This document shows positions 1 through 64,000 of a stretch of DNA of 64,000 nucleotides, piece by piece. The notes below the pieces were generated by a model, which worked only from the letters and a program-made list of their open reading frames with translations, did not search any database and was not told where the DNA came from. Within the stretch, counting starts at the first letter, position 1, and each line of letters starts with the position of its first letter. Location of the stretch: positions 62,001 through 126,000 of the forward strand of contig NZ_QTJU01000008.1 of the NCBI RefSeq assembly GCF_003412455.1. Reading direction: 5' to 3'. A program made the translations under genes and the position numbers. The DNA is from Deminuibacter soli (GTDB lineage Bacteria; Bacteroidota; Bacteroidia; Chitinophagales; Chitinophagaceae).

Positions 1-28
1 TAAGCCGGGATGAACTTGGCAGGGTTGG

Positions 29-77
29 TAAAAAAACGCTCCCGGTTGCGAACCTGGGCGATTCGGAACCGGGAGCG
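29..77 (-). terminator. Rho-independent terminator of the TolC/adaptor operon
   Basis: An 11-bp perfect inverted repeat (CGCTCCCGGTT at 37-47 with its complement at 67-77) is followed, on the minus strand, by a run of seven T. It lies 24 bases past the adaptor stop codon, so this two-gene transcript probably ends here and no pump subunit follows in the same operon. Confidence 0.85.
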
Positions 78-101
78 GGATGTATGATCAGGAAAGCTTT
101 G

Positions 102-1466
102 TTATTTTTTCAGCGACTGCACCAATTGTTCTTTGGGAACGATTTTTACTTTGGCGCCGTCCTGCAGTTGTTTGGACACTACATCGTACGGGCCGGTGAT
201 TACCTGGTCGCCCTCTTTGATACCTGATTTTATTTCGATGTTGTTGATATCCTGGATATCAGTTTTTACCTGTACCTTCTTCACTTTGCCATCTGCCTGG
301 TAAACGAACACCACCTCCTGCATATCATCATCGGCAGATGCACTCGCAGGTTTATTTACTGTGTTGTCATCTTTTTTGGTAGGATCTTTTTTATCAGCGC
401 CCGGGTCGCGGATGGTTACTGCATTAAGCGGAACAGACAGTACATCCCTGTGTGTGCTGGTTTGAATATCGGCACTTGCCGTCATGTTGGGACGGAAAGG
501 GAAAGGCTGGTTTTTCACAATCAGGTCGCGGTAGCTATCTGGCAGCAGCCTGATGTGTACCTGGTAATTGGTTACCGTGGTGGTAGACGATGTAGTAGCG
601 GTAGCAGAATTGGCCAGCGTAAGCGGGTTGGCTATTTTATATACCACTCCTTTGAATTTGCGGTTATTGAAGGCATCAATTTCAACAATGGCACTATCGC
701 CCAGTTTTACTTTCGGGATATCACCTTCTGCCACATCTACCTGCACCTCGATGCTGTTGAGATCCGCAATGCGCATCATTTCGGTACCGGTCATTTGTGC
801 GGTACCCACTACCCTTTCACCACGTTTTACTTCCATTAAACTTACCACGCCATCCATTGGTGCCATAATAGTGGTACGGCTAACGTCTTTATCAGCCCTG
901 TTAAGACTGGCCTGCGCACTTGCCACGCCGGCCATATTGGCCCTGATGGTTTGCTGCGAAGCAACATAGTTTGCTTTGGCAGAGAAATAAGCCTGTTGTG
1001 CAGTTTCAAACTCCGAGCGGGAGATTACTTTCTGATCGAGCAGGGTTTTCTGACGGTTGTAGGCTGCTTCAGTTTGGTCGAGCGAAGCTTTAAGCGCGCC
1101 GAGCTGTGCATTGGCATTGGCAGCCTGCGCCTGCGACTGGCTTACCTGTGCGGCTGCCTGATCGCGTTGCGAGGCATAGATATCTGCATAAATTTTGGCA
1201 AGCACCTGGCCTTTTTTCACCGTATCGCCTTCGTTTACTTTGAGCTCAACCACTTCACCGGAGATATCGGAGCTTACTTTTACTTCTACTTCGGGATACA
1301 CTTTACCGCTGGCGGTTACCGTTTCGATAATGGTGCGTTTGGCTACTTTTTCGGCCGATACCCTGGTGCCTTCATCTTTACCGAATGCACCTGCCTTGCT
1401 TAAAACAATCAGCAGTATCACCAGCACTACCAGTATAATGATCACCCATTTTAATTTCTTACTCAT
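102..1466 (-). CDS. Efflux periplasmic adaptor subunit (HlyD/MacA-type membrane fusion protein)
   Basis: Membrane fusion protein that would bridge an inner-membrane pump and a TolC channel across the periplasm. A single N-terminal membrane anchor spans about residues 6-25. A lipoyl/biotinyl-like half-motif follows at about 55-95 (GEVVELKVNEGDTVKKGQ), then an Ala/Gln-rich helical hairpin at about 95-200, the second lipoyl half (APMDGVVSLMEVKRGERV) and a beta-barrel/membrane-proximal region. The 454 aa length is normal for the family. It lies 35 bases downstream of the TolC gene on the same strand and ends at a strong terminator. The partner could be a MacB-type ABC permease or an RND pump; neither is in view, so substrate and class stay open. 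Confidence 0.88.
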   Translation of the reverse strand: MSKKLKWVIIILVVLVILLIVLSKAGAFGKDEGTRVSAEKVAKRTIIETVTASGKVYPEVEVKVSSDISGEVVELKVNEGDTVKKGQVLAKIYADIYASQRDQAAAQVSQSQAQAANANAQLGALKASLDQTEAAYNRQKTLLDQKVISRSEFETAQQAYFSAKANYVASQQTIRANMAGVASAQASLNRADKDVSRTTIMAPMDGVVSLMEVKRGERVVGTAQMTGTEMMRIADLNSIEVQVDVAEGDIPKVKLGDSAIVEIDAFNNRKFKGVVYKIANPLTLANSATATTSSTTTVTNYQVHIRLLPDSYRDLIVKNQPFPFRPNMTASADIQTSTHRDVLSVPLNAVTIRDPGADKKDPTKKDDNTVNKPASASADDDMQEVVFVYQADGKVKKVQVKTDIQDINNIEIKSGIKEGDQVITGPYDVVSKQLQDGAKVKIVPKEQLVQSLKK

Positions 1467-1501
1467 GTTGCTTTTTTTGTCGGTTCTGGATTTGGATTGT
1501 A

Positions 1502-2932
1502 TCAGAGCCTGATGGTGCCGAGTTTATAAAACTCCAGCACTTTTAGCCGGAAAATATATTCGTAATGTGCAGATGCCATATTAATACGCGCCTTGCTCAG
1601 GTTATTGAGCGCAGTAAGATAATCCAGCGTTGATGACATACCGATATCGTATCTTTTTTTAGACAGTTCGTATGCATATTCTGAATATTCATTGGCCTTT
1701 TTGTTGGCGTTGTATTTCTGGATACCTGTTACCGCATTGCTGTAGGCGGTATAAATATCCTGTTGCAGTTTCTGGTTCGCCTGTTCCTGCGTAAGTTTCA
1801 GGTTTTCTACATTCAGCTTTGCTTTCTGGTAGTTGGTGCGCAACTGGCGGTTGCGCAGAATAGGAATACTGATGGACAAACCGATGGCCTCGGTTAAGTT
1901 GATATCACCAATTTGTTTGAAATAAGGTGTTTTGTGGTAATTATACGCGAAACCGGGTGTAAGCGCATAATAATTCGCACCATTTACGGGCACTACGGCT
2001 ACTGTATCAAACTTACCTGTTGGCACTACACTGGTTAAATCCCTGTAAGTGCTGGCGTAGTTACTGCCCACAGAAGCAAACGCAGATATGGTAGGGTACA
2101 TAGCGCCCCTGGTTGACTTCACATTGTATTCACCTGCCTTAATATGCAGTGCATTTACTTTTTGCAGCGGCTGGTTTACCAGTGCAGTCTGGTATAAAAC
2201 CGATGGTTCCAGGTCGGCGAGGTTTTCGAGCGGTATTTTATCTACATCGGGCAGGGATACTTCAAAAGGCACGCCTGCATCGAGGTTCAGCAGTGCCAGC
2301 AGCTGCAGCTTGTCTTGCTGCGCGGTGGCAGTAGCGGTAATATAGTTGCTGCTATCGCTGGCCAGCTGCGATTCGAGCTGTGCGGCGTTAAGCTCGGGCA
2401 TACTGCCTGCATCTACCTGTTTACGGGTAAGATCGAGCTGCGACTTGCTCAGTTCAATTTGTGCAGAAGCGATGTTTACCTGCTCTACTGCCATCAATAA
2501 CTGCAGGTAGGCAGCCGCTACGTTCAGCGACACATCGCTGCGTGCGCGCGTTACATCGAGCTTGTAGGCTTCTTCATCTGTTTTGGTGGCCATTACATTA
2601 TTGCGCACGCTGAACCAGTTAAACAGCGTTACGCCTGCCTGTACGTTATAACTCTGAAACGTTACCTGCTGGGTAGTAAACAGGTTACTGGTAGGGTCAA
2701 CGGAACGGCCATTGTTTACCCCGCCCTGGGTATTGAAATCGAGGGTGGGAATAATCTGGCCTTTTGCCTGGTAGGCAGTAAGGGCAGCCATGCGGGCCTG
2801 CACATCGGCCTGTTTTACGGAAATATTGTTTTGTATGGCATAATCCACACAACGGCGGAGATCCCATTTATCCTGTGCATGTACTAAGTATGGCATTGCA
2901 GCAGTAAGCAACACCAGAAGGCTTTTCCTCAT
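1502..2932 (-). CDS. TolC family outer membrane efflux protein
   Basis: Outer-membrane channel for a tripartite efflux or type I secretion system. The first 19 residues form a signal peptide ending in VHAQ, followed by DKWDLRRCVDYAIQNN, the standard start of the first OEP repeat. The remainder alternates long helices rich in Gln, Ala and Asn (for example QVNIASAQIELSKSQLDL) with beta segments, in the two-repeat TolC layout. At 476 aa it has the usual length. It is the first gene of a two-gene unit with the adaptor. A TATTTTTG promoter box sits only four bases before the start codon, which would give a very short or absent leader. Confidence 0.9.
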   Translation of the reverse strand: MRKSLLVLLTAAMPYLVHAQDKWDLRRCVDYAIQNNISVKQADVQARMAALTAYQAKGQIIPTLDFNTQGGVNNGRSVDPTSNLFTTQQVTFQSYNVQAGVTLFNWFSVRNNVMATKTDEEAYKLDVTRARSDVSLNVAAAYLQLLMAVEQVNIASAQIELSKSQLDLTRKQVDAGSMPELNAAQLESQLASDSSNYITATATAQQDKLQLLALLNLDAGVPFEVSLPDVDKIPLENLADLEPSVLYQTALVNQPLQKVNALHIKAGEYNVKSTRGAMYPTISAFASVGSNYASTYRDLTSVVPTGKFDTVAVVPVNGANYYALTPGFAYNYHKTPYFKQIGDINLTEAIGLSISIPILRNRQLRTNYQKAKLNVENLKLTQEQANQKLQQDIYTAYSNAVTGIQKYNANKKANEYSEYAYELSKKRYDIGMSSTLDYLTALNNLSKARINMASAHYEYIFRLKVLEFYKLGTIRL

Positions 2933-2936
2933 ATAA

Positions 2937-2944
2937 CAAAAATA
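2937..2944 (-). promoter_or_regulatory. Bacteroidota -7 box (TATTTTTG) for the TolC gene
   Basis: Read on the minus strand this matches the TAnnTTTG consensus of the main Bacteroidota sigma factor. It ends four bases before the ATG of the TolC gene, and a TTTG candidate -33 element lies 22 bases further upstream (2967-2970). Transcription would start at or next to the start codon. Confidence 0.5.
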
Positions 2945-3008
2945 ACCGAATGTCTCACTTTTTCTTCAAAATTTGATGAGCGGAAACAAACGGGGTTTTG
3001 GTGAATAT

Positions 3009-4184
3009 TTAGCTTTTTAAACGTATTTGCTCAAATGCCTGGTCCAGGTCTCCGGTAATATAATCAGCCTCCTCCAATCCCACATACAGGCGCAGCATAC
3101 GGTGACTGGTATTGGCCGCATCAAAAGCACCGGGCTGCAGCGATGCGCAGCGCGGCATAATGAGCGATTCGTACCCGCCCCAGCTCACAGCAATTAAAAT
3201 ATGTTTCAGTGATTCACAAAAGTGTTCGATGGTTTCCATGTTACCGGCACGCAGCACAAACGTAAGCAACCCGCCCGCATTTTTCATTTGCTGTTTGGCC
3301 AGCTGGTATTGCGGAAACGAGGGATCAAGCGGGTACAGCACCGATTCTACCAGCGGGTGTTGCTGCAGGTATTGCAGCACGGCTTGCGTGGTGCGTGTAA
3401 TACGTTCGAGCCTTGCGGGCAGTGTACGCAATCCACGTATCAGCAGCCAGGCATTAAACGGCTGAATACCGCTGCCGATATTGAGGTATTCGCTGGCAAA
3501 AATGCGGCGGATGATGTCGCTGCTGCCGCACAGCACGCCTGCTACCGCATCGCTGTGCCCGCCGATGTACTTGGTGGCAGATTGCAGTACCAGGTCAACC
3601 CCCAGCTCAATAGGTCGCTGAAACAAGGGAGTACAGTAACTGTTATCGCAAATGGTGATAATGTTGCGTTGTTTGGCCAGCTTGGTTACGGCCGTTAAGT
3701 CCTGCAGCTCGTACGTCCAGCTATTGGGCGATTCAAGGTAATACAGCGTGGTATTGGCTTGCGTGGCCTTTTCAAAGTTGGCGATGTCGCGGCCGTCGAT
3801 ATAGGTTACCGAAACATTAAATCTGGGAAGTATGCCGTTAAACATGCGCAGCGCCCAGGAATAAGGTTCACGCACGCTTACAATATGATCGCCGCTTTTT
3901 ACATTGGCCAGTACCGCGGCAAAGATAGCCGCGGCGCCGCTGTTGAATACAAGACAGTCTTCTGCCCCGTCGAGTGCAGCCAGTTTTTTGCGCAGGATTT
4001 CAACGGTAGGGTTTAATCCGCGGCTGTATAACCAGTTGCTGTATTCATCTTCCAGCGAATGCCGTAATTCATCAATGGTTTTAAAAGCAAAATTGCTGGT
4101 TTGAACAATAGGCGGTGCTACCGATCTGAAATAGGAATCCCTGTCTTCCGCAAACTCATTAAGTATAAAGGAAAGATCCATCAT
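3009..4184 (-). CDS. PLP-dependent trans-sulfuration enzyme (Cys/Met metabolism family)
   Basis: Member of the cystathionine gamma-synthase/beta-lyase/methionine gamma-lyase family (fold type I PLP enzymes). Visible family marks are WLYSRGLNPT (51-60), the phosphate-binding loop NSGAAA (81-86), the pyridine-nitrogen Asp at about D180 (ITICDNSY) and the Schiff-base lysine K205 in QSATKYIGGHSD. The C-terminal domain carries the SWGGYESL and LRLYVGLEE segments typical of the family. The 391 aa length is normal. Sequence alone does not separate gamma-synthase, beta-lyase and gamma-lyase activity, and there are no sulfur-metabolism neighbours to help. It appears monocistronic. Confidence 0.88.
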   Translation of the reverse strand: MMDLSFILNEFAEDRDSYFRSVAPPIVQTSNFAFKTIDELRHSLEDEYSNWLYSRGLNPTVEILRKKLAALDGAEDCLVFNSGAAAIFAAVLANVKSGDHIVSVREPYSWALRMFNGILPRFNVSVTYIDGRDIANFEKATQANTTLYYLESPNSWTYELQDLTAVTKLAKQRNIITICDNSYCTPLFQRPIELGVDLVLQSATKYIGGHSDAVAGVLCGSSDIIRRIFASEYLNIGSGIQPFNAWLLIRGLRTLPARLERITRTTQAVLQYLQQHPLVESVLYPLDPSFPQYQLAKQQMKNAGGLLTFVLRAGNMETIEHFCESLKHILIAVSWGGYESLIMPRCASLQPGAFDAANTSHRMLRLYVGLEEADYITGDLDQAFEQIRLKS

Positions 4185-4232
4185 GCGCGTATTACTGAAT
4201 ACGCTAATATAAGGAAGTAAAAGCAGAACTGA

Positions 4233-4267
4233 AATGCCGGAACAAGGATAATCCCTGTTCCGGCATT
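4233..4267 (-). terminator. Strong hairpin downstream of the GtrA/GT39 pair
   Basis: A perfect 12-bp inverted repeat (AATGCCGGAACA at 4233-4244, complement at 4256-4267) starts 6 bases past the GtrA stop codon. The T-run on the minus strand is weak, so it may work as a terminator with low efficiency or as a transcript-stabilising hairpin. Confidence 0.6.
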
Positions 4268-4273
4268 ATTTAT

Positions 4274-4654
4274 TTAGCGGAAGGTGAAAAACATATTGGA
4301 CGTAAAGTTCCAGACAAACACAATACCTGTGGCAAACACTTTGGCCGTATAGAAATTAAATTTCAAGCGCTGGTGGAAAATGTAAATGCAGAGATTGTTC
4401 AGCAGCAACCCGATGGTACTAACCAGTGCAAACTTGCCGAACTCCAGTCCCCAGTTGGGATTGGTGCTTTTAAAGGTCCAGAACCGGTTAAAGAAAAAGT
4501 TATTGATAACAGCCACCGAAAACCCGGTAACATTGGCCAGGTATTTATTCCAGCGGAGTTTTTCTTTAAAGAACCAGGTTAGTCCGAAATCGATCACCAC
4601 CCCCATTACACCCACTACGCCAAACTTCAGAAACTTGTAAACATACTGTTCCAT
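4274..4654 (-). CDS. GtrA family membrane protein
   Basis: Small four-helix membrane protein of the GtrA family, which helps move lipid-linked sugars across the inner membrane for glycosylation of surface polymers. The translated region has the family start MEQYVYKFLKFGVVGVMG, hydrophobic segments at about 10-32, 36-55, 72-94 and 100-122, and the Asn/Phe-rich centre NNFFFNRFWTFKS. I place the start at 4654 (126 aa). A longer reading begins at 4693 but would overlap the upstream gene and adds a charged tail foreign to the family. It follows the GT39 gene closely, which fits a shared role. Confidence 0.85.
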   Translation of the reverse strand: MEQYVYKFLKFGVVGVMGVVIDFGLTWFFKEKLRWNKYLANVTGFSVAVINNFFFNRFWTFKSTNPNWGLEFGKFALVSTIGLLLNNLCIYIFHQRLKFNFYTAKVFATGIVFVWNFTSNMFFTFR

Positions 4655-4664
4655 AGCTATTGGT

Positions 4665-6320
4665 TTATTTTTCCGATACAGCCGCCAGCACAAACGTATC
4701 GAGTTGCGATTGCCTTGTTTGGGGGTTCAGGAATTTACCGGTTAACTGGCTGATATGAAAGTAATCAAAGGTGTGCAATACCTGTACATCAAACCGGCTA
4801 TCTGCCAGGGCGATCATTTCAGACTGAGGCAGGAACAATACCAGTTTCTTATATTTTTTACCCAGGGCCAGCAGCGCATCGGTACTGTCTGCATGCTCTA
4901 CCTGTCCGGGTGCATAAAACTCGTATGAATACGTGCCATTGCGGTACAACACAGGCTGCGCGCCATTGCCATTTTGCTGTATCCATTTGCCTGCTTCCAT
5001 GCCTGCCTGGTAGTGCATCAGTGAAGGATAAAACTGGAAGTTCAGGAAAATAAACAGCATTACACTAAAGCCTGCATTGCGCATCACAATATCGTTCAGG
5101 GTACCGCGGAAGGTATTGATCAGCAGCACCAGCAGCATACATACCACCCAGATGGTTACGGCCAGCGGGTTACCGAAATGACTAAACCAGCACAGCACCA
5201 TTATCAATGCCACCAGTATGCCCAGCAGTACCCATTGCAGGATATTGATGGCTTTGATGGCTTTGGGTGATGCTACCGAAAGCAGGTAAGCAGCGGTGAT
5301 CATAGCCATCTGCGGAAACAGGATCACGATATAGTGCGGAAGCTGAAATTTAGATAAGGAAAACATCAGGAAGCTGATACCGGCACTGCCCCAGATAATC
5401 CAGTGGCGTGCTTCAATGGCCTGCTTTCTTTTCTTGTTAAACAGCACCACCACGGCAACATACAACAATACCGACCATGGCAGGAAGGCCCATAGCAGGG
5501 TATGCAGGAAGAACGACAAATCGCCCTTGCCCTTGATGGGACCGTTGTTGAAGAAGCGGCCAAACTGGCTGTCCCAGAAAAAGAAGCGGATACCCGATAC
5601 ATGATCGTGCCCGTACATCACCTTCTCGGGATGTGCATCGAACTGTACGTACAGGGAGTATAATTCGGGGAAGATAAACACAAACGAAAGCACCAGCAGC
5701 AGCCACCAGCGGATGGAGATAAACTGTTTCCATTGTTTGGTAACGATCCAGTATATCACGAAACCTGCGGCAATGGTAACCAATACAAAAATGCCCTTGG
5801 TCATCATGGCCAGCGCGCTGAAAAAGGCAGCAGCCACTACATGCAGCAGCCATTTGTTGTCGCCCGCGCGGTACATATGATAAATGGCAGCAATCACAAA
5901 ACCGGTTAAACAGGCTTCTGCACGCACGTCAAAATTGGCGAGTATGGTATGCAGCGCGGTAAGGTAAATAATTACCGATAGTTGTGCCGTAAGCCTGTTG
6001 TACAGCAGTACGGCGAGTTTATAGGTGTACCAGGCACCGATAAAACTGCAAAGCAGGGCAGGCAGCTTATAGGCAAAGGCATTGATGCCAAAACATTTCA
6101 TACTGAGGGCAGCGAGCCAGAAAGGCAGGTGCGGCTTGTCCAGCCAGTCGTGCCCATTGTCGAACAGGTTCATCCAATCGTTGCTGAGTGCTATTTGTTT
6201 GGAGAGTGCGGCATATAAAGTGCCGTCCGGTTCAAGTATTTCGTTGAACAGGCAGGTAATATTCAATACAACACCAATTGCGATAAGCCAGGAGAAAAGT
6301 TTGCCGGTTGAGCTGTTCAT
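4665..6320 (-). CDS. GT39-family (ArnT/PMT-like) polyprenol-sugar glycosyltransferase
   Basis: Integral membrane glycosyltransferase of the dolichyl/undecaprenyl-phosphate-sugar type, with about 11-12 hydrophobic segments. The first periplasmic loop has EILEPDGTLYAALSKQ and DWLDKPHLPFWLAAL, matching the acidic pair and K-P-x-L-x-x-W signature of ArnT/PMT proteins that bind the lipid phosphate. About 551 aa from the ATG at 6320; an in-frame start at 6332 is less likely. A soluble C-terminal domain (about 430-550) follows the membrane part, as in ArnT-like enzymes. Together with GtrA it probably decorates a lipid or surface glycan; donor and acceptor sugars cannot be read from sequence. Confidence 0.82.
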   Translation of the reverse strand: MNSSTGKLFSWLIAIGVVLNITCLFNEILEPDGTLYAALSKQIALSNDWMNLFDNGHDWLDKPHLPFWLAALSMKCFGINAFAYKLPALLCSFIGAWYTYKLAVLLYNRLTAQLSVIIYLTALHTILANFDVRAEACLTGFVIAAIYHMYRAGDNKWLLHVVAAAFFSALAMMTKGIFVLVTIAAGFVIYWIVTKQWKQFISIRWWLLLVLSFVFIFPELYSLYVQFDAHPEKVMYGHDHVSGIRFFFWDSQFGRFFNNGPIKGKGDLSFFLHTLLWAFLPWSVLLYVAVVVLFNKKRKQAIEARHWIIWGSAGISFLMFSLSKFQLPHYIVILFPQMAMITAAYLLSVASPKAIKAINILQWVLLGILVALIMVLCWFSHFGNPLAVTIWVVCMLLVLLINTFRGTLNDIVMRNAGFSVMLFIFLNFQFYPSLMHYQAGMEAGKWIQQNGNGAQPVLYRNGTYSYEFYAPGQVEHADSTDALLALGKKYKKLVLFLPQSEMIALADSRFDVQVLHTFDYFHISQLTGKFLNPQTRQSQLDTFVLAAVSEK

Positions 6321-6385
6321 AAACTTGCACATTGTACAGGTTGCAAACTAACAGCTTTTACCTGCAACTGCCTAAATAAAGTTGG

Positions 6386-6997
6386 CTATACACCCTGCTG
6401 CGTACCGGTTGCCGGTGTTTGCAGCCTGGGCCATTTGCGTATACCGCGCATAAAAATAAAGGTGGTAAGCCAGCCGGCAAGCATGCCTGTAACAGCGCCT
6501 GCCAGTATATCGAGCGGGAAATGTTTGCCTACATACACCTGTGCATACACAATAGCGAAAGCCCAGAACCAGAGCCAGCGCCAGCGTATGCCGTAGGCGC
6601 GGCGCAATACGGAATACCAGAACATGGCCAGACCAAAATGGTTGGCGGCGTGTGAGGATGGCATGGAATATAAACCGCCGCAGGGAATAAGACTGCGGAT
6701 GATGCCCTGCATTTGTGGGTCGGCACAGGGGCGCAAACGGCCGATATGGGGTTTCAGCAAAGTGCCGGTGGTAAAATCGGTGATGCCGAAGGTAACCACG
6801 CTCATCAGCAAAAACCACCAGAACAGGCGTGGATTTTTGCGCCAGGTGTAAAACGCGATGAAAAGATACAGCGGTATCCAGGTGGTAGCCTCACGCAGCA
6901 ACAGCATCAGCGGGTCGAGCCAGGTAATGGCCCAATCGTGGTTAATTGTTGTAAAAAGTGCTTTATCTGCGTTCTGCAGCCACTGCAACGCTTCCAT
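6386..6997 (-). CDS. PAP2-family membrane phosphatase
   Basis: Phosphatase of the type 2 phosphatidic acid phosphatase family, acting on lipid phosphates such as undecaprenyl diphosphate or phosphatidyl phosphates at the outer face of the inner membrane. The three catalytic motifs are present: KPHIGRLRP, PSSHAANHFG and a third motif ending VYVGKHFPLDILAG with its catalytic His and Asp. About five to six hydrophobic segments, 203 aa. In the third motif the usual Ser-Arg start is replaced by Ala-Gln (AQVYVGKH), a variation seen in some family members. Its neighbour is the GT39/GtrA pair, so undecaprenyl-phosphate recycling is plausible but not shown. Confidence 0.85.
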   Translation of the reverse strand: MEALQWLQNADKALFTTINHDWAITWLDPLMLLLREATTWIPLYLFIAFYTWRKNPRLFWWFLLMSVVTFGITDFTTGTLLKPHIGRLRPCADPQMQGIIRSLIPCGGLYSMPSSHAANHFGLAMFWYSVLRRAYGIRWRWLWFWAFAIVYAQVYVGKHFPLDILAGAVTGMLAGWLTTFIFMRGIRKWPRLQTPATGTQQGV

Positions 6998-7025
6998 ACC
7001 GGTAATTTAGGGCGGCAACATAGCG

Positions 7026-7033
7026 CAAAATTA
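7026..7033 (-). promoter_or_regulatory. -7 box (TAATTTTG) for the PAP2 gene
   Basis: Matches TAnnTTTG on the minus strand, 28 bases before the ATG at 6997. No clear -33 element is visible. Confidence 0.4.
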
Positions 7034-7076
7034 TTTACCGAAACGTTAAACGGCAGTTTTTCCGGCAAAACCGGGT

Positions 7077-8414
7077 TTATTGTTCTGCTTTCTTCTGCGT
7101 AAACCGGCGCGTGATAAAATAAATAAGCATGAAACACATAAGCACCAGCAGGCCGATACCGGCTGTTTGCGGCTTATCGCGCACGATACTCACGGCCAGG
7201 AAGGCATAGGCCAGTATAAATATAATAGGCAGCAGCGGGTACAGCCGCATGGTATAAATACCGGTTTGGTTGAGGTGCTTTGTGCGTTTGCGCAACATAA
7301 ATATGGCGCCTGCGGAAGTGGCCATCCCAAAGCAATCTAAGAAAATAGTGAAGCTTAATATCTCGTCGAATGTTTTGGCGAAAATGAGTATCACAATACA
7401 GATGGCCGAGAACGCGGTAAGCGATACCACAAGCACATCCCTTTTGGACGACTTCCGTGCAAACATCTCCGGCAATACGCCATCTTCACTCATGGCGAAC
7501 ATGACGCGCGGGTTGCTCAGCAGCAGCACGTTTACATAAGCCAGCACCGATAAAAACAGCATGCCCGAAAATATATTGCCGCCTGTTACGCCAAACATCC
7601 TGGAAGCCATTACCCGGGCAATCTCATTTTGCTGTTTCAGTTCTTCAAACCCCAGCACTGTGTAGTACGAGATATTGATAAGCAGGTACAGCCCGATAAT
7701 AATGGCTATGCCCATGAATATACCCCGCGGCACATTCCTGGAGGCATTTTCCACATCGTTACCGAAGTTGATGGTTTGCTGGTAGCCCCCGTAGGTAAAC
7801 GAAACAGCTACCAGTGCTGCCCCAAACGATCGTATCCATTGCTGAAACCCGGCGTGTTGGGTAACGGCAGGTGTTGCCGCTGCATGGTGCATAGACGGGA
7901 TAAACAGGGGCACAATGAGCAGCAGTATCATGCCGATTTTTATCAGCATCAGCACATTCTGCGTACGCGCACTCATTTTTAAGCCCAGCAGGTTTACGCC
8001 GTAGAATACAATGATAGCCGCAATTGCAATAGCCGCTTTGGTAACATCAGTCACCGGCTCGCTGAACACCACCTGGCTGATATAACCCGACCCAATTAAA
8101 GCCACACCCGATAGTGAAGCTGCATTTGATATAAGAATGATACAGTTGATAGAAAAAGCAATAGAGGGATGGTAAGCATAGGAGAAAATACGGTAGTACC
8201 CGCCGGTTATCGGGTAACGCGAACCTATTTCCGCATAAGTAAGGGCGCCGCATAAAGCAATCAATCCGCCAGCTACCCAGGCCGAGAAAAAGATGGTGGG
8301 GTTTAAAGCCTCCTTTGCGGATGTAGCGGCTGTTCTGAAAATGCCCATCCCTATCACCAGGCCCACCACGATCATCGTCAAATCGAACAGACTGAGTTGC
8401 TGTTTTTGCTTCAT
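7077..8414 (-). CDS. APC-superfamily amino acid permease
   Basis: Inner-membrane amino acid/polyamine transporter with about 12 hydrophobic segments. The N-terminus shows the APC signature in TM1 (MIVVGLVIGMGIFRT) and the TM6 region contains SFTYGGYQQTINFGND, close to LAT/SteT-type exchangers. I start it at 8414 (MKQKQQLSLFDLTM, 445 aa); the reading frame continues upstream to 8471 with a short hydrophobic stretch that is less family-like. The C-terminus is a charged tail after the last helix. Substrate is not predictable. It is divergent from the B12 riboswitch region and seems monocistronic. Confidence 0.87.
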   Translation of the reverse strand: MKQKQQLSLFDLTMIVVGLVIGMGIFRTAATSAKEALNPTIFFSAWVAGGLIALCGALTYAEIGSRYPITGGYYRIFSYAYHPSIAFSINCIILISNAASLSGVALIGSGYISQVVFSEPVTDVTKAAIAIAAIIVFYGVNLLGLKMSARTQNVLMLIKIGMILLLIVPLFIPSMHHAAATPAVTQHAGFQQWIRSFGAALVAVSFTYGGYQQTINFGNDVENASRNVPRGIFMGIAIIIGLYLLINISYYTVLGFEELKQQNEIARVMASRMFGVTGGNIFSGMLFLSVLAYVNVLLLSNPRVMFAMSEDGVLPEMFARKSSKRDVLVVSLTAFSAICIVILIFAKTFDEILSFTIFLDCFGMATSAGAIFMLRKRTKHLNQTGIYTMRLYPLLPIIFILAYAFLAVSIVRDKPQTAGIGLLVLMCFMLIYFITRRFTQKKAEQ

Positions 8415-8584
8415 ATATAACCTGTTACTGCTTTTAAAAATAGGTAAAATACAGCAGCCCGCAAGCAGCATAAAGTAACGTGCGGGTGCAATATGATGCA
8501 GATTATCTGTAAATACCTATACGTGCAGAAGGTATGTCGTTCAGGCTACCGAAAAGAAGTTTCTTTTCATTCTGCGCATTGCAG

Positions 8585-8592
8585 TAATTTTG
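8585..8592 (+). promoter_or_regulatory. -7 box (TAATTTTG) upstream of the cobalamin riboswitch
   Basis: A TAnnTTTG match just before the conserved riboswitch core; transcription would start at about 8598, so that the leader begins with the riboswitch aptamer. Confidence 0.5.
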
Positions 8593-8597
8593 CGGCT

Positions 8598-8785
8598 GCT
8601 CTGGTTGTTTTCTGCCGCAGGGTGGAAAACATTAAAAGGGAAGCCGGTGAAAATCCGGCGCTATCCCCGTAGCTGTAAGTTGATACGTGTGGCAACACAC
8701 GGCCGGTACCAGTACAACCACTGTTTCACAACGGGAAGGTGGCTACCGCGCAAACGAGCCAGAAGACCTGCCAGAACAATCAACC
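8598..8785 (+). promoter_or_regulatory. Cobalamin (B12) riboswitch
   Basis: The conserved aptamer elements are in order: a purine-rich segment AAAAGGGAAGCCGGTGAAAA with TCCGGCGCTATCCCCG (about 8633-8670), then GTAGCTGTAA, variable arms, and the B12 box AGCCAGAAGACCTGCC at 8757-8772. It lies about 140 bases before a BtuB-like receptor gene. In the known class, adenosylcobalamin binding shuts off B12 uptake genes. No terminator T-run follows it. A short stem (GGCTTT 8794-8799 with AAAGCC 8807-8812) and a start-codon hairpin at 8886-8919 suggest translational control. Confidence 0.93.
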
Positions 8786-8885
8786 AATCACTGGGCTTTC
8801 GGGTGAAAAGCCGGAGATATGTACAAGTAACTGCCGTACCTATTCAGGTTTACTCGTCATTTCTTCCACGCTGTTATTACCGGGA

Positions 8886-8919
8886 GCTCATCTGTTAACT
8901 TTTATCTGTTAAGATGAGC
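8886..8919 (+). promoter_or_regulatory. Hairpin enclosing the btuB-like start codon (putative expression platform)
   Basis: GCTCATCT at 8886-8893 is perfectly complementary to AGATGAGC at 8912-8919, which contains the ATG at 8914. A folded stem would hide the start codon. It lies about 100 bases after the riboswitch core, so it could be the switching element; the link is inferred. Confidence 0.5.
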
Positions 8920-10791
8920 ATGAAAAAATTGATGTACACTTTCGCTGCACTCGCTGTTTCGCAGGGTGCCTGGGCGCAAAAAGACAGCGCCGCCAACAAA
9001 CTGGATGAAGTGGTGGTCACCGCCACTAAAACGCCTGCCAAACTGAGCCAGATTGGCAAGGTGGTTACCGTTATTACCAAAGAACAAATTGAGCAGAGCG
9101 CGGGTAAAGACCTCTCGCAGCTGCTGAACGAGCAAACCGGCATTATTGTAAACGGCGCCAACAGCAATCCTGGTTTAAACAAATCGCTGTACATGCTGGG
9201 CGCTAAAAATGATTACACGCTGATTTTGATTGATGGCGCGCCATTGCTCGATGCATCGGGCCTTACCGTTGGCGCCTACGATTTGCGTATGATTCCGCTG
9301 GAGCAGGTAGAACGTATTGAAATTGTGCAGGGCAGTGAATCTACCCTGTATGGCTCTAATGCCGTAGCCGGTGTAATCAACATCATCACCAAAAAAGGCG
9401 GCAGTAAAAAAATCGGCTTTACCGGTACTTCTTCTTACGGCAGCTACCATACCTACAATGGCAATGCCAATGTACACGGCACTACCGGTATTGTAGATTA
9501 TAATGTAAACTACAACTACTACTCAACACACGGTATTTCTGAAGCAGCCGATACTACCGGCAAAGGCAATTTTGACAAAGATGGCTTTAACCGGCAGTCT
9601 GTACAGGCCAACCTGAGCATCAATGCTTCCAAAAACCTGAAGATTGCGCCCTTTTACCGTTATGCCTATTACAAGGGCGCTTATGACGATGGTGCTTTTA
9701 CCGATGGCATTAATAACTTTACCAGCCTGCTCAACAGCACCGGTGCTATTGCCACCTACCAGTTACCCAAGGGCACCATTACTGCAAACTATACCTATAA
9801 TTTTTCCAAAAGGGAATACGATGCGGGCTACAATTTCCGCGGGCGCTTTCACAATGGCGACCTGTACTGGAAACAATCATTGGGCCAGCTGGTGCAAATG
9901 GTGGCAGGTGTAAACTACCAGCATTACCAGTTGCTCGATACCTCACTTACGGAGAAAAACCCCGCGCACAATATTACCAGCCCCTACCTCTCGTTTTTGC
10001 TGAACAGCAAAGATGGCCTGAGCCTTGAAATAGGCAGCCGCTACAACAGCAGCAATCATTTCGGCAGTTATTTCACCTATAATTTTACTGCAGCCTACCG
10101 TGTTACCAGCTACCTGAAACTGTTTGCAGGTACCAGCACCGGTTTTCGCGCACCTTTGCCCAGCGAGCTGTTTGGCAGCTTTGGCGCCAATCCCAACCTG
10201 AAGCCGGAAAAATCAACCAATATAGAAGGCGGTGCGCAGGCTGAGCTGTTAAAGAGCAACCTGTTTGTAACCTTAACCGGTTTTAACAGGGAAATGAAAG
10301 ATGTGATTGCATTCTTAAACGGTGTAAATACCAACCTGGATGCGCAGCACGACAAAGGCGCCCAGGTGGAAGTAAAATGGCAGCCTGTTCAGGGCCTCAA
10401 CATTAAGGCTGCGTATGCTTATGTTACCGGCCGCATTACCGAAACCAATGCAGGTAAGGATACCAGCTATTATAACCTGCTGCGTGTTCCTAAAAGCACC
10501 TTTAACTTCAATGTTGGCTACCAGGCTACCAGGCAGCTGTATGTAAGCGCCGGCCTGCAATCACTGGGTAAAAGAACCGATGCGTTTTTCAACCTTACCG
10601 ATTACAGCAGCAGCCCGGTTACGTTAAAATCGTTTGCCACGCTAAACCTGTATGCAGAATACAAGTTGCTGCATAATAAACTGCGCCTGTTTGCCGATGC
10701 CAAAAATGTTACCGGCACCAAATACTATGAAGTGTATGGTTACAGCACCATGGGTTTTAATTTTACCGGGGGCTTGGCCATTAACCTGTAA
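8914..10791 (+). CDS. btuB: BtuB-like TonB-dependent outer membrane cobalamin receptor
   Basis: Outer-membrane beta-barrel receptor for corrinoid uptake energised by TonB. Signal peptide residues 1-21 (ending GAWAQ), TonB box DEVVVTATK at about 31-39, plug domain about 45-155 (with EQVERIEIVQGSES and TLYGSNAVAGVINIITKK), then a 22-strand-type barrel ending in an aromatic-rich strand (MGFNFTGGLAINL). The 625 aa length fits BtuB rather than the roughly 1000 aa SusC class, and there is no CarboxypepD-like N-terminal domain. The cobalamin riboswitch directly upstream and the cob genes downstream give the substrate. It is first in a string of B12 genes on the plus strand. Confidence 0.93.
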   Translation: MSMKKLMYTFAALAVSQGAWAQKDSAANKLDEVVVTATKTPAKLSQIGKVVTVITKEQIEQSAGKDLSQLLNEQTGIIVNGANSNPGLNKSLYMLGAKNDYTLILIDGAPLLDASGLTVGAYDLRMIPLEQVERIEIVQGSESTLYGSNAVAGVINIITKKGGSKKIGFTGTSSYGSYHTYNGNANVHGTTGIVDYNVNYNYYSTHGISEAADTTGKGNFDKDGFNRQSVQANLSINASKNLKIAPFYRYAYYKGAYDDGAFTDGINNFTSLLNSTGAIATYQLPKGTITANYTYNFSKREYDAGYNFRGRFHNGDLYWKQSLGQLVQMVAGVNYQHYQLLDTSLTEKNPAHNITSPYLSFLLNSKDGLSLEIGSRYNSSNHFGSYFTYNFTAAYRVTSYLKLFAGTSTGFRAPLPSELFGSFGANPNLKPEKSTNIEGGAQAELLKSNLFVTLTGFNREMKDVIAFLNGVNTNLDAQHDKGAQVEVKWQPVQGLNIKAAYAYVTGRITETNAGKDTSYYNLLRVPKSTFNFNVGYQATRQLYVSAGLQSLGKRTDAFFNLTDYSSSPVTLKSFATLNLYAEYKLLHNKLRLFADAKNVTGTKYYEVYGYSTMGFNFTGGLAINL

Positions 10792-10828
10792 TGTGCGATT
10801 TTGTAAACTGAATCATAATTTATCCTAT

Positions 10829-11413
10829 ATGTCTAAAATCATCAAACTCAACCCACGCAGCGCAGTGGTATTGCTGATCACCGTTATTGTAGCAGGTTTG
10901 CGCCTTGCAGGCTGTTTCAGTAAAGAAATCAGTCCGCTGATCAACTTTACACCCGTGGGCGCCATGGCCCTGTTTGGCGGCGCCTGTTTTACCGGCAATG
11001 TAAAGCCATTTGCTTTCCCGTTGCTCACGTTGTTTATCAGTGACTTTATCCTGTCGTACACCATTTACGCACCTTACCGCGGCGACAGCCTGTTGTACAC
11101 CGGCTGGTACTGGACTTACCTGGCTTTTGCCCTGATGACGCTTACCGGCAAACTGATGGTAACCAAGCTGAATGGTGCGCGCATCATTGGCGGTATACTG
11201 GTATGCACCCTCATTCACTGGATTGTAAGTGATATCAGCGCCTGGCAGATGGGCACCTTGTACCCGAAAACATTCGGCGGTTATATCCAGTGCCTTATTG
11301 CAGCTATTCCCTACGAAATGCGTTTCCTGGCAGGCACAGCGATATATGGTGCGGTAATGTTCGGCACCATGGCTTTGCTGCAGCAGCGTTATCCGAAGCT
11401 GAAGATGGCGTAG
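10829..11413 (+). CDS. DUF6580-type membrane protein, putative cobalamin/corrinoid-related transporter
   Basis: Membrane protein of about 194 aa with five to six hydrophobic segments, starting MSKIIKLNPRSAVVLL. The segment INFTPVGAMALFGGACF followed by FPLLTLFISDFILSY resembles the DUF6580 family of putative transport proteins, whose topology is similar to ECF-type substrate-binding (S) components. The reading frame is open further upstream (to 10652) but that part overlaps the btuB end out of frame and is not family-like, so I start at 10829. It sits between the BtuB-like and BtuF-like genes, and no btuC/btuD is present here. A role in moving B12 across the inner membrane is therefore plausible but only inferred. 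Confidence 0.75.
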   Translation: MSKIIKLNPRSAVVLLITVIVAGLRLAGCFSKEISPLINFTPVGAMALFGGACFTGNVKPFAFPLLTLFISDFILSYTIYAPYRGDSLLYTGWYWTYLAFALMTLTGKLMVTKLNGARIIGGILVCTLIHWIVSDISAWQMGTLYPKTFGGYIQCLIAAIPYEMRFLAGTAIYGAVMFGTMALLQQRYPKLKMA

Positions 11414-11417
11414 GGAG

Positions 11418-11655
11418 GTTTAAAGGTTTAACGTTTGAGGTTTAAAGTTGGAGAAGGAGGAAAGCCGTTCAAATAGTTCAATTGTTTCAATGTTCCCATT
11501 TTTTGCCCAGGTCACTTTACAGAGAAAAAAGCCCAGGTGCAACAATGACGACTTAACTAAATTACATTGACTTGAACTTTTGAACTCTTAAACACTTGAA
11601 CCTTTAAACGTTAAACCTCAAACGTCAAACGTCAAACATTAAACCTAAAACATCA
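11418..11655 (+). repeat. Imperfect inverted repeat of TTTAAC/GTTTGA units filling the gap before btuF
   Basis: The 249-base gap holds no gene. Its left edge (GGTTTAACGTTTGAGG, about 11426-11441) is mirrored at its right edge (CTTTAAACGTTAAACCTCAA, about 11600-11619). An inner pair of arms repeats GTTCAA about every 8-11 bases on the left (11467-11495) and TTGAAC on the right (11571-11600). The whole could fold into a long, bulged hairpin. Confidence 0.6.
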
Positions 11656-11662
11656 ATCCCGT

Positions 11663-12601
11663 ATGAAAACCTGCTCATTCCTTCCCGCGGCTACGCAAAT
11701 GCTGTATGATATGAACCTGCAGCATTATTTACATGGCATTACCTTTGAATGCCCGCACCAGGCACTTGCAGAAAAACAGAAAGTGGTGCGCTGTGTGCTG
11801 GAAGGCCACAGTTATTCCAGCGAAGAAATTGACCGTATTTTTTCTGCCTCCAAAGCACAGGGCAAAAGTCTTTATTATGTAGATGAAGCTGCCCTGCAAC
11901 AGATAGCTCCCGATATTATTTTTACACAGGATGTATGCGAAGTGTGCCAGATAGACACCCATTGCACCGCAGCGGCAGTAGCCAATTTGCCGAAGCAGCC
12001 GCAACTGGTAACACTTACACCCGAAACGCTGGATGATGTGTTCCAGTGTGCAGTAACCATTGCCCGGGCACTGGGGGAAGAAGAAAAAGCATACACTTAT
12101 CTCGGCGGGCTGCAGCAACGCATTGCCCATATTTTAGATACCCTGCGCCGGCACCGCATGCCTTTGAAAAGGGTAATGCTGCTGGAGTGGATAGCGCCCA
12201 TTTATAACTGCGGGCACTGGATACCTTTCCAGGTTGCGCAGGCAGGTGGCATTGACATGATGGCCAACCCAGGCGGCGACAGCGTTGTAACCAGCTGGGA
12301 GAAAATCTGCAAGTATAACCCTGAAGTATTGGTGATTGCACCCTGTGGATTTACGATAGAACGCTCCATGCAGGAACTGCATTTGCTGAGCAGCAAGCCC
12401 GGCTGGAATGAACTGAAAGCCGTGCGGAATAACCAGGTATTCCTGGCAGATTATGATTTGTTTACACAGCCGAGCGCGAGCACTTTAACAGATGGCATTG
12501 AGCTGCTGGCCGCCTTGTTTCACCCACAGCTGTTTACCATACCTTTGCATTTGCAACACAAATGCACCCACGTTAATCAAAATGCCTATGCCCACGCATG
12601 A
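11663..12601 (+). CDS. BtuF-like cobalamin-binding protein without a signal peptide
   Basis: Resembles the periplasmic substrate-binding proteins of B12 ABC transporters (helical backbone fold). The start KTCSFLPAATQMLYDMNL matches the family's first strand and helix (S-x-x-P-A-x-T-E-x-L-x-x-L). The second lobe contains NPGGDSVVTSWEKICKYNPE and VLVIAPCGF. Two oddities: the protein begins directly at the mature domain with no signal peptide or lipobox, and it has a Cys cluster DVCEVCQIDTHC at about 93-104. It is 312 aa. Neighbours are B12 genes, but the ABC permease and ATPase are absent. It may be a cytoplasmic corrinoid-binding protein rather than an uptake component. Confidence 0.8.
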   Translation: MKTCSFLPAATQMLYDMNLQHYLHGITFECPHQALAEKQKVVRCVLEGHSYSSEEIDRIFSASKAQGKSLYYVDEAALQQIAPDIIFTQDVCEVCQIDTHCTAAAVANLPKQPQLVTLTPETLDDVFQCAVTIARALGEEEKAYTYLGGLQQRIAHILDTLRRHRMPLKRVMLLEWIAPIYNCGHWIPFQVAQAGGIDMMANPGGDSVVTSWEKICKYNPEVLVIAPCGFTIERSMQELHLLSSKPGWNELKAVRNNQVFLADYDLFTQPSASTLTDGIELLAALFHPQLFTIPLHLQHKCTHVNQNAYAHA

Positions 12602-12800
12602 AGCAAAAACCTGTCCGCGCTGTCACCAGCCGTTTGAGTGCAAGGTGGGCGATATCAGCCAGTGCCAGTGCAACGGACTGCGGTTAACCGATGAGGAACG
12701 CAGTTTTATTGAACAACGCTACAATGATTGCTTATGCCGCAATTGCCTGGAAGCATTGAAGAACAAACACACTTTATTCAGGGAAAAATACCATTTGTAG
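12582..12800 (+). CDS. Small cysteine-rich CWC-family protein
   Basis: A 72-aa protein with eight cysteines at 11, 14, 20, 28, 30, 50, 52 and 55 (CPRCHQPFEC, CQC and CLCRNC), the pattern of the cysteine-rich CWC family. Such spacing suggests metal binding, most likely zinc. The start is taken at 12582, or the second Met at 12588; this overlaps the end of the BtuF-like gene by 20 bases. A longer reading from 12492 overlaps btuF extensively and adds no family sequence. It ends one base before cobU, so it is translationally tied to B12 genes. Its function is unknown. Confidence 0.72.
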   Translation: MPMPTHEAKTCPRCHQPFECKVGDISQCQCNGLRLTDEERSFIEQRYNDCLCRNCLEALKNKHTLFREKYHL

Positions 12801-12801
12801 C

Positions 12802-13308
12802 ATGCTTTATTTAATTACCGGCGGCGCCAGGAGCGGCAAAAGCAATTATGCACAACAGCAGGCGCTGGCTATTGCAGCACAGCCGCGGTACATCGCAACG
12901 GCCAGGGTGTGGGACGAGGAGTTTCAGCAACGTGTAACCCGCCACCAGCGCGACAGAACACAGAACTGGGTAAATATAGAAGAGCCGCTGCATGTTAGCC
13001 GGCTGGATATTAACGGCACTACTGCGGTGATTGACTGCGTAACACTATGGCTCACCAATATTTTTTCGCTTTGCAAACAGGATATTGATCAATGCCTGGA
13101 TTTTATAAAAGCAGAAACAGACCGGCTGGCAGCCATGGAAGGCCATTTTTTTATTGTAACCAATGAAATAGGCATGGGGGTACATGCAGATTCGGAGATT
13201 GGCCGCAAGTTTACCGATTTACAGGGCTGGGCCAACCAGTACATCGCACAAAAGGCGGAAAAAGTTGTTTTAATGATCAGCGGAATTCCTGTTGTTATTA
13301 AACACTAG
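12802..13308 (+). CDS. cobU: Adenosylcobinamide kinase / adenosylcobinamide-phosphate guanylyltransferase
   Basis: Phosphorylates adenosylcobinamide and then transfers GMP to give adenosylcobinamide-GDP in lower-ligand assembly of B12. The family features are complete: P-loop TGGARSGKSNYA (7-18), YIATARVWDEEFQQRVTRH (catalytic His in the R-x-x-x-H segment), DCVTLWLTN and VTNEIGMGVH. At 168 aa it is within the usual 165-185. The start ATG lies directly after the CWC stop codon. Product goes to CobS, encoded 8 kb downstream on the same strand. Confidence 0.95.
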   Translation: MLYLITGGARSGKSNYAQQQALAIAAQPRYIATARVWDEEFQQRVTRHQRDRTQNWVNIEEPLHVSRLDINGTTAVIDCVTLWLTNIFSLCKQDIDQCLDFIKAETDRLAAMEGHFFIVTNEIGMGVHADSEIGRKFTDLQGWANQYIAQKAEKVVLMISGIPVVIKH

Positions 13309-13313
13309 TCATT

Positions 13314-13814
13314 ATGAACGCGAAACACACCGCGGCCGGTATGCCGCTGCTCAGCTGGGATATCTTTATGGAATCGTACCAGCAGCTGATAAACAGCAGC
13401 AAACAGGTGCGGAAAGACCTGGATGCCCTGGAACGGTTGGCAGGGCAGCACAAATGGAACCAGGAGTTTGAGTACCAGCCCTACCTGCTTGGCAGGTTAA
13501 ACGCCATTATTGTAACCGATGCCCAGCAGCAGATTGTATGGACCAGCCATAATTTTGAAAGCCTTACCGGCTATAAATTAAAGGAAGTGCTGGGTAAAAG
13601 GCCCAGCCTGCTGCAGGGACCTGAAACCAGCAGCGAGATAAAGCAGCATATCAGTGAGCAGCTGCGGCAACCCGCTATCCTGAAAAATATACAGGTAGTG
13701 AATTACCGGAAAAACGGGGAAAGCTATTTGTGCGAATTTGATATTCACCCTTTATTTAATAACACAGGTGCACTGGTGCATTTTATCGCTTTTGAGCGGG
13801 AACTGGTTGCCTAA
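13314..13814 (+). CDS. Stand-alone PAS domain protein, LOV-like but without the photoactive cysteine
   Basis: A 166-aa cytoplasmic protein with one PAS domain from about residue 60 to 165 after a helical N-terminus. The strand and loop order NAIIVTDAQQQIVWTSHNFESL, TGYKLKEVLGKR, LLQGPET, NYRKNGESYLCEFDIHPLF and VHFIAFERE is close to LOV domains. However, the segment corresponding to the LOV motif G-x-N-C-R-F-L-Q-G reads GKRPSLLQG, so the flavin-adduct Cys is missing. No output domain is present. It follows cobU by five bases and is followed by a terminator, so it ends this transcript. Ligand and partner are unknown. Confidence 0.8.
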   Translation: MNAKHTAAGMPLLSWDIFMESYQQLINSSKQVRKDLDALERLAGQHKWNQEFEYQPYLLGRLNAIIVTDAQQQIVWTSHNFESLTGYKLKEVLGKRPSLLQGPETSSEIKQHISEQLRQPAILKNIQVVNYRKNGESYLCEFDIHPLFNNTGALVHFIAFERELVA

Positions 13815-13836
13815 GATTATACGACTTTTTTAGCAG

Positions 13837-13865
13837 AATCCTACCGGTTTGGTGGGATTTTTTTT
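13837..13865 (+). terminator. Rho-independent terminator after the cobU/PAS transcript
   Basis: AATCCTACC (13837-13845) pairs with GGTGGGATT (13851-13859) with one mismatch and is followed by a T-run. It separates the B12 genes from the nrd operon. Confidence 0.8.
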
Positions 13866-14238
13866 GTGTATTAATTTTTACCGTCTTTTAGGGGCTGTGA
13901 ATATCCGGTAACGGTTAATTCACATTTGCCATTCGCTGAAACGCAAGCCGGATAAGGAATTTGAAAAATTCAAGAGAAAGTTCACCAAAAGTTTGACACA
14001 TCGTGTTGACAAGTAAATTCCCCCCTTTTTTCATTCTGTGCTAAAATTGCATCAGCAAACAAGGCGATCCGTCTGCGATTCCCAAACGGGGGGAAATTCC
14101 AAAAAAGGAGCGTCTGAAAATTCCAGCTAAAGCACCATAAGCTATCAGGTTTTGAGTAATACGATGCCAAACAGGCAGCGTAAAGTCGTCTCTATGCCTG
14201 CCGGTTTTGGTTATCAATAAAAGTCAAAATGCCCTGGT
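13866..14238 (+). other. Long untranslated leader region of nrdB
   Basis: No convincing gene is present. AAATTCCCCCCTTTTTT (14015-14031) can pair either with GGGGGGAAATT (14088-14098) or, through its right half, with AAAAAAGG (14101-14108), which are mutually exclusive. A second hairpin (CAGGCA 14172-14177 with TGCCTG 14195-14200) lies nearer nrdB. A weak promoter match TAAAATTG is at 14042-14049. No B12 box was found, so this is not a second copy of the riboswitch. Confidence 0.35.
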
Positions 14239-15207
14239 ATGCCATCTACAGAAATTTTATTACAGGAGAACAAAGAAAGGTTTGTACTGCTGCCTATTAA
14301 GTACAACGCGGTGTGGGAAATGTACAAAAAGCATGAAGCCAGTTTCTGGACGGCCGAAGAAATTGATTTGTCGCAGGATTTAAAAGACTGGGACAATATG
14401 AATGAAGGCGAACAACATTTTATTAAACACATTCTGGCCTTTTTTGCGGCAAGCGATGGCATTGTGAACGAAAACCTGGCGGTTAACTTCATGAGCGAGG
14501 TGCAGATTCCGGAAGCCAGGTGTTTTTATGGTTTCCAGATTATGATGGAGAATATCCATTCTGAAACCTATGCCCTGCTGATCGATACGTATATTAAAGA
14601 CACAGCTGAAAAAAGCAAACTGTTCAATGCCATTGAAACCGTTCCCTGCGTTACCAAAAAAGCCGAATGGGCGCTTCGCTGGATCAGCAATGGCAGTTTT
14701 GCCGAACGCCTGGTAGCATTTGCAGCAGTGGAAGGCATTTTCTTCAGCGGCAGTTTCTGCTCTATTTTCTGGTTAAAGAAAAGAGGCCTGATGCCGGGTC
14801 TCAGCTTCAGCAATGAACTGATTTCAAGAGATGAAGGACTGCATTGCGAGTTTGCCTGCCTGCTGTACAGCATGCTGCAGAACAAACTGTCTGAAGAACA
14901 GGTACACGGCATAATTAAAGACGCCGTATCCATAGAAAAAGAATTCATTACAGAAGCACTGCCTGTGAAACTCATTGGCATGAACGCCGACCTGATGAAA
15001 CAATACATTGAATTTGTGGCCGACCGCTGGGTAACTGCCCTTGGTTATACCAAAATATTCAATGCAACCAATCCCTTCGACTTTATGGAAATGATTTCCC
15101 TGCAGGGTAAAACCAACTTCTTTGAAAAAAGAGTAGGCGACTACCAGAAAGCGGGTGTGATTTCGAAGAAAGAAGACCAGGTGTTTTCTACCGAAGAGGA
15201 CTTTTAA
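14239..15207 (+). CDS. nrdB: Ribonucleoside-diphosphate reductase, small (radical) subunit
   Basis: Beta subunit of class Ia ribonucleotide reductase; it carries the di-iron centre and tyrosyl radical needed by NrdA. Metal ligands and radical site can be read: D43 (EEIDLSQD), E104 and H107 in MENIHSETY, with the radical Tyr at Y111, then the second E-x-x-H-type pair in [10 protein letters not shown] and RDEGLHCEF. The C-terminal tail ends FSTEEDF, like the NrdA-binding tails of eukaryotic R2 (...DADF). Much of the sequence is near that of animal R2 proteins. 322 aa. It is followed by nrdA after 65 bases, in the order B then A. Confidence 0.95.
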
Positions 15208-15272
15208 TATACGCGGTTTAACCGCAGCGCATTTGTGAAGCAAATCTTTTACCCAATATAAATCTAGCACCT

Positions 15273-17651
15273 ATGTTCGTAATAAAAAGAAATGGCAGCA
15301 GGGAGCCGGTGAAGTTCGACAAAATCACCGCCCGCGTTGAAAAGCTGTGCTACAGCTTAAACAGCCAGTTCATTGACCCCGTAAAGGTGGCAATGAAAGT
15401 GATTGAGGGTTTATATGATGGTGTTACCACCACCGAACTGGATAACCTGGCAGCTGAAACAGCAGCTTCCATGAGTACGATTCACCCTGATTACAGCTTG
15501 CTGGCATCGCGTATTGCCGTAAGCAACTTACATAAAAACACCACCAAGTCGTTCTCTGCTACGGTTGATGCGTTGTACAATTATATTGAGCCTAAAACAG
15601 GCCTGCGCGCACCATTGATCGAAGACGAGGTGTACAACGTAATTAAACAGAATGCAGCCCTGCTGGATTCTACCATTATATACGACCGCGATTTCGCTTT
15701 CGACTATTTCGGTTTTAAAACACTGGAACGCTCTTACCTGCTGAAACTGGAAGGTAAGGTAGTAGAACGTCCCCAGCACATGTATATGCGTGTGGCTGTA
15801 GGTATTCACCTCGACAATATTGAAGAAGTGGTAAAAACCTACCACCTCATGAGCGAAAGGTGGTTTACACATGGCACACCTACCCTGTTTAACTCAGGTA
15901 CACCCAAACCACAGATGTCATCATGCTTCCTGTTGACGATGAAAGACGACAGCATTGATGGTATTTATGATACACTGAAACAGACAGCGAAAATTTCACA
16001 GTCTGCCGGCGGTATCGGTTTAAGCATCCACAACATCCGCGCTACAGGCTCGTACATCAGCGGTACCAACGGCACCAGCAATGGCATTATCCCCATGCTG
16101 CGTGTGTTTAACGATACTGCCCGTTATGTAGACCAGGGCGGTGGCAAACGCAAAGGTGCTTTTGCTGTTTACCTGGAGCCATGGCATGCTGATATTTTTG
16201 AATTTCTTGACCTGCGTAAAAACCATGGTAAGGAAGAGATGCGTGCACGCGACCTCTTCTATGCCTTGTGGATATGCGACCTGTTTATGCAGCGCGTTGA
16301 AGCCAATGAAGACTGGAGCCTGTTTTGTCCGCACGAAGCACCCGGACTGGCAGATTGCTGGGGCGAGCGTTTTGAAGAGCTATACCTGAAATACGAACGT
16401 GATGGTAAAGCCCGCAGAAAAGTAAAAGCACAGGATCTTTGGTTTGCAATTATGGATGCGCAGATTGAGACAGGTACACCGTACATGCTGTATAAAGATG
16501 CTGCCAACCGCAAAAGCAACCAGCAGCACCTGGGTACCATCCGTAATTCGAACCTGTGTACAGAAATTATCGAATACTGTGCACCTGATGAAGTGGCCGT
16601 TTGCAACCTGGCGTCGCTGGCGCTGCCCCGTTTTGTAACAAACGGCGAGTTTGATCACCAGAAATTATATGAAGTAACTTACCAGGCAACTTATAACCTC
16701 AACAGGATTATCGACCGCAACTATTATCCTATTGAAGAAGCCCGCAACAGCAATATGCGTCACCGTCCCATCGGACTGGGTGTGCAGGGCCTGGCCGATA
16801 CCTTTATCCTGATGCGTTTGCCTTTCGACAGCGATGGTGCAGCACAGCTGAATAAAGACATCGCAGAAACCATCTACTATGCATCAATGAAAGCGTCTGC
16901 CGACATTGCCAAAAAAGAAGGTGCCTACAGCTCATTCGAAGGTTCACCACTGTCACGCGGCATGTTCCAGTTCGATTTCTGGGGCGTGGTACCCAGCAAG
17001 CGCTGGGATTGGGCTACGCTGCAGGCCGAGATCAAAGATCATGGCGTGCGTAACTCATTGCTGGTAGCTCCTATGCCAACTGCATCTACCTCGCAGATCC
17101 TTGGCAACAACGAATGTTTTGAACCGTTTACTTCAAACATTTACGTTCGCCGTGTATTGAGCGGAGAGTTTGTAGTGATCAACAAATACCTGCTGAAAGA
17201 CCTGGTAGAACTGGGCCTCTGGAACGATGAAATGAAAACCAAGATCATCGCAGCCAATGGCTCGGTACAGTCTATCCCCGAAATTCCGCAGGAGATCAAA
17301 GACATCTACAAAACTGTGTGGGAAATTAAACAGCGTACGCTGATTGATATGGCGGCTGACAGGGGTGCATACATTTGCCAGAGCCAGTCACTGAACCTGT
17401 TTGTTCAGCAGCCTACAAAGGCCAAATTAACCAGCATGCATTTTTATGCCTGGAAGAAAGGTTTGAAAACAGGTATGTACTACCTGCGTACACAGGCAGC
17501 TGCACAGGCCGTACAGTTCACTGTTGAAAAACAGGGTAATGTACAGATTCAGCCCCAGGGCGGCTCTACAGCAGAAACAGCGGTGGAAGAAGAGATCATT
17601 GCGGGACCAGCCTGCCCCATTGACGGCAGCTGTGAAGCGTGCAGTGCATAA
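15273..17651 (+). CDS. nrdA: Ribonucleoside-diphosphate reductase, large (catalytic) subunit
   Basis: Alpha subunit of class Ia ribonucleotide reductase, reducing NDPs to dNDPs. An ATP-cone covers residues 1-90 ([18 protein letters not shown]). The catalytic set is C218 (SSCFLL), C429 and E431 (NLCTEI) and C444 (VAVCNLA), numbers that coincide with those of the human enzyme. The C-terminal tail has redox cysteines in [13 protein letters not shown]. At 792 aa it also equals the human subunit in length. Sequence is of the eukaryote/Bacteroidota-like subclass. It shares a transcript with nrdB and ends before a strong terminator. Confidence 0.96.
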
Positions 17652-17712
17652 ACACAAATACTAACCGGGCTGCGGATGTATGGCCTTGTGCGATAAAAGG
17701 CCCATTTAATAT

Positions 17713-17743
17713 AAAGCCGGTTTCCGAGGAAGCCGGCTTTTTT
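17713..17743 (+). terminator. Rho-independent terminator of nrdBA
   Basis: AAAGCCGGTTTCC (17713-17725) pairs with GGAAGCCGGCTTT (17728-17740) through 13 positions with one G-T wobble, followed by six T in total. Confidence 0.9.
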
Positions 17744-17831
17744 GTGTACATGATACCCACCGCCACTGCCCCGTATTTGCCAGCCCCGCAGGCAGCTAAC
17801 AGCTTACAGCTATTCGCTTGCAGCTTTTCTC

Positions 17832-17839
17832 TACCTTTG
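17832..17839 (+). promoter_or_regulatory. -7 box (TACCTTTG) four bases before the helicase start
   Basis: Perfect TAnnTTTG match ending four bases before the ATG at 17844. If used, the transcript would begin at the start codon (leaderless). Confidence 0.5.
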
Positions 17840-17843
17840 CTGC

Positions 17844-19085
17844 ATGAAATTTGAGCAATACCATATCTCTCCCGATATAAAAGAACGTTTGGCTGAAATG
17901 GGTTTTAAACGTCCTACCGACATACAGTTTAAAGCCATTCCGCCCATTTTGAAGGGGGATGATGTGCTGGCTATTGCCCAAACCGGCACGGGTAAAACAG
18001 CTGCTTTTGCCATACCGTTGCTGCATTTGCTGAGCCAGAGCAGGTATAGTCCGCGCAAATACCAGGTACGCTGCCTCGTAATGGTGCCTACGCGCGAATT
18101 AGCGGTGCAGATAGCCGGCGTATTCAGTGAAATAGGCGCCAACCTCGATTTAAATATACTGGGCCTGTTTGGCGGCGTAGAACAGGAATTACAGATTAAG
18201 CGGCTGGCACAGGGTGTTGATGTGCTGATTGCCACACCCGGCCGTATGTTCGACCTGATTGCCCAGCAAAAGCTTGATCTCAGCGAGCTGAAAACACTGG
18301 TGCTTGACGAGGCCGACCATATGCTGGATCTGGGTTTTATCCGCGACATCCGCGATGTAATGAAACACCTGCCGCGTGAACACCAGACCCTGTTCTTTTC
18401 TGCCACCATTAATGCCGAGATCAAGGAACTGGCTTATTCCCTGGTGCGCAATGCCATTCGCATACAGATATCCCCGCAAGACCCGGTATCGAAAAATATC
18501 AGTCATGCCGTTGCCTATATTGAGATGGATGATAAACGGTTCTTCCTGGAGCGCATGATCAAAGAATTCCCTGACAGCAAAATGCTGGTGTTTGTACGCA
18601 CCAAAGTGCGTGCAGAACGTGTGATGGCAGCCATGCAACGCGTGGGTATTGCTACGTTAACCATGCACGGCGGCAAAGAGCAGGGCGACCGTTTACAGGT
18701 AATGGACGAGTTCAGGAACGGGGCCGCCAAAGTGCTGATTACTACCGATGTTAATGCCCGCGGTATTGATATTCCCAACGTGGATTATGTAATTAACTAC
18801 GATTTACCCGAAGAGCCGGAAAACTATGTGCACCGTGTAGGCCGTACGGGCCGCGGGGTACAGAAGGGACAGGCCGTATCGTTTTGCGCCACGGAAGAGA
18901 AACCCATACTGGAAGAGATACAAAAATACCTCGGCAAACCCATCGAGGAAATGAAGATTGACAAAAGCGAATACCGCGAAACCATCAGCTTTTCAGAAGA
19001 TGTTCCCAACGATAACTGGCGTCTCCTCCTTGAACAGGAAAAAGCCGAAGCAGACAAGGCCAAGCGCAAAAAGAAAAAGAAGTAA
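17844..19085 (+). CDS. DEAD-box ATP-dependent RNA helicase (RhlE-like)
   Basis: RNA helicase for ribosome assembly or RNA turnover. The core motifs are in order: Q motif FKRPTDIQFKAIP, motif I AQTGTGKTAAF, Ia PTRELAVQ, Ib ATPGR, II LDEADHML (DEAD), III FSATI, IV LVFVRTK, V TTDVNARGID and VI HRVGRTGR. The C-terminus is short and basic (KAKRKKKKK), with no dsRNA-binding or DbpA-type domain, which favours the RhlE/short DEAD-box group. 413 aa. Monocistronic between the nrd terminator and the Dph6-like gene; a promoter box lies directly before its start. Confidence 0.92.
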   Translation: MKFEQYHISPDIKERLAEMGFKRPTDIQFKAIPPILKGDDVLAIAQTGTGKTAAFAIPLLHLLSQSRYSPRKYQVRCLVMVPTRELAVQIAGVFSEIGANLDLNILGLFGGVEQELQIKRLAQGVDVLIATPGRMFDLIAQQKLDLSELKTLVLDEADHMLDLGFIRDIRDVMKHLPREHQTLFFSATINAEIKELAYSLVRNAIRIQISPQDPVSKNISHAVAYIEMDDKRFFLERMIKEFPDSKMLVFVRTKVRAERVMAAMQRVGIATLTMHGGKEQGDRLQVMDEFRNGAAKVLITTDVNARGIDIPNVDYVINYDLPEEPENYVHRVGRTGRGVQKGQAVSFCATEEKPILEEIQKYLGKPIEEMKIDKSEYRETISFSEDVPNDNWRLLLEQEKAEADKAKRKKKKK

Positions 19086-19269
19086 AGGCAGATGGCCGGG
19101 ATGGCACGATTGGTTTGATTGCCTAATGGCTAAACAAATTGCGTTTGGCAAGCTTTATCATATGCTTCGAAGGAGTTGTTTGGGCCGTTCACCAGGCCCG
19201 CTGAAATAGTCCCAATGTTTCAACTCCCGACTGACGATTCACGCGGGCAACTTATCTTGCAGGCATTCT

Positions 19270-19995
19270 ATGCAGTTACAAACCTATATGAACTGGAGTG
19301 GTGGCAAAGATTCTGCGCTTTGCCTGTACAAGGCCCTGCAAAGCGGGCAGTATAACGTTAGCCACCTGCTTACCAGCGTAAACAGTGTGCACGACCGCAT
19401 TTCAATGCATGGCGTACGCAGAAGCCTGCTGCTGCAACAGGCAGCAGCATTGGGCTTGCCGTTGCACACCATTGAACTGCCGGAGCAACCGGGTATGGCT
19501 GAATACGAAACCGCCATGCTGGAAAAAGTGACCATGCTAAAAAATGCAGGCTGCACACATGCATTGTTTGGCGACATTTTTCTGGAAGACCTGCGTGTAT
19601 ACCGCGAAAACAAATTAAAGCAGGCAGGCATTCAATGTGTATTCCCCCTATGGAAACAATCTACGGCGGAACTGGCTAAGGAGTTTATTGCACTCGGCTT
19701 TAAATCGGTGATTGTTTGTGTAAATGAACAATACCTTGACCGCAGTTTCTGCGGCCGTGTGATAGACGAAGCCTTTTTAAACGACTTGCCTGCAAACGTA
19801 GACCCCTGCGGCGAAAACGGTGAATTTCACTCATTCGTATACGAAGCGCCTATGTATAAAAATCCCATTGCTTTTACGTTAGGTGAAACCATTCACCGCA
19901 CTTATGAAGCACCGAAAACAACTGATACCGGCAATAGCCAAATGAACCAGGCTTCAGCTTATGGCTTTTACTTTACCGATCTGTTACCCGCTTAA
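19270..19995 (+). CDS. Dph6-related PP-loop ATP pyrophosphatase in a B12 gene string
   Basis: Adenine-nucleotide alpha-hydrolase fold protein related to diphthine-ammonia ligase (Dph6). The PP-loop is WSGGKDSALCLYKAL (9-23), and the family segments HGVRRSLL, FGDIFLEDLRVYRENKLKQ, CVFPLW and DPCGENGEFHSFVYEAPMY are visible. Bacteria lack the diphthamide pathway, so the archaeal/eukaryotic reaction cannot be assumed; an ATP-dependent amidation is the general expectation. 241 aa. It ends 11 bases before cobT, putting it first in a cobT-cobS-cobC operon. This suggests a corrinoid-related substrate, but that is inference from position only. Confidence 0.82.
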   Translation: MQLQTYMNWSGGKDSALCLYKALQSGQYNVSHLLTSVNSVHDRISMHGVRRSLLLQQAAALGLPLHTIELPEQPGMAEYETAMLEKVTMLKNAGCTHALFGDIFLEDLRVYRENKLKQAGIQCVFPLWKQSTAELAKEFIALGFKSVIVCVNEQYLDRSFCGRVIDEAFLNDLPANVDPCGENGEFHSFVYEAPMYKNPIAFTLGETIHRTYEAPKTTDTGNSQMNQASAYGFYFTDLLPA

Positions 19996-20006
19996 CACAA
20001 CATTTT

Positions 20007-21032
20007 ATGCAAACACTGCAACAACAGCTGCAACACAAAATTGACCATACCACCAAACCGCTTGGCTCATTGGGCCAGCTGGAGTCCATTGCCCTGCAAA
20101 TAGGCACCATACAGCAAACGCTGCAGCCGGCCATTACGCAGCCGCATATTGTAGTGTTTGCCGGTGACCATGGCATTGCCCTGACAGGACTTGTAAATCC
20201 CTACCCACAAGCTGTTACGGCGCAGATGGTGCTGAACTATCTAAATGGCGGGGCGGCGATTAATGTGTTCTGCAAACTTAACCAGGTAGCATTAAAAGTG
20301 GTGGATGCCGGTGTAAACGCTGATTTCGATAACATACAACATCCTGATTTTATACAGGCCAAAATAAACAAGGGCACTGCCAATTACCTGCAGCAACCGG
20401 CCATGACTGCAGCTGAACTGCAACAGGCACTGGAAAAAGGCAAAGCGATTGTTGCCGGCATTGCAGCCACAGGCTGTAACTGTATTGGCTTTGGTGAAAT
20501 GGGTATCAGCAACACTTCGTCGGCAGCATTGCTGATGCATGCATTTACCCAACTGCCGCTTGAAGCCTGCACAGGCCGCGGAACAGGCGCCAGCGATGCC
20601 CAACTGCAGCAAAAACTGGCCACCCTGCAACAGGCTTATACGATACACCAAAACAACCTGCAAACACCGCAGCAGGTATTGCAGGCATTCGGCGGTTTTG
20701 AAATAGCCATGATGACAGGTGCCTACCTGGAAGCTGCTGCACAAAAAATGGTGATTGTGGTAGATGGCTTTATTGCCACCACGGCCCTGCTTGCCGCCCT
20801 GCAAATGCAACCCGAAGTACAACAATACTGTGTATTTGCCCATACCAGCGGCGAAAAGGGCCATGCACAATTGCTGCAATGGCTAAAAGCCACGCCGCTG
20901 CTGCAGCTGGGATTACGGCTGGGCGAGGGCACAGGTGCCGCATTGGCCGTACCTTTGCTGCGGGCAGCTGTAGCTTTTGTAAACGAAATGGCCAGTTTTG
21001 AATCAGCCCGGGTATCTACCGCCACATCATGA
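20007..21032 (+). CDS. cobT: Nicotinate-nucleotide--dimethylbenzimidazole phosphoribosyltransferase
   Basis: Makes alpha-ribazole phosphate from the lower-ligand base and nicotinate mononucleotide. Family features are the N-terminal DHTTKPLGSLGQLE (13-26), FAGDHGIA, GEMGISNTSSAA, GRGTGASDAQL and, near the C-terminus, LRLGEGTGAALAVPLL with the catalytic Glu. 341 aa, typical length. The stop codon overlaps the cobS start by four bases (ATGA), showing translational coupling. Its product feeds CobS after or before phosphate removal by CobC. Confidence 0.96.
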   Translation: MQTLQQQLQHKIDHTTKPLGSLGQLESIALQIGTIQQTLQPAITQPHIVVFAGDHGIALTGLVNPYPQAVTAQMVLNYLNGGAAINVFCKLNQVALKVVDAGVNADFDNIQHPDFIQAKINKGTANYLQQPAMTAAELQQALEKGKAIVAGIAATGCNCIGFGEMGISNTSSAALLMHAFTQLPLEACTGRGTGASDAQLQQKLATLQQAYTIHQNNLQTPQQVLQAFGGFEIAMMTGAYLEAAAQKMVIVVDGFIATTALLAALQMQPEVQQYCVFAHTSGEKGHAQLLQWLKATPLLQLGLRLGEGTGAALAVPLLRAAVAFVNEMASFESARVSTATS

Positions 21033-21802
21033 AAAAGCAACTCGATATTTTTTTTACGGCACTGATGTTTTTTACGCGTATTCCTGTGCCGCGCAATATT
21101 GGCCACGGCAGTGATATGCTGCAGAAGTCTGCCCGCTATTTCCCGCTGGTTGGTTGGGTAGTAGGCAGTATTAATGCTATTGTATGGCTGGGTGCGAGTT
21201 ATGTATTTCCGCCTACCATCAGTTTATTATTAATGATGGTGGCCGGCATACTTACCACCGGTGCTTTTCATGAAGATGGTTTTGCCGATGTATGCGATGC
21301 ATTTGGCGGGGGATGGACAAAAGAAAAGATACTGCTGATTATGAAAGACAGTCGCCTGGGCACTTATGGTGTTACCGGGCTACTCTCCATACTCGCCGTT
21401 AAGTTTGCCGCATTGATCACACTGGCCGGCATGCTGCCCAAGTTCAGCTTCCCGTTGCTGCTGATTGCAGCCCATGCAGGCAGCAGGCTGAGTGCGGTAA
21501 GCATTATGCAGCAATACACTTATGTTACGGATGCAGACCAAAGCAAATCAAAGCCCCTTGCGGACAGGCGTTTGCATGCACATGAGCTGGTGATTGCCCT
21601 GGTGACCGGCTTATTGCCGCTGGCATTGCTGCCACTGAAAATGCTTGTGGCAGTAGTACCTGTGATTATTGCGCGCATGTGGCTGGGCAGGTATTTTAAT
21701 AAATGGATAGGCGGTTATACCGGCGACTGCCTCGGCGCCACGCAACAGGTAGCTGAAGTGGTATTTTACTTAAGTTGCATTCTGGTATGGAAATATATTT
21801 GA
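21029..21802 (+). CDS. cobS: Adenosylcobinamide-GDP ribazoletransferase (cobalamin synthase)
   Basis: Inner-membrane enzyme that joins adenosylcobinamide-GDP and alpha-ribazole (phosphate). The N-terminus FFTALMFFTRIPVP is a family hallmark. The acidic motif HEDGFADVCDAFGGG is the CobS metal-binding site, and the C-terminal TGDCLGATQQVAE matches the family's second conserved motif. About six hydrophobic segments, 257 aa. It overlaps cobT by four bases and cobC by 16 bases, so the three are one translation-coupled block. Confidence 0.95.
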   Translation: MKKQLDIFFTALMFFTRIPVPRNIGHGSDMLQKSARYFPLVGWVVGSINAIVWLGASYVFPPTISLLLMMVAGILTTGAFHEDGFADVCDAFGGGWTKEKILLIMKDSRLGTYGVTGLLSILAVKFAALITLAGMLPKFSFPLLLIAAHAGSRLSAVSIMQQYTYVTDADQSKSKPLADRRLHAHELVIALVTGLLPLALLPLKMLVAVVPVIIARMWLGRYFNKWIGGYTGDCLGATQQVAEVVFYLSCILVWKYI

Positions 21803-22392
21803 TAAGACACACTACCCCTGATGTAGCCCGCGGCATTTGTTACGGGCAGGCGGATATTGACGTGACTGCATCGTTTGCTGAAGAAGCTGCTGCCATGCAG
21901 CCTCATATTCCTGCAGTCATTGAAACTGTGTACAGCAGCCCGCTGCAACGCTGCAGCAAACTGGCCGGTGCCTTGTTCCCGGAAAAAGCAATTGCTTATA
22001 CCGACGAGCTTAAGGAAATCAACTGCGGCGAATGGGAACTGCAGCAATGGGATGCCATTCCGCGTGCTGTACTGCAACCCTGGATGGATGATTTTGTAAA
22101 CCACTGCATACCCGGTGGCGAAAACTATGTGCAGTTGTATAACCGGGTGGTGCGACTTTTCAGTGCTGTAGCGGCTGCTGGCAAACCAGCTGCACTGGTT
22201 ACCCATGGCGGTGTTTTGCGCAGCATACTTGCACATATTACCCAAACGCCGTTGAAAGATTCGTTCGGCGCTTTTTCCATCCACTATGGTTGTGTTGTAC
22301 GTATCACAGAAAATGATGGCCAATTCAATTGGGAAATACTGCACAATATTGCGCCTGAACACCGGGAAACACATAAACCATCGGGCTTTTAG
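21787..22392 (+). CDS. cobC: Alpha-ribazole phosphatase (histidine phosphatase family)
   Basis: Removes phosphate from alpha-ribazole 5'-phosphate or adenosylcobalamin 5'-phosphate. The catalytic phosphohistidine motif is LIRHTTPD at the N-terminus, with supporting residues in YSSPLQRC, ELKEINCGEWE and VTHGGVLR. I start it at the ATG 21787 (MEIYLIRH, 201 aa); an upstream TTG at 21775 is possible but adds only four residues. The position next to cobT/cobS supports the CobC role over a general phosphoglycerate mutase-like enzyme. Last gene of the operon; a small inverted-repeat element lies just downstream. Confidence 0.9.
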   Translation: MEIYLIRHTTPDVARGICYGQADIDVTASFAEEAAAMQPHIPAVIETVYSSPLQRCSKLAGALFPEKAIAYTDELKEINCGEWELQQWDAIPRAVLQPWMDDFVNHCIPGGENYVQLYNRVVRLFSAVAAAGKPAALVTHGGVLRSILAHITQTPLKDSFGAFSIHYGCVVRITENDGQFNWEILHNIAPEHRETHKPSGF

Positions 22393-22409
22393 CGGTGTAT
22401 GGTTCGTGA

Positions 22410-22418
22410 TTACCAGGT
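22410..22418 (+). repeat. Left direct repeat (target-site duplication) of MITE copy A
   Basis: TTACCAGGT here is repeated as TTACCAAGT at 22506-22514 on the other side of the element (8 of 9 identical). Confidence 0.65.
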
Positions 22419-22505
22419 CAATGCCGTTTAGTAGCATTCATCCATTTTTAACCGAAGGTCACAAAGAGAAAACACGCAAAGAGGTTGCTTAACTAAACGG
22501 CATTG
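22419..22505 (+). mobile_element. MITE-like element, copy A (87 bp)
   Basis: The ends CAATGCCGTTTAGT (22419-22432) and ACTAAACGGCATTG (22492-22505) are a perfect 14-bp inverted repeat. The inside holds CACAAAGAGAAAACACGCAA, shared with two other copies at 28658 and 43421 in the same orientation. It has no coding capacity and lies between cobC and the marC promoter. It is flanked by a 9-bp near-perfect direct repeat, as expected after transposition. Confidence 0.75.
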
Positions 22506-22536
22506 TTACCAAGTATGAAAATCTGCATACGTTCGG

Positions 22537-22544
22537 TATCTTTG
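22537..22544 (+). promoter_or_regulatory. -7 box (TATCTTTG) for marC
   Basis: Perfect TAnnTTTG match 17 bases before the ATG at 22562. The MITE copy ends about 30 bases upstream of it. Confidence 0.5.
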
Positions 22545-22561
22545 TGTAAACAGGCACACCC

Positions 22562-23140
22562 ATGCATTTTAATTTCAGCCATTTCCTGACTGTTACCTTT
22601 ACCCTATTTGCGATTATTGACATCGTAGGCTCTGTGCCGTTACTGCTTTCTCTCAAAAAGAAAATGGGCGATATCAGCGCATTGAACGCGACTTTAATTT
22701 CCGGCGCACTGATGATCGGTTTCCTGTTTTTAGGACAGCAGTTCCTGAATATACTGGGGCTGGATGTACGCTCTTTCGCGGTAGGTGGTTCTATCGTTAT
22801 CTTTTTACTGGGGTTGGAGATGGTGCTGGGGCACGAAATATTCAAGGGCGAGGCAGACAATAAAGCCGGAACCCTGGTACCCATTGCATTTCCCATTATT
22901 GCAGGCAGCGGCAGTTTAACCACCATTATGTCGCTCAAGGCAAACTATGATGAACTGAACATTATACTGGGCATACTGATTAACCTCGTGATTGTATACA
23001 TTACGCTTAAATCGCTCACCACGATAGAACGTGCGCTGGGTGCGGGCGGACTTACTGCAGTGCGTAAGTTTTTCGGTGTAATACTGCTGGCCATAGCTGT
23101 AAAAATCTTCGGAAGTAATATCGCTGCATTCGGAAAATAA
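22562..23140 (+). CDS. MarC family integral membrane protein
   Basis: Six-helix membrane protein of the MarC/YchE family (UPF0056), 192 aa. Family features are the first helix with FTLFAIIDIVGSVPLLLSL, and IAFPIIAGSGSLTTIMSL, the conserved proline/glycine segment before the second half. The function of the family is not established; an early link to multidrug resistance was not upheld. It has its own promoter box and ends in a bidirectional terminator, so it is monocistronic. Confidence 0.9.
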   Translation: MHFNFSHFLTVTFTLFAIIDIVGSVPLLLSLKKKMGDISALNATLISGALMIGFLFLGQQFLNILGLDVRSFAVGGSIVIFLLGLEMVLGHEIFKGEADNKAGTLVPIAFPIIAGSGSLTTIMSLKANYDELNIILGILINLVIVYITLKSLTTIERALGAGGLTAVRKFFGVILLAIAVKIFGSNIAAFGK

Positions 23141-23159
23141 ATATCATCATTATAAAGAA

Positions 23160-23195
23160 GGGCGTAAGTAACCGGGTACTTACGCCCTTTTATTT
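23160..23195. terminator. Bidirectional terminator between marC and the mannan operon
   Basis: Perfect 11-bp stem GGGCGTAAGTA (23160-23170) with TACTTACGCCC (23177-23187), T-rich on the right and A-rich on the left, placed between convergent genes. Confidence 0.88.
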
Positions 23196-23245
23196 TGCAG
23201 CAACCTGCAATGTGTTTACAACGCCCAGGCAGCCTGGATCAACAG

Positions 23246-24439
23246 TTAGCCAGTTGCAACATTATCCAGCCGGTGCATCACTTCCAGCATGGCACGGCTG
23301 CTGTGGTAAGGACATTTCCAGAAGCCGGCTTTATCCTGACCTTGCATTACCGTATAATCTGCGTTTACGCCCCAGAACCATTCTCCTTTTGCATTGTCTT
23401 TAATATGCTGCTGAATAAAGCGCCAGCTTTGTACCGACAAATCAAAGTACCGCTGCTCACCGCTTACCTGCCAGGCATTCAGAAAGCCGATCATGGCTTC
23501 TGCCTGCGGCCAGGAATGTTTCTGCTGGATAAGATGGCCGTTTTCATATTCATACCATAAACCACCGTCTTTATCCAGCCCTTCCATCGCTGCATTGGTG
23601 ATGCGCAGTGCATTTTCTTTCATCCGGGCTATCCAATTTTTATCGGCCAGCACTTCAGCTACCCATTGCAGCAGCCAGGCGGCTTCAATATCATGACCAT
23701 AAGAGAACATACCGGAACGGCGTTGCCAGTGCTCATCAAAGAACAACACCAGGTGGCCATTCTTTGCATCGATCATATATTCATCAAACACCTCCAGCAG
23801 TTTAATGAGCTGCTGCTGCAGCAGGCTATCAGGCCATACCAGGAACAAATTGGCATAGGCTTCAATCACATGCAGGTGGGTATTCATGGTTTTTTGCTCG
23901 TTGGCATCTTTATCGCTCAAACGCAAGTCATCAAGCGGCTGCCAGTTGCGTGCAAATGCTTCGTAATAACCCCTGCGCTCCGGATCGTAGCTATGCGCCT
24001 CAATGGTGCGATACAGCGCAATGGCCAGTTGCAGCGCTTCGTCACTGTTACAGGCTTTGTAATATTCAGTTAAGCCGTAAATGCAAAATGCGAGGCCATA
24101 CACCTGCTTCCTGTCGCTCAGCGGCGCGCCGGTATAATCCACACTCCAGTAAACGCCGCCGTATTCCCTGTCAATAAAATGCTCAACAATATAACGGAAA
24201 GCACGGTGTGCCATATCGAGGTAACGGCTGTCGCGGGTTTTGTTGTACCCTGCGCTGAACGACCACAGTATGCGGCTGTTCAACACCGAACCCTTGGGGG
24301 CCCGGGGGGCGGGCACATTGTCGTTGTTCACTTTACCATAGAAACCACCATTGGTTTCATCTACCGTATACTGCATCCAGTAACCCAGTATGGCTTCCAG
24401 TTCCTTTGCCGTTTCCAGGCTATAATCTGCTACTTTCAT
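23246..24439 (-). CDS. Cellobiose 2-epimerase-like enzyme (AGE family) of mannan catabolism
   Basis: (alpha/alpha)6-barrel epimerase of the N-acylglucosamine 2-epimerase family. In known mannan pathways the enzyme converts beta-1,4-mannobiose to mannosyl-glucose in the cytoplasm. Family residues include MNTHLHVIEAYANL, FSYGHDIEAAWLLQW and KHSWPQAEAMIGFLNAW, and the C-terminal KCPYHSSRAMLEV with a catalytic His. No signal peptide; 397 aa. It is last in the order GH26-symporter-GH130-epimerase, four bases after GH130. This is the same gene set as the mannan pathway described in Bacteroides fragilis, and makes the 2-epimerase call firm over N-acylglucosamine epimerase. Confidence 0.9.
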   Translation of the reverse strand: MKVADYSLETAKELEAILGYWMQYTVDETNGGFYGKVNNDNVPAPRAPKGSVLNSRILWSFSAGYNKTRDSRYLDMAHRAFRYIVEHFIDREYGGVYWSVDYTGAPLSDRKQVYGLAFCIYGLTEYYKACNSDEALQLAIALYRTIEAHSYDPERRGYYEAFARNWQPLDDLRLSDKDANEQKTMNTHLHVIEAYANLFLVWPDSLLQQQLIKLLEVFDEYMIDAKNGHLVLFFDEHWQRRSGMFSYGHDIEAAWLLQWVAEVLADKNWIARMKENALRITNAAMEGLDKDGGLWYEYENGHLIQQKHSWPQAEAMIGFLNAWQVSGEQRYFDLSVQSWRFIQQHIKDNAKGEWFWGVNADYTVMQGQDKAGFWKCPYHSSRAMLEVMHRLDNVATG

Positions 24440-24443
24440 GCTG

Positions 24444-25619
24444 CTATTGCAATGATTTGTTTTTGCTGATAATTGCGTTCAGTGTTTTCACAGATCCACC
24501 TGAATAAAAGGCATCCGGCGCTGTATTGGTAACATAATCTGTCAGCTGTTCAATGGTGCTTACTGCCACATGCATGCGTGTATCTGAAGAGGCATAATAA
24601 ATAAATACCTTGCCATCTTCATCAGCAATCCAGCCATTGGCAAAAGCCACATTCGACACATCGCCCACTCTTTCTTCGCCCTCAGGGGCAATAAAATAAC
24701 CGGCGGGCTTGTGTGTTACTTTGGTCAAATCATTTAAATCCGTCATAAACATATACAACGTATAACGCAATCCTGCTGCGGTATTGCGTACGCCATGTGC
24801 CAGGTGCAGCCAGCCTTTGGGGGTTTTAATGGGTGCGGGGCCCTGGCCATTTTTGGCTTCATACACGGTATGGTAACGTTTGGGATCAATCACTATTTCT
24901 TCATTTACCACGGCATGGGTAATAGATTCGCTTAAGCCAAAACCAATGCCACCGCCTTTGCCTGCTTCAATGAAGCTATCCTGCGGGCGTGTATAAAATG
25001 CGTATTTACCTTCTACAAATTCGGGGTGCAGTACTACGTTGCGTTGCTGGGGAGAGTTGGTTGTTAAATCAGCCAGGCGTTCCCATTTCACCAGGTCTTT
25101 GGTGCGGGCAATACCGCATTGTGCAATCGCAGCAGACTGGTCGCCTGCAGGGGCCGCAGGATCTTTGCGTTCTGTGCAGAACACGCCATACACCCATCCG
25201 TCTTCATGTGCGGTTAAGCGCATATCATAGATGTTTACATCATTTTCGGCAGTGCCGGGCATATCGATGGGATAATCCCAGAAACGGAAATTATCAACCC
25301 CGTTGGGACTTTCCGCAATGGCAAAGAATGATTTTCTGTCCATACCCTCTACACGCACTGCCAGCAGGTATTTGCCCTGCCATTTAATAGCGCCGGCATT
25401 AAACGTTGCATTGATGCCAAAACGCTCCATGAGAAAAGGATTGGTTTGGCGGTTCAGGTCGTACCGCCAGAACAGCGGCGTATGGGCGGCAGTGAGTACA
25501 GGATATTGATACCTGCTGAAAATGCCATTGCCGTTGGTTTCTGGCAGGTTAGCGCGGCTGAGCAATGTTTCGTGCTCCTTCTTCAGCAATTGTAAACGTG
25601 CATCAAATATGTGAGACAT
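24444..25619 (-). CDS. GH130 4-O-beta-D-mannosyl-D-glucose phosphorylase
   Basis: Inverting phosphorylase that splits mannosyl-glucose with phosphate into mannose 1-phosphate and glucose. Five-bladed propeller family features are [20 protein letters not shown] (59-78), the catalytic Asp in [11 protein letters not shown] (about D132), and later [20 protein letters not shown] and [17 protein letters not shown]. The 391 aa length matches the GH130 subfamily 1 enzymes. No signal peptide, so cytoplasmic. It acts on the product of the epimerase gene next to it. Alternative: another GH130 activity such as mannan-oligosaccharide phosphorylase, less likely beside the 2-epimerase. Confidence 0.9.
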
Positions 25620-25646
25620 GGCTGGTATTTTTTAGTGTTGTGATGA

Positions 25647-27494
25647 TTAATATTCGTTTAACCTGTTCCACCAGGTACGTTTGAGAATAGCGATGATAAT
25701 AACGAGAATAATAACGGTAATAATTAAAGGGGTTTGCAGCCACAGCACCAGGTACATGGGCAGAATGGTTAAGCACAGCTGACCGATAATGCCCAGTGCA
25801 ATGTTGAGCATGTTTACCCTGAAGTTCTTGTTACCCACAAAGGAAGGATCTTCAGCAACTACCATAGCATGTACCGGTTTCCAGAAGCCCCAGGGGCGTA
25901 CGGTTTTATAGAACTGCTTCAGTGTGTACTCTTCGGTAGGCGGTGTGGCGTAACTGCCGATAATTGAAGCACCCAATGAAAGCACAAACAACACAGGCCA
26001 GTAATACAGATCAAGCCCCTGCAATATGCCAAACGATTTCAGCACAGCAAGTGCAATAGCCGGGATAATGCCTGCCAGCATGCCCCAGAAAAAACCATTT
26101 GCATTAAAGCGCCACCAATGCCATTTAAGCATGTTGCTGGCAACATAGCCGCCGTACAGGCCAGATACAATCCACTGCAGCACGGTGTTTACATCTTTCA
26201 CAAACAAACCCAGCACAATGCCTACCACTACCACCACCAACCCGGCGAGGTAGTTCATGGAGATAATTTTTTTGGTAGAAGCGGCGGGGTTTACATACTT
26301 GAGGTAAATATCATTTACGAGGTAAGCCTGTGCTGCATTCAGCGTTCCGGAGAATGTACCCATGAAGGCACCGAGCAAACCGGTGAGTACAAGCCCTACC
26401 AACCCTACCGGCAGAAAACGGTTAATAGTGGCAGGGAGTATTTTTTCAAAATCGGTACCCCCGGTTGTTGAGAGATCGCCCTGTATATCGCGGAAATACA
26501 GCAAGGCCAGCACGGTTAAACCAATTACCATGGCATAACGGATAGGCAGCAGGATAATGGATACAAAACCACTCATTTTACTGGCTTCCTGCGGTGAGCG
26601 TGTACTCAGCACTTTCTGCATATCGTAGTTGGGTGCAGGACCTGCAAGGCTTGCGAAGATGCCTTTGAACAGCATCATCATAAAAAAGATGCCGAACAGG
26701 GAGAACCCATCGTCTTTGATCTTTTTATTTGCCGCTTCGGCTATACCATTCCAGTGCAGATCCAGTTTCCAGCCGAAGAATGGATTGGTCCAGCCTGCAG
26801 GCACATCCAGCGGGCGGCCTTTTAAATGGATCATGGCAATAACACCGATGCTGATACAGGCTACAGACATAATCACATACTTGATCACATCGCCCAGTAC
26901 AATACTGTGCATACCGCCAAGTACAGAGTAGAATGTAGCGAACAGCGTAAAGATGATGCCGTAAAAATGCGGCACATATTCCGGTTTTACATGAAAGGGG
27001 ATATACGGCTGCACTACATCCCATGGAATAAATATCTCCACAAACTTACCGAGGCCCACAAAACCATAGGCCATAAAACCAAGGCAACTTAGTAAGGCAA
27101 AAGCCACCACTACATTGTGTGAAGCCTTAACTCCTTTGCCTGAAGTGCCAAAACGCGTGGCCAGCCATTCAGCGCCGGTAGTGGCATTGGATCGCCTGAG
27201 CCAGCGGGAGAGGTACATCATCATAAACACCTGGTTAAACACCGGCCATAGCCAGGGAATCCAGATGCTTTTCATGCCGTATACAAAACACAGGCTTACC
27301 ATCCACATGGTGCCTGAAATATCAAACATATCAGAGGCATCACTTAAACCGAGCATATACCAGGGCAGGGATTTGCCGCCAAGCAGGTAATTCTCCTTGT
27401 TTGCACGGGCCTTCTTGCGCAACGTCCACCCAATTACCAGCATGGATACCAGGTACAGCACAATAATGGCAACATCAATCAATTGTAATTTCAT
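25647..27494 (-). CDS. Sodium:solute symporter, probable mannobiose/manno-oligosaccharide transporter
   Basis: SSS-family (SLC5-like) transporter with about 14 hydrophobic segments and 615 aa. The N-terminus IDVAIIVLYLVSMLVIGW, the segment KENYLLGGKSLPWYMLGLSDAS (TM1-TM2) and GLLGAFMGTFSGTLNAAQ (TM8 sodium-site region) are typical. It lies between the GH26 mannanase and GH130 genes, the position of the sugar symporter in the B. fragilis mannan locus. Transport of mannobiose across the inner membrane is inferred from this context. Stop and next start are 27 bases apart, one operon. Confidence 0.88.
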   Translation of the reverse strand: MKLQLIDVAIIVLYLVSMLVIGWTLRKKARANKENYLLGGKSLPWYMLGLSDASDMFDISGTMWMVSLCFVYGMKSIWIPWLWPVFNQVFMMMYLSRWLRRSNATTGAEWLATRFGTSGKGVKASHNVVVAFALLSCLGFMAYGFVGLGKFVEIFIPWDVVQPYIPFHVKPEYVPHFYGIIFTLFATFYSVLGGMHSIVLGDVIKYVIMSVACISIGVIAMIHLKGRPLDVPAGWTNPFFGWKLDLHWNGIAEAANKKIKDDGFSLFGIFFMMMLFKGIFASLAGPAPNYDMQKVLSTRSPQEASKMSGFVSIILLPIRYAMVIGLTVLALLYFRDIQGDLSTTGGTDFEKILPATINRFLPVGLVGLVLTGLLGAFMGTFSGTLNAAQAYLVNDIYLKYVNPAASTKKIISMNYLAGLVVVVVGIVLGLFVKDVNTVLQWIVSGLYGGYVASNMLKWHWWRFNANGFFWGMLAGIIPAIALAVLKSFGILQGLDLYYWPVLFVLSLGASIIGSYATPPTEEYTLKQFYKTVRPWGFWKPVHAMVVAEDPSFVGNKNFRVNMLNIALGIIGQLCLTILPMYLVLWLQTPLIITVIILVIIIAILKRTWWNRLNEY

Positions 27495-27502
27495 CAGTAA
27501 GG

Positions 27503-28630
27503 CTATTTAGCGTACAGTTTTTCCTTTGCTACCTCTTTTTCAAACAGTGTATTCGGGGCTTCGTAAAAACGGATGAAGTCTGCCCCGGACACCTGTGTCT
27601 TATCGTATGGAACAAAATGAGACAGTGTGGTGGAGTTGCCGATATAACCGGCATTTCGCCATGCCAGCAGGTAAGAAACAGGCAGCTTGTCAATGGCTTT
27701 CAGTAATACGCCCGTCCACCAGCCGGCATAAGGAATGTTTTCGTAACCCACTTCTGCCAATGCTGTGAGTTTGTGTTTCTGTGCCGCCAGGCTGGTAAGT
27801 ATAACGAGGTTATCATGCACGTCTTTGGTGAAGCTGCTGTCTACAGCAGGATTTTTAGACTGGTAGGCATCAAAGCTCAGCACATCTACCACATCATCAC
27901 CGGGATATCTTTCGAGAAAATCGGATGCTGTTTTAAACTGGCTGGTATTGTATACATACAACAGGTTGTGCACATTTCTTACATCGCGCAGGTAATGCAC
28001 GGTAAAACGGAACAGGGCTTTGTATTCTTCCGGTGTGCAAATATTTTTACCCCACCAGAACCAGTTGCCGGTTAGTTCGTGGTACGGGCGAAACAATACA
28101 GGAATCGCTTCTCCCTTATCGCCCTTCAGGCTCAGCAGGAAATCAGCAATATGATTGAGCCAGCCGATGAACATATCGTGTTTTGCACCGCCAGGTAATA
28201 CAGCCTTCACGCCGCCGGGCGTAACATCCCATGCAGATTTGTTGTTGATGGGATTGTTGCCATGCCAGCTAATGGTAATTACACCGCCGCGTTCGTAGCC
28301 ATCGTGGATGAAGCCGCGCATTTTATCAAACGGAACCGTATCGAGGTTTACGTTGGCGCCTTGTTCGAGGTGACCCAGTTCCCAACCATACACGGCGGGA
28401 TAATCGCCCGTTATATCTTTCACGTCACTACGGCCCGGCTGGTATTTCCAGGTAGCACCATAAGCCAGTGCATCCTGGTGGCCGAACATAACGCCCTTCT
28501 TTTCGAGCTTAAAAAGATTATGGTATAAATGAACAGTTTCTTTCGTGGCCTTTTTATCCTGCTGCGCTATACCTACACAGGTAGTGCCGAGCAACAGGGC
28601 ACACAGAACAGCTTTTTTCACGTGGCGCAT
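27503..28630 (-). CDS. GH26 beta-mannanase (mannobiose-forming)
   Basis: Secreted endo/exo-beta-1,4-mannanase. N-terminal signal peptide (1-23, ending GIAQ); I start at 28630 because the reading from 28660 adds residues before the signal peptide. GH26 marks are MFGHQDALAYG, SWHGNNPINN, the acid/base E185 in LFRPYHELTGNWFWW, and the nucleophile E293 in LAEVGYEN. 375 aa, single domain, no carbohydrate-binding module. First gene of the mannan operon. An inserted MITE copy lies directly upstream, within the region where the operon promoter must be. Confidence 0.92.
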   Translation of the reverse strand: MRHVKKAVLCALLLGTTCVGIAQQDKKATKETVHLYHNLFKLEKKGVMFGHQDALAYGATWKYQPGRSDVKDITGDYPAVYGWELGHLEQGANVNLDTVPFDKMRGFIHDGYERGGVITISWHGNNPINNKSAWDVTPGGVKAVLPGGAKHDMFIGWLNHIADFLLSLKGDKGEAIPVLFRPYHELTGNWFWWGKNICTPEEYKALFRFTVHYLRDVRNVHNLLYVYNTSQFKTASDFLERYPGDDVVDVLSFDAYQSKNPAVDSSFTKDVHDNLVILTSLAAQKHKLTALAEVGYENIPYAGWWTGVLLKAIDKLPVSYLLAWRNAGYIGNSTTLSHFVPYDKTQVSGADFIRFYEAPNTLFEKEVAKEKLYAK

Positions 28631-28646
28631 CTGGCAAATAATTAGT

Positions 28647-28657
28647 GTGTGATAATA
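28647..28657 (+). repeat. Left direct repeat (target-site duplication) of MITE copy B
   Basis: GTGTGATAATA is repeated exactly at 28756-28766 on the other side of the element: an 11-bp perfect duplication. Confidence 0.75.
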
Positions 28658-28755
28658 CAATGTCGTTCAGTTAAGCGTTGATCATTTTTTAACGCAAAGT
28701 TCGCAAAGAGAAAACCCGCAAAGAGCGCAAAGAAGCTGCTTAACTAAACGACATG
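28658..28755 (+). mobile_element. MITE-like element, copy B (98 bp)
   Basis: ATGTCGTTCAGTTAAGC (28661-28677 region) is the inverted repeat of GCTTAACTAAACGACAT (28738-28754) with 16 of 17 matches. The inside carries GCAAAG four times. It is the longest of three copies and is flanked by an exact 11-bp direct repeat. It sits between the SusD terminator and the GH26 start. Confidence 0.8.
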
Positions 28756-28780
28756 GTGTGATAATATACGAAAAATAAGA

Positions 28781-28814
28781 CACCTGCCCTTTCCGGCGAA
28801 GAAAAGGGCAGGTG
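28781..28814 (-). terminator. Terminator of the mannan-locus SusC/SusD transcript
   Basis: CACCTGCCCTT (28781-28791) pairs with AAGGGCAGGTG (28804-28814), perfect over 11 bp, with a T-rich stretch next on the minus strand. It lies 15 bases past the SusD stop codon and separates susCD from the enzyme operon. Confidence 0.85.
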
Positions 28815-28828
28815 CCAGTAATAATATA

Positions 28829-30418
28829 TTAATAGCCGGGATTTTGAGCGAGCTTCCAGGCCTGCACTTCCGTAAGCGGGATAGGCAGTACCGGGATAGG
28901 GTTCACTGTATTACCTGGCAGCAGGTGTTTGTTACAGGCAGCTTTAATGTCGTCAGGCAAAGAGCTGATGTACGTACCCGTGCGTATCATATCCCAGAAA
29001 TGTAATGCTTCCATACCCAGTTCTACACGGCGCTCGTGCCAGATGGCTTTCAGCAAATCGGTGCCGGCAACAGACCCGTCAATATCGGGCAATGTGCCTG
29101 CGGGTGTATTGGCATTTGCATAGGTACTTGCATCGTTCAGCAAAGAACCTTTTGGCAAAGTTGACAAGCGGGCTCTTGCGCGAACCTGGTTTACATAATC
29201 ACGCGCTTCCTGTTCCCTGCCGATATGCGCAGCAGCTTCTGCATGCATCAGCAGAATATCTGCATAGCGCATTTTACGGATGTTCTGGCCAGAAGCCTTG
29301 GTAGCAGCCGGTTTTACGATGGCAGCTTTGCGGTTCATATAACCGGTAAAGTTGTCATCACCTTTGTTGATGATTTGTTTGATGCCGCAGGCGATATCAC
29401 CATTGCCATACACGGTACAGGCTTTACGCGGATCATTTGGTTCAAATTCATCCACCAGGCTTTGTGTAGGGTTATTGAAGCCCCAGCCCCAGGTAGAACG
29501 CGTATTCTGGAATACGTTGCTGGTAGTGCCCACTTTACCGGGTCCCCATTCGTTCTGTGATTCTGAATACTGCAGTTCGTAAATAGATTCCACACCGTTC
29601 TCTCCTTCCAGTTCCTGTATCTGTGCATAGTTCTGCAACAGGTTGTACTGGCCAGATTGCATAACGGTATTGGTAATATCGTACACCTGCTGCCAGGTGT
29701 GAGCGTTGGTATTGTCGGTACCCAGCTGGTACATATAAACCCTTGCCAGGAAAGATTCGGCTGCACCTTTGGTAGCACGGCCCATATCTTCTGCAGCATA
29801 GGCACTTTTAACGGGCAGCACGCTATCAGCATATTTCAAGTCCTGCTCAATCTGCTGGCAGGTTGCCGCAAAGCTGCTGCGCTGCAGCTGACCAAACTGG
29901 TCGGTAGCCAATGGCGTTGTTACCACCGTTACGCCACCAAACATGCGCAACAGGTAGAAGTAAGCATATCCGCGCAGGAATCTTGATTCACCAATCAGTC
30001 GTGTTTTTAAAGGTGAATTCCAGGTTGCACCCTGCAGGTTGGCGATTGCTGTATTGGCCCTGAAAATAGCCTGGTACATATTGTTGTAAGCATCCCTGCC
30101 CGGGTTATCGGCCGGGTTGGCGCGCCATTCCTTCATCAGCTGTATCTGGTTAAAATCGCCCTGTGTGCTGCCTTTCTCTGCATCGTTACTGAGGATATCA
30201 CCAAACATCCACTCCACATTGCTGCCTGCATTGGGACCTTCTTCCCATGAAGTAGCATCGTATATCCCATTAATACCTAAAATAGCCTGTGCCGAATCAC
30301 TATAATAAACGTCGGGCGTTTGCGTGCCCAGTGGATTTTTGTCCAGCACCTGTTTGTTACAGGCAGCCAGGGCCAGCGCCGCTCCTATTGCTCCGGATAA
30401 ATAACTGATAGATTTCAT
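28829..30418 (-). CDS. SusD/RagB family nutrient-binding outer membrane lipoprotein
   Basis: Surface lipoprotein that caps the SusC barrel and binds oligosaccharides. The signal peptide ends in the lipobox LALAAC with Cys at 20. SusD hallmarks are LDKNPLGTQTPDVYY near the N-terminus, AIFRANTAI with TPR-like helices, SRFLRGYAYFYLLRMFGGVTV, KGAAESFLARVYMYQ and the C-terminal IWHERRVELGMEALHFWDMIRTG. 529 aa. It is 33 bases downstream of its SusC partner. The substrate is probably a mannan or galactomannan oligosaccharide, given the GH26/GH130 operon immediately beyond, though a terminator separates them. Confidence 0.93.
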   Translation of the reverse strand: MKSISYLSGAIGAALALAACNKQVLDKNPLGTQTPDVYYSDSAQAILGINGIYDATSWEEGPNAGSNVEWMFGDILSNDAEKGSTQGDFNQIQLMKEWRANPADNPGRDAYNNMYQAIFRANTAIANLQGATWNSPLKTRLIGESRFLRGYAYFYLLRMFGGVTVVTTPLATDQFGQLQRSSFAATCQQIEQDLKYADSVLPVKSAYAAEDMGRATKGAAESFLARVYMYQLGTDNTNAHTWQQVYDITNTVMQSGQYNLLQNYAQIQELEGENGVESIYELQYSESQNEWGPGKVGTTSNVFQNTRSTWGWGFNNPTQSLVDEFEPNDPRKACTVYGNGDIACGIKQIINKGDDNFTGYMNRKAAIVKPAATKASGQNIRKMRYADILLMHAEAAAHIGREQEARDYVNQVRARARLSTLPKGSLLNDASTYANANTPAGTLPDIDGSVAGTDLLKAIWHERRVELGMEALHFWDMIRTGTYISSLPDDIKAACNKHLLPGNTVNPIPVLPIPLTEVQAWKLAQNPGY

Positions 30419-30450
30419 ATAGCTGAATAAGTTATTGTAAAGAATTAGAA

Positions 30451-33400
30451 TTAGAAACCAAGATTAACACCTACGCGATAAGTACGGGCCTGGGGATAAC
30501 CGCCTACATCAATACCGGTAAACATCGGATCGCTGTAGTAACCGGTAACTTCCGGATCAAAGCCCTGGTATTTGGTAATGGTAAACAGGTTATCAACAGA
30601 CAGGTAGAAACGCAGGCTGTTGAGGCCCCAGTTGCTGATTACTTTTTTAGGAAGCGTATACCCCAGCTGTATATTTTTCATACGCAGGTAGCTGCCGTTT
30701 TCCACGTACCTGTCAGAGAACTGCTGCAGGCTGGCGTTCGGATCTTTCACCGTCATGCGTGGTTCGTTGGTATTGGTGTTAGTGGGTGTCCAGCGGTCGA
30801 GGCGAACTGTTTCAAAATTGTTCCAGCTGCTGGAGCCATTGCTAACAGCACGGGTATTATAGATTAATGCATTGACTAACTTATTGCCCTGCACACCCTG
30901 GAAGAACATGTGCAGATCGAAATTCTTGTAAGAGAAATCTGCGTTGAAACCAAACTGGTATTTGGGATTGGGATTGCCCAGCACTACGCGGTCATCTGCA
31001 CTGATGGTACCGTCGCCATTGGCATCTACAAATTTCACATCACCCACCTGCGCGTTGGGCTGAATAGCGTTGCCTTCTTTGTTTTTATACGCATCCAGCT
31101 CAGCCTGTGTATGGAAAATGCCATCTGTTTTTAAACCCAGGTAAGAAGGGAAGGGCAGCCCATCCTGCTGTTCGCTCAGGTTACCCAGTTTGCCAGTGCT
31201 GGCACCATTGATCACGCTGCCTTTACCCAGGCTCGTGATTTTGTTGCTCACGTACGTAAAGTTGGCGCCCACCGTATATTTGAATGCTTTACCACCTGAA
31301 TAGCTGATGGCAAACTCAACACCTTTGTTCTGCATGGTGCCGGTATTCATTAACGGGGCAGCAGGTGCACCTGAGTAAACCGGTGTAGGCACAGGCAGAA
31401 TCATATCGTTGGTGGTGCGGTTGAAATAATCGGCAGACACAGTGAGTTTGTTGTTCAGGAAACCGATATCAACACCGGCATTTGACTGTTCGCTTGTTTC
31501 CCATTTCAGGTTGCTGTTGCCATAGGTAATGGGAGCAAAACCGGGAACCGAAGTGTTGTTGAACGTGTAATTGTTATTACCGCCAATACCGGTAATGTAC
31601 GGATAGGCGTTGGATGATTGTTCGTTACCTACTTCACCCCAGCCTGCGCGCAGCTTCAATAAGCTGATAACGCGGTTGTGTTTCATAAAACCTTCTTCGC
31701 TTACTACCCATGAACCTGCAAAAGAGGGAAATACACCCGACCGGTTGTTACCCAGGAATTTGGAAGAAGCATCCCTTCTCACTGTTGCAGTAAACAGGTA
31801 TTTGCTGGCATAGCTGTAGTTTAACCTGCCGAAGAATGACTGTAAACCGTTGGAGAAATACGGGAAGGTAACACCATTGGGGTTAATGGTATATGTATTA
31901 GACTGGGCATTGGTAATGTACTGCAGCTTGGTATCTGCCGGTACATTGTAAGCGATAATAGCCAGCTCTTCGTGATTCAGGTTCTGCAACTCGGCACCAG
32001 CCAGCACAGACAGGTTGTGCGCACCAAATGTTTGGTTGTAGGTAAAATAGTTGCTCCACAGCCAGCTGGTTTCTTCACCGCGGTAATCGTACAGCGAGCT
32101 TTGTGAGCGCTGTTCTACGTTGTCGATTTTAAATTGCGGTAAATAAGTGGTGTTGTGGGTATTGTTGTAGGTTGCACCAAACTGTGTACGGAACGATAAG
32201 CCTTTCAGGATCTTTGCTTCAGCCCATACATTGGCTACCAGCGCAGAATTGTATCCCCTGTTGCCCTTAATTTCATCCACCACACGTGCAGGGTTATTGG
32301 CATACGATAAAGTAGCCCTTCCCCAGTTGCCGGTAAGCGGGTCACGCACAGGAGCCAGCGGCTCTGCACTTAATGCGTTGGGCAGAATACCTGCGTACAG
32401 ATCACCATTGTAATAAGTTTTATCTGCATGACTGAATGCTACGTTAAAACCACCGCGCAGCCATTTGTTTACCGTAATATCATCATTGAAGTTGAAGAAG
32501 TATTTTTTAAGACCGGTATTTTTGATAATGCCATCCTGTGAAAAATACGTACCGCTTAAACGGAAACGGTTGATATCATTACCACCGGCTAAACCCAGTG
32601 AATAGTTCTGCATCAGCCCATTCTGGAATACTTCATCCTGCCAGTTGGTACCATTACCATATTTGCCGGCAAGCGCGTCATCCAGTTCCTGTTTGAAAGA
32701 AGTTGGCACAGGCACACCATCATTGCTGTAGGCTTCCTCTACCAGTGTAGCGTATTGCGAAGCATTCGTCATTTTAAGTTTACGCCTGGGTGTTTGCAAA
32801 CCGGTATAACCATCAAAAGAGAATTTTACCGGGCCGGAGCGTCCTTTTTTTGTAGTTACTACCACTACACCATTGGCACCCCTTGCACCATAGATAGCAG
32901 AAGCAGAGGCATCTTTCAGGATGTCCATGTTTTCAATATCACCGGGAGCGAGGTAGCTGATATCATTGGTTTGATAGCCATCTACCACATAAATGGGATT
33001 GCTGCCGTTTACAGAACCGATACCGCGGATGCGTATACGTGAGCCGGAACCAGGTTCGCCACTGTTGGCAACTACCTGCACACCTGACACACGGCCTTGT
33101 ATAGCCTGCACAGCGTCTGGTGTTGCCACCTGTGTTAATTGCTGAGACTTAACAGATGCAACCGCACCGGTTAAATCTTTTTTGCGTGAGGTGCCATAAC
33201 CTACCACCACCACTTCATCAAGACTGGCTTTTTCAGCACCCATGGTTACATTGATGCGGTTGTCGCCGCCAACGGTTACTTCTTTGTTGGCCATACCTAC
33301 ATAAGAAATAACCAGCACAGGCGAACCATGAACCGATATGGTAAAATTACCGGCGCTGTCTGTTGTTGCGCCGCGGGAAGAACCTTTTACGAGAATCGCA

Positions 33401-33531
33401 GCCCCGGAAAGCGGCTGCCCCTTTTCATCCAGTACAGTTCCTTTAACAGTTCTGTCCTGGGCCATCAGCGAGAGCGGTAGAAAAAACAGTACGCATACAA
33501 GCAAACGGGCAAGAACACACAATCGTTGCAT
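30451..33531 (-). CDS. SusC/RagA family TonB-linked outer membrane transporter
   Basis: TonB-dependent importer for glycans. Signal peptide 1-24 (ending LMAQD), CarboxypepD-regulatory-like domain about 27-100 (VKGTVLDEKGQPLSGAAILV), TonB-box region LDEVVVVGYGTSRKKDLTGA, plug with IRIRGIGSVNGSNPIYVVDG and DASASAIYGARGANGVVVV, then a long barrel ending TYRVGVNLGF. At 1026 aa it is a full-length SusC. It forms a pair with the following SusD and is divergent from an AraC regulator. A clear -7 box lies 23 bases before its start. Confidence 0.95.
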   Translation of the reverse strand: MQRLCVLARLLVCVLFFLPLSLMAQDRTVKGTVLDEKGQPLSGAAILVKGSSRGATTDSAGNFTISVHGSPVLVISYVGMANKEVTVGGDNRINVTMGAEKASLDEVVVVGYGTSRKKDLTGAVASVKSQQLTQVATPDAVQAIQGRVSGVQVVANSGEPGSGSRIRIRGIGSVNGSNPIYVVDGYQTNDISYLAPGDIENMDILKDASASAIYGARGANGVVVVTTKKGRSGPVKFSFDGYTGLQTPRRKLKMTNASQYATLVEEAYSNDGVPVPTSFKQELDDALAGKYGNGTNWQDEVFQNGLMQNYSLGLAGGNDINRFRLSGTYFSQDGIIKNTGLKKYFFNFNDDITVNKWLRGGFNVAFSHADKTYYNGDLYAGILPNALSAEPLAPVRDPLTGNWGRATLSYANNPARVVDEIKGNRGYNSALVANVWAEAKILKGLSFRTQFGATYNNTHNTTYLPQFKIDNVEQRSQSSLYDYRGEETSWLWSNYFTYNQTFGAHNLSVLAGAELQNLNHEELAIIAYNVPADTKLQYITNAQSNTYTINPNGVTFPYFSNGLQSFFGRLNYSYASKYLFTATVRRDASSKFLGNNRSGVFPSFAGSWVVSEEGFMKHNRVISLLKLRAGWGEVGNEQSSNAYPYITGIGGNNNYTFNNTSVPGFAPITYGNSNLKWETSEQSNAGVDIGFLNNKLTVSADYFNRTTNDMILPVPTPVYSGAPAAPLMNTGTMQNKGVEFAISYSGGKAFKYTVGANFTYVSNKITSLGKGSVINGASTGKLGNLSEQQDGLPFPSYLGLKTDGIFHTQAELDAYKNKEGNAIQPNAQVGDVKFVDANGDGTISADDRVVLGNPNPKYQFGFNADFSYKNFDLHMFFQGVQGNKLVNALIYNTRAVSNGSSSWNNFETVRLDRWTPTNTNTNEPRMTVKDPNASLQQFSDRYVENGSYLRMKNIQLGYTLPKKVISNWGLNSLRFYLSVDNLFTITKYQGFDPEVTGYYSDPMFTGIDVGGYPQARTYRVGVNLGF

Positions 33532-33553
33532 AAGTCAGATTTTTTTAGTCGGC

Positions 33554-33561
33554 CAAAGCTA
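33554..33561 (-). promoter_or_regulatory. -7 box (TAGCTTTG) of the mannan-locus susC
   Basis: TAnnTTTG match on the minus strand; the transcript would start near 33548, about 15 bases before the ATG. The 241-base gap between susC and the AraC gene is AT-rich and is the likely operator region. Confidence 0.5.
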
Positions 33562-33772
33562 ACGACCAGTAACCACTCAGAACTAATACTTTTTTAACAA
33601 ATTTTATATCAAAAAACATGCACAATAAATATTTTCAAATTCCGTTGTTGCTAAATCCATTGATTATAAGGATCTGCAAATAGGGCCAGTATTCAAAAAC
33701 AGATACTTTTTTAACTAAAACCTGTATAGATTCGTACATTCGCCTTGCAAAATCAATTGTACACTTTGCCTT

Positions 33773-34648
33773 ATGAATGCCAATATTATGCGGGAAATAA
33801 CCCCGCTTACGCCCAATGACTGTTTTACGTTGTTCTCCAGAGTGAAGAACAAATTTGATTTCCCGCTGCATTACCACGATGAGTTTGAACTGAACCTGAT
33901 ACTGAATGCACCCGGTGCCAAACGTATTGTGGGCGATCATATTGAAGTAATTGGCAACCAGGAACTGGTGTTGGTTGGCCCTAATTTATACCATGCCTGG
34001 TTTACGCACCAATGTACCAGTGAAGAGATTATGGAAGTGACCATCCAGTTTCATAAAGATTTGCTGGAAGATAAATTTCTGCAGAAAAACCAGCTGAGTT
34101 TTATCCGCAATATGTTTGAGCATTCGCAAAAAGGCATTGCCTTTTCTGCCGAAACCATTGAACGTTTAAAGCCGCGCATATTGAGCCTGGCGCAGAAAAC
34201 AGGGTTTGATTCAGTGCTGGAGCTGTTTTCCATCCTGCATGATTTGTCTATTTCCCGCAACAACAAGGTACTGGCCGATATTTCGTTCAACAACAGTAAC
34301 CCCAATTTTTACAGTCGCCGTATAGAGAAGGTGTTTGATTATATGAACAAACATTACAGCAGGCAGATATCGCTGGGTGAAGTATCAAAAATGGTAAACA
34401 TGCCCGAAGCATCGTTCAGCCGTTTTATGAAAAAACGTACAGGCAATACATTTATCGATACGCTGAATGAAATACGCCTGGGCCATGCCACACGCATGTT
34501 GATAGATACCACGCATGGCATTGCAGAAGTGGCCTATCATTGCGGCTTTAACAATATCTCCAATTTCAACCGCATTTTTAAGAAGAAAAAGAACTGTACA
34601 CCCAAAGAATTCAGGGAGAATTTTGCGGGCACGAGGATATTTATTTAG
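33773..34648 (+). CDS. AraC family transcriptional regulator of the mannan locus
   Basis: N-terminal cupin-like sensor domain (FPLHYHDEFELNLIL, about 27-41, and ELVLVGPNLYHAWF) followed by a C-terminal AraC DNA-binding domain with two helix-turn-helix units: ISLGEVSKMVNMPEASFSRF and TTHGIAEVAYHCGFNNISNF, ending KKKNCTPKEFREN. 291 aa. No transmembrane segment, so it is a cytoplasmic one-component regulator, unlike the hybrid two-component systems of many Sus loci. It is divergent from susC, which makes mannan-responsive control of that locus likely. Confidence 0.9.
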   Translation: MNANIMREITPLTPNDCFTLFSRVKNKFDFPLHYHDEFELNLILNAPGAKRIVGDHIEVIGNQELVLVGPNLYHAWFTHQCTSEEIMEVTIQFHKDLLEDKFLQKNQLSFIRNMFEHSQKGIAFSAETIERLKPRILSLAQKTGFDSVLELFSILHDLSISRNNKVLADISFNNSNPNFYSRRIEKVFDYMNKHYSRQISLGEVSKMVNMPEASFSRFMKKRTGNTFIDTLNEIRLGHATRMLIDTTHGIAEVAYHCGFNNISNFNRIFKKKKNCTPKEFRENFAGTRIFI

Positions 34649-34672
34649 CCGGTGAAAGCGGAACCAATTACT

Positions 34673-34712
34673 GCAAAAAGAAAAGCCAGCACGATGTTAT
34701 ACCAGGCTGGCT
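34673..34712 (-). terminator. Terminator of the first tRNA-Arg gene
   Basis: AGCCAGC (34684-34690) pairs with GCTGGCT (34706-34712) and is followed on the minus strand by a T-rich run. It begins four bases past the tRNA 3' end. Confidence 0.75.
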
Positions 34713-34715
34713 ATG

Positions 34716-34787
34716 TGGTCCTGTCAGGAATCGAACCTGAATCAAAGGCTTCGGAGACCCTTATACTATCCATTGTACTACAGGACC
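34716..34787 (-). tRNA. tRNA-Arg (anticodon CCG), copy 1
   Basis: The minus strand folds into a 72-nt cloverleaf. Acceptor stem GGTCCTG/CAGGACC with discriminator A, anticodon loop CTCCGAA giving anticodon CCG, and T-arm TTCAGGTTCGAATCCTGA. The CCA end is not encoded. A canonical promoter (TTTG, 20-base spacer, TATTTTTG) lies directly upstream and a terminator follows. It differs from the copy at 43316-43387 only at acceptor pair 4-69 (C-G here). Confidence 0.95.
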
Positions 34788-34795
34788 AATGGCCG

Positions 34796-34827
34796 CAAAA
34801 ATAACGGATTCACCAATGCGGCACAAA
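34796..34827 (-). promoter_or_regulatory. Full Bacteroidota promoter of tRNA-Arg copy 1
   Basis: On the minus strand TTTG (34824-34827), 20-base spacer, then TATTTTTG (34796-34803), which is the -33/-7 consensus. It places the transcript start about at the tRNA 5' end. Confidence 0.7.
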
Positions 34828-34867
34828 CATTCCTGTTTTGTTACCGTACCGGTTTCCCTTTACTTAA

Positions 34868-34900
34868 CAAAAAAGCCCCGGCAAAAACATGCCAGGGCTT
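34868..34900 (-). terminator. Terminator of the SusC/SusD/phosphoesterase operon
   Basis: AAGCCCCGGCA (34873-34883) pairs with TGCCAGGGCTT (34890-34900) with one mismatch; the minus strand continues with a T-run. It lies 30 bases past the phosphoesterase stop codon. Confidence 0.82.
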
Positions 34901-34929
34901 GCTGAAAACTGTATTTGTTATCCTTTTGC

Positions 34930-36711
34930 TTAGAAAACACTACGTTTAATATGGTAGGGCAGGTTCACAATTGTTTCCCTGGTTGCCGCTACCGGTAAGG
35001 TTTGGCCATTGTGCAGGTACAGTGCACCGGTTTGCGGCCGGTATACTGCCGGGTGGATTTTTCCCTCGCCCAGGTAATCGCCGGGTACAGGAATATCACC
35101 GGGCTGTCCCAACAGCACACTGTCTTTGCTGCCGTACACGTACCATGCGCCGTTCGACGGGCGGAATACTGCCATCTCTGCTTTACCATCGCCATTGTAA
35201 TCACCCGGCACGGGTATATCACCGGTAATGCCAAAAGGAACATTGCCTACTTCGGCTATATACCAGGTATTGTTTTGCCTGCGCCATACTGCCGGCTCTG
35301 TTCTGCCATCGCCATCATAATCTGCCGGCACCGGGATCGCATCTTTCCAGCCGTGTTTCAATGGCTCGCGGCCCTTGATATACCAGGTGGCATTTGCCGG
35401 GCGCCATACAGCAGCATCGGCCACGCCGTCACCATCATAATCGGCCGGTAATGGCACATCGCCGGGTTGCCCCAAAGCAATATCCGGTTGCCCCTGTATG
35501 TGAAAAACAGCCTGCACGGTATCATACACAGCCAGTGTTGCCTGGCCTGTTCCGCTAAAATCTGCAGGCACTGCGATGTCTCCTTTTTTGCCGAAATTAC
35601 CTGCAGCTTTACCATTCACTGTCCATACGGCTTCGCTGAAAACAGCCGGTTCCGATTTACTGTCGTTGTTAAAATCAAATACACGCGAAGCGCCGGATTC
35701 TTTAAACCATGGTTTTACAAATTTGCTGTCTGCATCTTCTTCCTCTATGCCCAGGTAAGGCGATAAGGTGCGCACACGTATCTGGTCGTTCTTTTTAGAG
35801 AAAGTCATCAGGCGCATCAGGCCGTTACCGCCATGCGGGCGGCTTTGATAATCTGACAGGAAGGTTTTAACGGTATTGCCTGCATAAGCATCTTTGCGGT
35901 AACCTTCGCCATTGTCGCCTACATGCCCGCAAATCATCAAACACAGGTTGCGCCTGGTTTTCAGGCGGTCGTACATGCGCTCACCCTGTTTGCCGAATGA
36001 AGCAGGACCACCATTGTTTACACCAGGCACTTTGTTAAAACCGATGATATAGTGGCTTACAATAATGGCCTTGCGGTCGGCATATTTATCCAGTATGCTG
36101 CAGGCCCAATCGTTCAGTTTGTCCTGCATTTCATCAAACGCGTCAAACTCCATATAGATAACCAGCATATCAACACCGCCGGCAGAAAACAGGTCGTAGT
36201 GACTGTCGTTATCATTGCCGTAATGCCCACCATAGTATGGCCTGCCTGCAAAATGCGACACGCCATAATATTTGTTGTAGTTCATGGTTTTGCCGCTTAC
36301 CGCAAACTGGCTGGGCGATTGGTCATGATTGCCTACTGCCATACCATAAGGCATGTCATAGGGATGACCGGCATACGGTGTTTCGAGCGTTGACATGGCT
36401 GCCCATGCGTTCTCCCATTGCCTGGGATACAAATCGCCTTTGTCAACAATATCGCCCACCTGTATTACATAAGCGATGTGCTCTTTCTCTTTGTTCTTCA
36501 TAATCCAATCGGTCTGCGCCTTGAAATAACCGATGTTGCCGCCCTGGCTTTCTTCCGTATAATATTGTGTGTCGGGTAAAATAGCGATCGAGAACTCCCC
36601 GCTGCTGTCTGCTGTTGCAGCGGCACTCTCTGCCGTATGCAGTTTGCTGGTGCAGCCCAGTGCACCGGCCATGTATAAACCAATAAATGCGTATTTTTTA
36701 AACAATGCCAT
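34930..36711 (-). CDS. Lipoprotein metallophosphoesterase with C-terminal FG-GAP/VCBS-like repeats
   Basis: Surface or periplasmic calcineurin-like phosphoesterase. Lipobox AGALGC puts the lipidated Cys at 20. Metal-ligand motifs: D47 in LPDTQYY, GDIVDKGD (86-93), GNHDQ (127-131), IIVSHYIIG and ICGHVGDNG. From about residue 345 to 575 there are five repeats of about 45 aa with DYDGDG-type loops (VPADYDGDGRTEPAVW, VPGDYNGDGKAEMAVF), like calcium-binding FG-GAP/VCBS propeller blades. 593 aa. Its start is five bases after the SusD stop, so it is the enzyme of this Sus-like locus, and a phosphate-containing nutrient is implied. The substrate cannot be named. Confidence 0.85.
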   Translation of the reverse strand: MALFKKYAFIGLYMAGALGCTSKLHTAESAAATADSSGEFSIAILPDTQYYTEESQGGNIGYFKAQTDWIMKNKEKEHIAYVIQVGDIVDKGDLYPRQWENAWAAMSTLETPYAGHPYDMPYGMAVGNHDQSPSQFAVSGKTMNYNKYYGVSHFAGRPYYGGHYGNDNDSHYDLFSAGGVDMLVIYMEFDAFDEMQDKLNDWACSILDKYADRKAIIVSHYIIGFNKVPGVNNGGPASFGKQGERMYDRLKTRRNLCLMICGHVGDNGEGYRKDAYAGNTVKTFLSDYQSRPHGGNGLMRLMTFSKKNDQIRVRTLSPYLGIEEEDADSKFVKPWFKESGASRVFDFNNDSKSEPAVFSEAVWTVNGKAAGNFGKKGDIAVPADFSGTGQATLAVYDTVQAVFHIQGQPDIALGQPGDVPLPADYDGDGVADAAVWRPANATWYIKGREPLKHGWKDAIPVPADYDGDGRTEPAVWRRQNNTWYIAEVGNVPFGITGDIPVPGDYNGDGKAEMAVFRPSNGAWYVYGSKDSVLLGQPGDIPVPGDYLGEGKIHPAVYRPQTGALYLHNGQTLPVAATRETIVNLPYHIKRSVF

Positions 36712-36716
36712 ACTGC

Positions 36717-38258
36717 TTAGTTATAATCAGGGTTCTGTGTAAGTTTGGGATTGGTGAGTATTTCCGACTTTGGAATAGGATACAGCAACTTGCTGGTGGT
36801 AACATTATAAGAAGCCGGTGACAGGTAACTGTATTGCTGTTTTAAGCGAACGCCATCTGCATTCATTACTTCAATAGCTTTGCCTGTACGCACCAGGTCG
36901 TGCCAGCGCTTGTTTTCAAATGCCAGTTCAACTCTTCTTTCATGTGCAATGATATCAGCCAGGTTGGTTTGATCCATTTCTGTTGCTGCAGGCAAGCCGG
37001 CCCTCGTTCTTACCATATTCAGGTTTGCCAATGCATCGGCAGGGCGGCCCTGTGCATTCTGTGCTTCGGCCAGCAGCAACAATGCATCTGCATAGCGGTA
37101 AACAGGCCAGTTATCATCTGTATTGTTCACATTGGTGTGCGGGTTCAGGTATTTTTTTATGAAGGGAACACCTGTTTTGCCGGTAGCAGGTTTGTAATTC
37201 AGGATGCTTTTGTAAGCAGACAAGGTGAATACACAGCTTGCATCATACACGCCTTCCGCAACACCGATAGAAACATCTTTGCGTTTGTCATTGGGCTCAT
37301 AGGCATTAATCATGTCTGTTGTAGGCGTGTTCCAGCCGCCGGTGCCTGTGTTATTGGTAGCAACACCATAAGTAATCAAGGCAGTGCTTTTGCAGCGAGG
37401 TAAAAACAGGTAAATGAAGTTACTCTGCTGTCCGCCCTGTAAGCCCTGCAGGTATTGCACTTCAAAAATAGATTCCCTGCTGTTTTTATTGCTGGTAGAA
37501 AACACCGATGCATAATCAGGCAGCAAGGTATACCCCATGCCAGGCAGGGTTTTCAGCAATGCTTCTGCTTCAGGATATTTTTTCAGTGTCATGTACACAT
37601 CGGCCAGCAGCATGGTAGCAGCGCCTTTGGTAGCCTCTCCTGATTGTGGAAATTTCGCGGGCGGCTGCAGCAGGTCAATCGCTGTTTTGGCATCCGTGAT
37701 AATCTGATCGTACACCTGGTCGGCAGTAGAGCGGCCAATGAAGGCATCATCTGCATTGGTAGATTCTTTCAGGTACAACGGAACACCGCCGAAATAACGT
37801 ACCAGTTTAAAATAGTAGAAGGCGCGTAAAAACCGGGCCTGGCCTTCAATGCTTTTTCTTGCGGTATCTGAAATATTTGCAGCACCGATACGGCCAATTA
37901 CGATATTGGTTTTTACAATGCCTTTGTAAGGCGCGAAGTACACAGCATTGCTTACATCATCAATCGCTTCGTCTACAAAATCGGCAATGTTCTCTTTGTA
38001 TTGGTAAGCGGTACCGCGGTTAATGCTGTAGTATTCGTAATGCGTATTGTCTGAACGCATTTCAGCCGTAAAGAAATCGTTGTTCATTAAATCGCGCAGC
38101 GGTGTATAGGCAGCAATAATGCCCTGCCTGAACTGGGCTTCTGTTTGAAAAAATGTAGCACTGGAAGGCTGATCCTGCGGCGTAAGGCTGATAAAATCCT
38201 TTTTACAGGAAGCAAACGCACAGGCAACAGCTGCTGTTATAAAAATATGTTTTACCAC
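36717..38258 (-). CDS. SusD/RagB family outer membrane lipoprotein, phosphoesterase locus
   Basis: Nutrient-binding lipoprotein partner of the frameshifted SusC upstream. Signal peptide with lipobox CAFASC (Cys 18), followed by KKDFISLTPQDQPSSATFF. SusD features: GQARFLRAFYYFKLVRYFGGVPLYL, KGAATMLLADVYMTL and the C-terminal AHERRVELAFENKRWHDLVRTGKA. 513 aa, full length and intact. It lies 26 bases downstream of susC and directly before the phosphoesterase gene. Its ligand is unknown; the phosphoesterase suggests an organic phosphate compound. Confidence 0.92.
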   Translation of the reverse strand: MVKHIFITAAVACAFASCKKDFISLTPQDQPSSATFFQTEAQFRQGIIAAYTPLRDLMNNDFFTAEMRSDNTHYEYYSINRGTAYQYKENIADFVDEAIDDVSNAVYFAPYKGIVKTNIVIGRIGAANISDTARKSIEGQARFLRAFYYFKLVRYFGGVPLYLKESTNADDAFIGRSTADQVYDQIITDAKTAIDLLQPPAKFPQSGEATKGAATMLLADVYMTLKKYPEAEALLKTLPGMGYTLLPDYASVFSTSNKNSRESIFEVQYLQGLQGGQQSNFIYLFLPRCKSTALITYGVATNNTGTGGWNTPTTDMINAYEPNDKRKDVSIGVAEGVYDASCVFTLSAYKSILNYKPATGKTGVPFIKKYLNPHTNVNNTDDNWPVYRYADALLLLAEAQNAQGRPADALANLNMVRTRAGLPAATEMDQTNLADIIAHERRVELAFENKRWHDLVRTGKAIEVMNADGVRLKQQYSYLSPASYNVTTSKLLYPIPKSEILTNPKLTQNPDYN

Positions 38259-38284
38259 TTTATGTGTATTTAAGTTTGTTGATG

Positions 38285-40783
38285 CTATTTCAATGTTGCT
38301 GTAATACCAAAAGCAAATGTTCTGGGTACCGGGTATGCGTTTTCGTCGATGCCCAGGCTGGTACCATCCAGGCCGTTCAGACTGATTTCAGGATTGATGC
38401 CTGAGTATTTTGTTAATATAAATGCCTGCTGTACCGAGCCATACACGCGCAGGCGCTGAAAACCAGATTTGTTGCTGCGGAAGGGAATGGTATAACCCAG
38501 TGCAATATTCTTTACGGTGAGGTAAGAACCATCTTCGAGCCACTGGCTGTTTACCGACCTGCCCAGTGCGGTTGTGCCCGATAATGTACGCGGGTAAATA
38601 CCTGAACCTGGTTGCTCCGGTGAACGCCAGCGGTCTTTCACGGCAGACAGCAAGGCCCTTGCACCATCGAGGTTGGTGAGATATGCCCATTTGGAAGCTG
38701 CAAGAATTTGTCCGCCCTGTGAACCCGCCATGCTTACGCTGAAATCAAATTGTTTGTACTGCAGCGTGTTGGTCATGCCAAATACAAAGTTGGGGTTGGG
38801 ATCACCGATGAATGTACGGTCGTTATCATCGATTACTTTATCACCATTCACATCTTTCATTTTGATGGTGCCTACAGCAGAAGCGCTGCCGTTGGCGCCA
38901 TACTTGGGTGAATTGGCAAGGTCTGCATCATCTTTATACAATCCCTGGAATACGAAACCATAAAAGGTTCCCAACGGGTGACCAACCTGGTTGCGGAAAT
39001 AATCTGAAGTAACCGTGTTGTTTCTTCTCAGGAAGCCCGGGCTAACCAGTGCTTTGATCCTGTTTCTGTCGAACGACATATTGAAAGAAGTTGTCCATTT
39101 CAGTGCACCATTCAGGTTTACACTGTTCACTGCAAATTCATGACCCCAAAATTCGAGCACCCCTACATTGGATGTAATGCTTGCAAAACCGGAAGCCTGT
39201 GGCACAGGCCTGTCCTGTATTAAACCATCGGTAATCCTGTGGTAATAATCATAGGTAAAAGAAAGACGGCTGTTGAAGAAAGACACATCCACACCAATAT
39301 CGGTTTGTTTGTTGCGCTCCCATGCCAGGTCGTTATTACCCAGTGAAGTTACTGTTGCACCTGATACCAGCTGGCCATTGAGTACGTAGTTGGAATTGCT
39401 GATGGCAGGGATAAACGTAAAGTTACCGATATTGTTATTGCCTGTTAATCCATAGCTGGCGCGCACTTTCAGGAAGCTCACCGGTTTAATATCACGCATA
39501 AAGTTTTCATTGCTGATTACCCAGCCTGCAGATACTGAAGGGAAGGCGCCATACTTTTTGGCAGAACCAAACCTTGATGAACCATCGCGCCTGATTGCAC
39601 CTGAAAACAGGTATTTGCCTTTGTAATCGTAGTTGGCGCGACCAATCATTGACAGCAAAGAATACTGCGTGGTATTGCTTGAACCTGCAGTAATGGAAGT
39701 GGCAGCATTTAACCAGGGAATATCATCACTGGTAAAAGAGGTTCCGGAAACGGAATTGCTTTTCTGTTTAAACTGCTGGGCGGAGTAGCCGGCCAGTAAT
39801 TCAATATGATGTACCGATGCAATTGTTTTTTTGTAATTCAGGTTGGCTTCTGCTGTCCATGAATAATTGCTTACATAACTGCTTACACCGGTGGCCAGGT
39901 TATTGGAACTGATGGAAGTAGGAGAAAAGTTATCGCGCGTTTCCATACCCATGTCTAATCCTATGCTGGTATTCAACCGAAGGCCATTGATAATTTCATA
40001 GTTCGCATAGGTATTACCCAGCAAGCGTGTGGTTGCATAGTCATCTTTCGTTTTCATGTACTGTGCATACGGGTTAATGTTGTTTACCATACCGGGTGAC
40101 TGCACATATAAAGGCGTGTTGCCTTTTGCATCAACCGGCGCCACCAGCGGACTGGCTTCTGATGCTTTTTCAATTAAGCCGCCCACACCTTCGGTACCCA
40201 GCCTGTTGTTGTGATCGAGCCTGTAGCTGGGTGCGAAGTTTAAACCGGTTTTCAGTTTTTTATCGATAAAAGAAAACTCCTGGTTAAAACGCAGTGCAAA
40301 CAGCTGCGTACCTGAGTTAATAACTACTCCCTGCTGGTTCAGGTAACTGCCAACAACTGTGGTAGAAGCATTTTCTGTTGCAGCGGAGTAAGTAAGGTCA
40401 TAGTTCTGGATAGGGGCAGAACGGGTAAGCGTGTTAAACCAGTTGGTGCCATTGCCATATCTTTCAGGATTGGCATAGGTGGTATCGAGTTTACCGGTAT
40501 AGTTTTCATACTTTACCCTGTCTTCATAATATTCATTCTGAAAAGTAGCAAACTCACGTGCAGTCATCATTTTCGGGCGGCCTTTCCGGGGAATGGACTG
40601 TGTGCCATAATAGGCATTTACGGTTAACGTAGGGTCGCCTTTCCTGGCATGTTTGGTAGTGATCAATATTACACCATTGGCCGCACGTGAACCATACAGA
40701 GAACTGGCAGATGCATCTTTGAGTATGGTGAATGATTCAATTTCAGCCGGGTTAATATTATTGATACTACCGGTAATGGGCAT
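38285..40783 (-). CDS. C-terminal fragment of the split SusC (plug remainder and barrel)
   Basis: 832 aa from the first ATG after the break ([18 protein letters not shown]). It begins inside the plug domain, continues with [19 protein letters not shown] and covers the whole beta-barrel to [10 protein letters not shown]. It lacks signal peptide and TonB box, so it could not reach the outer membrane if translated from this start. Confidence 0.8.
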
Positions 40784-40791
40784 ACCGTCTA

Positions 40792-41457
40792 TTACAAACA
40801 GGGGTGAGTGGCCTGATGCAAAGAAGCCGCACCGCGAATGCGGAAATCCATGCCCCTGCCCGGCTGTCCGCTGTTCTGCATAATTTCAACACCCGCAGCC
40901 TTGCCCTGCAGCTGCTGTGCAAACTGGCCTACAGGCATATCCTGCATGGAAGCAGCATCCAGCTGCACCACCGAACCGGTGATATTGCGCTTTTGCTGGC
41001 GACCATATGATACAATCACTTCTTCAAGGTTTTGATCACGGTCTTTCAGCGCTATATATAAAGATTCTTCTTTCGCGGCATGACTATAATCTTTTGTGAT
41101 GCTTTGCGGTGCGTACCCTACATGTGAAATATCAAACGTACAGGGTGCAGCACCAGTCACATTGCTAAACGTAAATACGCCTGATGCATCTGTTACCGCA
41201 TGCATGGTTTTGCGCAGGCTGCCATATTTAAGCATCACATCGGCCCCTTCTACTGCCTGGTGACGGGCATTTTCAATTAATCCGCGTACGGTAAAAACAT
41301 GATTCTGTGCAAACAAACTGCCTGTGCCCGTAAGTATACACAGCAACAGTAAAAGAGATTGCTGCAGTTTTCTTTTGCTGAAAACAGTAAAAGAATTGCA
41401 ATAAGGGATCTTCCCGGGCAAAGCTCCGCCCGGCTCCCGGTTTACGCGAGTTTTCAT
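40792..41457 (-). CDS. N-terminal fragment of the split SusC (signal, CarboxypepD-like domain, partial plug)
   Basis: 221 aa. A signal peptide lies at about 31-50 ([17 protein letters not shown]) after an unusually long N-terminal tail, so the true start may be further in. A CarboxypepD-regulatory-like domain covers about 55-140, then the TonB-box region [19 protein letters not shown] and the first half of the plug. No STN signalling domain is visible ahead of the CarboxypepD domain, although a FecR/ECF pair is next door. The last eight residues are out of frame. Confidence 0.8.
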
Positions 41458-41475
41458 ATATTGTATTGTGCTTGT

Positions 41476-42516
41476 TTAAGGATTTTTCTGCATCATAAAT
41501 TCATTGCCTGCAGTATTGATAAAATGTACGTTGTGCAATACAGCAATCCGCTTCATCACCTGGCTCAGCGAATCTGATTTTACAATTACACCCGAAAAAT
41601 GAATGTCCTGTATATCTTTTTTTCTGAATCGTATTACAGTATGATAACCGGATTCCAGTGCATGCAGCACACTATCCAATGGCGTTTGCTCAAATACATG
41701 CTCATAGCCGGTAGCGAAATAAGCTTTATTCTCTTCAATACCGGGCAGCGCAGTTTCCTCATCGGCTGTTTGTGTTACACGCACCACACCGGCTGTATTG
41801 TTTAAATTAAACGACTGCCCCGGTTTAAGATAAACATCGGCAAAGCCTTTACCCGGCGTAGTATGTTTAATTACCACCTTACCGGCATATAATGCTACCC
41901 GGATATTTTTGGCGGAATCGAATGCATTCACTGAAAACACAGTACCCAGTGCCGTGGTAGAAATACTGCCGCTGAATACAGTAAATAAATGACTGCTGTT
42001 CTGCGCTACTTTAAAATGTGCTTTTCCTTTCAGCAAAACGGTTCTGCCGGTTTTATTAAAGTCACTGCTGTACACCATTTCACTTTTTGCAGATAACTGA
42101 ACTACCGATCCGTCTGCCAGTATGTATTCTTTTGCTTTTATCCCATTATTATACACGCGCTGTAAAACGGCAGTCTGCCCAACCGCATTACCTGCAACAG
42201 CATTTTCTGCCCCGGCCTGTTTATCATTATTCCGTACAAAAAGATAAATGCCTGCAGCTACGCAAACACAGGCAGCCACACGCACTGCGTATAAACGAAA
42301 CAGTTTCGCCTTGCGCCTGCCATGTATTTTTTTGAGGATAGCCTGTAACAAAGAAGATTTGAAAGCAGCCGTTCCGGCATCATTACCAGCCTCACTTAAT
42401 GCACCGGGCCCTGCGGTGTGTTTGGCGTACCAATCATCAAACAGCACCTGTTCTTCGGGTGATAATTTACCCGCCAGAAATTGATCCAGTAAATGCAGTA
42501 ACTCTTTATTGCTCAT
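41476..42516 (-). CDS. FecR family anti-sigma factor
   Basis: Inner-membrane regulator that relays the state of a TonB-dependent transporter to an ECF sigma factor. N-terminal cytoplasmic region (MSNKELLHLLDQFLAGKLSPEEQ), one membrane segment at about 85-105 (VRVAACVCVAAGIYLFV), the FecR domain (EYILADGSVVQLSAKSEMVY and later KGKAHFKVAQNSSHLFTVF), and a C-terminal STN-like domain (DUF4974) around LDSVLHALESGYHTVIRF. About 346 aa from the ATG at 42516; the longer start at 42555 adds non-family residues. It is 18 bases upstream of the split susC and divergent from the ECF sigma gene. Confidence 0.9.
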   Translation of the reverse strand: MSNKELLHLLDQFLAGKLSPEEQVLFDDWYAKHTAGPGALSEAGNDAGTAAFKSSLLQAILKKIHGRRKAKLFRLYAVRVAACVCVAAGIYLFVRNNDKQAGAENAVAGNAVGQTAVLQRVYNNGIKAKEYILADGSVVQLSAKSEMVYSSDFNKTGRTVLLKGKAHFKVAQNSSHLFTVFSGSISTTALGTVFSVNAFDSAKNIRVALYAGKVVIKHTTPGKGFADVYLKPGQSFNLNNTAGVVRVTQTADEETALPGIEENKAYFATGYEHVFEQTPLDSVLHALESGYHTVIRFRKKDIQDIHFSGVIVKSDSLSQVMKRIAVLHNVHFINTAGNEFMMQKNP

Positions 42517-42661
42517 ATATCGCGTTGCTTCCGCTATATTATCACCGCGGCACAAAAAATCCCCTATTGCATTTCCTGAATTTTACGAGGCTTAACATTT
42601 AGGTAATATTGCCACCAATCACTTAACTATTCCTTAATACTGCAAAATATTTCCGGGCTTC

Positions 42662-42669
42662 TACCTTTG
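42662..42669 (+). promoter_or_regulatory. -7 box (TACCTTTG) of the ECF sigma gene
   Basis: Perfect TAnnTTTG match 22 bases before the likely TTG start codon at 42692. No clear -33 element. Confidence 0.45.
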
Positions 42670-42691
42670 GCCGGTTAGAAAAATCCCCGCA

Positions 42692-43300
42692 TTGAACAAT
42701 ACTGATTTTACTGTATTATGGGCAAACATCCTTAACGGGGATGAATTTGCATTTGAGCAGCTGTATGACCATATGGTGATACCCCTGCACAATGTTGCCT
42801 TTAAGATTGTGAAAGACGGGGAAACCGCAAGGGATATATTGCAGGATGTATTTGTAGACCTTTTTCTGGGCAAAGAAAAAGTTGCAGCAGATATTAACAT
42901 TGCCGGTTACCTGCACAACATGGTTAAATACCGGTCACTTAACGCCCTGCGCAGCCAGCTGCGTGAAAAAACGCGGATGCAGGCGCTGCAACAGGCAATA
43001 CCTGAAAGAGATGAGCAGCCGGAACCGGCGATACCTGCAGCACATGTGCAGCTGGAGCAGCTCGAAAACAATATTGCCTATCTGCCTGAAAAATGCAGGA
43101 AGGTATTTGAACTGAAATACTACAAGAACCTCAGCTACAAACAAATTTCCAGCGAACTGGGTATTTCTGTAAAAACGGTGGAAAATCATATCAGCAAGGC
43201 ATTTGCCATTCTTCGCCACAAAGTAAGTGATGAACAATTGTTGTTTCTGCTGCTCACGCTCAATGCCGGCAGAATAGCTGTGAAGGCCTGGTTGCTTTAG
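42692..43300 (+). CDS. ECF-type RNA polymerase sigma factor partnered with FecR
   Basis: Sigma-70 family ECF factor with region 2 (FAFEQLYDHMVIPLHNVAFKIVKD to DVFVDLFLGKEKVAADINIAGYLHNMVKYRSLNALR) and region 4 (LPEKCRKVFELKYYKNLSYKQISSELGISVKTVENHISKA). 202 aa. The only start with a complete region 2 is a TTG at 42692; the first in-frame ATG would cut into the first helix. It is divergent from fecR and expected to drive the fecR-susC-susD-phosphoesterase operon. An extra basic/hydrophobic tail follows region 4. Confidence 0.88.
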   Translation: MNNTDFTVLWANILNGDEFAFEQLYDHMVIPLHNVAFKIVKDGETARDILQDVFVDLFLGKEKVAADINIAGYLHNMVKYRSLNALRSQLREKTRMQALQQAIPERDEQPEPAIPAAHVQLEQLENNIAYLPEKCRKVFELKYYKNLSYKQISSELGISVKTVENHISKAFAILRHKVSDEQLLFLLLTLNAGRIAVKAWLL

Positions 43301-43315
43301 CTACAACCTTTTTTG

Positions 43316-43387
43316 TGGTTCTGTCAGGAATCGAACCTGAATCAAAGGCTTCGGAGACCCTTATACTATCCATTGTACTACAGAACC
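43316..43387 (-). tRNA. tRNA-Arg (anticodon CCG), copy 2
   Basis: Same 72-nt cloverleaf as the gene at 34716-34787. All positions are identical except acceptor pair 4-69, which is U-A here (GGTTCTG/CAGAACC) instead of C-G: a compensated double change. No encoded CCA. No -33/-7 promoter is visible upstream. Removing the MITE between them leaves this tRNA about 24 bases after the yceI stop codon, so it may be made by read-through of the carotenoid operon. Confidence 0.95.
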
Positions 43388-43410
43388 TTTATAAACCGCC
43401 ATTAGGGATG

Positions 43411-43419
43411 CAATGTCGT
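43411..43419 (+). repeat. Left direct repeat (target-site duplication) of MITE copy C
   Basis: ATTAGGGAT is repeated exactly at 43511-43519, where it includes the stop codon and last Pro codon of yceI. Confidence 0.75.
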
Positions 43420-43420
43420 T

Positions 43421-43510
43421 TAGTTAAGCATGGTTGATATTTTTTACCCCAAAGAACGCAGCGGAAAAACCCACCAAGTTCACAAAGGAGGCATTAACTA
43501 AACGACATTG
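43421..43510 (+). mobile_element. MITE-like element, copy C (90 bp)
   Basis: Ends CAATGTCGTTTAGTTAA (43421-43437) and TTAACTAAACGACATTG (43494-43510) are a perfect 17-bp inverted repeat, the best preserved of the three copies. It is flanked by an exact 9-bp direct repeat and lies between the yceI stop codon and tRNA-Arg copy 2. Confidence 0.8.
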
Positions 43511-43511
43511 A

Positions 43512-44045
43512 TTAGGGATTGGCATGTACTTTCAGCGCTATTTTCACATCATCAGACAGTACAAGACTGCTGCCACCAATGCCAAAGTCGCGGCGGTTGA
43601 TAGTAAAATTGCCTTCAAACAAGTAACCTGCGCCCTCTTGTTTGGCAGTGAACGGGAAGCTGATGACCTTGGTAACACCTTTAACCGTAAGGTTCCCCGA
43701 CACCTTGTAAGCATTGTCGGCTGCTGTTATTTCCACACTGGTAAAACTGATTACCGGGAATTTAGCCACGTCGAAGTATTCTTCCTTGCGCAGGTGGTTG
43801 TCGCGGGCTTCCACACCGGTATTGATCGTGTTCACATCTACCGTGATATTGAATGAAGCAGTGCTGAGGCTGGCTGGTGCCCATACAATACTGCCTTTTA
43901 AACCACCCAGCGAACCATGGGTATTGATGGCGAAGTTTTTTATCGTAAAGTCAATTGCCTCCTTTTCATCAGCCGGCTTTAAAGCCTGTGCATAAACACC
44001 ATTTAAAGCCAGGAGCAATAGTAAAGTCCCTATAAACTGCTTCAT
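43512..44045 (-). CDS. YceI-like lipocalin-fold protein, possible polyisoprenoid carrier
   Basis: Secreted YceI-domain protein, 177 aa. Signal peptide 1-19 (ending GVYAQA), then IDFTIKNFAINTHGSLGGLKGSIVW, VDVNTINTGVEARDNHLRKEEYFDVAKFP and SGNLTVKGVTKVISFPF, all usual YceI segments. Known members bind long polyisoprenoids in a lipocalin-like barrel. It is the last gene of the carotenoid operon, 24 bases after crtY, so binding of a carotenoid or polyprenoid is a fair guess. Its stop codon is inside a target-site duplication of a MITE. Confidence 0.9.
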   Translation of the reverse strand: MKQFIGTLLLLLALNGVYAQALKPADEKEAIDFTIKNFAINTHGSLGGLKGSIVWAPASLSTASFNITVDVNTINTGVEARDNHLRKEEYFDVAKFPVISFTSVEITAADNAYKVSGNLTVKGVTKVISFPFTAKQEGAGYLFEGNFTINRRDFGIGGSSLVLSDDVKIALKVHANP

Positions 44046-44064
44046 ATTTTCACTGTATAAATAT

Positions 44065-44072
44065 CAAATTTA
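44065..44072 (-). promoter_or_regulatory. Internal -7 box (TAAATTTG) before yceI
   Basis: TAnnTTTG match on the minus strand, 19 bases before the yceI ATG and overlapping the crtY stop codon. It may give yceI and the tRNA a separate start. Confidence 0.35.
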
Positions 44073-45284
44073 GCTATTCAGTGCAGGTTCGCTGAGGCTT
44101 TTTTTGCCAGCCTTTTTACCGGGCAGCCTCAATAACTGTTGCAAGGCAGCACGCATAAACACAAATGCAGGTAAACTCCGCATTACCTGCCATTCATCCC
44201 GCAGCGATGATTCATTGTCTAAAAACCGCAAGATCACCTGCACGGGATTCTGCTGAAACAATGTACCAAAGATAGCGCTGCCCTGCATTTGCTGTTTAAC
44301 CAGTATGTGCAGCAGTGTAGCATCGTACATCCTGAAACGCCTGTACCAGAAGCTGTGCGGCACCTGCGGCTGTTTCCCCTGCTGCAAACGCTGAACAATA
44401 GCCGCAGTATGTTTTTGTATAAACCGGAAAGTATAACCGCTGCTGGCCTTGGTATCGCCACCGGCTGTGCCTATCAAAACCACTCTTTTACCGGGCGGCT
44501 GCGGCACAAAATCTGTCATGGGTATTACACCCTTTTCTTCTTCCACCACATGGTAGCCACACCCCGGCAAAAACGCGGTGAAATATTGCTGCAATGCTGC
44601 GTTGTAATCTGCATCGGCAAGTAAACTGCTGCTGAATTGCGTGTATTCAACCAATGCCTTGTTGGCGCTGAAAGGAAGTACGTAAACAAAGGCTGTTCCG
44701 GTTGCCTGGCTTACCCTGAAATCCATGAAAGTGGCGGATGCCGCATCAAACACAGGCTTATCGGTTTCCACCACCCAGCCTTTAAAATGCTGCAACAGGT
44801 AATGTGCACCCGCCTCTTTTGCCTGTTGCTGCAACGAAGTGCCGGGCAGTATACTGCTGAAAATATACCCGGCCGTATAGCTTATCCCTTCTACCTCTAT
44901 CCATGCGTACTGCTGCCCGTTTCCCATGGCGGTAACAGTTCCCTGAATATGTGTGATGTTGTTTTGTGCACGCACATTACCCAGCACATAGTTGTAAAAG
45001 TCAATGCCCCGGATCATTTTGTAGCGGTAAGGATGCAGCTGGCAGTGTTTTGAAAACGCGCCGGTATGCACAGCAATAGCAGGCCAGGAATGCGCCACGA
45101 TACTATCAAACAAACCTGCTTCCTGCTCCCAGAAACACCAGGTACGGTCGTTTGTGTTTTTATTTTGCTGATCAACCAGCAGGATGCTGGCCTTGCTGAA
45201 GAATGGATTTTGCATCATGCGCTGCAGCAGGCTTAACCCTGCACAACCGGCACCTGCAATAATATAATCGTAGTGTTGTTGCAA
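44070..45284 (-). CDS. crtY: Lycopene beta-cyclase (CrtY type)
   Basis: FAD/NAD-binding cyclase making beta-ionone rings on lycopene or related ends. The dinucleotide fold is at the N-terminus (YDYIIAGAGCAGLSLLQRMM), followed by the family segment NDRTWCFWE (40-52 region), and later GKRVVLIGTAGGDTKASSGYTF, the conserved C-terminal motif. 404 aa. It starts 15 bases after crtZ and ends before yceI. Only one cyclase is encoded; because the neighbours modify the opposite end of the molecule, a one-ring product is expected. Confidence 0.93.
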   Translation of the reverse strand: MQQHYDYIIAGAGCAGLSLLQRMMQNPFFSKASILLVDQQNKNTNDRTWCFWEQEAGLFDSIVAHSWPAIAVHTGAFSKHCQLHPYRYKMIRGIDFYNYVLGNVRAQNNITHIQGTVTAMGNGQQYAWIEVEGISYTAGYIFSSILPGTSLQQQAKEAGAHYLLQHFKGWVVETDKPVFDAASATFMDFRVSQATGTAFVYVLPFSANKALVEYTQFSSSLLADADYNAALQQYFTAFLPGCGYHVVEEEKGVIPMTDFVPQPPGKRVVLIGTAGGDTKASSGYTFRFIQKHTAAIVQRLQQGKQPQVPHSFWYRRFRMYDATLLHILVKQQMQGSAIFGTLFQQNPVQVILRFLDNESSLRDEWQVMRSLPAFVFMRAALQQLLRLPGKKAGKKSLSEPALNS

Positions 45285-45299
45285 TGAAACAAACGGGTA

Positions 45300-45782
45300 T
45301 TATGTTTTTTGTGCGGCAATCTGCTCGTCACGTTTTACTTTGTTCCAGTATTTGCGTGCAACGATGAGCATGCCGAAACTTTCGCCTTCTTCTTTATCGA
45401 GGTGTTTGTGGTGCATTTTATGCGCCCAGCGGATGGCGCGTATGTAACGACTGTTACTTCTGCTGAACCATTTGATGCGCTGGTGAATGATTACTTCGTG
45501 CACAATGAAATAAGCCAGTCCATACATGGCCACCCCTGCCCCGATGCTTACCACCCACCACACCTGGTAAATAGAACCCAGCATAATACTGAGCCAGCTG
45601 GGTATGGCAAAAATTACAAAAAAGGCATCGTTCTTTTCTACAAAGCCGGGGCCTTTCTTATGATGATCTTCATGCAGGTGCCACAAAAAGCCATGCATCA
45701 CGTATTTATGCGTGAGCCAGGTTATACCTTCCATAACACAGAAGGTGACCAGTGCAATTGCGATGTATAGCAGCATATTCAT
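45300..45782 (-). CDS. crtZ: Beta-carotene hydroxylase (CrtZ type)
   Basis: Membrane di-iron hydroxylase that adds the 3-OH group to a beta-ring. The four histidine motifs are complete: HKYVMH, HEDHH, HEVIIHQR and HKMHHK. 160 aa with four hydrophobic segments. Its start overlaps the end of the CruF-like gene by four bases and it precedes crtY by 15 bases. Confidence 0.94.
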   Translation of the reverse strand: MNMLLYIAIALVTFCVMEGITWLTHKYVMHGFLWHLHEDHHKKGPGFVEKNDAFFVIFAIPSWLSIMLGSIYQVWWVVSIGAGVAMYGLAYFIVHEVIIHQRIKWFSRSNSRYIRAIRWAHKMHHKHLDKEEGESFGMLIVARKYWNKVKRDEQIAAQKT

Positions 45783-46489
45783 AAAAAAGTTCGTATCACG
45801 AGAAAAAACAAGGCTTCAATTATCAACAAATGTATAGCGAAATAGTTGTTGCAATTGACCCGCAGCCGCCTGAACAAAACCAGTAACAGCAGGCTTACCA
45901 CCAGCCAGCTGCCGTAATTTAACATGGGTATCTCCCCATCAGCTGCCCAAGTCCAGAAGCCTAATTTTACCGCTGCGGGCTCCATCACCCAGTCGAACAA
46001 CACAGCAAGCAACGCGCCGTCTGCAATCACAGACAGGGTTTGAATACGCTTCGGCAAAACGAGCCCGCTTGCGGCATAATACCGCGCCAGCCTGTGTTGC
46101 AATATTTCCATGGCTGTGCCGCAGCAATATACAATTACCAGCCAGTTTACCCCTATCAGCAGCGGCACGCCTTTGTATTGCAAACCCAGCACGGGTGTAT
46201 AAACATACTGCCCGAAAAGCAGCCCGGTGTTAATACCCACTATCTCGGTTACCATACCTGTTACAAAAGCCAGTGCTGCAAACAACCAGAAACCTGCATG
46301 GCGCCTGTGATGCGTAAACAGCAGTAATATGGCCATCAGCCACAAATTCAGCGGTGTGTGCCGTATAAACCATGGCCTGGCGCTGGTAAACAGCCCAATA
46401 AGCCCGCTTATATGAAACAGCAGTGCAATGCCAAGAGCGATATTGTTGTTACGTTGGTGATTGCGGTTCAAGGATATGGGTTTAGCCAT
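45779..46489 (-). CDS. cruF: CruF-like carotenoid 1',2'-hydratase
   Basis: Polytopic membrane protein, 236 aa with seven to eight hydrophobic segments, of the carotenoid biosynthesis protein family (CruF/bisanhydrobacterioruberin hydratase). Family-like segments are AALAFVTGMVTEIVGINTG, FGQYVYTPVLGLQYKGVPLL and DWVMEPAAVKLGFWTWA. CruF adds water to the 1',2' double bond at the acyclic psi-end. It lies between the CrtD-like gene (four bases) and crtZ (overlap), which supports a route to 1'-hydroxy carotenoids. The call rests on motif memory and context. Confidence 0.82.
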   Translation of the reverse strand: MAKPISLNRNHQRNNNIALGIALLFHISGLIGLFTSARPWFIRHTPLNLWLMAILLLFTHHRRHAGFWLFAALAFVTGMVTEIVGINTGLLFGQYVYTPVLGLQYKGVPLLIGVNWLVIVYCCGTAMEILQHRLARYYAASGLVLPKRIQTLSVIADGALLAVLFDWVMEPAAVKLGFWTWAADGEIPMLNYGSWLVVSLLLLVLFRRLRVNCNNYFAIHLLIIEALFFLVIRTFL

Positions 46490-46493
46490 GTTA

Positions 46494-47978
46494 TTATGTA
46501 TCCAGTATTTTACCTGCTACAATGGCTGCGCTGCGCAGGCAAAGTGGGATACCGCCGCCCGGGTGCACGCTGCCGCCTGCAAAGTACAACCCTTTTATGC
46601 TGCGCGAAAAATTCGGATGCCGCAGAAATGCTGCCATGGGTGAATTGGAGCTGGTACCATACAACGATCCCATGTACGATGCTGTTTGTGCTTCGATGCC
46701 TGTGGGATCCATTACCTGTTCTTCTTCTATCAATGGCTCAATATCGGTTTGCAGCAACCGGTTCAGCTTCTGAATAACGTTTGCGCGGCATTGCTGTTTC
46801 ACCTGTTCATGGCCTGCGTAATCACCGGCCGGCGCATTCACCATTACAAACCAGTTTTCCTTACCTGCCGGTGCATGCAAGCCCGGCTCACATTTGGCCG
46901 TGATGTTGACATACACGGTGGGGTCGCTATGTAATTGCCTGTGCTTGAAAATCGCTTCAAACTCTTCCCGGTAGCTATTGCTGAAAAAAATGTTGTGCAG
47001 TTGCAATGCAGGAAAACTTTTACCAATGCCCCAGTAAAAAATAAGCGCACTGCTGCTGCGTTCCTGTTTCAACAGGCGTTGCGCGGCAACTTCATTGCCC
47101 AGCAGGTATTTATAGGTGAAATAGGCATCTATATTACTGATGACAACAGGAGCGTAATAATGCCTGTTGCCCGCCGTTACACCTTGCACCCTGTTTTGCT
47201 GCTGTAGAATATGCTGCACCGGTGTGTTAAAATGAAAAACAACGCCTTTGACGCAGGCCAGCCTGTACAGCGCATTGGCAATGCTGATCATTCCTCCCTT
47301 TGGATAAAACACGCCTTCATTGTGTTCCAGATGGGGTATCATACGCAGCATAGCCGGCGCTTTGTAGGGATTACTGCCATTGTAGGTGGCAAAACGGTTA
47401 AACAACTGCACCACGCGTGCATCGTTAAAGCATTGGCTGTTTAACCGGTGTAAACTCTTCAACAAATAAGCCGGCCTGGCATGCCGTAAGGCTTCGCGTA
47501 TGGGCGCATGCAGCCAGGTTTTACGGCTATGCAGCGAATGCTGCAGAAATATTTTGCCGGTGCTGTTGTATAACCCGGCAGCAGTATGCAGGTATTGTGT
47601 AACCGCTGTTGCAGGTTCACCTGTTTTTTGTGCGATCTCTTCAGCCAATAATTGAGCATTGGTAAAACCATCCAGCACTGTGCCGTCTTCATAAAAATAC
47701 CGGCAGGCGATAGCCAGCGGTTCGTAAGAAAAATAATCCTGCATCGGTTCACCGGCCAATGCAAACAATGCAGCGATGTTGCCGGGTTCGGTAAACAGGC
47801 TTGGCCCTGTATCGAAGCTGTAGTTACCCAATTGCAGCTGTGACAGTTTACCACCGGGTGCCGCATTTTTCTCAAAAACTGTTACTGCGTAACCGGCCAC
47901 GGCAAGGCGAATGGCACAAGCCATACCGGCAACACCTGCACCTATAACAATGGCATTCTGCTGCATAGGTGCTGTCAT
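46494..47978 (-). CDS. crtD: CrtI-family carotenoid desaturase, probably CrtD (1-hydroxycarotenoid 3,4-desaturase)
   Basis: FAD-dependent desaturase of the phytoene dehydrogenase family with N-terminal AIVIGAGVAGMACAIRLA and C-terminal GLYFAGGSVHPGGGIPLCLRSA. About 494 aa from the ATG at 47978 (or 47966). It is distinct from the crtI gene at 49437-50912 in the same operon. With CruF next to it, the best assignment is CrtD, which introduces the 3',4' double bond after 1'-hydration. Alternatives are a ketolase/CrtI paralogue such as CrtO or CrtN. The longer frame from 48053 overlaps idi and adds no family sequence. Confidence 0.82.
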   Translation of the reverse strand: MTAPMQQNAIVIGAGVAGMACAIRLAVAGYAVTVFEKNAAPGGKLSQLQLGNYSFDTGPSLFTEPGNIAALFALAGEPMQDYFSYEPLAIACRYFYEDGTVLDGFTNAQLLAEEIAQKTGEPATAVTQYLHTAAGLYNSTGKIFLQHSLHSRKTWLHAPIREALRHARPAYLLKSLHRLNSQCFNDARVVQLFNRFATYNGSNPYKAPAMLRMIPHLEHNEGVFYPKGGMISIANALYRLACVKGVVFHFNTPVQHILQQQNRVQGVTAGNRHYYAPVVISNIDAYFTYKYLLGNEVAAQRLLKQERSSSALIFYWGIGKSFPALQLHNIFFSNSYREEFEAIFKHRQLHSDPTVYVNITAKCEPGLHAPAGKENWFVMVNAPAGDYAGHEQVKQQCRANVIQKLNRLLQTDIEPLIEEEQVMDPTGIEAQTASYMGSLYGTSSNSPMAAFLRHPNFSRSIKGLYFAGGSVHPGGGIPLCLRSAAIVAGKILDT

Positions 47979-47986
47979 CACTTCAG

Positions 47987-48517
47987 TCAGGCTACTGCAT
48001 TTTGCCTGGCTTCGCACCAGGCCAGTACTTTGGGAAAGGCGATATGAAACCACACAGTGTATTTGTGCGGATGGCTTTCAAGTGAAGCCTGTATATCGTA
48101 TATATTCTTGAAGCAGTAATCACTTACCTCGGTGCGCTCTGGGGAGATGCTGCCATTGTGATAACCTGCAAATACATGATCAAATTCGTATTCGGTTAGC
48201 CCGTTGTCGAAACCTGCCTTGTAGGTAAATTCGAAAATTTTGCCAAGCGGCGTTTCAAATCCCAGTTCTTCGCGCAGCCTGCGTTGTGCGCCTGCAAGGG
48301 TATCTTCGCCCGGCCTGGGATGACTGCAGCAGGCATTGGTCCATAACCCGCCGCTGTGGTACTTGTTCAGCGCTCTTTGCTGTAACAGCATTTCTCCTTT
48401 ATCATTAAATACAAAAACGCTGAAGGCCCTGTGCAGCAAGGCTTGCTGGTGTGCGGCCATTTTTTCCATCACACCAACGGGCTCGTCATTTTCGTTTACA
48501 AGTATCACTTCTTCCAT
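47987..48517 (-). CDS. idi: Isopentenyl-diphosphate delta-isomerase, type 1
   Basis: Nudix-fold enzyme interconverting IPP and DMAPP. The active-site Cys is in LWTNACCSHPRPGE and the metal-binding Nudix-like segment is AGAQRRLREELGF; the second catalytic Glu is in the region TEYEFDHVFAGYH. 176 aa, usual length. It is embedded in the crt operon between crtB (32 bases upstream) and crtD, supplying DMAPP for carotenoid precursor. A GGPP synthase (crtE) is not in the window. Confidence 0.94.
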   Translation of the reverse strand: MEEVILVNENDEPVGVMEKMAAHQQALLHRAFSVFVFNDKGEMLLQQRALNKYHSGGLWTNACCSHPRPGEDTLAGAQRRLREELGFETPLGKIFEFTYKAGFDNGLTEYEFDHVFAGYHNGSISPERTEVSDYCFKNIYDIQASLESHPHKYTVWFHIAFPKVLAWCEARQNAVA

Positions 48518-48548
48518 ATAATAAATATAACGTATTCGGGCCGTATTT

Positions 48549-49385
48549 TTATAACAATTTCAGTTGGCTGCGAACACCTGCTTTGGCCAGAATAAAAGCT
48601 TTTCCATAGGCCGGAATACGTACACGCTGTTCCATAATGTGCTGCGGATGAAGTCTTTTTATTTTCCTGAATAACGACAGGTAGTACTTGTAAGCAACAT
48701 ACACGCCAAAACGCGCTTTCATAGGCAATTTCAGTATGCCTTTGTATGCTTCATCAAAATTATGCTGTATATCGGCTTCAATAGCCTGCTTGTCTGTTGC
48801 TGAAAATGCATTGAAATCACAACCGGGAAAATAGGTTCTGTTCAGCTGCTGGTAATCTGCCTTTATATCGCGCAGGAAATTGACTTTCTGAAAGGCGGCA
48901 CCCAGACTTTGTGCATATGGCTTAAGCTGGTTAAACAACACAGCATTGCCTTCGCAGAACACCTGCAGGCACATTAACCCTACAACTTCGGCACTGCCGT
49001 AAATATATTCTTCGTATCCCTGCCGGTTGTAAACGTTATTGGTGAGATCCTGCTCCATGCTGGTAAAAAAAGCGGTAACCAGTTGCCTGCTGATATGGTA
49101 TTTATGAACCGTTAACTGGAAGCTGTGCAAAATGGGGTTTAAGCTAATGCCCCGTTCAATGGCAGTAAAGGTTTCATGTTTAAATTCTGCAAGCAGCGCG
49201 GCTTTATCGTACTGGTGAAAGGTGTCAACTATTTCATCGGCAAACCGCACCAAACCGTAAATGTCATAAATAGCCCCACGCAGGTCTTTGTGCAGCAGCC
49301 GTATGGCCGATGCGAAAGATGTGCTGTAGTTTTCGGTGGTAATGCGGCTGCAGGCACGGCTAACAGTATGAAACAGCTGTATCAT
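48549..49385 (-). CDS. crtB: Phytoene synthase
   Basis: Condenses two GGPP to phytoene. The two Asp-rich motifs are present as VRFADEIVDTF (first, D-E-x-x-D) and LRDIKADYQQ (second, D-x-x-x-D), along with YGSAEVVGLMCLQVF and AAFQKVNFLRDI, the squalene/phytoene synthase signatures. 278 aa. It follows crtI after 51 bases in the minus-strand crt operon. Squalene synthase-type HpnD is an alternative family, unlikely beside crtI. Confidence 0.94.
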   Translation of the reverse strand: MIQLFHTVSRACSRITTENYSTSFASAIRLLHKDLRGAIYDIYGLVRFADEIVDTFHQYDKAALLAEFKHETFTAIERGISLNPILHSFQLTVHKYHISRQLVTAFFTSMEQDLTNNVYNRQGYEEYIYGSAEVVGLMCLQVFCEGNAVLFNQLKPYAQSLGAAFQKVNFLRDIKADYQQLNRTYFPGCDFNAFSATDKQAIEADIQHNFDEAYKGILKLPMKARFGVYVAYKYYLSLFRKIKRLHPQHIMEQRVRIPAYGKAFILAKAGVRSQLKLL

Positions 49386-49436
49386 GAAGCTTTAGCAGGT
49401 TCTGTATGATGATAACAATGATTCGTTTTCGTTTGA

Positions 49437-50912
49437 TCAGCGCCCATACACTTTTAGCACTTCTTTGGCTACCACTTCCCCGCTGATTAAGCTGGGCGGC
49501 ACTCCCGGACCGGGCACTGTTAGCTGACCTGTATAAAAAAGGTTGGAGATTTTTTTACTGCGGCAACGCGGTTTCAATATCGCGGTTTGCAGCAGGGTAT
49601 TGGCCAAACCGTAAGCGTTTCCTTTAAAAGCATGATACGCTTCCACAAAATCGGTGTATGCAAAAGAACGCTTGTAAATAATGTTGCCGCGTATGCTTTG
49701 CCCGGTATGCTGTTCAAAACGCGCTGCAATTTTATCAAAATACCTGTCGCGCAATGCTGTTGTATCGCCCTGCAGCCCTGCCGCTACCGGCACCAGGAAG
49801 AACAGGTTTTCACATCCACCGGGTGCAACACCGGCATCTGTAACCGATGTTGTGCTTACATAAAACAACGGGTTACTGGGCCATTGCGGGTTGGTATAAA
49901 TCTCCTTTCCATGAATTTCAAACGAAGTATCAAAAAAAAGTGAATGGTGCAATACATTGTTTAATTTTTTATTCAAACCAATGTAATACAATAAACAACC
50001 GGGCGCCATTACACGGCTATTCCAGTATGCATCGCTGTAACTGCGCTGGTGTGGCGGCAACAATGCTGTTTCCATATGATGATAATCAGCTGCGCCTATT
50101 ACCGCATCTGCAGTATATATGTTTTGTGCTGTAACCACACCGGTAACCTTGTTGCCTGTTGTTTGTAATTGCTGCACCGCTTCATTAAAACGGAATTGTA
50201 CGCCCAGTTCAAGTGCCAGGCTGTACATGGCCTGCACTACCTGGTACATACCACCCTGCGGGTACCAGGTGCCCCCTTTAATATCAGCATAGTTCATGAG
50301 ACTGTACAATGCAGGAATTTTTTCGGGCAAGGCGCCTAGAAATAATACCGGGAATTCCATGAGTTGCTGCAGCGCCTCAGTTTTAAAAAAACGGGCTACG
50401 TGTTTTTTCATGGAACCCAGTATATCGAGCTTAAACAAATCGATGAGCAGCGCAGGGTCAGCAAATTCAGTTACAGAAAGCCCGGGCTTGTACACCAGCT
50501 GCTGCATGCCTTTCCGGTATTTGTAGGCAGCTTCTTTTAAAAACTGTTGTAACCTCGCGGCACTGCCTGGCTCTGTTTCTTCAAAAAGGGTTTCCAAAGC
50601 GGTATAATCAGCAGGAATATCGGTGTAATGATGAGAACGGTAAACGCGGTAAGAGGGATCGAGCCGTTGAAGGGTATAATAGTCAGCAGTTGTTTTGCCA
50701 AACTGTGCAAAAAAGCGGTCAAATACATCGGGCATCCAGTACCAGCTGGGGCCCATATCAAATGTAAAACCATCAGCAACCAGTTGCCTGGCACGGCCCC
50801 CGGGCATCGCATTCTTTTCCAGAACAGTCACATCCCACCCTGCTTTGGCCATAAAGCAGGCGGCAGACAAACCGGCAAAACCGCTGCCGGTTACGATGAG
50901 TTTTTTATGCAA
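49437..50912 (-). CDS. crtI: Phytoene desaturase
   Basis: FAD-dependent desaturase turning phytoene into lycopene. N-terminal dinucleotide motif VTGSGFAGLSAACFMAKAGW with VTVLEKNAMPGGRARQ, then FDMGPSWYWMPD, and at the C-terminus NLFYTGQLTVPGPGVPPSLISG, the CrtI signature. 491 aa. The nucleotide-binding motif starts at residue 7, so the gene must begin at a TTG codon (50912), nine bases after the sigma factor stop; no ATG is available. That suggests translational coupling to the sigma gene. Confidence 0.93.
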   Translation of the reverse strand: MHKKLIVTGSGFAGLSAACFMAKAGWDVTVLEKNAMPGGRARQLVADGFTFDMGPSWYWMPDVFDRFFAQFGKTTADYYTLQRLDPSYRVYRSHHYTDIPADYTALETLFEETEPGSAARLQQFLKEAAYKYRKGMQQLVYKPGLSVTEFADPALLIDLFKLDILGSMKKHVARFFKTEALQQLMEFPVLFLGALPEKIPALYSLMNYADIKGGTWYPQGGMYQVVQAMYSLALELGVQFRFNEAVQQLQTTGNKVTGVVTAQNIYTADAVIGAADYHHMETALLPPHQRSYSDAYWNSRVMAPGCLLYYIGLNKKLNNVLHHSLFFDTSFEIHGKEIYTNPQWPSNPLFYVSTTSVTDAGVAPGGCENLFFLVPVAAGLQGDTTALRDRYFDKIAARFEQHTGQSIRGNIIYKRSFAYTDFVEAYHAFKGNAYGLANTLLQTAILKPRCRSKKISNLFYTGQLTVPGPGVPPSLISGEVVAKEVLKVYGR

Positions 50913-50920
50913 TGGTAATA

Positions 50921-51424
50921 CTAATAGCGCTGTATATAACTTTTAAGCAGTTTACGCGCAAAGTGTATCCTGCTCTTGATAGTGCCCAGCGGCTCCTGCA
51001 GCATGTCGGCAATTTCGTGGTATTTATAACCGTCGAAGTATAAAAGGAATGGATTCTTAAAAATTTCCGGCAGGTGAAAAATAGCCTGCTGCACTTCTTT
51101 CATGTTCAGGTTGCTTACCGCTGCATTGGTGGTTGTGGGCTGGCGGTAATTAAGCAGAAAATCGTTGGGAGAGTTATCAAAAATCACGTTCTGCTTGGAT
51201 TTGCGCCTGTAATTATTGATAAAGATGTTACGCATGATGGTGTATAACCAGGCTTTGATATTGGTACCCACATTGTACTTGTCTTTATTGGCAAGGGCTC
51301 TGAAGAGGGTTTCCTGGAACAGGTCTTTAGCCGATTCCGTATCTCTGGTAAGTGTAATGGCGAATGGTTTCAGGAATTCGGCATTGCTCATCAGCATCTG
51401 GTTAAATTCAAGCGTAGCGGACAT
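50921..51424 (-). CDS. ECF-type sigma factor at the head of the carotenoid operon
   Basis: Sigma-70 family protein, about 167 aa from the ATG at 51424 (MSATLEFNQM). Region 2: FLKPFAITLTRDTESAKDLFQETLFRALANKDKYN and IKAWLYTIMRNIFINNYRRK. Region 4: LPEIFKNPFLLYFDGYKYHEIADMLQEPLGTIKSRIHFARK. No anti-sigma gene lies beside it. It is immediately followed by crtI (stop to TTG start nine bases), and preceded, 165 bases away, by the B12-binding MerR gene. It may drive the operon itself or a wider stress/light regulon. Confidence 0.9.
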   Translation of the reverse strand: MSATLEFNQMLMSNAEFLKPFAITLTRDTESAKDLFQETLFRALANKDKYNVGTNIKAWLYTIMRNIFINNYRRKSKQNVIFDNSPNDFLLNYRQPTTTNAAVSNLNMKEVQQAIFHLPEIFKNPFLLYFDGYKYHEIADMLQEPLGTIKSRIHFARKLLKSYIQRY

Positions 51425-51450
51425 GTTTTTGCGTTTAAGTGTGCGTATAC

Positions 51451-51458
51451 CAAATTTA
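51451..51458 (-). promoter_or_regulatory. -7 box (TAAATTTG) of the sigma-crt operon
   Basis: TAnnTTTG match on the minus strand, 26 bases before the sigma ATG, in the gap where a CarH-like repressor would be expected to bind. It is the best candidate for the operon promoter. Confidence 0.5.
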
Positions 51459-51588
51459 AACAAAATCATTGCCAAAGTCAAGTGCTGTATTCAATTGTAC
51501 ATCAGGAACAATAAAACAGGCAGCACCGGCCTGCGGGGTGCTTAAAATCACTGCAAATGTCAGACCTATGTATGTACGCATATGCCGT

Positions 51589-52467
51589 CTAAAGCGTTGC
51601 TATGTACTCCATTACCTCGCTCAATGTTTTTTTGAAATGCACATGGGCGGGTATCTGTTTTTTGTAGAGGTGGGTAATTTGCCCGGATATAAAAATCTGT
51701 GTGTCGGGCAGCCGGGTGCTGATTTGATGTAAAAAACGCTCAAAATTAAAACTGAGCGAGGTAGAGGTGAGATGGCTGTATATAAAGTCGGGCTGCTTCA
51801 GTTTAACTACGTATTCCACATCGGGCATGGGGACGTTGGCACCGATATAAATTACCTTAATCCCCCTGCTTTTCATTAAATAATACATGAATAAAATGCC
51901 CAATTCGTGATGCTCGTTTTCGGGCAGGAACAGCAGGGCTGTTTTGTTGGTTTGCATGTGACTTACCGTGCTTTCAATGCCAACGATGAGCTTTTGCCGT
52001 ATTAAATTGGTCACCAGGTGCTCCTGTGCGGGGTTAATATGGTTGGTGAGCCACAGAATGCCAATACGCTCGAGAAAGGGGAAAATGATGTGAATGATGG
52101 CCTTTTCTATCCCGCGCGCCATGATATAATGGTCGATGATAAATTCGAATTTTTCAATATCCAGGTCTACCATTCCCTGGATTAATTCATTGATAATTCT
52201 TTCCTGCTGGGCCTGGCCATGGGAAAGAGAGAGAATTTTTTCCCTTATTTCGTCAGGCCCCATCTTGTCAATATGGGAAATTTTATACCCATATTTATTC
52301 AATAGCGCGATATTGAGAATGGTTTTTAATTCGTCATTACTATAATAACGTATGTTAGTGTCGGTTCGTTTAGGTTTCAGAAAAGAATAACGCTGCTCCC
52401 ATATACGGATGGTGTGGGCCCGTATACCAGACAGGTTTTCCAGATCCTTTATGGTAAAAGCGTTCAT
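51589..52467 (-). CDS. MerR-family regulator with CarH-type cobalamin-binding domain
   Basis: About 292 aa from the ATG at 52467. N-terminal MerR winged helix (FTIKDLENLSGIRAHTIRIWEQRY, 4-27; INxRYY-type wing at 39-42). Then a four-helix bundle with W139, nine residues and E149-H150, the W-x9-EH cap motif of CarH/LitR proteins. A Rossmann-like B12 domain follows with E185-x-H187-x-x-G190, a variant of D-x-H-x-x-G whose His is the lower cobalt ligand, and S231-x-L. Known CarH proteins bind adenosylcobalamin, repress crt genes in the dark and release DNA in light. Adjacent to a sigma-crt operon, the same role is likely here. The Asp to Glu change is notable. Confidence 0.88.
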   Translation of the reverse strand: MNAFTIKDLENLSGIRAHTIRIWEQRYSFLKPKRTDTNIRYYSNDELKTILNIALLNKYGYKISHIDKMGPDEIREKILSLSHGQAQQERIINELIQGMVDLDIEKFEFIIDHYIMARGIEKAIIHIIFPFLERIGILWLTNHINPAQEHLVTNLIRQKLIVGIESTVSHMQTNKTALLFLPENEHHELGILFMYYLMKSRGIKVIYIGANVPMPDVEYVVKLKQPDFIYSHLTSTSLSFNFERFLHQISTRLPDTQIFISGQITHLYKKQIPAHVHFKKTLSEVMEYIATL

Positions 52468-52503
52468 ACCTAAGCAACAGTTAGTTAAACAAATTGTTTG
52501 AAG

Positions 52504-52511
52504 CAAAACTA
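52504..52511 (-). promoter_or_regulatory. -7 box (TAGTTTTG) of the merR/carH-like gene
   Basis: TAnnTTTG match on the minus strand, 36 bases before the ATG at 52467, back to back with a CATATTTG near-match on the plus strand (52517-52524) that could serve the polysaccharide genes. Confidence 0.45.
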
Positions 52512-52603
52512 GGTTTCATATTTGCATGATAAGTTTCATTCATTTTTTTATAGCTATTTAATTGCAAGGATTTAAAGTATTTTCGCTAGTAACAACCGTC
52601 ACT

Positions 52604-53251
52604 ATGAATATGAGGATCTTTACCTTCTATTGCTGCCTGCTGTTAATCTTCTCCTGCACCGGAGGACTAACTAAAAACACCATAGTATACCAAAACGACT
52701 TTGAACAGGGTAAAGGAATTGGTATAGAGCTCCAGAATTATGATGGCAGCATGTTCAGAACAGAAGACAAAGTATTTACGTTTAACGGATCGAAAGTGCT
52801 TGGCCGGATGAATAATACTGCATTAACATTAAATCTAAAGCAGCTGCCGGAACATACTTACCTGCGAATTATGTTCGACCTGTACATACACGACCGGTGG
52901 GAAGGCAATACTGTACCCAATAGTGCAGGTTCTGATATCTGGAATCTCAAGGGAGAAGGTAATTATATAATAAGCACCACTTTTTCCAATGTTGACCACC
53001 TGAACCAGGCTTTCCCGTACTATTTTGGCAGTGGAGTTAGCCCTGCACGTGGCGGTTCGCAGGATACGCTGTTCCCGGGCGTTTGCGCTTCCCAGACATT
53101 ACCCAATGGCACCACCTTATATAAAATGCAGTATACCATTACACATTCTGCTGCTACTTTCACCCTTAGTTGCAACGATGCCCTGCAAGGCAGCCTCTGC
53201 GATAAAAGCTGGTCGATTGATAACTTGGTGATTTCTGTTTTGAACAACTAG
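52604..53251 (+). CDS. Hypothetical lipoprotein at the head of the polysaccharide cluster
   Basis: Not recognised. About 215 aa from the ATG at 52604 (an in-frame TTG at 52562 would place extra residues before the signal peptide). A short N-terminal hydrophobic stretch ends in the lipobox LIFSC, so it is probably lipid-anchored. The rest is beta-rich with regular hydrophobic strands (VYQNDFEQGKGIG, YLRIMFDLYIHDRWEG, WSIDNLVISVLN), resembling jelly-roll/concanavalin-type carbohydrate-binding folds. Ends 10 bases before the flippase gene, hence part of that operon. Function unknown. Confidence 0.6.
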   Translation: MNMRIFTFYCCLLLIFSCTGGLTKNTIVYQNDFEQGKGIGIELQNYDGSMFRTEDKVFTFNGSKVLGRMNNTALTLNLKQLPEHTYLRIMFDLYIHDRWEGNTVPNSAGSDIWNLKGEGNYIISTTFSNVDHLNQAFPYYFGSGVSPARGGSQDTLFPGVCASQTLPNGTTLYKMQYTITHSAATFTLSCNDALQGSLCDKSWSIDNLVISVLNN

Positions 53252-53261
53252 TAAACCTATT

Positions 53262-54698
53262 ATGGCTGACCCTGTCAAGAAGAATTATATTTATAATCTT
53301 ATCCTTTCGCTGGTTAATATTCTTTTCCCGATAGTAACTTTTCCTTATGCGTCGCATCTTTTGGGCCCGGAAGGCATTGGTAAAGTACAGTTTGTAAGCT
53401 CTTTTGCCCAGTATTTTTCAATGATAGCTGCCCTGGGCATCCCGATTTATGGCGTAAAGGAAATTGCCGCCACCCGCAGTCAGCCACATAAAATGCAAAT
53501 CGTGTATTCAGAGCTTACACTGGTTTATTTTATTGCCAGCATAATATGCACCCTGCTTTACTTCATCATCATCTACAGCTTTCCCTATTTTAAAAACGAT
53601 TTACACCTGTATCAATACGCCGTGCTTATTATTATTCTGGCTTTTACGGCGGCAGACTGGTATTATTCGGGCATCGAAGAGTTCCGGGCTATTACTTTAC
53701 GGTCGGCTTTTATAAAACTGCTTTCGCTTATCGCATTGTTCCTGTTTGTGAAAACGCCTGCTGATTACTTTAATTACCTGCTTATTACTATCTTTTCAAT
53801 TGTAGGCAACAACATCATTAGCTTTTTCTATACATTCAGAAGCGTTTCCTTTACCACCCACAACCTGTACCCGCTGCGGCATTTAAAGCTGCTGCTGTAT
53901 ATTTTCAGCACCACAGCCGCTGCCAGCCTGTACACGGTGTGGGATACTGTATTATTGGGGTTTTTGTCAGATGATACTGCCGTTGGTTTGTATACAGCTG
54001 CTGTTAAGCTGGCCAAAATAACATTGTACTTTGTTACTTCGCTCGGTGTGGTGCTGATACCTAAAATCAGTTTGCATTTTGCGCAGCATAATATGAACGA
54101 AGTGCAAAAGCTCCTGAACAAGTCGTTTAACTTCGTTATTTTTTTTTCGATCCCCATCCTGGCAGGACTGGTGTTGCTGGCTCCTGAATTCCTGGTTGTA
54201 TTTTCCGGGCGCCGCTTTCTGCCGGCCACCTTTGCCATGCAATTGCTATCACCGCTTCCTGTTTTTATTGGGTTGGGCCATTTATTCCTTTTCCAGATAT
54301 TAATACCGGGCAATAAAAGCAAGGAAATGATTGTTGCAGTGCTGGGTGGTGTTGCGGTAAGCATAGGTGCCAACTTTTTACTGGTACCGCATTTCAGGGA
54401 AACAGGCGGCGCCATTGCCAATGTGCTGGCCGAATGCATGGTAACCTGGCTTTACTGGCGCGCTGTAAAAAAACACTACACTTTTACCTACAACTGGATA
54501 CTATTGCTTAAAGCAGCAGCATGCTGTATCCCTTTCATTGCTGTAACCTGGGGTGTTCACCTGCTTCATTTGTCCCCGGTACAGGTATTGCTTGTTACTG
54601 TAGCCATGTGCGCCATAATTTATGGCCTGCTGCAAATGGTGCTGTTTAGAAACGAACTGGTAGTGCAGGCGTTTACGTATGTTTACAAAAAATTCTGA
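53262..54698 (+). CDS. Polysaccharide flippase (Wzx/RfbX-type, MOP superfamily)
   Basis: Integral membrane protein of 478 aa with about 12-14 hydrophobic segments. It begins KNYIYNLILSLVNILFPIVTFPYAS, then HLLGPEGIGKVQFVSSFAQYF, which is the oligosaccharide-flippase start. Moves lipid-linked repeat units to the periplasmic side. It overlaps the next glycosyltransferase gene by 20 bases. With the polymerase gene at 57592 it indicates a Wzx/Wzy-dependent surface polysaccharide. Confidence 0.93.
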   Translation: MADPVKKNYIYNLILSLVNILFPIVTFPYASHLLGPEGIGKVQFVSSFAQYFSMIAALGIPIYGVKEIAATRSQPHKMQIVYSELTLVYFIASIICTLLYFIIIYSFPYFKNDLHLYQYAVLIIILAFTAADWYYSGIEEFRAITLRSAFIKLLSLIALFLFVKTPADYFNYLLITIFSIVGNNIISFFYTFRSVSFTTHNLYPLRHLKLLLYIFSTTAAASLYTVWDTVLLGFLSDDTAVGLYTAAVKLAKITLYFVTSLGVVLIPKISLHFAQHNMNEVQKLLNKSFNFVIFFSIPILAGLVLLAPEFLVVFSGRRFLPATFAMQLLSPLPVFIGLGHLFLFQILIPGNKSKEMIVAVLGGVAVSIGANFLLVPHFRETGGAIANVLAECMVTWLYWRAVKKHYTFTYNWILLLKAAACCIPFIAVTWGVHLLHLSPVQVLLVTVAMCAIIYGLLQMVLFRNELVVQAFTYVYKKF

Positions 54699-55629
54699 TT
54701 TGTTGACTGCCGCAGCTAACACCATACCCATACAAGGCATATCTGTTGTGATGGCGACCTGTAATGGCGCCACCTACCTGCGGCAACAGCTAGATTCCAT
54801 ACTGGCGCAAACCCTGCAGCCGGCAGAAATTATTGTATACGATGACAGCTCTACCGATGAAACCCTGCAGATACTCGAAACCTACCGCGAACAAGGGTTG
54901 CTGCAATATTTTACAAATACGGTAAGACTGGGGGTTATCGGTAATTTCCAGCGTGCTGCGGCGGCAGCAAAACCCAACAATTATATCGCTTTTGCCGACC
55001 AGGATGATATATGGCTGCCTGATAAACTTGAAAAAGCCCTGCACGCCATGCCTGCCAATAATCTGCAGCCATGCCTGGTATACAGCAACCTGTTGCTGAT
55101 AGATGCTGAAGGCAAACAATTGCCGGGTACTGCCTGGGAAGTGTTTGGCTATCATAAATACCGCCACTGCCTGCATACATTCTTATTTGCTAATTTCGTT
55201 TTCGGTTGCACCACATTAATAAATTCAACTATGCGTGAATTCCTGATGGAAATGCCCTATAAAGGCAAACTCAATCACGATGCCTGGCTGGCGCTGACCG
55301 CCTTCAGCCTGGGAAATGCAATAGGTATAACAGAGCCACTAATAGCCTACCGAAAACACGCCAGCAATGTTACTTTTGACAACTCGCAAAAGAAAAGCAT
55401 GATTGCACGCATTGGCCGCAACATCAGATGGTTACTGGGCACTAACGACCCGTTGAAAGAATATATTTCCATGGTAACGCTTTTTTATAATACCTATCAA
55501 AAACAGTTACCCCCGCATGTTCAGCGCGTATTACGCCGTTACCTGAAACTAAACGGCAAACCGTTTATCGTAAAGCGTATTGCACTGGAATTCTTTTTTG
55601 CCGGCAAATGGCAGGGAAGATGGCGCTAA
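54679..55629 (+). CDS. Family 2 glycosyltransferase
   Basis: Inverting GT-A transferase of the rhamnosyl/alpha-sugar type. Motifs: ISVVMATCNGATYLRQQLDS (21-40), DDSSTDETLQIL, FADQDDIWLPDKLEKA (metal-binding D-x-D region), then HDAWLALTAF with the catalytic-base Asp. 316 aa. Overlaps the flippase end by 20 bases. Acceptor and sugar unknown. Confidence 0.9.
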   Translation: MFTKNSDLLTAAANTIPIQGISVVMATCNGATYLRQQLDSILAQTLQPAEIIVYDDSSTDETLQILETYREQGLLQYFTNTVRLGVIGNFQRAAAAAKPNNYIAFADQDDIWLPDKLEKALHAMPANNLQPCLVYSNLLLIDAEGKQLPGTAWEVFGYHKYRHCLHTFLFANFVFGCTTLINSTMREFLMEMPYKGKLNHDAWLALTAFSLGNAIGITEPLIAYRKHASNVTFDNSQKKSMIARIGRNIRWLLGTNDPLKEYISMVTLFYNTYQKQLPPHVQRVLRRYLKLNGKPFIVKRIALEFFFAGKWQGRWR

Positions 55630-55660
55630 AACTATTACCGTATTGAAAAATAACCTATAA

Positions 55661-56626
55661 ATGTCGTATTTAGCATTTGAGCCTTTTGTGATGTGTGTGG
55701 TGTGTAAAAGCAGTTTAACTTCTGCAGCTTCTTTTTTTCAATGTGTAAACCCGGCTTGCGGATGCAGGTACCCTGTGGTAAATGGCGTGCCTGTACTGAT
55801 CAATCCCGCCAGTGAAACATTTCAGCAAACAGATTTCCTGAGCGGCGAAGCACCGGATATTTTTTTTAAAGCATACAAAAGTCCGCTCCGGAAATTCCTG
55901 AAAAAAGTACAGCCCGATATTACCCTTAACCGGGCAAGCAAAAAAAACTACAGTCTCCTTGCCGCTTCACTTAAACATAAAACCGAAGTACGCATACTGA
56001 TAGTGGGTGGCAGCATCGACGGCAATGGTATTCAGTTCCTGAAAAACGAACTTGGCAAGGATACCGTACTTGTTGAATCGGATGTAGCGCATGGCCCCAA
56101 TACCAATGTTATACTGGATGCCCACAATATTCCTTTTAAAGAAAACACATTCGACCTGGTAATAGCACAGGCCGTTCTGGAGCATGTGTTAGACCCATTT
56201 TTGTGTGTTAAAGAAATTTACAGGGTATTGAAACCCGGTGGACAGGTGTATGCCGAAACGCCTTTTATGCAACAGGTGCATGGCGGGCAGTACGATTTTC
56301 ACCGGTTCACCTTTTTGGGACATCGCAGGCTTTTCAGGCATTTCAAACAATCCGGCGCGGGGCTGGTAGCCGGTGCAGGCTCTGCGGCCGCATGGTCGCT
56401 GCGCTATTTTATCACCAGCTTCGCCCCTACCAAAACCGTAGACAAGGCAATGAGCTACGGTGTAAATTTCCTGGTATTCTGGCTGAAATATTTTGATTAT
56501 ATCCTGGGCCAGTCCAAAGGCTCGTATGATGCAGCATGCGCATATTATTTTCTTGGCACAAAAGAAGAAGGTTATACGCTAAGTGATAAAGAATTGCTTT
56601 TGCTGTACAAAGGCTTCAGGTATTAA
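55661..56626 (+). CDS. SAM-dependent methyltransferase with N-terminal zinc-ribbon-like segment
   Basis: 321 aa. The N-terminus has four cysteines (CVVCK, CVNPACGCRYPV) like Trm112/zinc-ribbon pieces. The class I methyltransferase domain follows: ILIVGGSIDGNG (motif I), DLVIAQAVLEHVLDP (motif IV) and EIYRVLKPGGQVYAETPF (motif VI). The C-terminal half contains extra hydrophobic helices. Probably methylates a sugar or lipid carrier intermediate, judging by the neighbours; the target is not readable from sequence. Confidence 0.85.
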   Translation: MSYLAFEPFVMCVVCKSSLTSAASFFQCVNPACGCRYPVVNGVPVLINPASETFQQTDFLSGEAPDIFFKAYKSPLRKFLKKVQPDITLNRASKKNYSLLAASLKHKTEVRILIVGGSIDGNGIQFLKNELGKDTVLVESDVAHGPNTNVILDAHNIPFKENTFDLVIAQAVLEHVLDPFLCVKEIYRVLKPGGQVYAETPFMQQVHGGQYDFHRFTFLGHRRLFRHFKQSGAGLVAGAGSAAAWSLRYFITSFAPTKTVDKAMSYGVNFLVFWLKYFDYILGQSKGSYDAACAYYFLGTKEEGYTLSDKELLLLYKGFRY

Positions 56627-56638
56627 TTCATAACCGGC

Positions 56639-57562
56639 ATGCAGCAAAAAGTAGCTATCATACTCGTAAACTGGAATGGATTTGCTTATACCAGCAACTG
56701 CATTGCATCTTTACGCAACCTGACGTACCGCGCATTCGATATTATTGTAGTAGACAATGCTTCGCCCGATGGTTCGGGCAGGCAGCTAAAAGAAGCCCAC
56801 CAGGATATTATTTTGCTGCAATCGGCCACTAATACCGGTTTTTCGGGCGGCAATAATATCGGCATCCGTTATTCGCTGGCTCATCAATATACCCATACGC
56901 TTTTACTAAACAACGATACCCTTGCCGAACCAGGCTTTTTATCTGCCCTGATGAATTACTTGAACAGCCATCCCGGTACCGGTGCAGTTCAGCCGCTCAT
57001 TTATTTTAACCACAACCGCAGCCTGGTATGGAATGGCGGCTCGTATTTTAACAAGATATGGGGTTATACCTCTGTGCCCGGCCATAACAAACCTGTGCAG
57101 GCTGTGCATCTGCAAACAAAGCAGGTACACTGGATTACCGGTTGCGCGCTGCTGATTCGCAATACTGTTTTACAGCAAACCGGTTTGCTGGCCGGCAATA
57201 TGTTTATGTACAGCGAAGATGTGGATTTTTCTTTCAGGATACGGAAACTGGGTTACCAGCTTGCCTATGTGCCCAACGCAGTAATTTACCATATCGCCGG
57301 CATGTCTAACAAAAAGGAAAAGAAAGATGCAGAAGGTTTTATCAATGCATCTGTACACTATTATAACCAGCGCAACCGCATCTGGATACTGAAAAAGTAT
57401 GTGCCGCTGCCATTTGCGCCCACTGCACTGCTGTTTAATTTTTTTTACATAACAGGTGTAATGAGCTATTTTGTGGCTCGTTTTCGTTTCGCCAAATTGC
57501 GTGCAACCTGCCGTGCAGTCAAAGACGGGCTGCTGTATGGCATAAAATATACTAATGACTAA
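56639..57562 (+). CDS. Family 2 glycosyltransferase (rhamnosyltransferase-like)
   Basis: GT-A fold enzyme, 307 aa. Begins VAIILVNWNGFAYTSNCIAS (4-23), with IIVVDNASPDGS, TGFSGGNNIGIRY, LLLNNDT and the late motif GNMFMYSEDVDFSFRIRKLGY, which is typical of WbbL-like rhamnosyltransferases. A hydrophobic segment near the C-terminus (about 262-285) may anchor it. It starts 12 bases after the methyltransferase gene. Confidence 0.9.
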   Translation: MQQKVAIILVNWNGFAYTSNCIASLRNLTYRAFDIIVVDNASPDGSGRQLKEAHQDIILLQSATNTGFSGGNNIGIRYSLAHQYTHTLLLNNDTLAEPGFLSALMNYLNSHPGTGAVQPLIYFNHNRSLVWNGGSYFNKIWGYTSVPGHNKPVQAVHLQTKQVHWITGCALLIRNTVLQQTGLLAGNMFMYSEDVDFSFRIRKLGYQLAYVPNAVIYHIAGMSNKKEKKDAEGFINASVHYYNQRNRIWILKKYVPLPFAPTALLFNFFYITGVMSYFVARFRFAKLRATCRAVKDGLLYGIKYTND

Positions 57563-57591
57563 GACAGAGACACGATAACCAACATCTTACA

Positions 57592-59016
57592 ATGTTCCTG
57601 ATTTTTCCAGTAATATATGTGTCGTTATTCTTCATTGCACTCTACCATATTTTGCATGGCAGGGTACACAAAATGCTGCTCTTTATCATCTTCGGGCTTC
57701 CCATTTACATTACTACGATGTCTGTTACATTAATGTATGGATACGGCAAATATATTCCCATACTGCAGGCTTTTAAAGAGCTTACTATATTAATTGCACT
57801 GGCCACTATTATTTTTTCTGTTCACCGCGCGGTAAAGCTCGATAAAATTGACAAACTGGTGCTGGCTTATGCAGCTTACAGCATGTTGTACGTGGTATTA
57901 CCTGTGGGCAATTTCCCACTGTACGAAAAGCTGCTGGCCTTTAAAACACTGTCTTTTTTCCCATTCATTTATTTTGCCGGCCGGCTTATCCGCGTCGCTT
58001 CTGTAAACATTACAGAATACTTTCATTATATATGTCTGGTGACCATTGCAGCAGCCATTGTACTGGTATTTGAGGTAGTACCCTATACGCATCTTCAAAC
58101 CGTTACAGGCTATGCCGATTTCAACTACTACTTTTACGACCTGAAGCCCGCAGGCAACTATGGCCTTACCTGGACTTTTGAAATTGAAAACGGCCTTAAA
58201 CGTTTTGCCAGTTTTTTTGCCAACCCGCTGGAGCATGCGGCTTCAAACCTCATTACACTGTCTGCATTAATAGCGCTTGCTGTAATAAACAAACGCATTG
58301 TATTAACCCGCCTGCTTGTTGTTGCGTTTGCTGCTACAGTATTTTCCGTCATTTTTGCGCTGTCAAGGGCATCCCTGGCCAGCTTCTTTTCTATCCCCTA
58401 TGCCTATGCCTGGCTGGCCGGTAAAAAGCGCTGGCTGAAAATAATTCACTACGGTGCAGCTGTGGGTGTACTGCTTTTCCTGTTATTGTTAAAGGGAGAT
58501 TTATACGATTTTATTATCAATAGTATCGATTTCAGCAATTCGTCCAGCGTGGCGCATCTTATTGAGTGGCAAAATGGTCTTGATGCCATTATTCAACACC
58601 CGCTTGGCCTGGGCCTTGGATCTTCGGGCCGCACCGCAGCTACTGCCGGTTTGAGCGTTGGCGGCGAAAGCCAGTTTATTATTTTATCGGTACAGATTGG
58701 GCTGATTGGTTTATTCCTGTACCTGATGATATACTTTAATATTATTATCACCGCTGCACGCATGTATAAAAGTCCCGGCGGTAAGATACATAAAACGGCA
58801 GTGTTTGTTTTTCTGTTGAAAATTAGTTTGTTTATACCACTTTTTACCGCTGAAGCTGAATCTTACCTGTATATCAGTTATATTGGGTGGTTCTTCTCGG
58901 GCTTTTTGGTTAATTTAAAGATGCAAGCCAATGATTATAGGAATAGATATCCGGGATTTGAAGCTGGCCGAAACAGGTCAGAGGACAACATTGGAAGAGA
59001 CGTGCAGGCAATTTAA
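57592..59016 (+). CDS. O-antigen polymerase/ligase-like membrane protein (Wzy type)
   Basis: 474 aa with about 11-12 hydrophobic segments and a large periplasmic loop. The late motif IQHPLGLGLGSSGRTAA with VGGESQFIILSVQIGLIGLF is the Wzy_C/O-antigen ligase signature. In a cluster with a flippase it is most likely the polymerase of repeat units; WaaL-type ligase is the alternative. Its C-terminal end overlaps the next glycosyltransferase by 86 bases, an unusually long overlap. Confidence 0.88.
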   Translation: MFLIFPVIYVSLFFIALYHILHGRVHKMLLFIIFGLPIYITTMSVTLMYGYGKYIPILQAFKELTILIALATIIFSVHRAVKLDKIDKLVLAYAAYSMLYVVLPVGNFPLYEKLLAFKTLSFFPFIYFAGRLIRVASVNITEYFHYICLVTIAAAIVLVFEVVPYTHLQTVTGYADFNYYFYDLKPAGNYGLTWTFEIENGLKRFASFFANPLEHAASNLITLSALIALAVINKRIVLTRLLVVAFAATVFSVIFALSRASLASFFSIPYAYAWLAGKKRWLKIIHYGAAVGVLLFLLLLKGDLYDFIINSIDFSNSSSVAHLIEWQNGLDAIIQHPLGLGLGSSGRTAATAGLSVGGESQFIILSVQIGLIGLFLYLMIYFNIIITAARMYKSPGGKIHKTAVFVFLLKISLFIPLFTAEAESYLYISYIGWFFSGFLVNLKMQANDYRNRYPGFEAGRNRSEDNIGRDVQAI

Positions 59017-60046
59017 ATCGGGCGCTTACTCCAATCATACTTTTCACTTTTTCGACACCTCGTTACCGGTATATTCGGGGCGCAACAAGGCGCTGCTGCT
59101 GCTGTCGCATCTGCAAATGCAGTTTTGGAAACAGGTAACACTTCCGTTTAAAGCCTGGCGAAAAAAATGTGATATTCTTTTCTGTAACGATTATTTCACA
59201 CCATTGGTAACCCCGGGATTTAAAACCGTTCAGGTTTTTCACGATGCATTTTTTTTCGAATACCCGCAACATTACAACCGTATTTGGCTGGTCATGTTTA
59301 AACTACTTGCCCTGCCGGCCGCCAGGCGTTGTAAGTACGTGGTAGTGCCCACCAATTATGCCCGTGAACGGGTGCATCATTTTACCCGTATACCCAAAGA
59401 AAAACTGGTGACCATTTTTGAAGGCCCCAAAACCTTTCCGGTTACCGATACAGCTACCGCATTACCTGCCCAATTACAGGGTGCGCAAAACTGCCGTTAC
59501 ATTTTGCATGTAGGGGTAATGGAAAAACGTAAAAACCTGCCGGCGCTTATAAAGGCTTACAAAATGCTGCTTAATGAAGGTTATACCGGCTACAAACTGG
59601 TACTTGTTGGCAAAGGCAGCGGAAAAACACACTCCGACAGTGCCGGCGAAGTGGCAGAACTGATTAAAATATTGCAACTGGAGCAACATGTGCTGGTTCC
59701 CGGTTATCTCACAAATGAAGAGCTGGCACATGCCTATGCACATGCAGACATGTATGTTTTTCCTTCTGTAAACGAAGGTTTCGGTATTCCCGTATTAGAA
59801 GCATTCAGGTTTAACCTGCCGGTACTGGTTGCCAACAATACCTGCCTGCCTGAAGTAGGAGGCGATGCTGTACTCACATTCAACCCTTTTGACGAAAAGG
59901 ATATCTGTAATAAAATAAAACTGGTAATAGACACACCTGCCCTGAAAGAACAATTACAATTAAAAGGTAAAGAAAGACTGGCATTGTTTTCATGGGAGAA
60001 AGCCGCTGCCGAATTATTTGAAGTGTTTAAAATGGCAGTGGCATGA
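58931..60046 (+). CDS. Family 4 glycosyltransferase (mannosyltransferase-like)
   Basis: GT-B transferase of 371 aa. N-terminal domain begins MIIGIDIRDLKLAETGQ; the C-terminal nucleotide-sugar domain has ILHVGVMEKRKNLPALIKAY, LVPGYLTNEELAHAYAHADM and the E-x7-E motif in FPSVNEGFGIPVLEAF. Start chosen at 58931 because the first strand lies there, despite the 86-base overlap with the polymerase gene. Its stop overlaps the next start by four bases. Confidence 0.9.
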   Translation: MIIGIDIRDLKLAETGQRTTLEETCRQFKSGAYSNHTFHFFDTSLPVYSGRNKALLLLSHLQMQFWKQVTLPFKAWRKKCDILFCNDYFTPLVTPGFKTVQVFHDAFFFEYPQHYNRIWLVMFKLLALPAARRCKYVVVPTNYARERVHHFTRIPKEKLVTIFEGPKTFPVTDTATALPAQLQGAQNCRYILHVGVMEKRKNLPALIKAYKMLLNEGYTGYKLVLVGKGSGKTHSDSAGEVAELIKILQLEQHVLVPGYLTNEELAHAYAHADMYVFPSVNEGFGIPVLEAFRFNLPVLVANNTCLPEVGGDAVLTFNPFDEKDICNKIKLVIDTPALKEQLQLKGKERLALFSWEKAAAELFEVFKMAVA

Positions 60047-61125
60047 AACTACTGATTATCGGACAAATCCCTCCGCCTTACGGAGGTCAGAGCATTAACA
60101 TCGAAAAAATGATGCGCTGCCTGGAGCAGAATCGCTTCAATTTTCGCTTTGTACGCATGGATTTCAGCGAGACAACGCATAACATGGGTATCTTTACCCC
60201 CAGGAAACTGGCGAAACTGGTCGCTGTTTTTTGCAAAATAATTGTTCAGCTCATCGTATACAGGCCAGGATTGGTGTATTATCCACCCGCAGGAAGAGGA
60301 AAGGCCGCCATGCTCAGGGATATAGCATTGCTACTACCTGTACGGCTGCTGGGCTTTAAAACGGTGTTTCATTACCATGCAGGCGGTATTTCAGAATTGT
60401 ATGCCGGTTTGCATCCATTACTTAAACCCTTTTACCGCCTGGCTTATTTTAAAAGCGATTATGCCATTTGCCTGAGTGAGTACGGGAAAAAAGACCCTGT
60501 ATTTTTAAAGGCAAAGCAAATCGTTGTTATCCCGTCGGGCGTGCAGGAGCCGGTTAGCCGCAGCGTGCGAAACGGAGTGCAGTCAAAGGAAGTGCTTTTT
60601 ATAGGCAAATGCAGTGAAAGTAAAGGCCTGCTCAGTTTCATCGAGGTAATCAGGGCATGCAGGGAAAAAGATGCAGCTATTACAGGCCTGGTAGTGGGTG
60701 AGTTAGGAGGTGAAAAAGAAAAGAACGCGGTTGAGCAAGCGATCAGTGATGGCATATTGCACTATGCAGGTGTTCAGCTGGGAGCAAACAAGGCTGCCTG
60801 TTTTAACAGGGCCGGCCTGTTATTGTTCCCCTCTTTTTTTGAAGCGGAAAACTTCCCTACGGTGATACTGGAAGCATTTTCCTACGGGATGCCGGTGGTA
60901 GCAAGCACCTGGCGGGGTATACCTGACCAGGTAATTGACGGGTACAACGGCTTTTTGCATAATTGGCATGATATTCAAGGAATGACAATATCAGTGCTTT
61001 CACTAATCGCTGATAATGAATTATACACGAAGCTGTCTGTCAACGCAAGAGAAACTTATGAAACAAAATATACACAGGCTATTTTCGAATCGTCTGTCAT
61101 TAAAAATTTTAATCAGTTTAAATGA
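60043..61125 (+). CDS. Family 4 glycosyltransferase
   Basis: GT-B transferase of 360 aa. Begins LLIIGQIPPPYGGQSINIEKM, a common GT4 N-terminus with the Gly-rich acceptor loop, and has FIGKCSESKGLLSFIEVIRA, LLLFPSFFEAENFPTVILEA (E-x7-E) and GMPVVASTWRGIPDQVIDG. Overlaps neighbours on both sides by four bases, so it is translationally coupled. Donor sugar unknown. Confidence 0.91.
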   Translation: MKLLIIGQIPPPYGGQSINIEKMMRCLEQNRFNFRFVRMDFSETTHNMGIFTPRKLAKLVAVFCKIIVQLIVYRPGLVYYPPAGRGKAAMLRDIALLLPVRLLGFKTVFHYHAGGISELYAGLHPLLKPFYRLAYFKSDYAICLSEYGKKDPVFLKAKQIVVIPSGVQEPVSRSVRNGVQSKEVLFIGKCSESKGLLSFIEVIRACREKDAAITGLVVGELGGEKEKNAVEQAISDGILHYAGVQLGANKAACFNRAGLLLFPSFFEAENFPTVILEAFSYGMPVVASTWRGIPDQVIDGYNGFLHNWHDIQGMTISVLSLIADNELYTKLSVNARETYETKYTQAIFESSVIKNFNQFK

Positions 61126-62114
61126 CTAAATTTTTAATAACCGGGGGCAATGGTTTCATTGGTACAAATTTTATTGAAATGCTCAGGTATGAGACTACGG
61201 AAGCGTACGCAGTTACCATAGTTGACATTCAGGCGCCCAAAATACCATTGAACAAAAATGAAACCTGGGTAAACGTAAATATACTAGACCGTCAGGCATT
61301 GGAAGCCGTATACCGGGAAAACCAGCCTGATATCGTTTTTCACCTTGCTGCAGAAACTGCCTGCCTGCCTCATATGACCCTGAGCGACTACCCGACCGTT
61401 ACTACGGGTTCGCAGCATGTATTTGAACTTTGCGAACAATTTAAAACAGGTTTTCTGGTGCACACTTCTACCCAGTTTGTACACCAGGGCAACGGGCAGC
61501 AGCCCGTTTCAGACATTGATTATGCCCCCCATACGGTGTACGGTGAAGCCAAGGTTATCGCAGAAAAACAGCTGCGTAACGGCAATTACAACTTTAACTG
61601 GAGCATCATACGCCCCACCAATGTATGGGGTCCCTGGCATTTACGTTATCCCTATGAATTCTGGAAAGTGCTGCGCAATGGCAAATATTTTCATCCGGGC
61701 CGCCAGCAGGTAATCCGTTCGTATGGCTTTGTAAACAATGTTTGTTTGCAGGTACTGGAGATTATAAAAAGAAAAAATGAAGCTGCCGTTTCCCGGCAAA
61801 CATTTTATGTGGGCGATGCTCCCATGAACCTGTTTGAATGGGTGAACGCCTTTTCAATAGCGATTAACCGTAAACCGGTAAGAGTTATACCTTCGGGCTG
61901 TATTTATGCGCTGGCAGTAGTAGGTAGTGGTTTGCAGCAATGTGGTATCAGCTTTCCTATTACCCTGTCAAGGTATAAAAGCATGACCCAGGAAAATCCT
62001 GCGCCGATGGAAAAAACGTTCAGTGTACTTGGCCAATCGAGATTTTCATTGCAGGAAGGTGTAAAAATAACAACAGACTGGCTGGTTCCTTTCTGGAATA
62101 AAGAAAAAATATAA
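61122..62114 (+). CDS. NAD-dependent sugar epimerase/dehydratase (extended SDR)
   Basis: 330 aa. Nucleotide-binding motif FLITGGNGFIGTNFIEML (4-21), then IVFHLAAET, the active-site strand LVHTSTQFVHQG and catalytic YGEAK (Y-x-x-x-K). The C-terminal half is long and less conserved, with a hydrophobic stretch around IYALAVVGSGLQQCGI, reminiscent of membrane-associated SDRs. The substrate is probably a nucleotide sugar, or a lipid-linked sugar given that stretch. Start overlaps the previous stop by four bases. Confidence 0.88.
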   Translation: MTKFLITGGNGFIGTNFIEMLRYETTEAYAVTIVDIQAPKIPLNKNETWVNVNILDRQALEAVYRENQPDIVFHLAAETACLPHMTLSDYPTVTTGSQHVFELCEQFKTGFLVHTSTQFVHQGNGQQPVSDIDYAPHTVYGEAKVIAEKQLRNGNYNFNWSIIRPTNVWGPWHLRYPYEFWKVLRNGKYFHPGRQQVIRSYGFVNNVCLQVLEIIKRKNEAAVSRQTFYVGDAPMNLFEWVNAFSIAINRKPVRVIPSGCIYALAVVGSGLQQCGISFPITLSRYKSMTQENPAPMEKTFSVLGQSRFSLQEGVKITTDWLVPFWNKEKI

Positions 62115-62129
62115 TTCAACACGCAGGCT

Positions 62130-62897
62130 ATGGTAAATGTATTGGGGGTTCCGCTTTATACATCTGATATTCCCACTTTTACGAAGGCAATTATCGATGA
62201 CATCCTTCAGGGAAAACCCCGCACAACCAGGCTTGTGAGCGCTACTGGCGCACATGGTATTGTGCTGGCCAACCAGCATCGTGCGTTTATGGAAACCCTG
62301 CACCATTTTCATACGAACCTGCCGGATGGTATGCCGGGTGTATGGATTGGCAGGGCGAAAGGGCATAAACAAATGCGGCGGTGTTATGGCCCGGATGTTT
62401 TTTTGTCTGTAATTGAAGCTACGGCGCAAACAGGCATCAAACATTTTTTTTGCGGAGGCAAAGAGGGAGTAGCCAATGAATTGAAAAATGTTTGTAATAT
62501 AAAACTGAAAAACGATTATATTGTAGGCACTTTTTGTCCTCCTTTCAGGGATATGACCGAGGAGGAACTAATTGATTTAGCTGACCTTATACATTGCTCA
62601 CAGGCTGACATTGTATGGATTGGCCTCAGCACCCCCAAACAAGAATATTTTGCCAGAAGGCTGCAAAAATACATCCGTGTTCACGCTGTGTTTACGGTTG
62701 GAGCTGCCTTTGATTTCCATACCGGTAATGTAAAACAGGCTCCGGCCTGGATACAGAAAGCGGGAATGGAATGGTTTTTCAGGCTGACAATGGAGCCCAG
62801 TCGGCTGTATAAAAGATATTTCACAGTAGTTCCCTTGTTTCTTTATATGAACCTAAAGGAATTATTAGGCATAAAAAGTTCAAAACACTCTTTATAA
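62130..62897 (+). CDS. WecG/TagA/CpsF family (GT26) glycosyltransferase
   Basis: 255 aa. The family pattern is clear: VNVLGVPLYTSDIPTFTKAI (2-21), SATGAHGIVLANQ, NLPDGMPGVWIGRAKGHKQ with the catalytic Asp region, GPDVFLSVI, HFFCGGKEGVAN, WIGLSTPKQEYFARR and VGAAFDFHTGNVKQAPAWIQKAGMEW. Adds the second sugar to an undecaprenyl-linked intermediate in related systems, so it acts early in repeat-unit assembly. One-base overlap with the following epimerase gene. Confidence 0.94.
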   Translation: MVNVLGVPLYTSDIPTFTKAIIDDILQGKPRTTRLVSATGAHGIVLANQHRAFMETLHHFHTNLPDGMPGVWIGRAKGHKQMRRCYGPDVFLSVIEATAQTGIKHFFCGGKEGVANELKNVCNIKLKNDYIVGTFCPPFRDMTEEELIDLADLIHCSQADIVWIGLSTPKQEYFARRLQKYIRVHAVFTVGAAFDFHTGNVKQAPAWIQKAGMEWFFRLTMEPSRLYKRYFTVVPLFLYMNLKELLGIKSSKHSL

Positions 62898-63880
62898 TGA
62901 AAACAGCTCTAGTTTGTGGTGCAGGCGGCTTTATTGGAGGGCATCTTGTAAAAAAACTAAAAAGTGAAGGTTTCTGGGTGCGCGGCATTGACCTTAAACC
63001 TAACGAATTTGCAGCCTCGGCCGCAAATGAATTTATTATTGGCGATTTAACTAATCCTGTTGTTGTTGCAGATGTTTTAAACAAACCGTTCGATGAAGTA
63101 TATCAACTGGCAGCAGATATGGGTGGGGCCGGTTATATTTTCACCGGCGAAAATGATGCAAACGTAATGCATAATTCAGCCCTTGTAAACCTGAATATCG
63201 CAGAGCTCTCTGTAAAAGCCGGTGTAAAAAAGCTGTTTTATTCTTCCTCTGCCTGTATATATCCTGCTTACAACCAAAACGACCCCGATAATCCCAACTG
63301 TGCAGAACATTCAGCCTACCCCGCAGCACCAGACAGCGATTATGGCTGGGAAAAATTGTTCAGTGAACGTATGTTCCTGGCCTACAGCCGTAACTACGGA
63401 CTTAATGTACGCATTGCCAGGTTTCATAATATTTTTGGGCCGGAAGGCACCTGGACCGGCGGTAAGGAAAAAGTACCTGCAGCACTCTGCCGCAAAATTG
63501 CCGAAGCTGAGGATCGCGGCCAGATAGAGGTATGGGGCGATGGCAAGCAAACACGCTCGTTTTTGTATATCGACGAATGCCTGGAAGGCGTACGTCGCTT
63601 AATGCAAAGTGATTTTGAAGGTCCCGTAAACATAGGTTCTGAGGAAATGGTATCTGTAAACCAGCTGGCTCATATGATTGCTGCTATTGCCGGCAAAGAA
63701 ATACACATCCACAATATTCCCGGGCCGGAAGGGGTACGCGGAAGACGCTCTGATAACAAGCTGATTTACGAAAAACTGAAATGGGCACCGTCTGTTCCTT
63801 TAAAAGACGGGCTGGCTAAAACCTATGCCTGGATTAATGCACAGGTGAAAGTGAAAGTAGATCAGCCTACTTATATTTAA
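62897..63880 (+). CDS. GDP-mannose 3,5-epimerase-like SDR enzyme
   Basis: 327 aa, extended SDR. N-terminal TALVCGAGGFIGGHLVKKLK. Residues that match the plant GDP-D-mannose 3',5'-epimerase active site are C120 in SSSACIYP, Y149 and K153 in YGWEK, and K192 in GGKEKVPAALCRK. The spacings (29 and 39 residues) equal those of the Arabidopsis enzyme (C145, Y174/K178, K217). The C-terminal IHNIPGPEGVRGRRSDN is also plant-like. Expected products are GDP-L-galactose or GDP-L-gulose, pointing to an L-hexose in the surface polysaccharide. Last gene before a terminator. Confidence 0.85.
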   Translation: MKTALVCGAGGFIGGHLVKKLKSEGFWVRGIDLKPNEFAASAANEFIIGDLTNPVVVADVLNKPFDEVYQLAADMGGAGYIFTGENDANVMHNSALVNLNIAELSVKAGVKKLFYSSSACIYPAYNQNDPDNPNCAEHSAYPAAPDSDYGWEKLFSERMFLAYSRNYGLNVRIARFHNIFGPEGTWTGGKEKVPAALCRKIAEAEDRGQIEVWGDGKQTRSFLYIDECLEGVRRLMQSDFEGPVNIGSEEMVSVNQLAHMIAAIAGKEIHIHNIPGPEGVRGRRSDNKLIYEKLKWAPSVPLKDGLAKTYAWINAQVKVKVDQPTYI

Positions 63881-63892
63881 TTTTTACCGGCT

Positions 63893-63919
63893 GCTGCTGC
63901 CAGGCGGCAGCAGCTGTTT
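63893..63919 (+). terminator. Rho-independent terminator after the GME-like gene
   Basis: GCTGCTGCC (63893-63901) pairs perfectly with GGCAGCAGC (63906-63914), loop AGGC, followed by TGTTTT. Confidence 0.8.
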
Positions 63920-63947
63920 TGGCTACCGTTGTATTACACTTATTTCA

Positions 63948-64000
63948 ATGGCTAAAGCATACAATAGATATGCAACTTTAAGATACCTGATCGATATTCC
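63948..64000 (+). CDS. Start of a further gene, cut by the window end
   Basis: An ATG at 63948 opens a frame reading MAKAYNRYATLRYLIDI to the window edge. The length is too short for a family call; an N-terminus of this kind would suit a polyprenyl glycosylphosphotransferase that initiates the polysaccharide, a gene otherwise missing here. That is a guess from context. Confidence 0.35.
   Translation, partial: MAKAYNRYATLRYLIDI

Follow-up and report, generated by a model that had tools for sequence, protein, structure and literature searches.

CarH serves as a model green-light receptor and as an optogenetic tool, and to our knowledge its characterised examples come from few phyla. The class I CarH/LitR proteins of Thermus thermophilus, Bacillus megaterium, Myxococcus and Cystobacter share with the locus described here a MerR domain, a two-part cobalamin domain, the Wx9EH and E-x-H motifs, a crt target and the TnnACA half-site; in those systems the half-sites are arranged as 11-bp direct repeats, whereas here they form inverted pairs spaced at 24/25 bp, and two copies of the pair, separated by 55-57 bp, are frequent. 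For CarA of M. xanthus a paired inverted repeat had formerly been proposed, and later work favoured direct repeats (excerpt of PMC9304148). The LitR-LitS system of Streptomyces coelicolor likewise has an ECF sigma gene adjacent to a CarH-type regulator gene in the control of carotenoid synthesis, and here, too, the sigma gene adjoins the MerR gene and is linked to crt. The two differ in that the sigma gene here heads the crt operon, that repression rather than light activation is predicted, and that the sigma factor is kept in some genomes without a detectable crtB.

We know of no DNA target for CtMerR of Chloracidobacterium thermophilum, which belongs to a different phylum. This light-responsive protein (PDB 8jbs/8jbt) has the same cobalamin fold, with Arg and not His at the position of H132 in T. 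thermophilus CarH (TtCarH; excerpt of PMC11796333). The class II LitR proteins PplR and PmlR of Pseudomonas control a light regulon which also includes photolyase and folE (excerpt of PMC9758184), but in class II proteins the B12 domain is reduced to its helical half and a LOV protein acts as partner, whereas the protein described here retains both halves together with the B12 residues. Within the Bacteroidota, crt genes are also induced by light in Chryseobacterium lacus; neither a CarH nor an operator was identified there, and the authors only speculate that a hypothetical gene beside crtB acts like CarA/LitR (PMC7064467). Apart from this speculation, no Bacteroidota CarH operator or CarH-sigma-crt operon was found in the open-access PMC literature, to which the search was confined, subscription papers lying outside its scope.

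The CarH-like regulator and the sigma-crt genes

The window (the whole stretch of 64,000 nucleotides that was analysed) contains the following genes of interest:

51589-52467, minus strand: CarH/LitR-like MerR regulator, 292 aa (ATG at 52467, stop at 51589); DNA-binding domain at residues 4-69, four-helix B12 cap at 92-160, Rossmann B12 domain from about 173
50921-51424, minus strand: ECF sigma factor (167 aa), encoded at the head of the operon
49437-50912, minus strand: CrtI (NCBIfam CrtID, 720 bits, cut-off 640)
48549-49385, minus strand: CrtB-like phytoene synthase (SQS_PSY; below every NCBIfam equivalog cut-off)
47987-48517, minus strand: isopentenyl-diphosphate isomerase (Idi)
46494-47966, minus strand: CrtD, 1-hydroxycarotenoid 3,4-desaturase (553 bits, cut-off 500)
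45779-46489, minus strand: CruF-like carotenoid hydratase (Caroten_synth; under the NCBIfam cut-offs)
45300-45782, minus strand: CrtZ-like hydroxylase (without a Pfam or NCBIfam match; presumed from its His motifs)
44070-45284, minus strand: lycopene cyclase of the CrtY type (Pfam Lycopene_cycl)
43512-44045, minus strand: YceI-family protein, final gene of the co-directional run

The interval 51424-52511, to which the initial annotation had drawn attention, extends beyond the MerR gene, taking in the intergenic region on one side and some sequence upstream of the start codon on the other. Downstream of the MerR gene, after a gap of 164 nt, the genes for sigma, crtI, crtB, idi, crtD, the cruF-like and crtZ-like enzymes, crtY and yceI follow one another in the same direction. 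The gaps between them reach 51 nt at most and the closest pair overlaps by 4 nt (with crtD taken from the ATG at 47966), the distance from sigma to crtI being 8 nt, and from this spacing we infer that the run is co-transcribed. The earlier description of a nine-gene carotenoid operon holds when sigma and yceI are included in the count, and the placement of a CarH-like MerR gene beside it was confirmed, directly upstream.

Three Pfam models, MerR_1 (4e-14), MerR and B12-binding_2, matched the regulator above their cut-offs, and B12-binding matched residues 183-271 with 31.8 bits, slightly below its cut-off of 32.1. The nearest solved structures were those of T. thermophilus CarH/LitR (E 9e-21 and 1e-20). 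With the NCBIfam CarH equivalog NF052513 the score was 101.5 bits, where the cut-off is 400, and the protein is therefore named CarH-like and not an equivalog of that family. An AlphaFold2 single-chain model (pLDDT 89.7, pTM 0.81) had TtCarH as its top Foldseek match (E 7.6e-16); the cobalamin domain of the model was compared with that of the TtCarH H132A variant (VIA Z 17.7, rmsd 2.9 over 194 residues) and with CtMerR (VIA Z 17.5). The Rossmann half is present in the model, with strands from E176 to E279. These strands, together with the B12-binding match at 183-271, ruled out a class II LitR, in which that half is absent.

The residues which the initial annotation had singled out were all confirmed: the cap motif W-x9-EH is kept as W139, E149 and H150, and the cobalt-ligand motif D/ExHx2G as E185-x-H187-x2-G190. 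H187, the second His of EHH, is aligned with the cobalt His of TtCarH (numbering of TtCarH from an excerpt of PMC11796333). W139, E149, H150, E185 and H187 are jointly kept in 136 of 139 homologous loci. The Glu of the E-x-H motif had been put forward as a natural Asp to Glu variant; it is, by this comparison, the CarH norm, as it occurs in TtCarH itself and in 138/139 homologues, and the published consensus reads D/E-x-H-x2-G/P (excerpt of PMC9304148). The recognition helix, RIWEQRY, fits RxWE(R)RY, with Q replacing the first R of ERRY.

Other positions have changed. Of the SxT/V and GG elements that lie further downstream in the class I B12 motif, GG is SG in the regulator (S261-G262), and with Ser or Thr at 261 in 117 of the 139 homologues, loss of the first Gly is, in this alignment, a clade-wide change; the signature GxxH has become NxxH. 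The His which stands beside the Trp in TtCarH (H132), where it gives rise to the bis-His state in the light, is replaced by Leu140 and recurs in 1/139 homologues. The R176-D201 dimer pair corresponds to H186/N211 (TtCarH numbers placed via the alignment), its salt-bridge polarity being found in one homologue of the 139 and the reversed polarity in three. The absence of H132, of the R176-D201 pair and of the first Gly in GG would agree with a protein independent of B12, similar to CarA, or with a regulator responding to redox or B12 status rather than a photoreceptor, and the H132A variant of TtCarH is unable to monomerise (excerpt of PMC11796333). However, CtMerR also lacks that His and yet passes from tetramer to monomer in the light, according to the same excerpt; CarA, as described in an excerpt of PMC9304148, is without the Trp of Wx9EH, which is kept in 138/139 homologues, and identity with CarA was rejected as W139 is present. 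In addition, the sites described below have photolyase, pterin and rhodopsin genes nearby, which points to light, and we consider a regulator that is not a photoreceptor very unlikely. The window genome encodes a PduO-type cobalamin adenosyltransferase, so AdoCbl can probably be made from cobalamin. On sequence and model, the protein appears to be a Bacteroidota relative of the class I CarH/LitR photoreceptors, with photoreception as its predicted function.

An inverted repeat in front of the sigma gene

In relatives, the sequences between CarH and sigma have in common an inverted repeat located immediately before the sigma start, with the consensus TTGTTTAA-N16/17-TTAAACAA. In the window the following elements were assigned:

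51431-51463, minus strand: predicted operator, proximal repeat TTGTTTAA-N17-TTAAACGC, 14/16, ending 6 nt before the sigma ATG
51487-51519, minus strand: possible degenerate distal copy CTGTTTTA-N17-TTGAATAC, 11/16, 56 bp from the proximal repeat, in the register of the relatives
51451-51458, minus strand: candidate -7 promoter box TAAATTTG, overlapping the left operator arm and matching TAnnTTTG, which we take to be the Bacteroidota -7 box consensus

The interval 51425-51588, proposed earlier for footprinting, includes the conserved repeat. The distal copy is weak by itself, since a score of 11/16 also turned up somewhere in 37 of 500 shuffled versions of the gap; it is a possible second copy, suggested by its register.

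As many as 64 of the 66 sigma upstream regions of the named set (200 nt each) have a site of at least 14/16 at a spacer of 16 or 17, and 33 are perfect; in 20 shuffles of the 66 regions, the corresponding means were 0.15 loci (spacer 16) and 0.05 (spacer 17). At the 15/16 level, 40 loci were obtained at spacer 16 and 28 at spacer 17, and no more than 6 at any other spacer between 4 and 40. At 14/16, spacers 4-8 gave up to 16/66 loci, and a single perfect match was seen at spacer 33. A search for perfect 8-base inverted repeats of any sequence returned TTGTTTAA as the commonest arm (33 loci). A first spacer survey, made on 578,908 bases from the window plus 28 loci of relatives (spacers 6-30), had given 21 copies of at least 15/16 at spacer 16/17 versus at most 2 at any other spacer, and 12 perfect copies versus 0 at all others. 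Paired copies upstream of sigma lie mostly 55-57 bp apart, and the box TAnnTTTG falls within the left arm of 19/62 proximal copies vs 1/56 distal ones; the consensus there is TTTTGTTTAAcTTTg.

Each operator arm contains TnnACA, the published core of the CarH operator (excerpt of PMC9304148), and 106 inverted TnnACA pairs at 24 or 25 bp were counted in the 66 regions. Tandem 11-bp direct repeats of the form nnnnTnnACAn were rejected as the operator: two repeats were found in 1/66 regions and three in none, the shuffle mean being 0.5. The inverted repeat is, from these comparisons, most likely a CarH operator of distinct geometry.

The association of the element with CarH was followed in 198 genomes sampled across the class. 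Exact sites were present in 71 of the 113 genomes in which CarH was matched at E 1e-40 or better vs 6 of the 85 without such a match (p 5e-17, with genomes treated as independent and shared ancestry ignored, as for all such p values given here); 42 of the 113 have no exact site, and a reversed-pattern control was found in 5/198 genomes. Among the relatives, sigma matches were obtained in 26 genomes, from which G027 was excluded (39% identity, no CarH, best site 11/16), as were second, more distant sigma copies in G025, G034 and G035. A sigma site of at least 14/16 was then seen in 18/19 genomes with any CarH match, G003 being the one that lacks it, vs 0/6 without (p 4e-5); when only CarH of the window type was considered, the figures were 17/17 vs 1/8 (p 2e-5). 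The single exception among the eight is G023, where a divergent paralogue is the sole CarH match and the contig starts about 230 nt before the first site.

The repeat might nevertheless be bound by another regulator or by the sigma-holoenzyme, the CarH-like protein acting elsewhere. The overlap of the element with a promoter box, the exact sites in the six class genomes lacking a CarH match, and genome G003, which has a CarH match (a divergent one only) but no site at sigma or crt, would all agree with this. On the other side, sites are also present in CarH-crtI operons devoid of the sigma gene (L047, L048) and before carH itself; none of the six relatives with sigma but without a CarH match has a site upstream of sigma; and the co-occurrence over 198 genomes, as well as the published CarH core in each arm, connects the element with CarH. 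We therefore hold binding by a different factor to be distinctly unlikely and favour the CarH-like protein as the binder.

Individual genomes illustrate the association. In G015 the order sigma-crtI-crtB-idi-crtZ-crtY is kept, a CarH match is absent and the best site scores 12/16. Targets not linked to carH also carry sites, namely sigma-crt in G010 (where CarH is on another contig) and in G023, and crtI in G034. No site was detected at the crt operons of three genomes without CarH of the window type (G003, G007, G026); the crt operons of G036 and G029 run to the contig end, and in G035 the 226 nt that precede the first crt match, which may not be the operon start, contain no site. Two matches in genomes without CarH (L105, L106) had no gene of the query set just downstream. 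When sites were counted in two fixed search windows, they were absent from 9/108 loci that have sigma or crt no more than 2.5 kb away and present in 8/31 of the others.

A further observation concerns the recognition helix. Four of the 139 regulators have Ala22 (RAWEKRY), and each has at least one TTAGACAA arm nearby; by best score, two of them are of the TTAGACAA type, one is a tie and one is of the TTAAACAA type. The other 135 comprise 109 of the TTAAACAA type, 25 without a site and one tie, and single TTAGACAA arms occur beside some of these as well. Covariation of the helix with the operator arm, which would speak against a different binder, is suggestive only.

Repression, the sigma factor and the predicted regulon

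The reading that we favour, with a probability of about 0.75, is that the MerR protein would act as an AdoCbl-dependent, CarH-like dark repressor of sigma-crt through the inverted repeats, as part of a light-protection regulon. In the dark, the AdoCbl-bound protein would oligomerise and bind the TTGTTTAA-N16/17-TTAAACAA elements; these, when occupied, would mask the -7 box as well as the point at which sigma-crt transcription probably begins, and the operon would be off. Light would break the Co-C bond, causing the oligomer to dissociate and the promoter to be freed, and the sigma factor and the carotenoid enzymes would then be produced together. An AdoCbl-dependent light-sensing repressor at the sigma promoter had already been proposed in the initial annotation, and this predicted function is supported by the sequence, the model and the comparative data.

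A wider proposal, which we consider slightly better than an even bet, is that a cobalamin light regulon is widespread in Bacteroidia: CarH-type repressors would recognise inverted TnnACA motifs at 24/25 bp, commonly in two copies 55-57 bp apart, with an assembly on DNA in the dark state different from the head-to-tail Thermus tetramer; their targets would be genes for ECF sigma factors, carotenoids, pterins, photolyase and, in some cases, rhodopsin, and the sigma factor would spread the response. The inverted operator and the loss of the R176-D201 pair point to this predicted difference in assembly. The operator geometry may thereby offer a test case for a photoreceptor domain evolving another DNA-binding mode. 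A conserved operator that can be searched for would also permit regulon prediction across Bacteroidia starting from the mere presence of a CarH-like gene near crt, and would link B12 availability to pigments, DNA repair and perhaps rhodopsin in the Bacteroidota.

The layout, described as unusual in the initial annotation, proved to be common. Among the 80 named loci surveyed, which are the best 80 of at least 593 matches, 63 have a sigma gene within 1.2 kb downstream on the same strand, 13 are without sigma or crtI and 4 lie at a contig edge. Moreover, LitR/LitS of Streptomyces is already a case of a CarH-type protein controlling an ECF sigma factor that drives crt (excerpt of PMC12705666). 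Both this precedent and the frequency of sigma after CarH (the same 63/80) would suit a different scheme, in which the light-converted protein activates sigma and sigma drives a separate crt promoter, a combination of activator and amplifier that resembles the proposal of the initial annotation. We consider this unlikely: the gap of 8 nt between sigma and crtI, the location of the repeat over the -7 box region, which is a repressor position, the five genomes detailed below in which sigma is found but crtB is not detectable, and the loci without sigma in which CarH directly precedes crtI (L047, L048, L056, L057) all argue against it.

With regard to the sigma factor, it is kept (46-78% identity) in five genomes in which crtB was not found at E 1e-20 (G001, G006, G009, G018, G022). 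At six of 67 site loci (L273, L278, L300, L303, L322, L328), a relative of sigma (39-46% identity) is accompanied by a photolyase, with no crt match within 3 kb. These two groups lead us to read it as a light-response sigma, which probably extends the response to further genes and is not solely an amplifier of crt; the light-to-sigma-to-crt amplifier suggested at the outset is possible.

The genes near the sites were surveyed in a census of 72 exact sites at 67 loci, taken from at least 75 class-wide sites listed, with G004, G014 and one G162 site omitted. Directly downstream of the sites were sigma (20 sites), carH (5), crtI (4), crtZ (3), crtB (1), PTPS (4), folE (2) and photolyase (1); at another 5/72 sites a photolyase, crtZ or crtY lies merely within 3 kb, and 27/72 adjoin genes outside the identified families. 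The pattern of the element in Bacteroidia looks like a light-protection regulon.

In the window genome (G000), a weak 13/16 site is located 37 nt upstream of a photolyase match (G000:C7:3055), with relatives of PTPS and folE 2-3 kb downstream of it, and a second 13/16 match is found in the 8 kb around this photolyase gene. A regulon list for G000 based on a loose pattern (spacer 17, up to 3 mismatches) was discarded as useless, as it held 116 matches vs 70 in the control; weak copies, the photolyase one included, are by this measure not specific. Only one other match to TGTTTAAN16-17TTAAAC was obtained in G000; it sits at the terminus of contig C3, and no gene could be assigned to it.

Twelve perfect or near-perfect sites away from crt were inspected in relatives (L093-L104). 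Nine adjoin diverse genes with no evident link to light, indicating that not every site is light-linked, and three are light-related. In L103 and L098 the sites lie among folE, PTPS, SOUL and photolyase genes; in L095 a bacteriorhodopsin-like gene has a perfect site 58 nt upstream of the ATG taken as its start, the rhodopsin association being seen in this one genome.

Predicted operator copies before rhodopsin-like and photolyase genes

Copies of the predicted operator, scored out of 16 against the consensus, were located before the following genes:

L095:7694-7725 (contig C159 of the relative G035), perfect predicted copy, 58 nt 5' of a bacteriorhodopsin-like gene, counted to its assumed ATG
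L338:2986-3017 (contig C7 of the window genome, G000), predicted copy scoring 13/16, 37 nt 5' of a photolyase match

The perfect copy suggests that this rhodopsin is under B12/light control. The photolyase match is the only one in the window genome, and relatives of PTPS and FolE are found 2-3 kb downstream. The score of this operator copy is weak and not specific in this genome.

Possible autoregulation of the MerR gene and its absence from a related locus

52485-52492, lone predicted operator half-site TTAAACAA, close 5' of the MerR start

As full operator copies precede carH in several relatives, this half-site indicates that the MerR gene may be self-controlled. The loci L109 and L159 share the upstream neighbours gmd, fcl and a CpsB-like gene (assigned by eye); in L159 these are followed by CarH, sigma and idi, whereas L109 continues with sigma and idi and contains no CarH, as if CarH and the operator had been lost jointly.

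Polysaccharide-type genes also adjoin the sigma gene in L109, L111 and L159. In the window, a long polysaccharide cluster (52562-63880; flippase, glycosyltransferases and epimerases, by eye) diverges from the MerR gene.

A second CarH-like protein, and other genes of the window

G000:C21:308300-309121 (L002 / L051), second CarH-like protein, 35% identity, same genome as the window

The cobalamin-domain residues W, E, H and H are all present in this protein. No crt match was detected in the 20 kb fetched around its gene, and no TTGTTTAA-type site scoring at least 13/16 was found at the locus. The gene stands beside one that, judged by eye, is acetyl-CoA acetyltransferase-like.

By eye, the region 28829-43300 holds two SusC/SusD-like pairs and, close to them, two more genes, one FecR-like and one for another sigma-70 factor.
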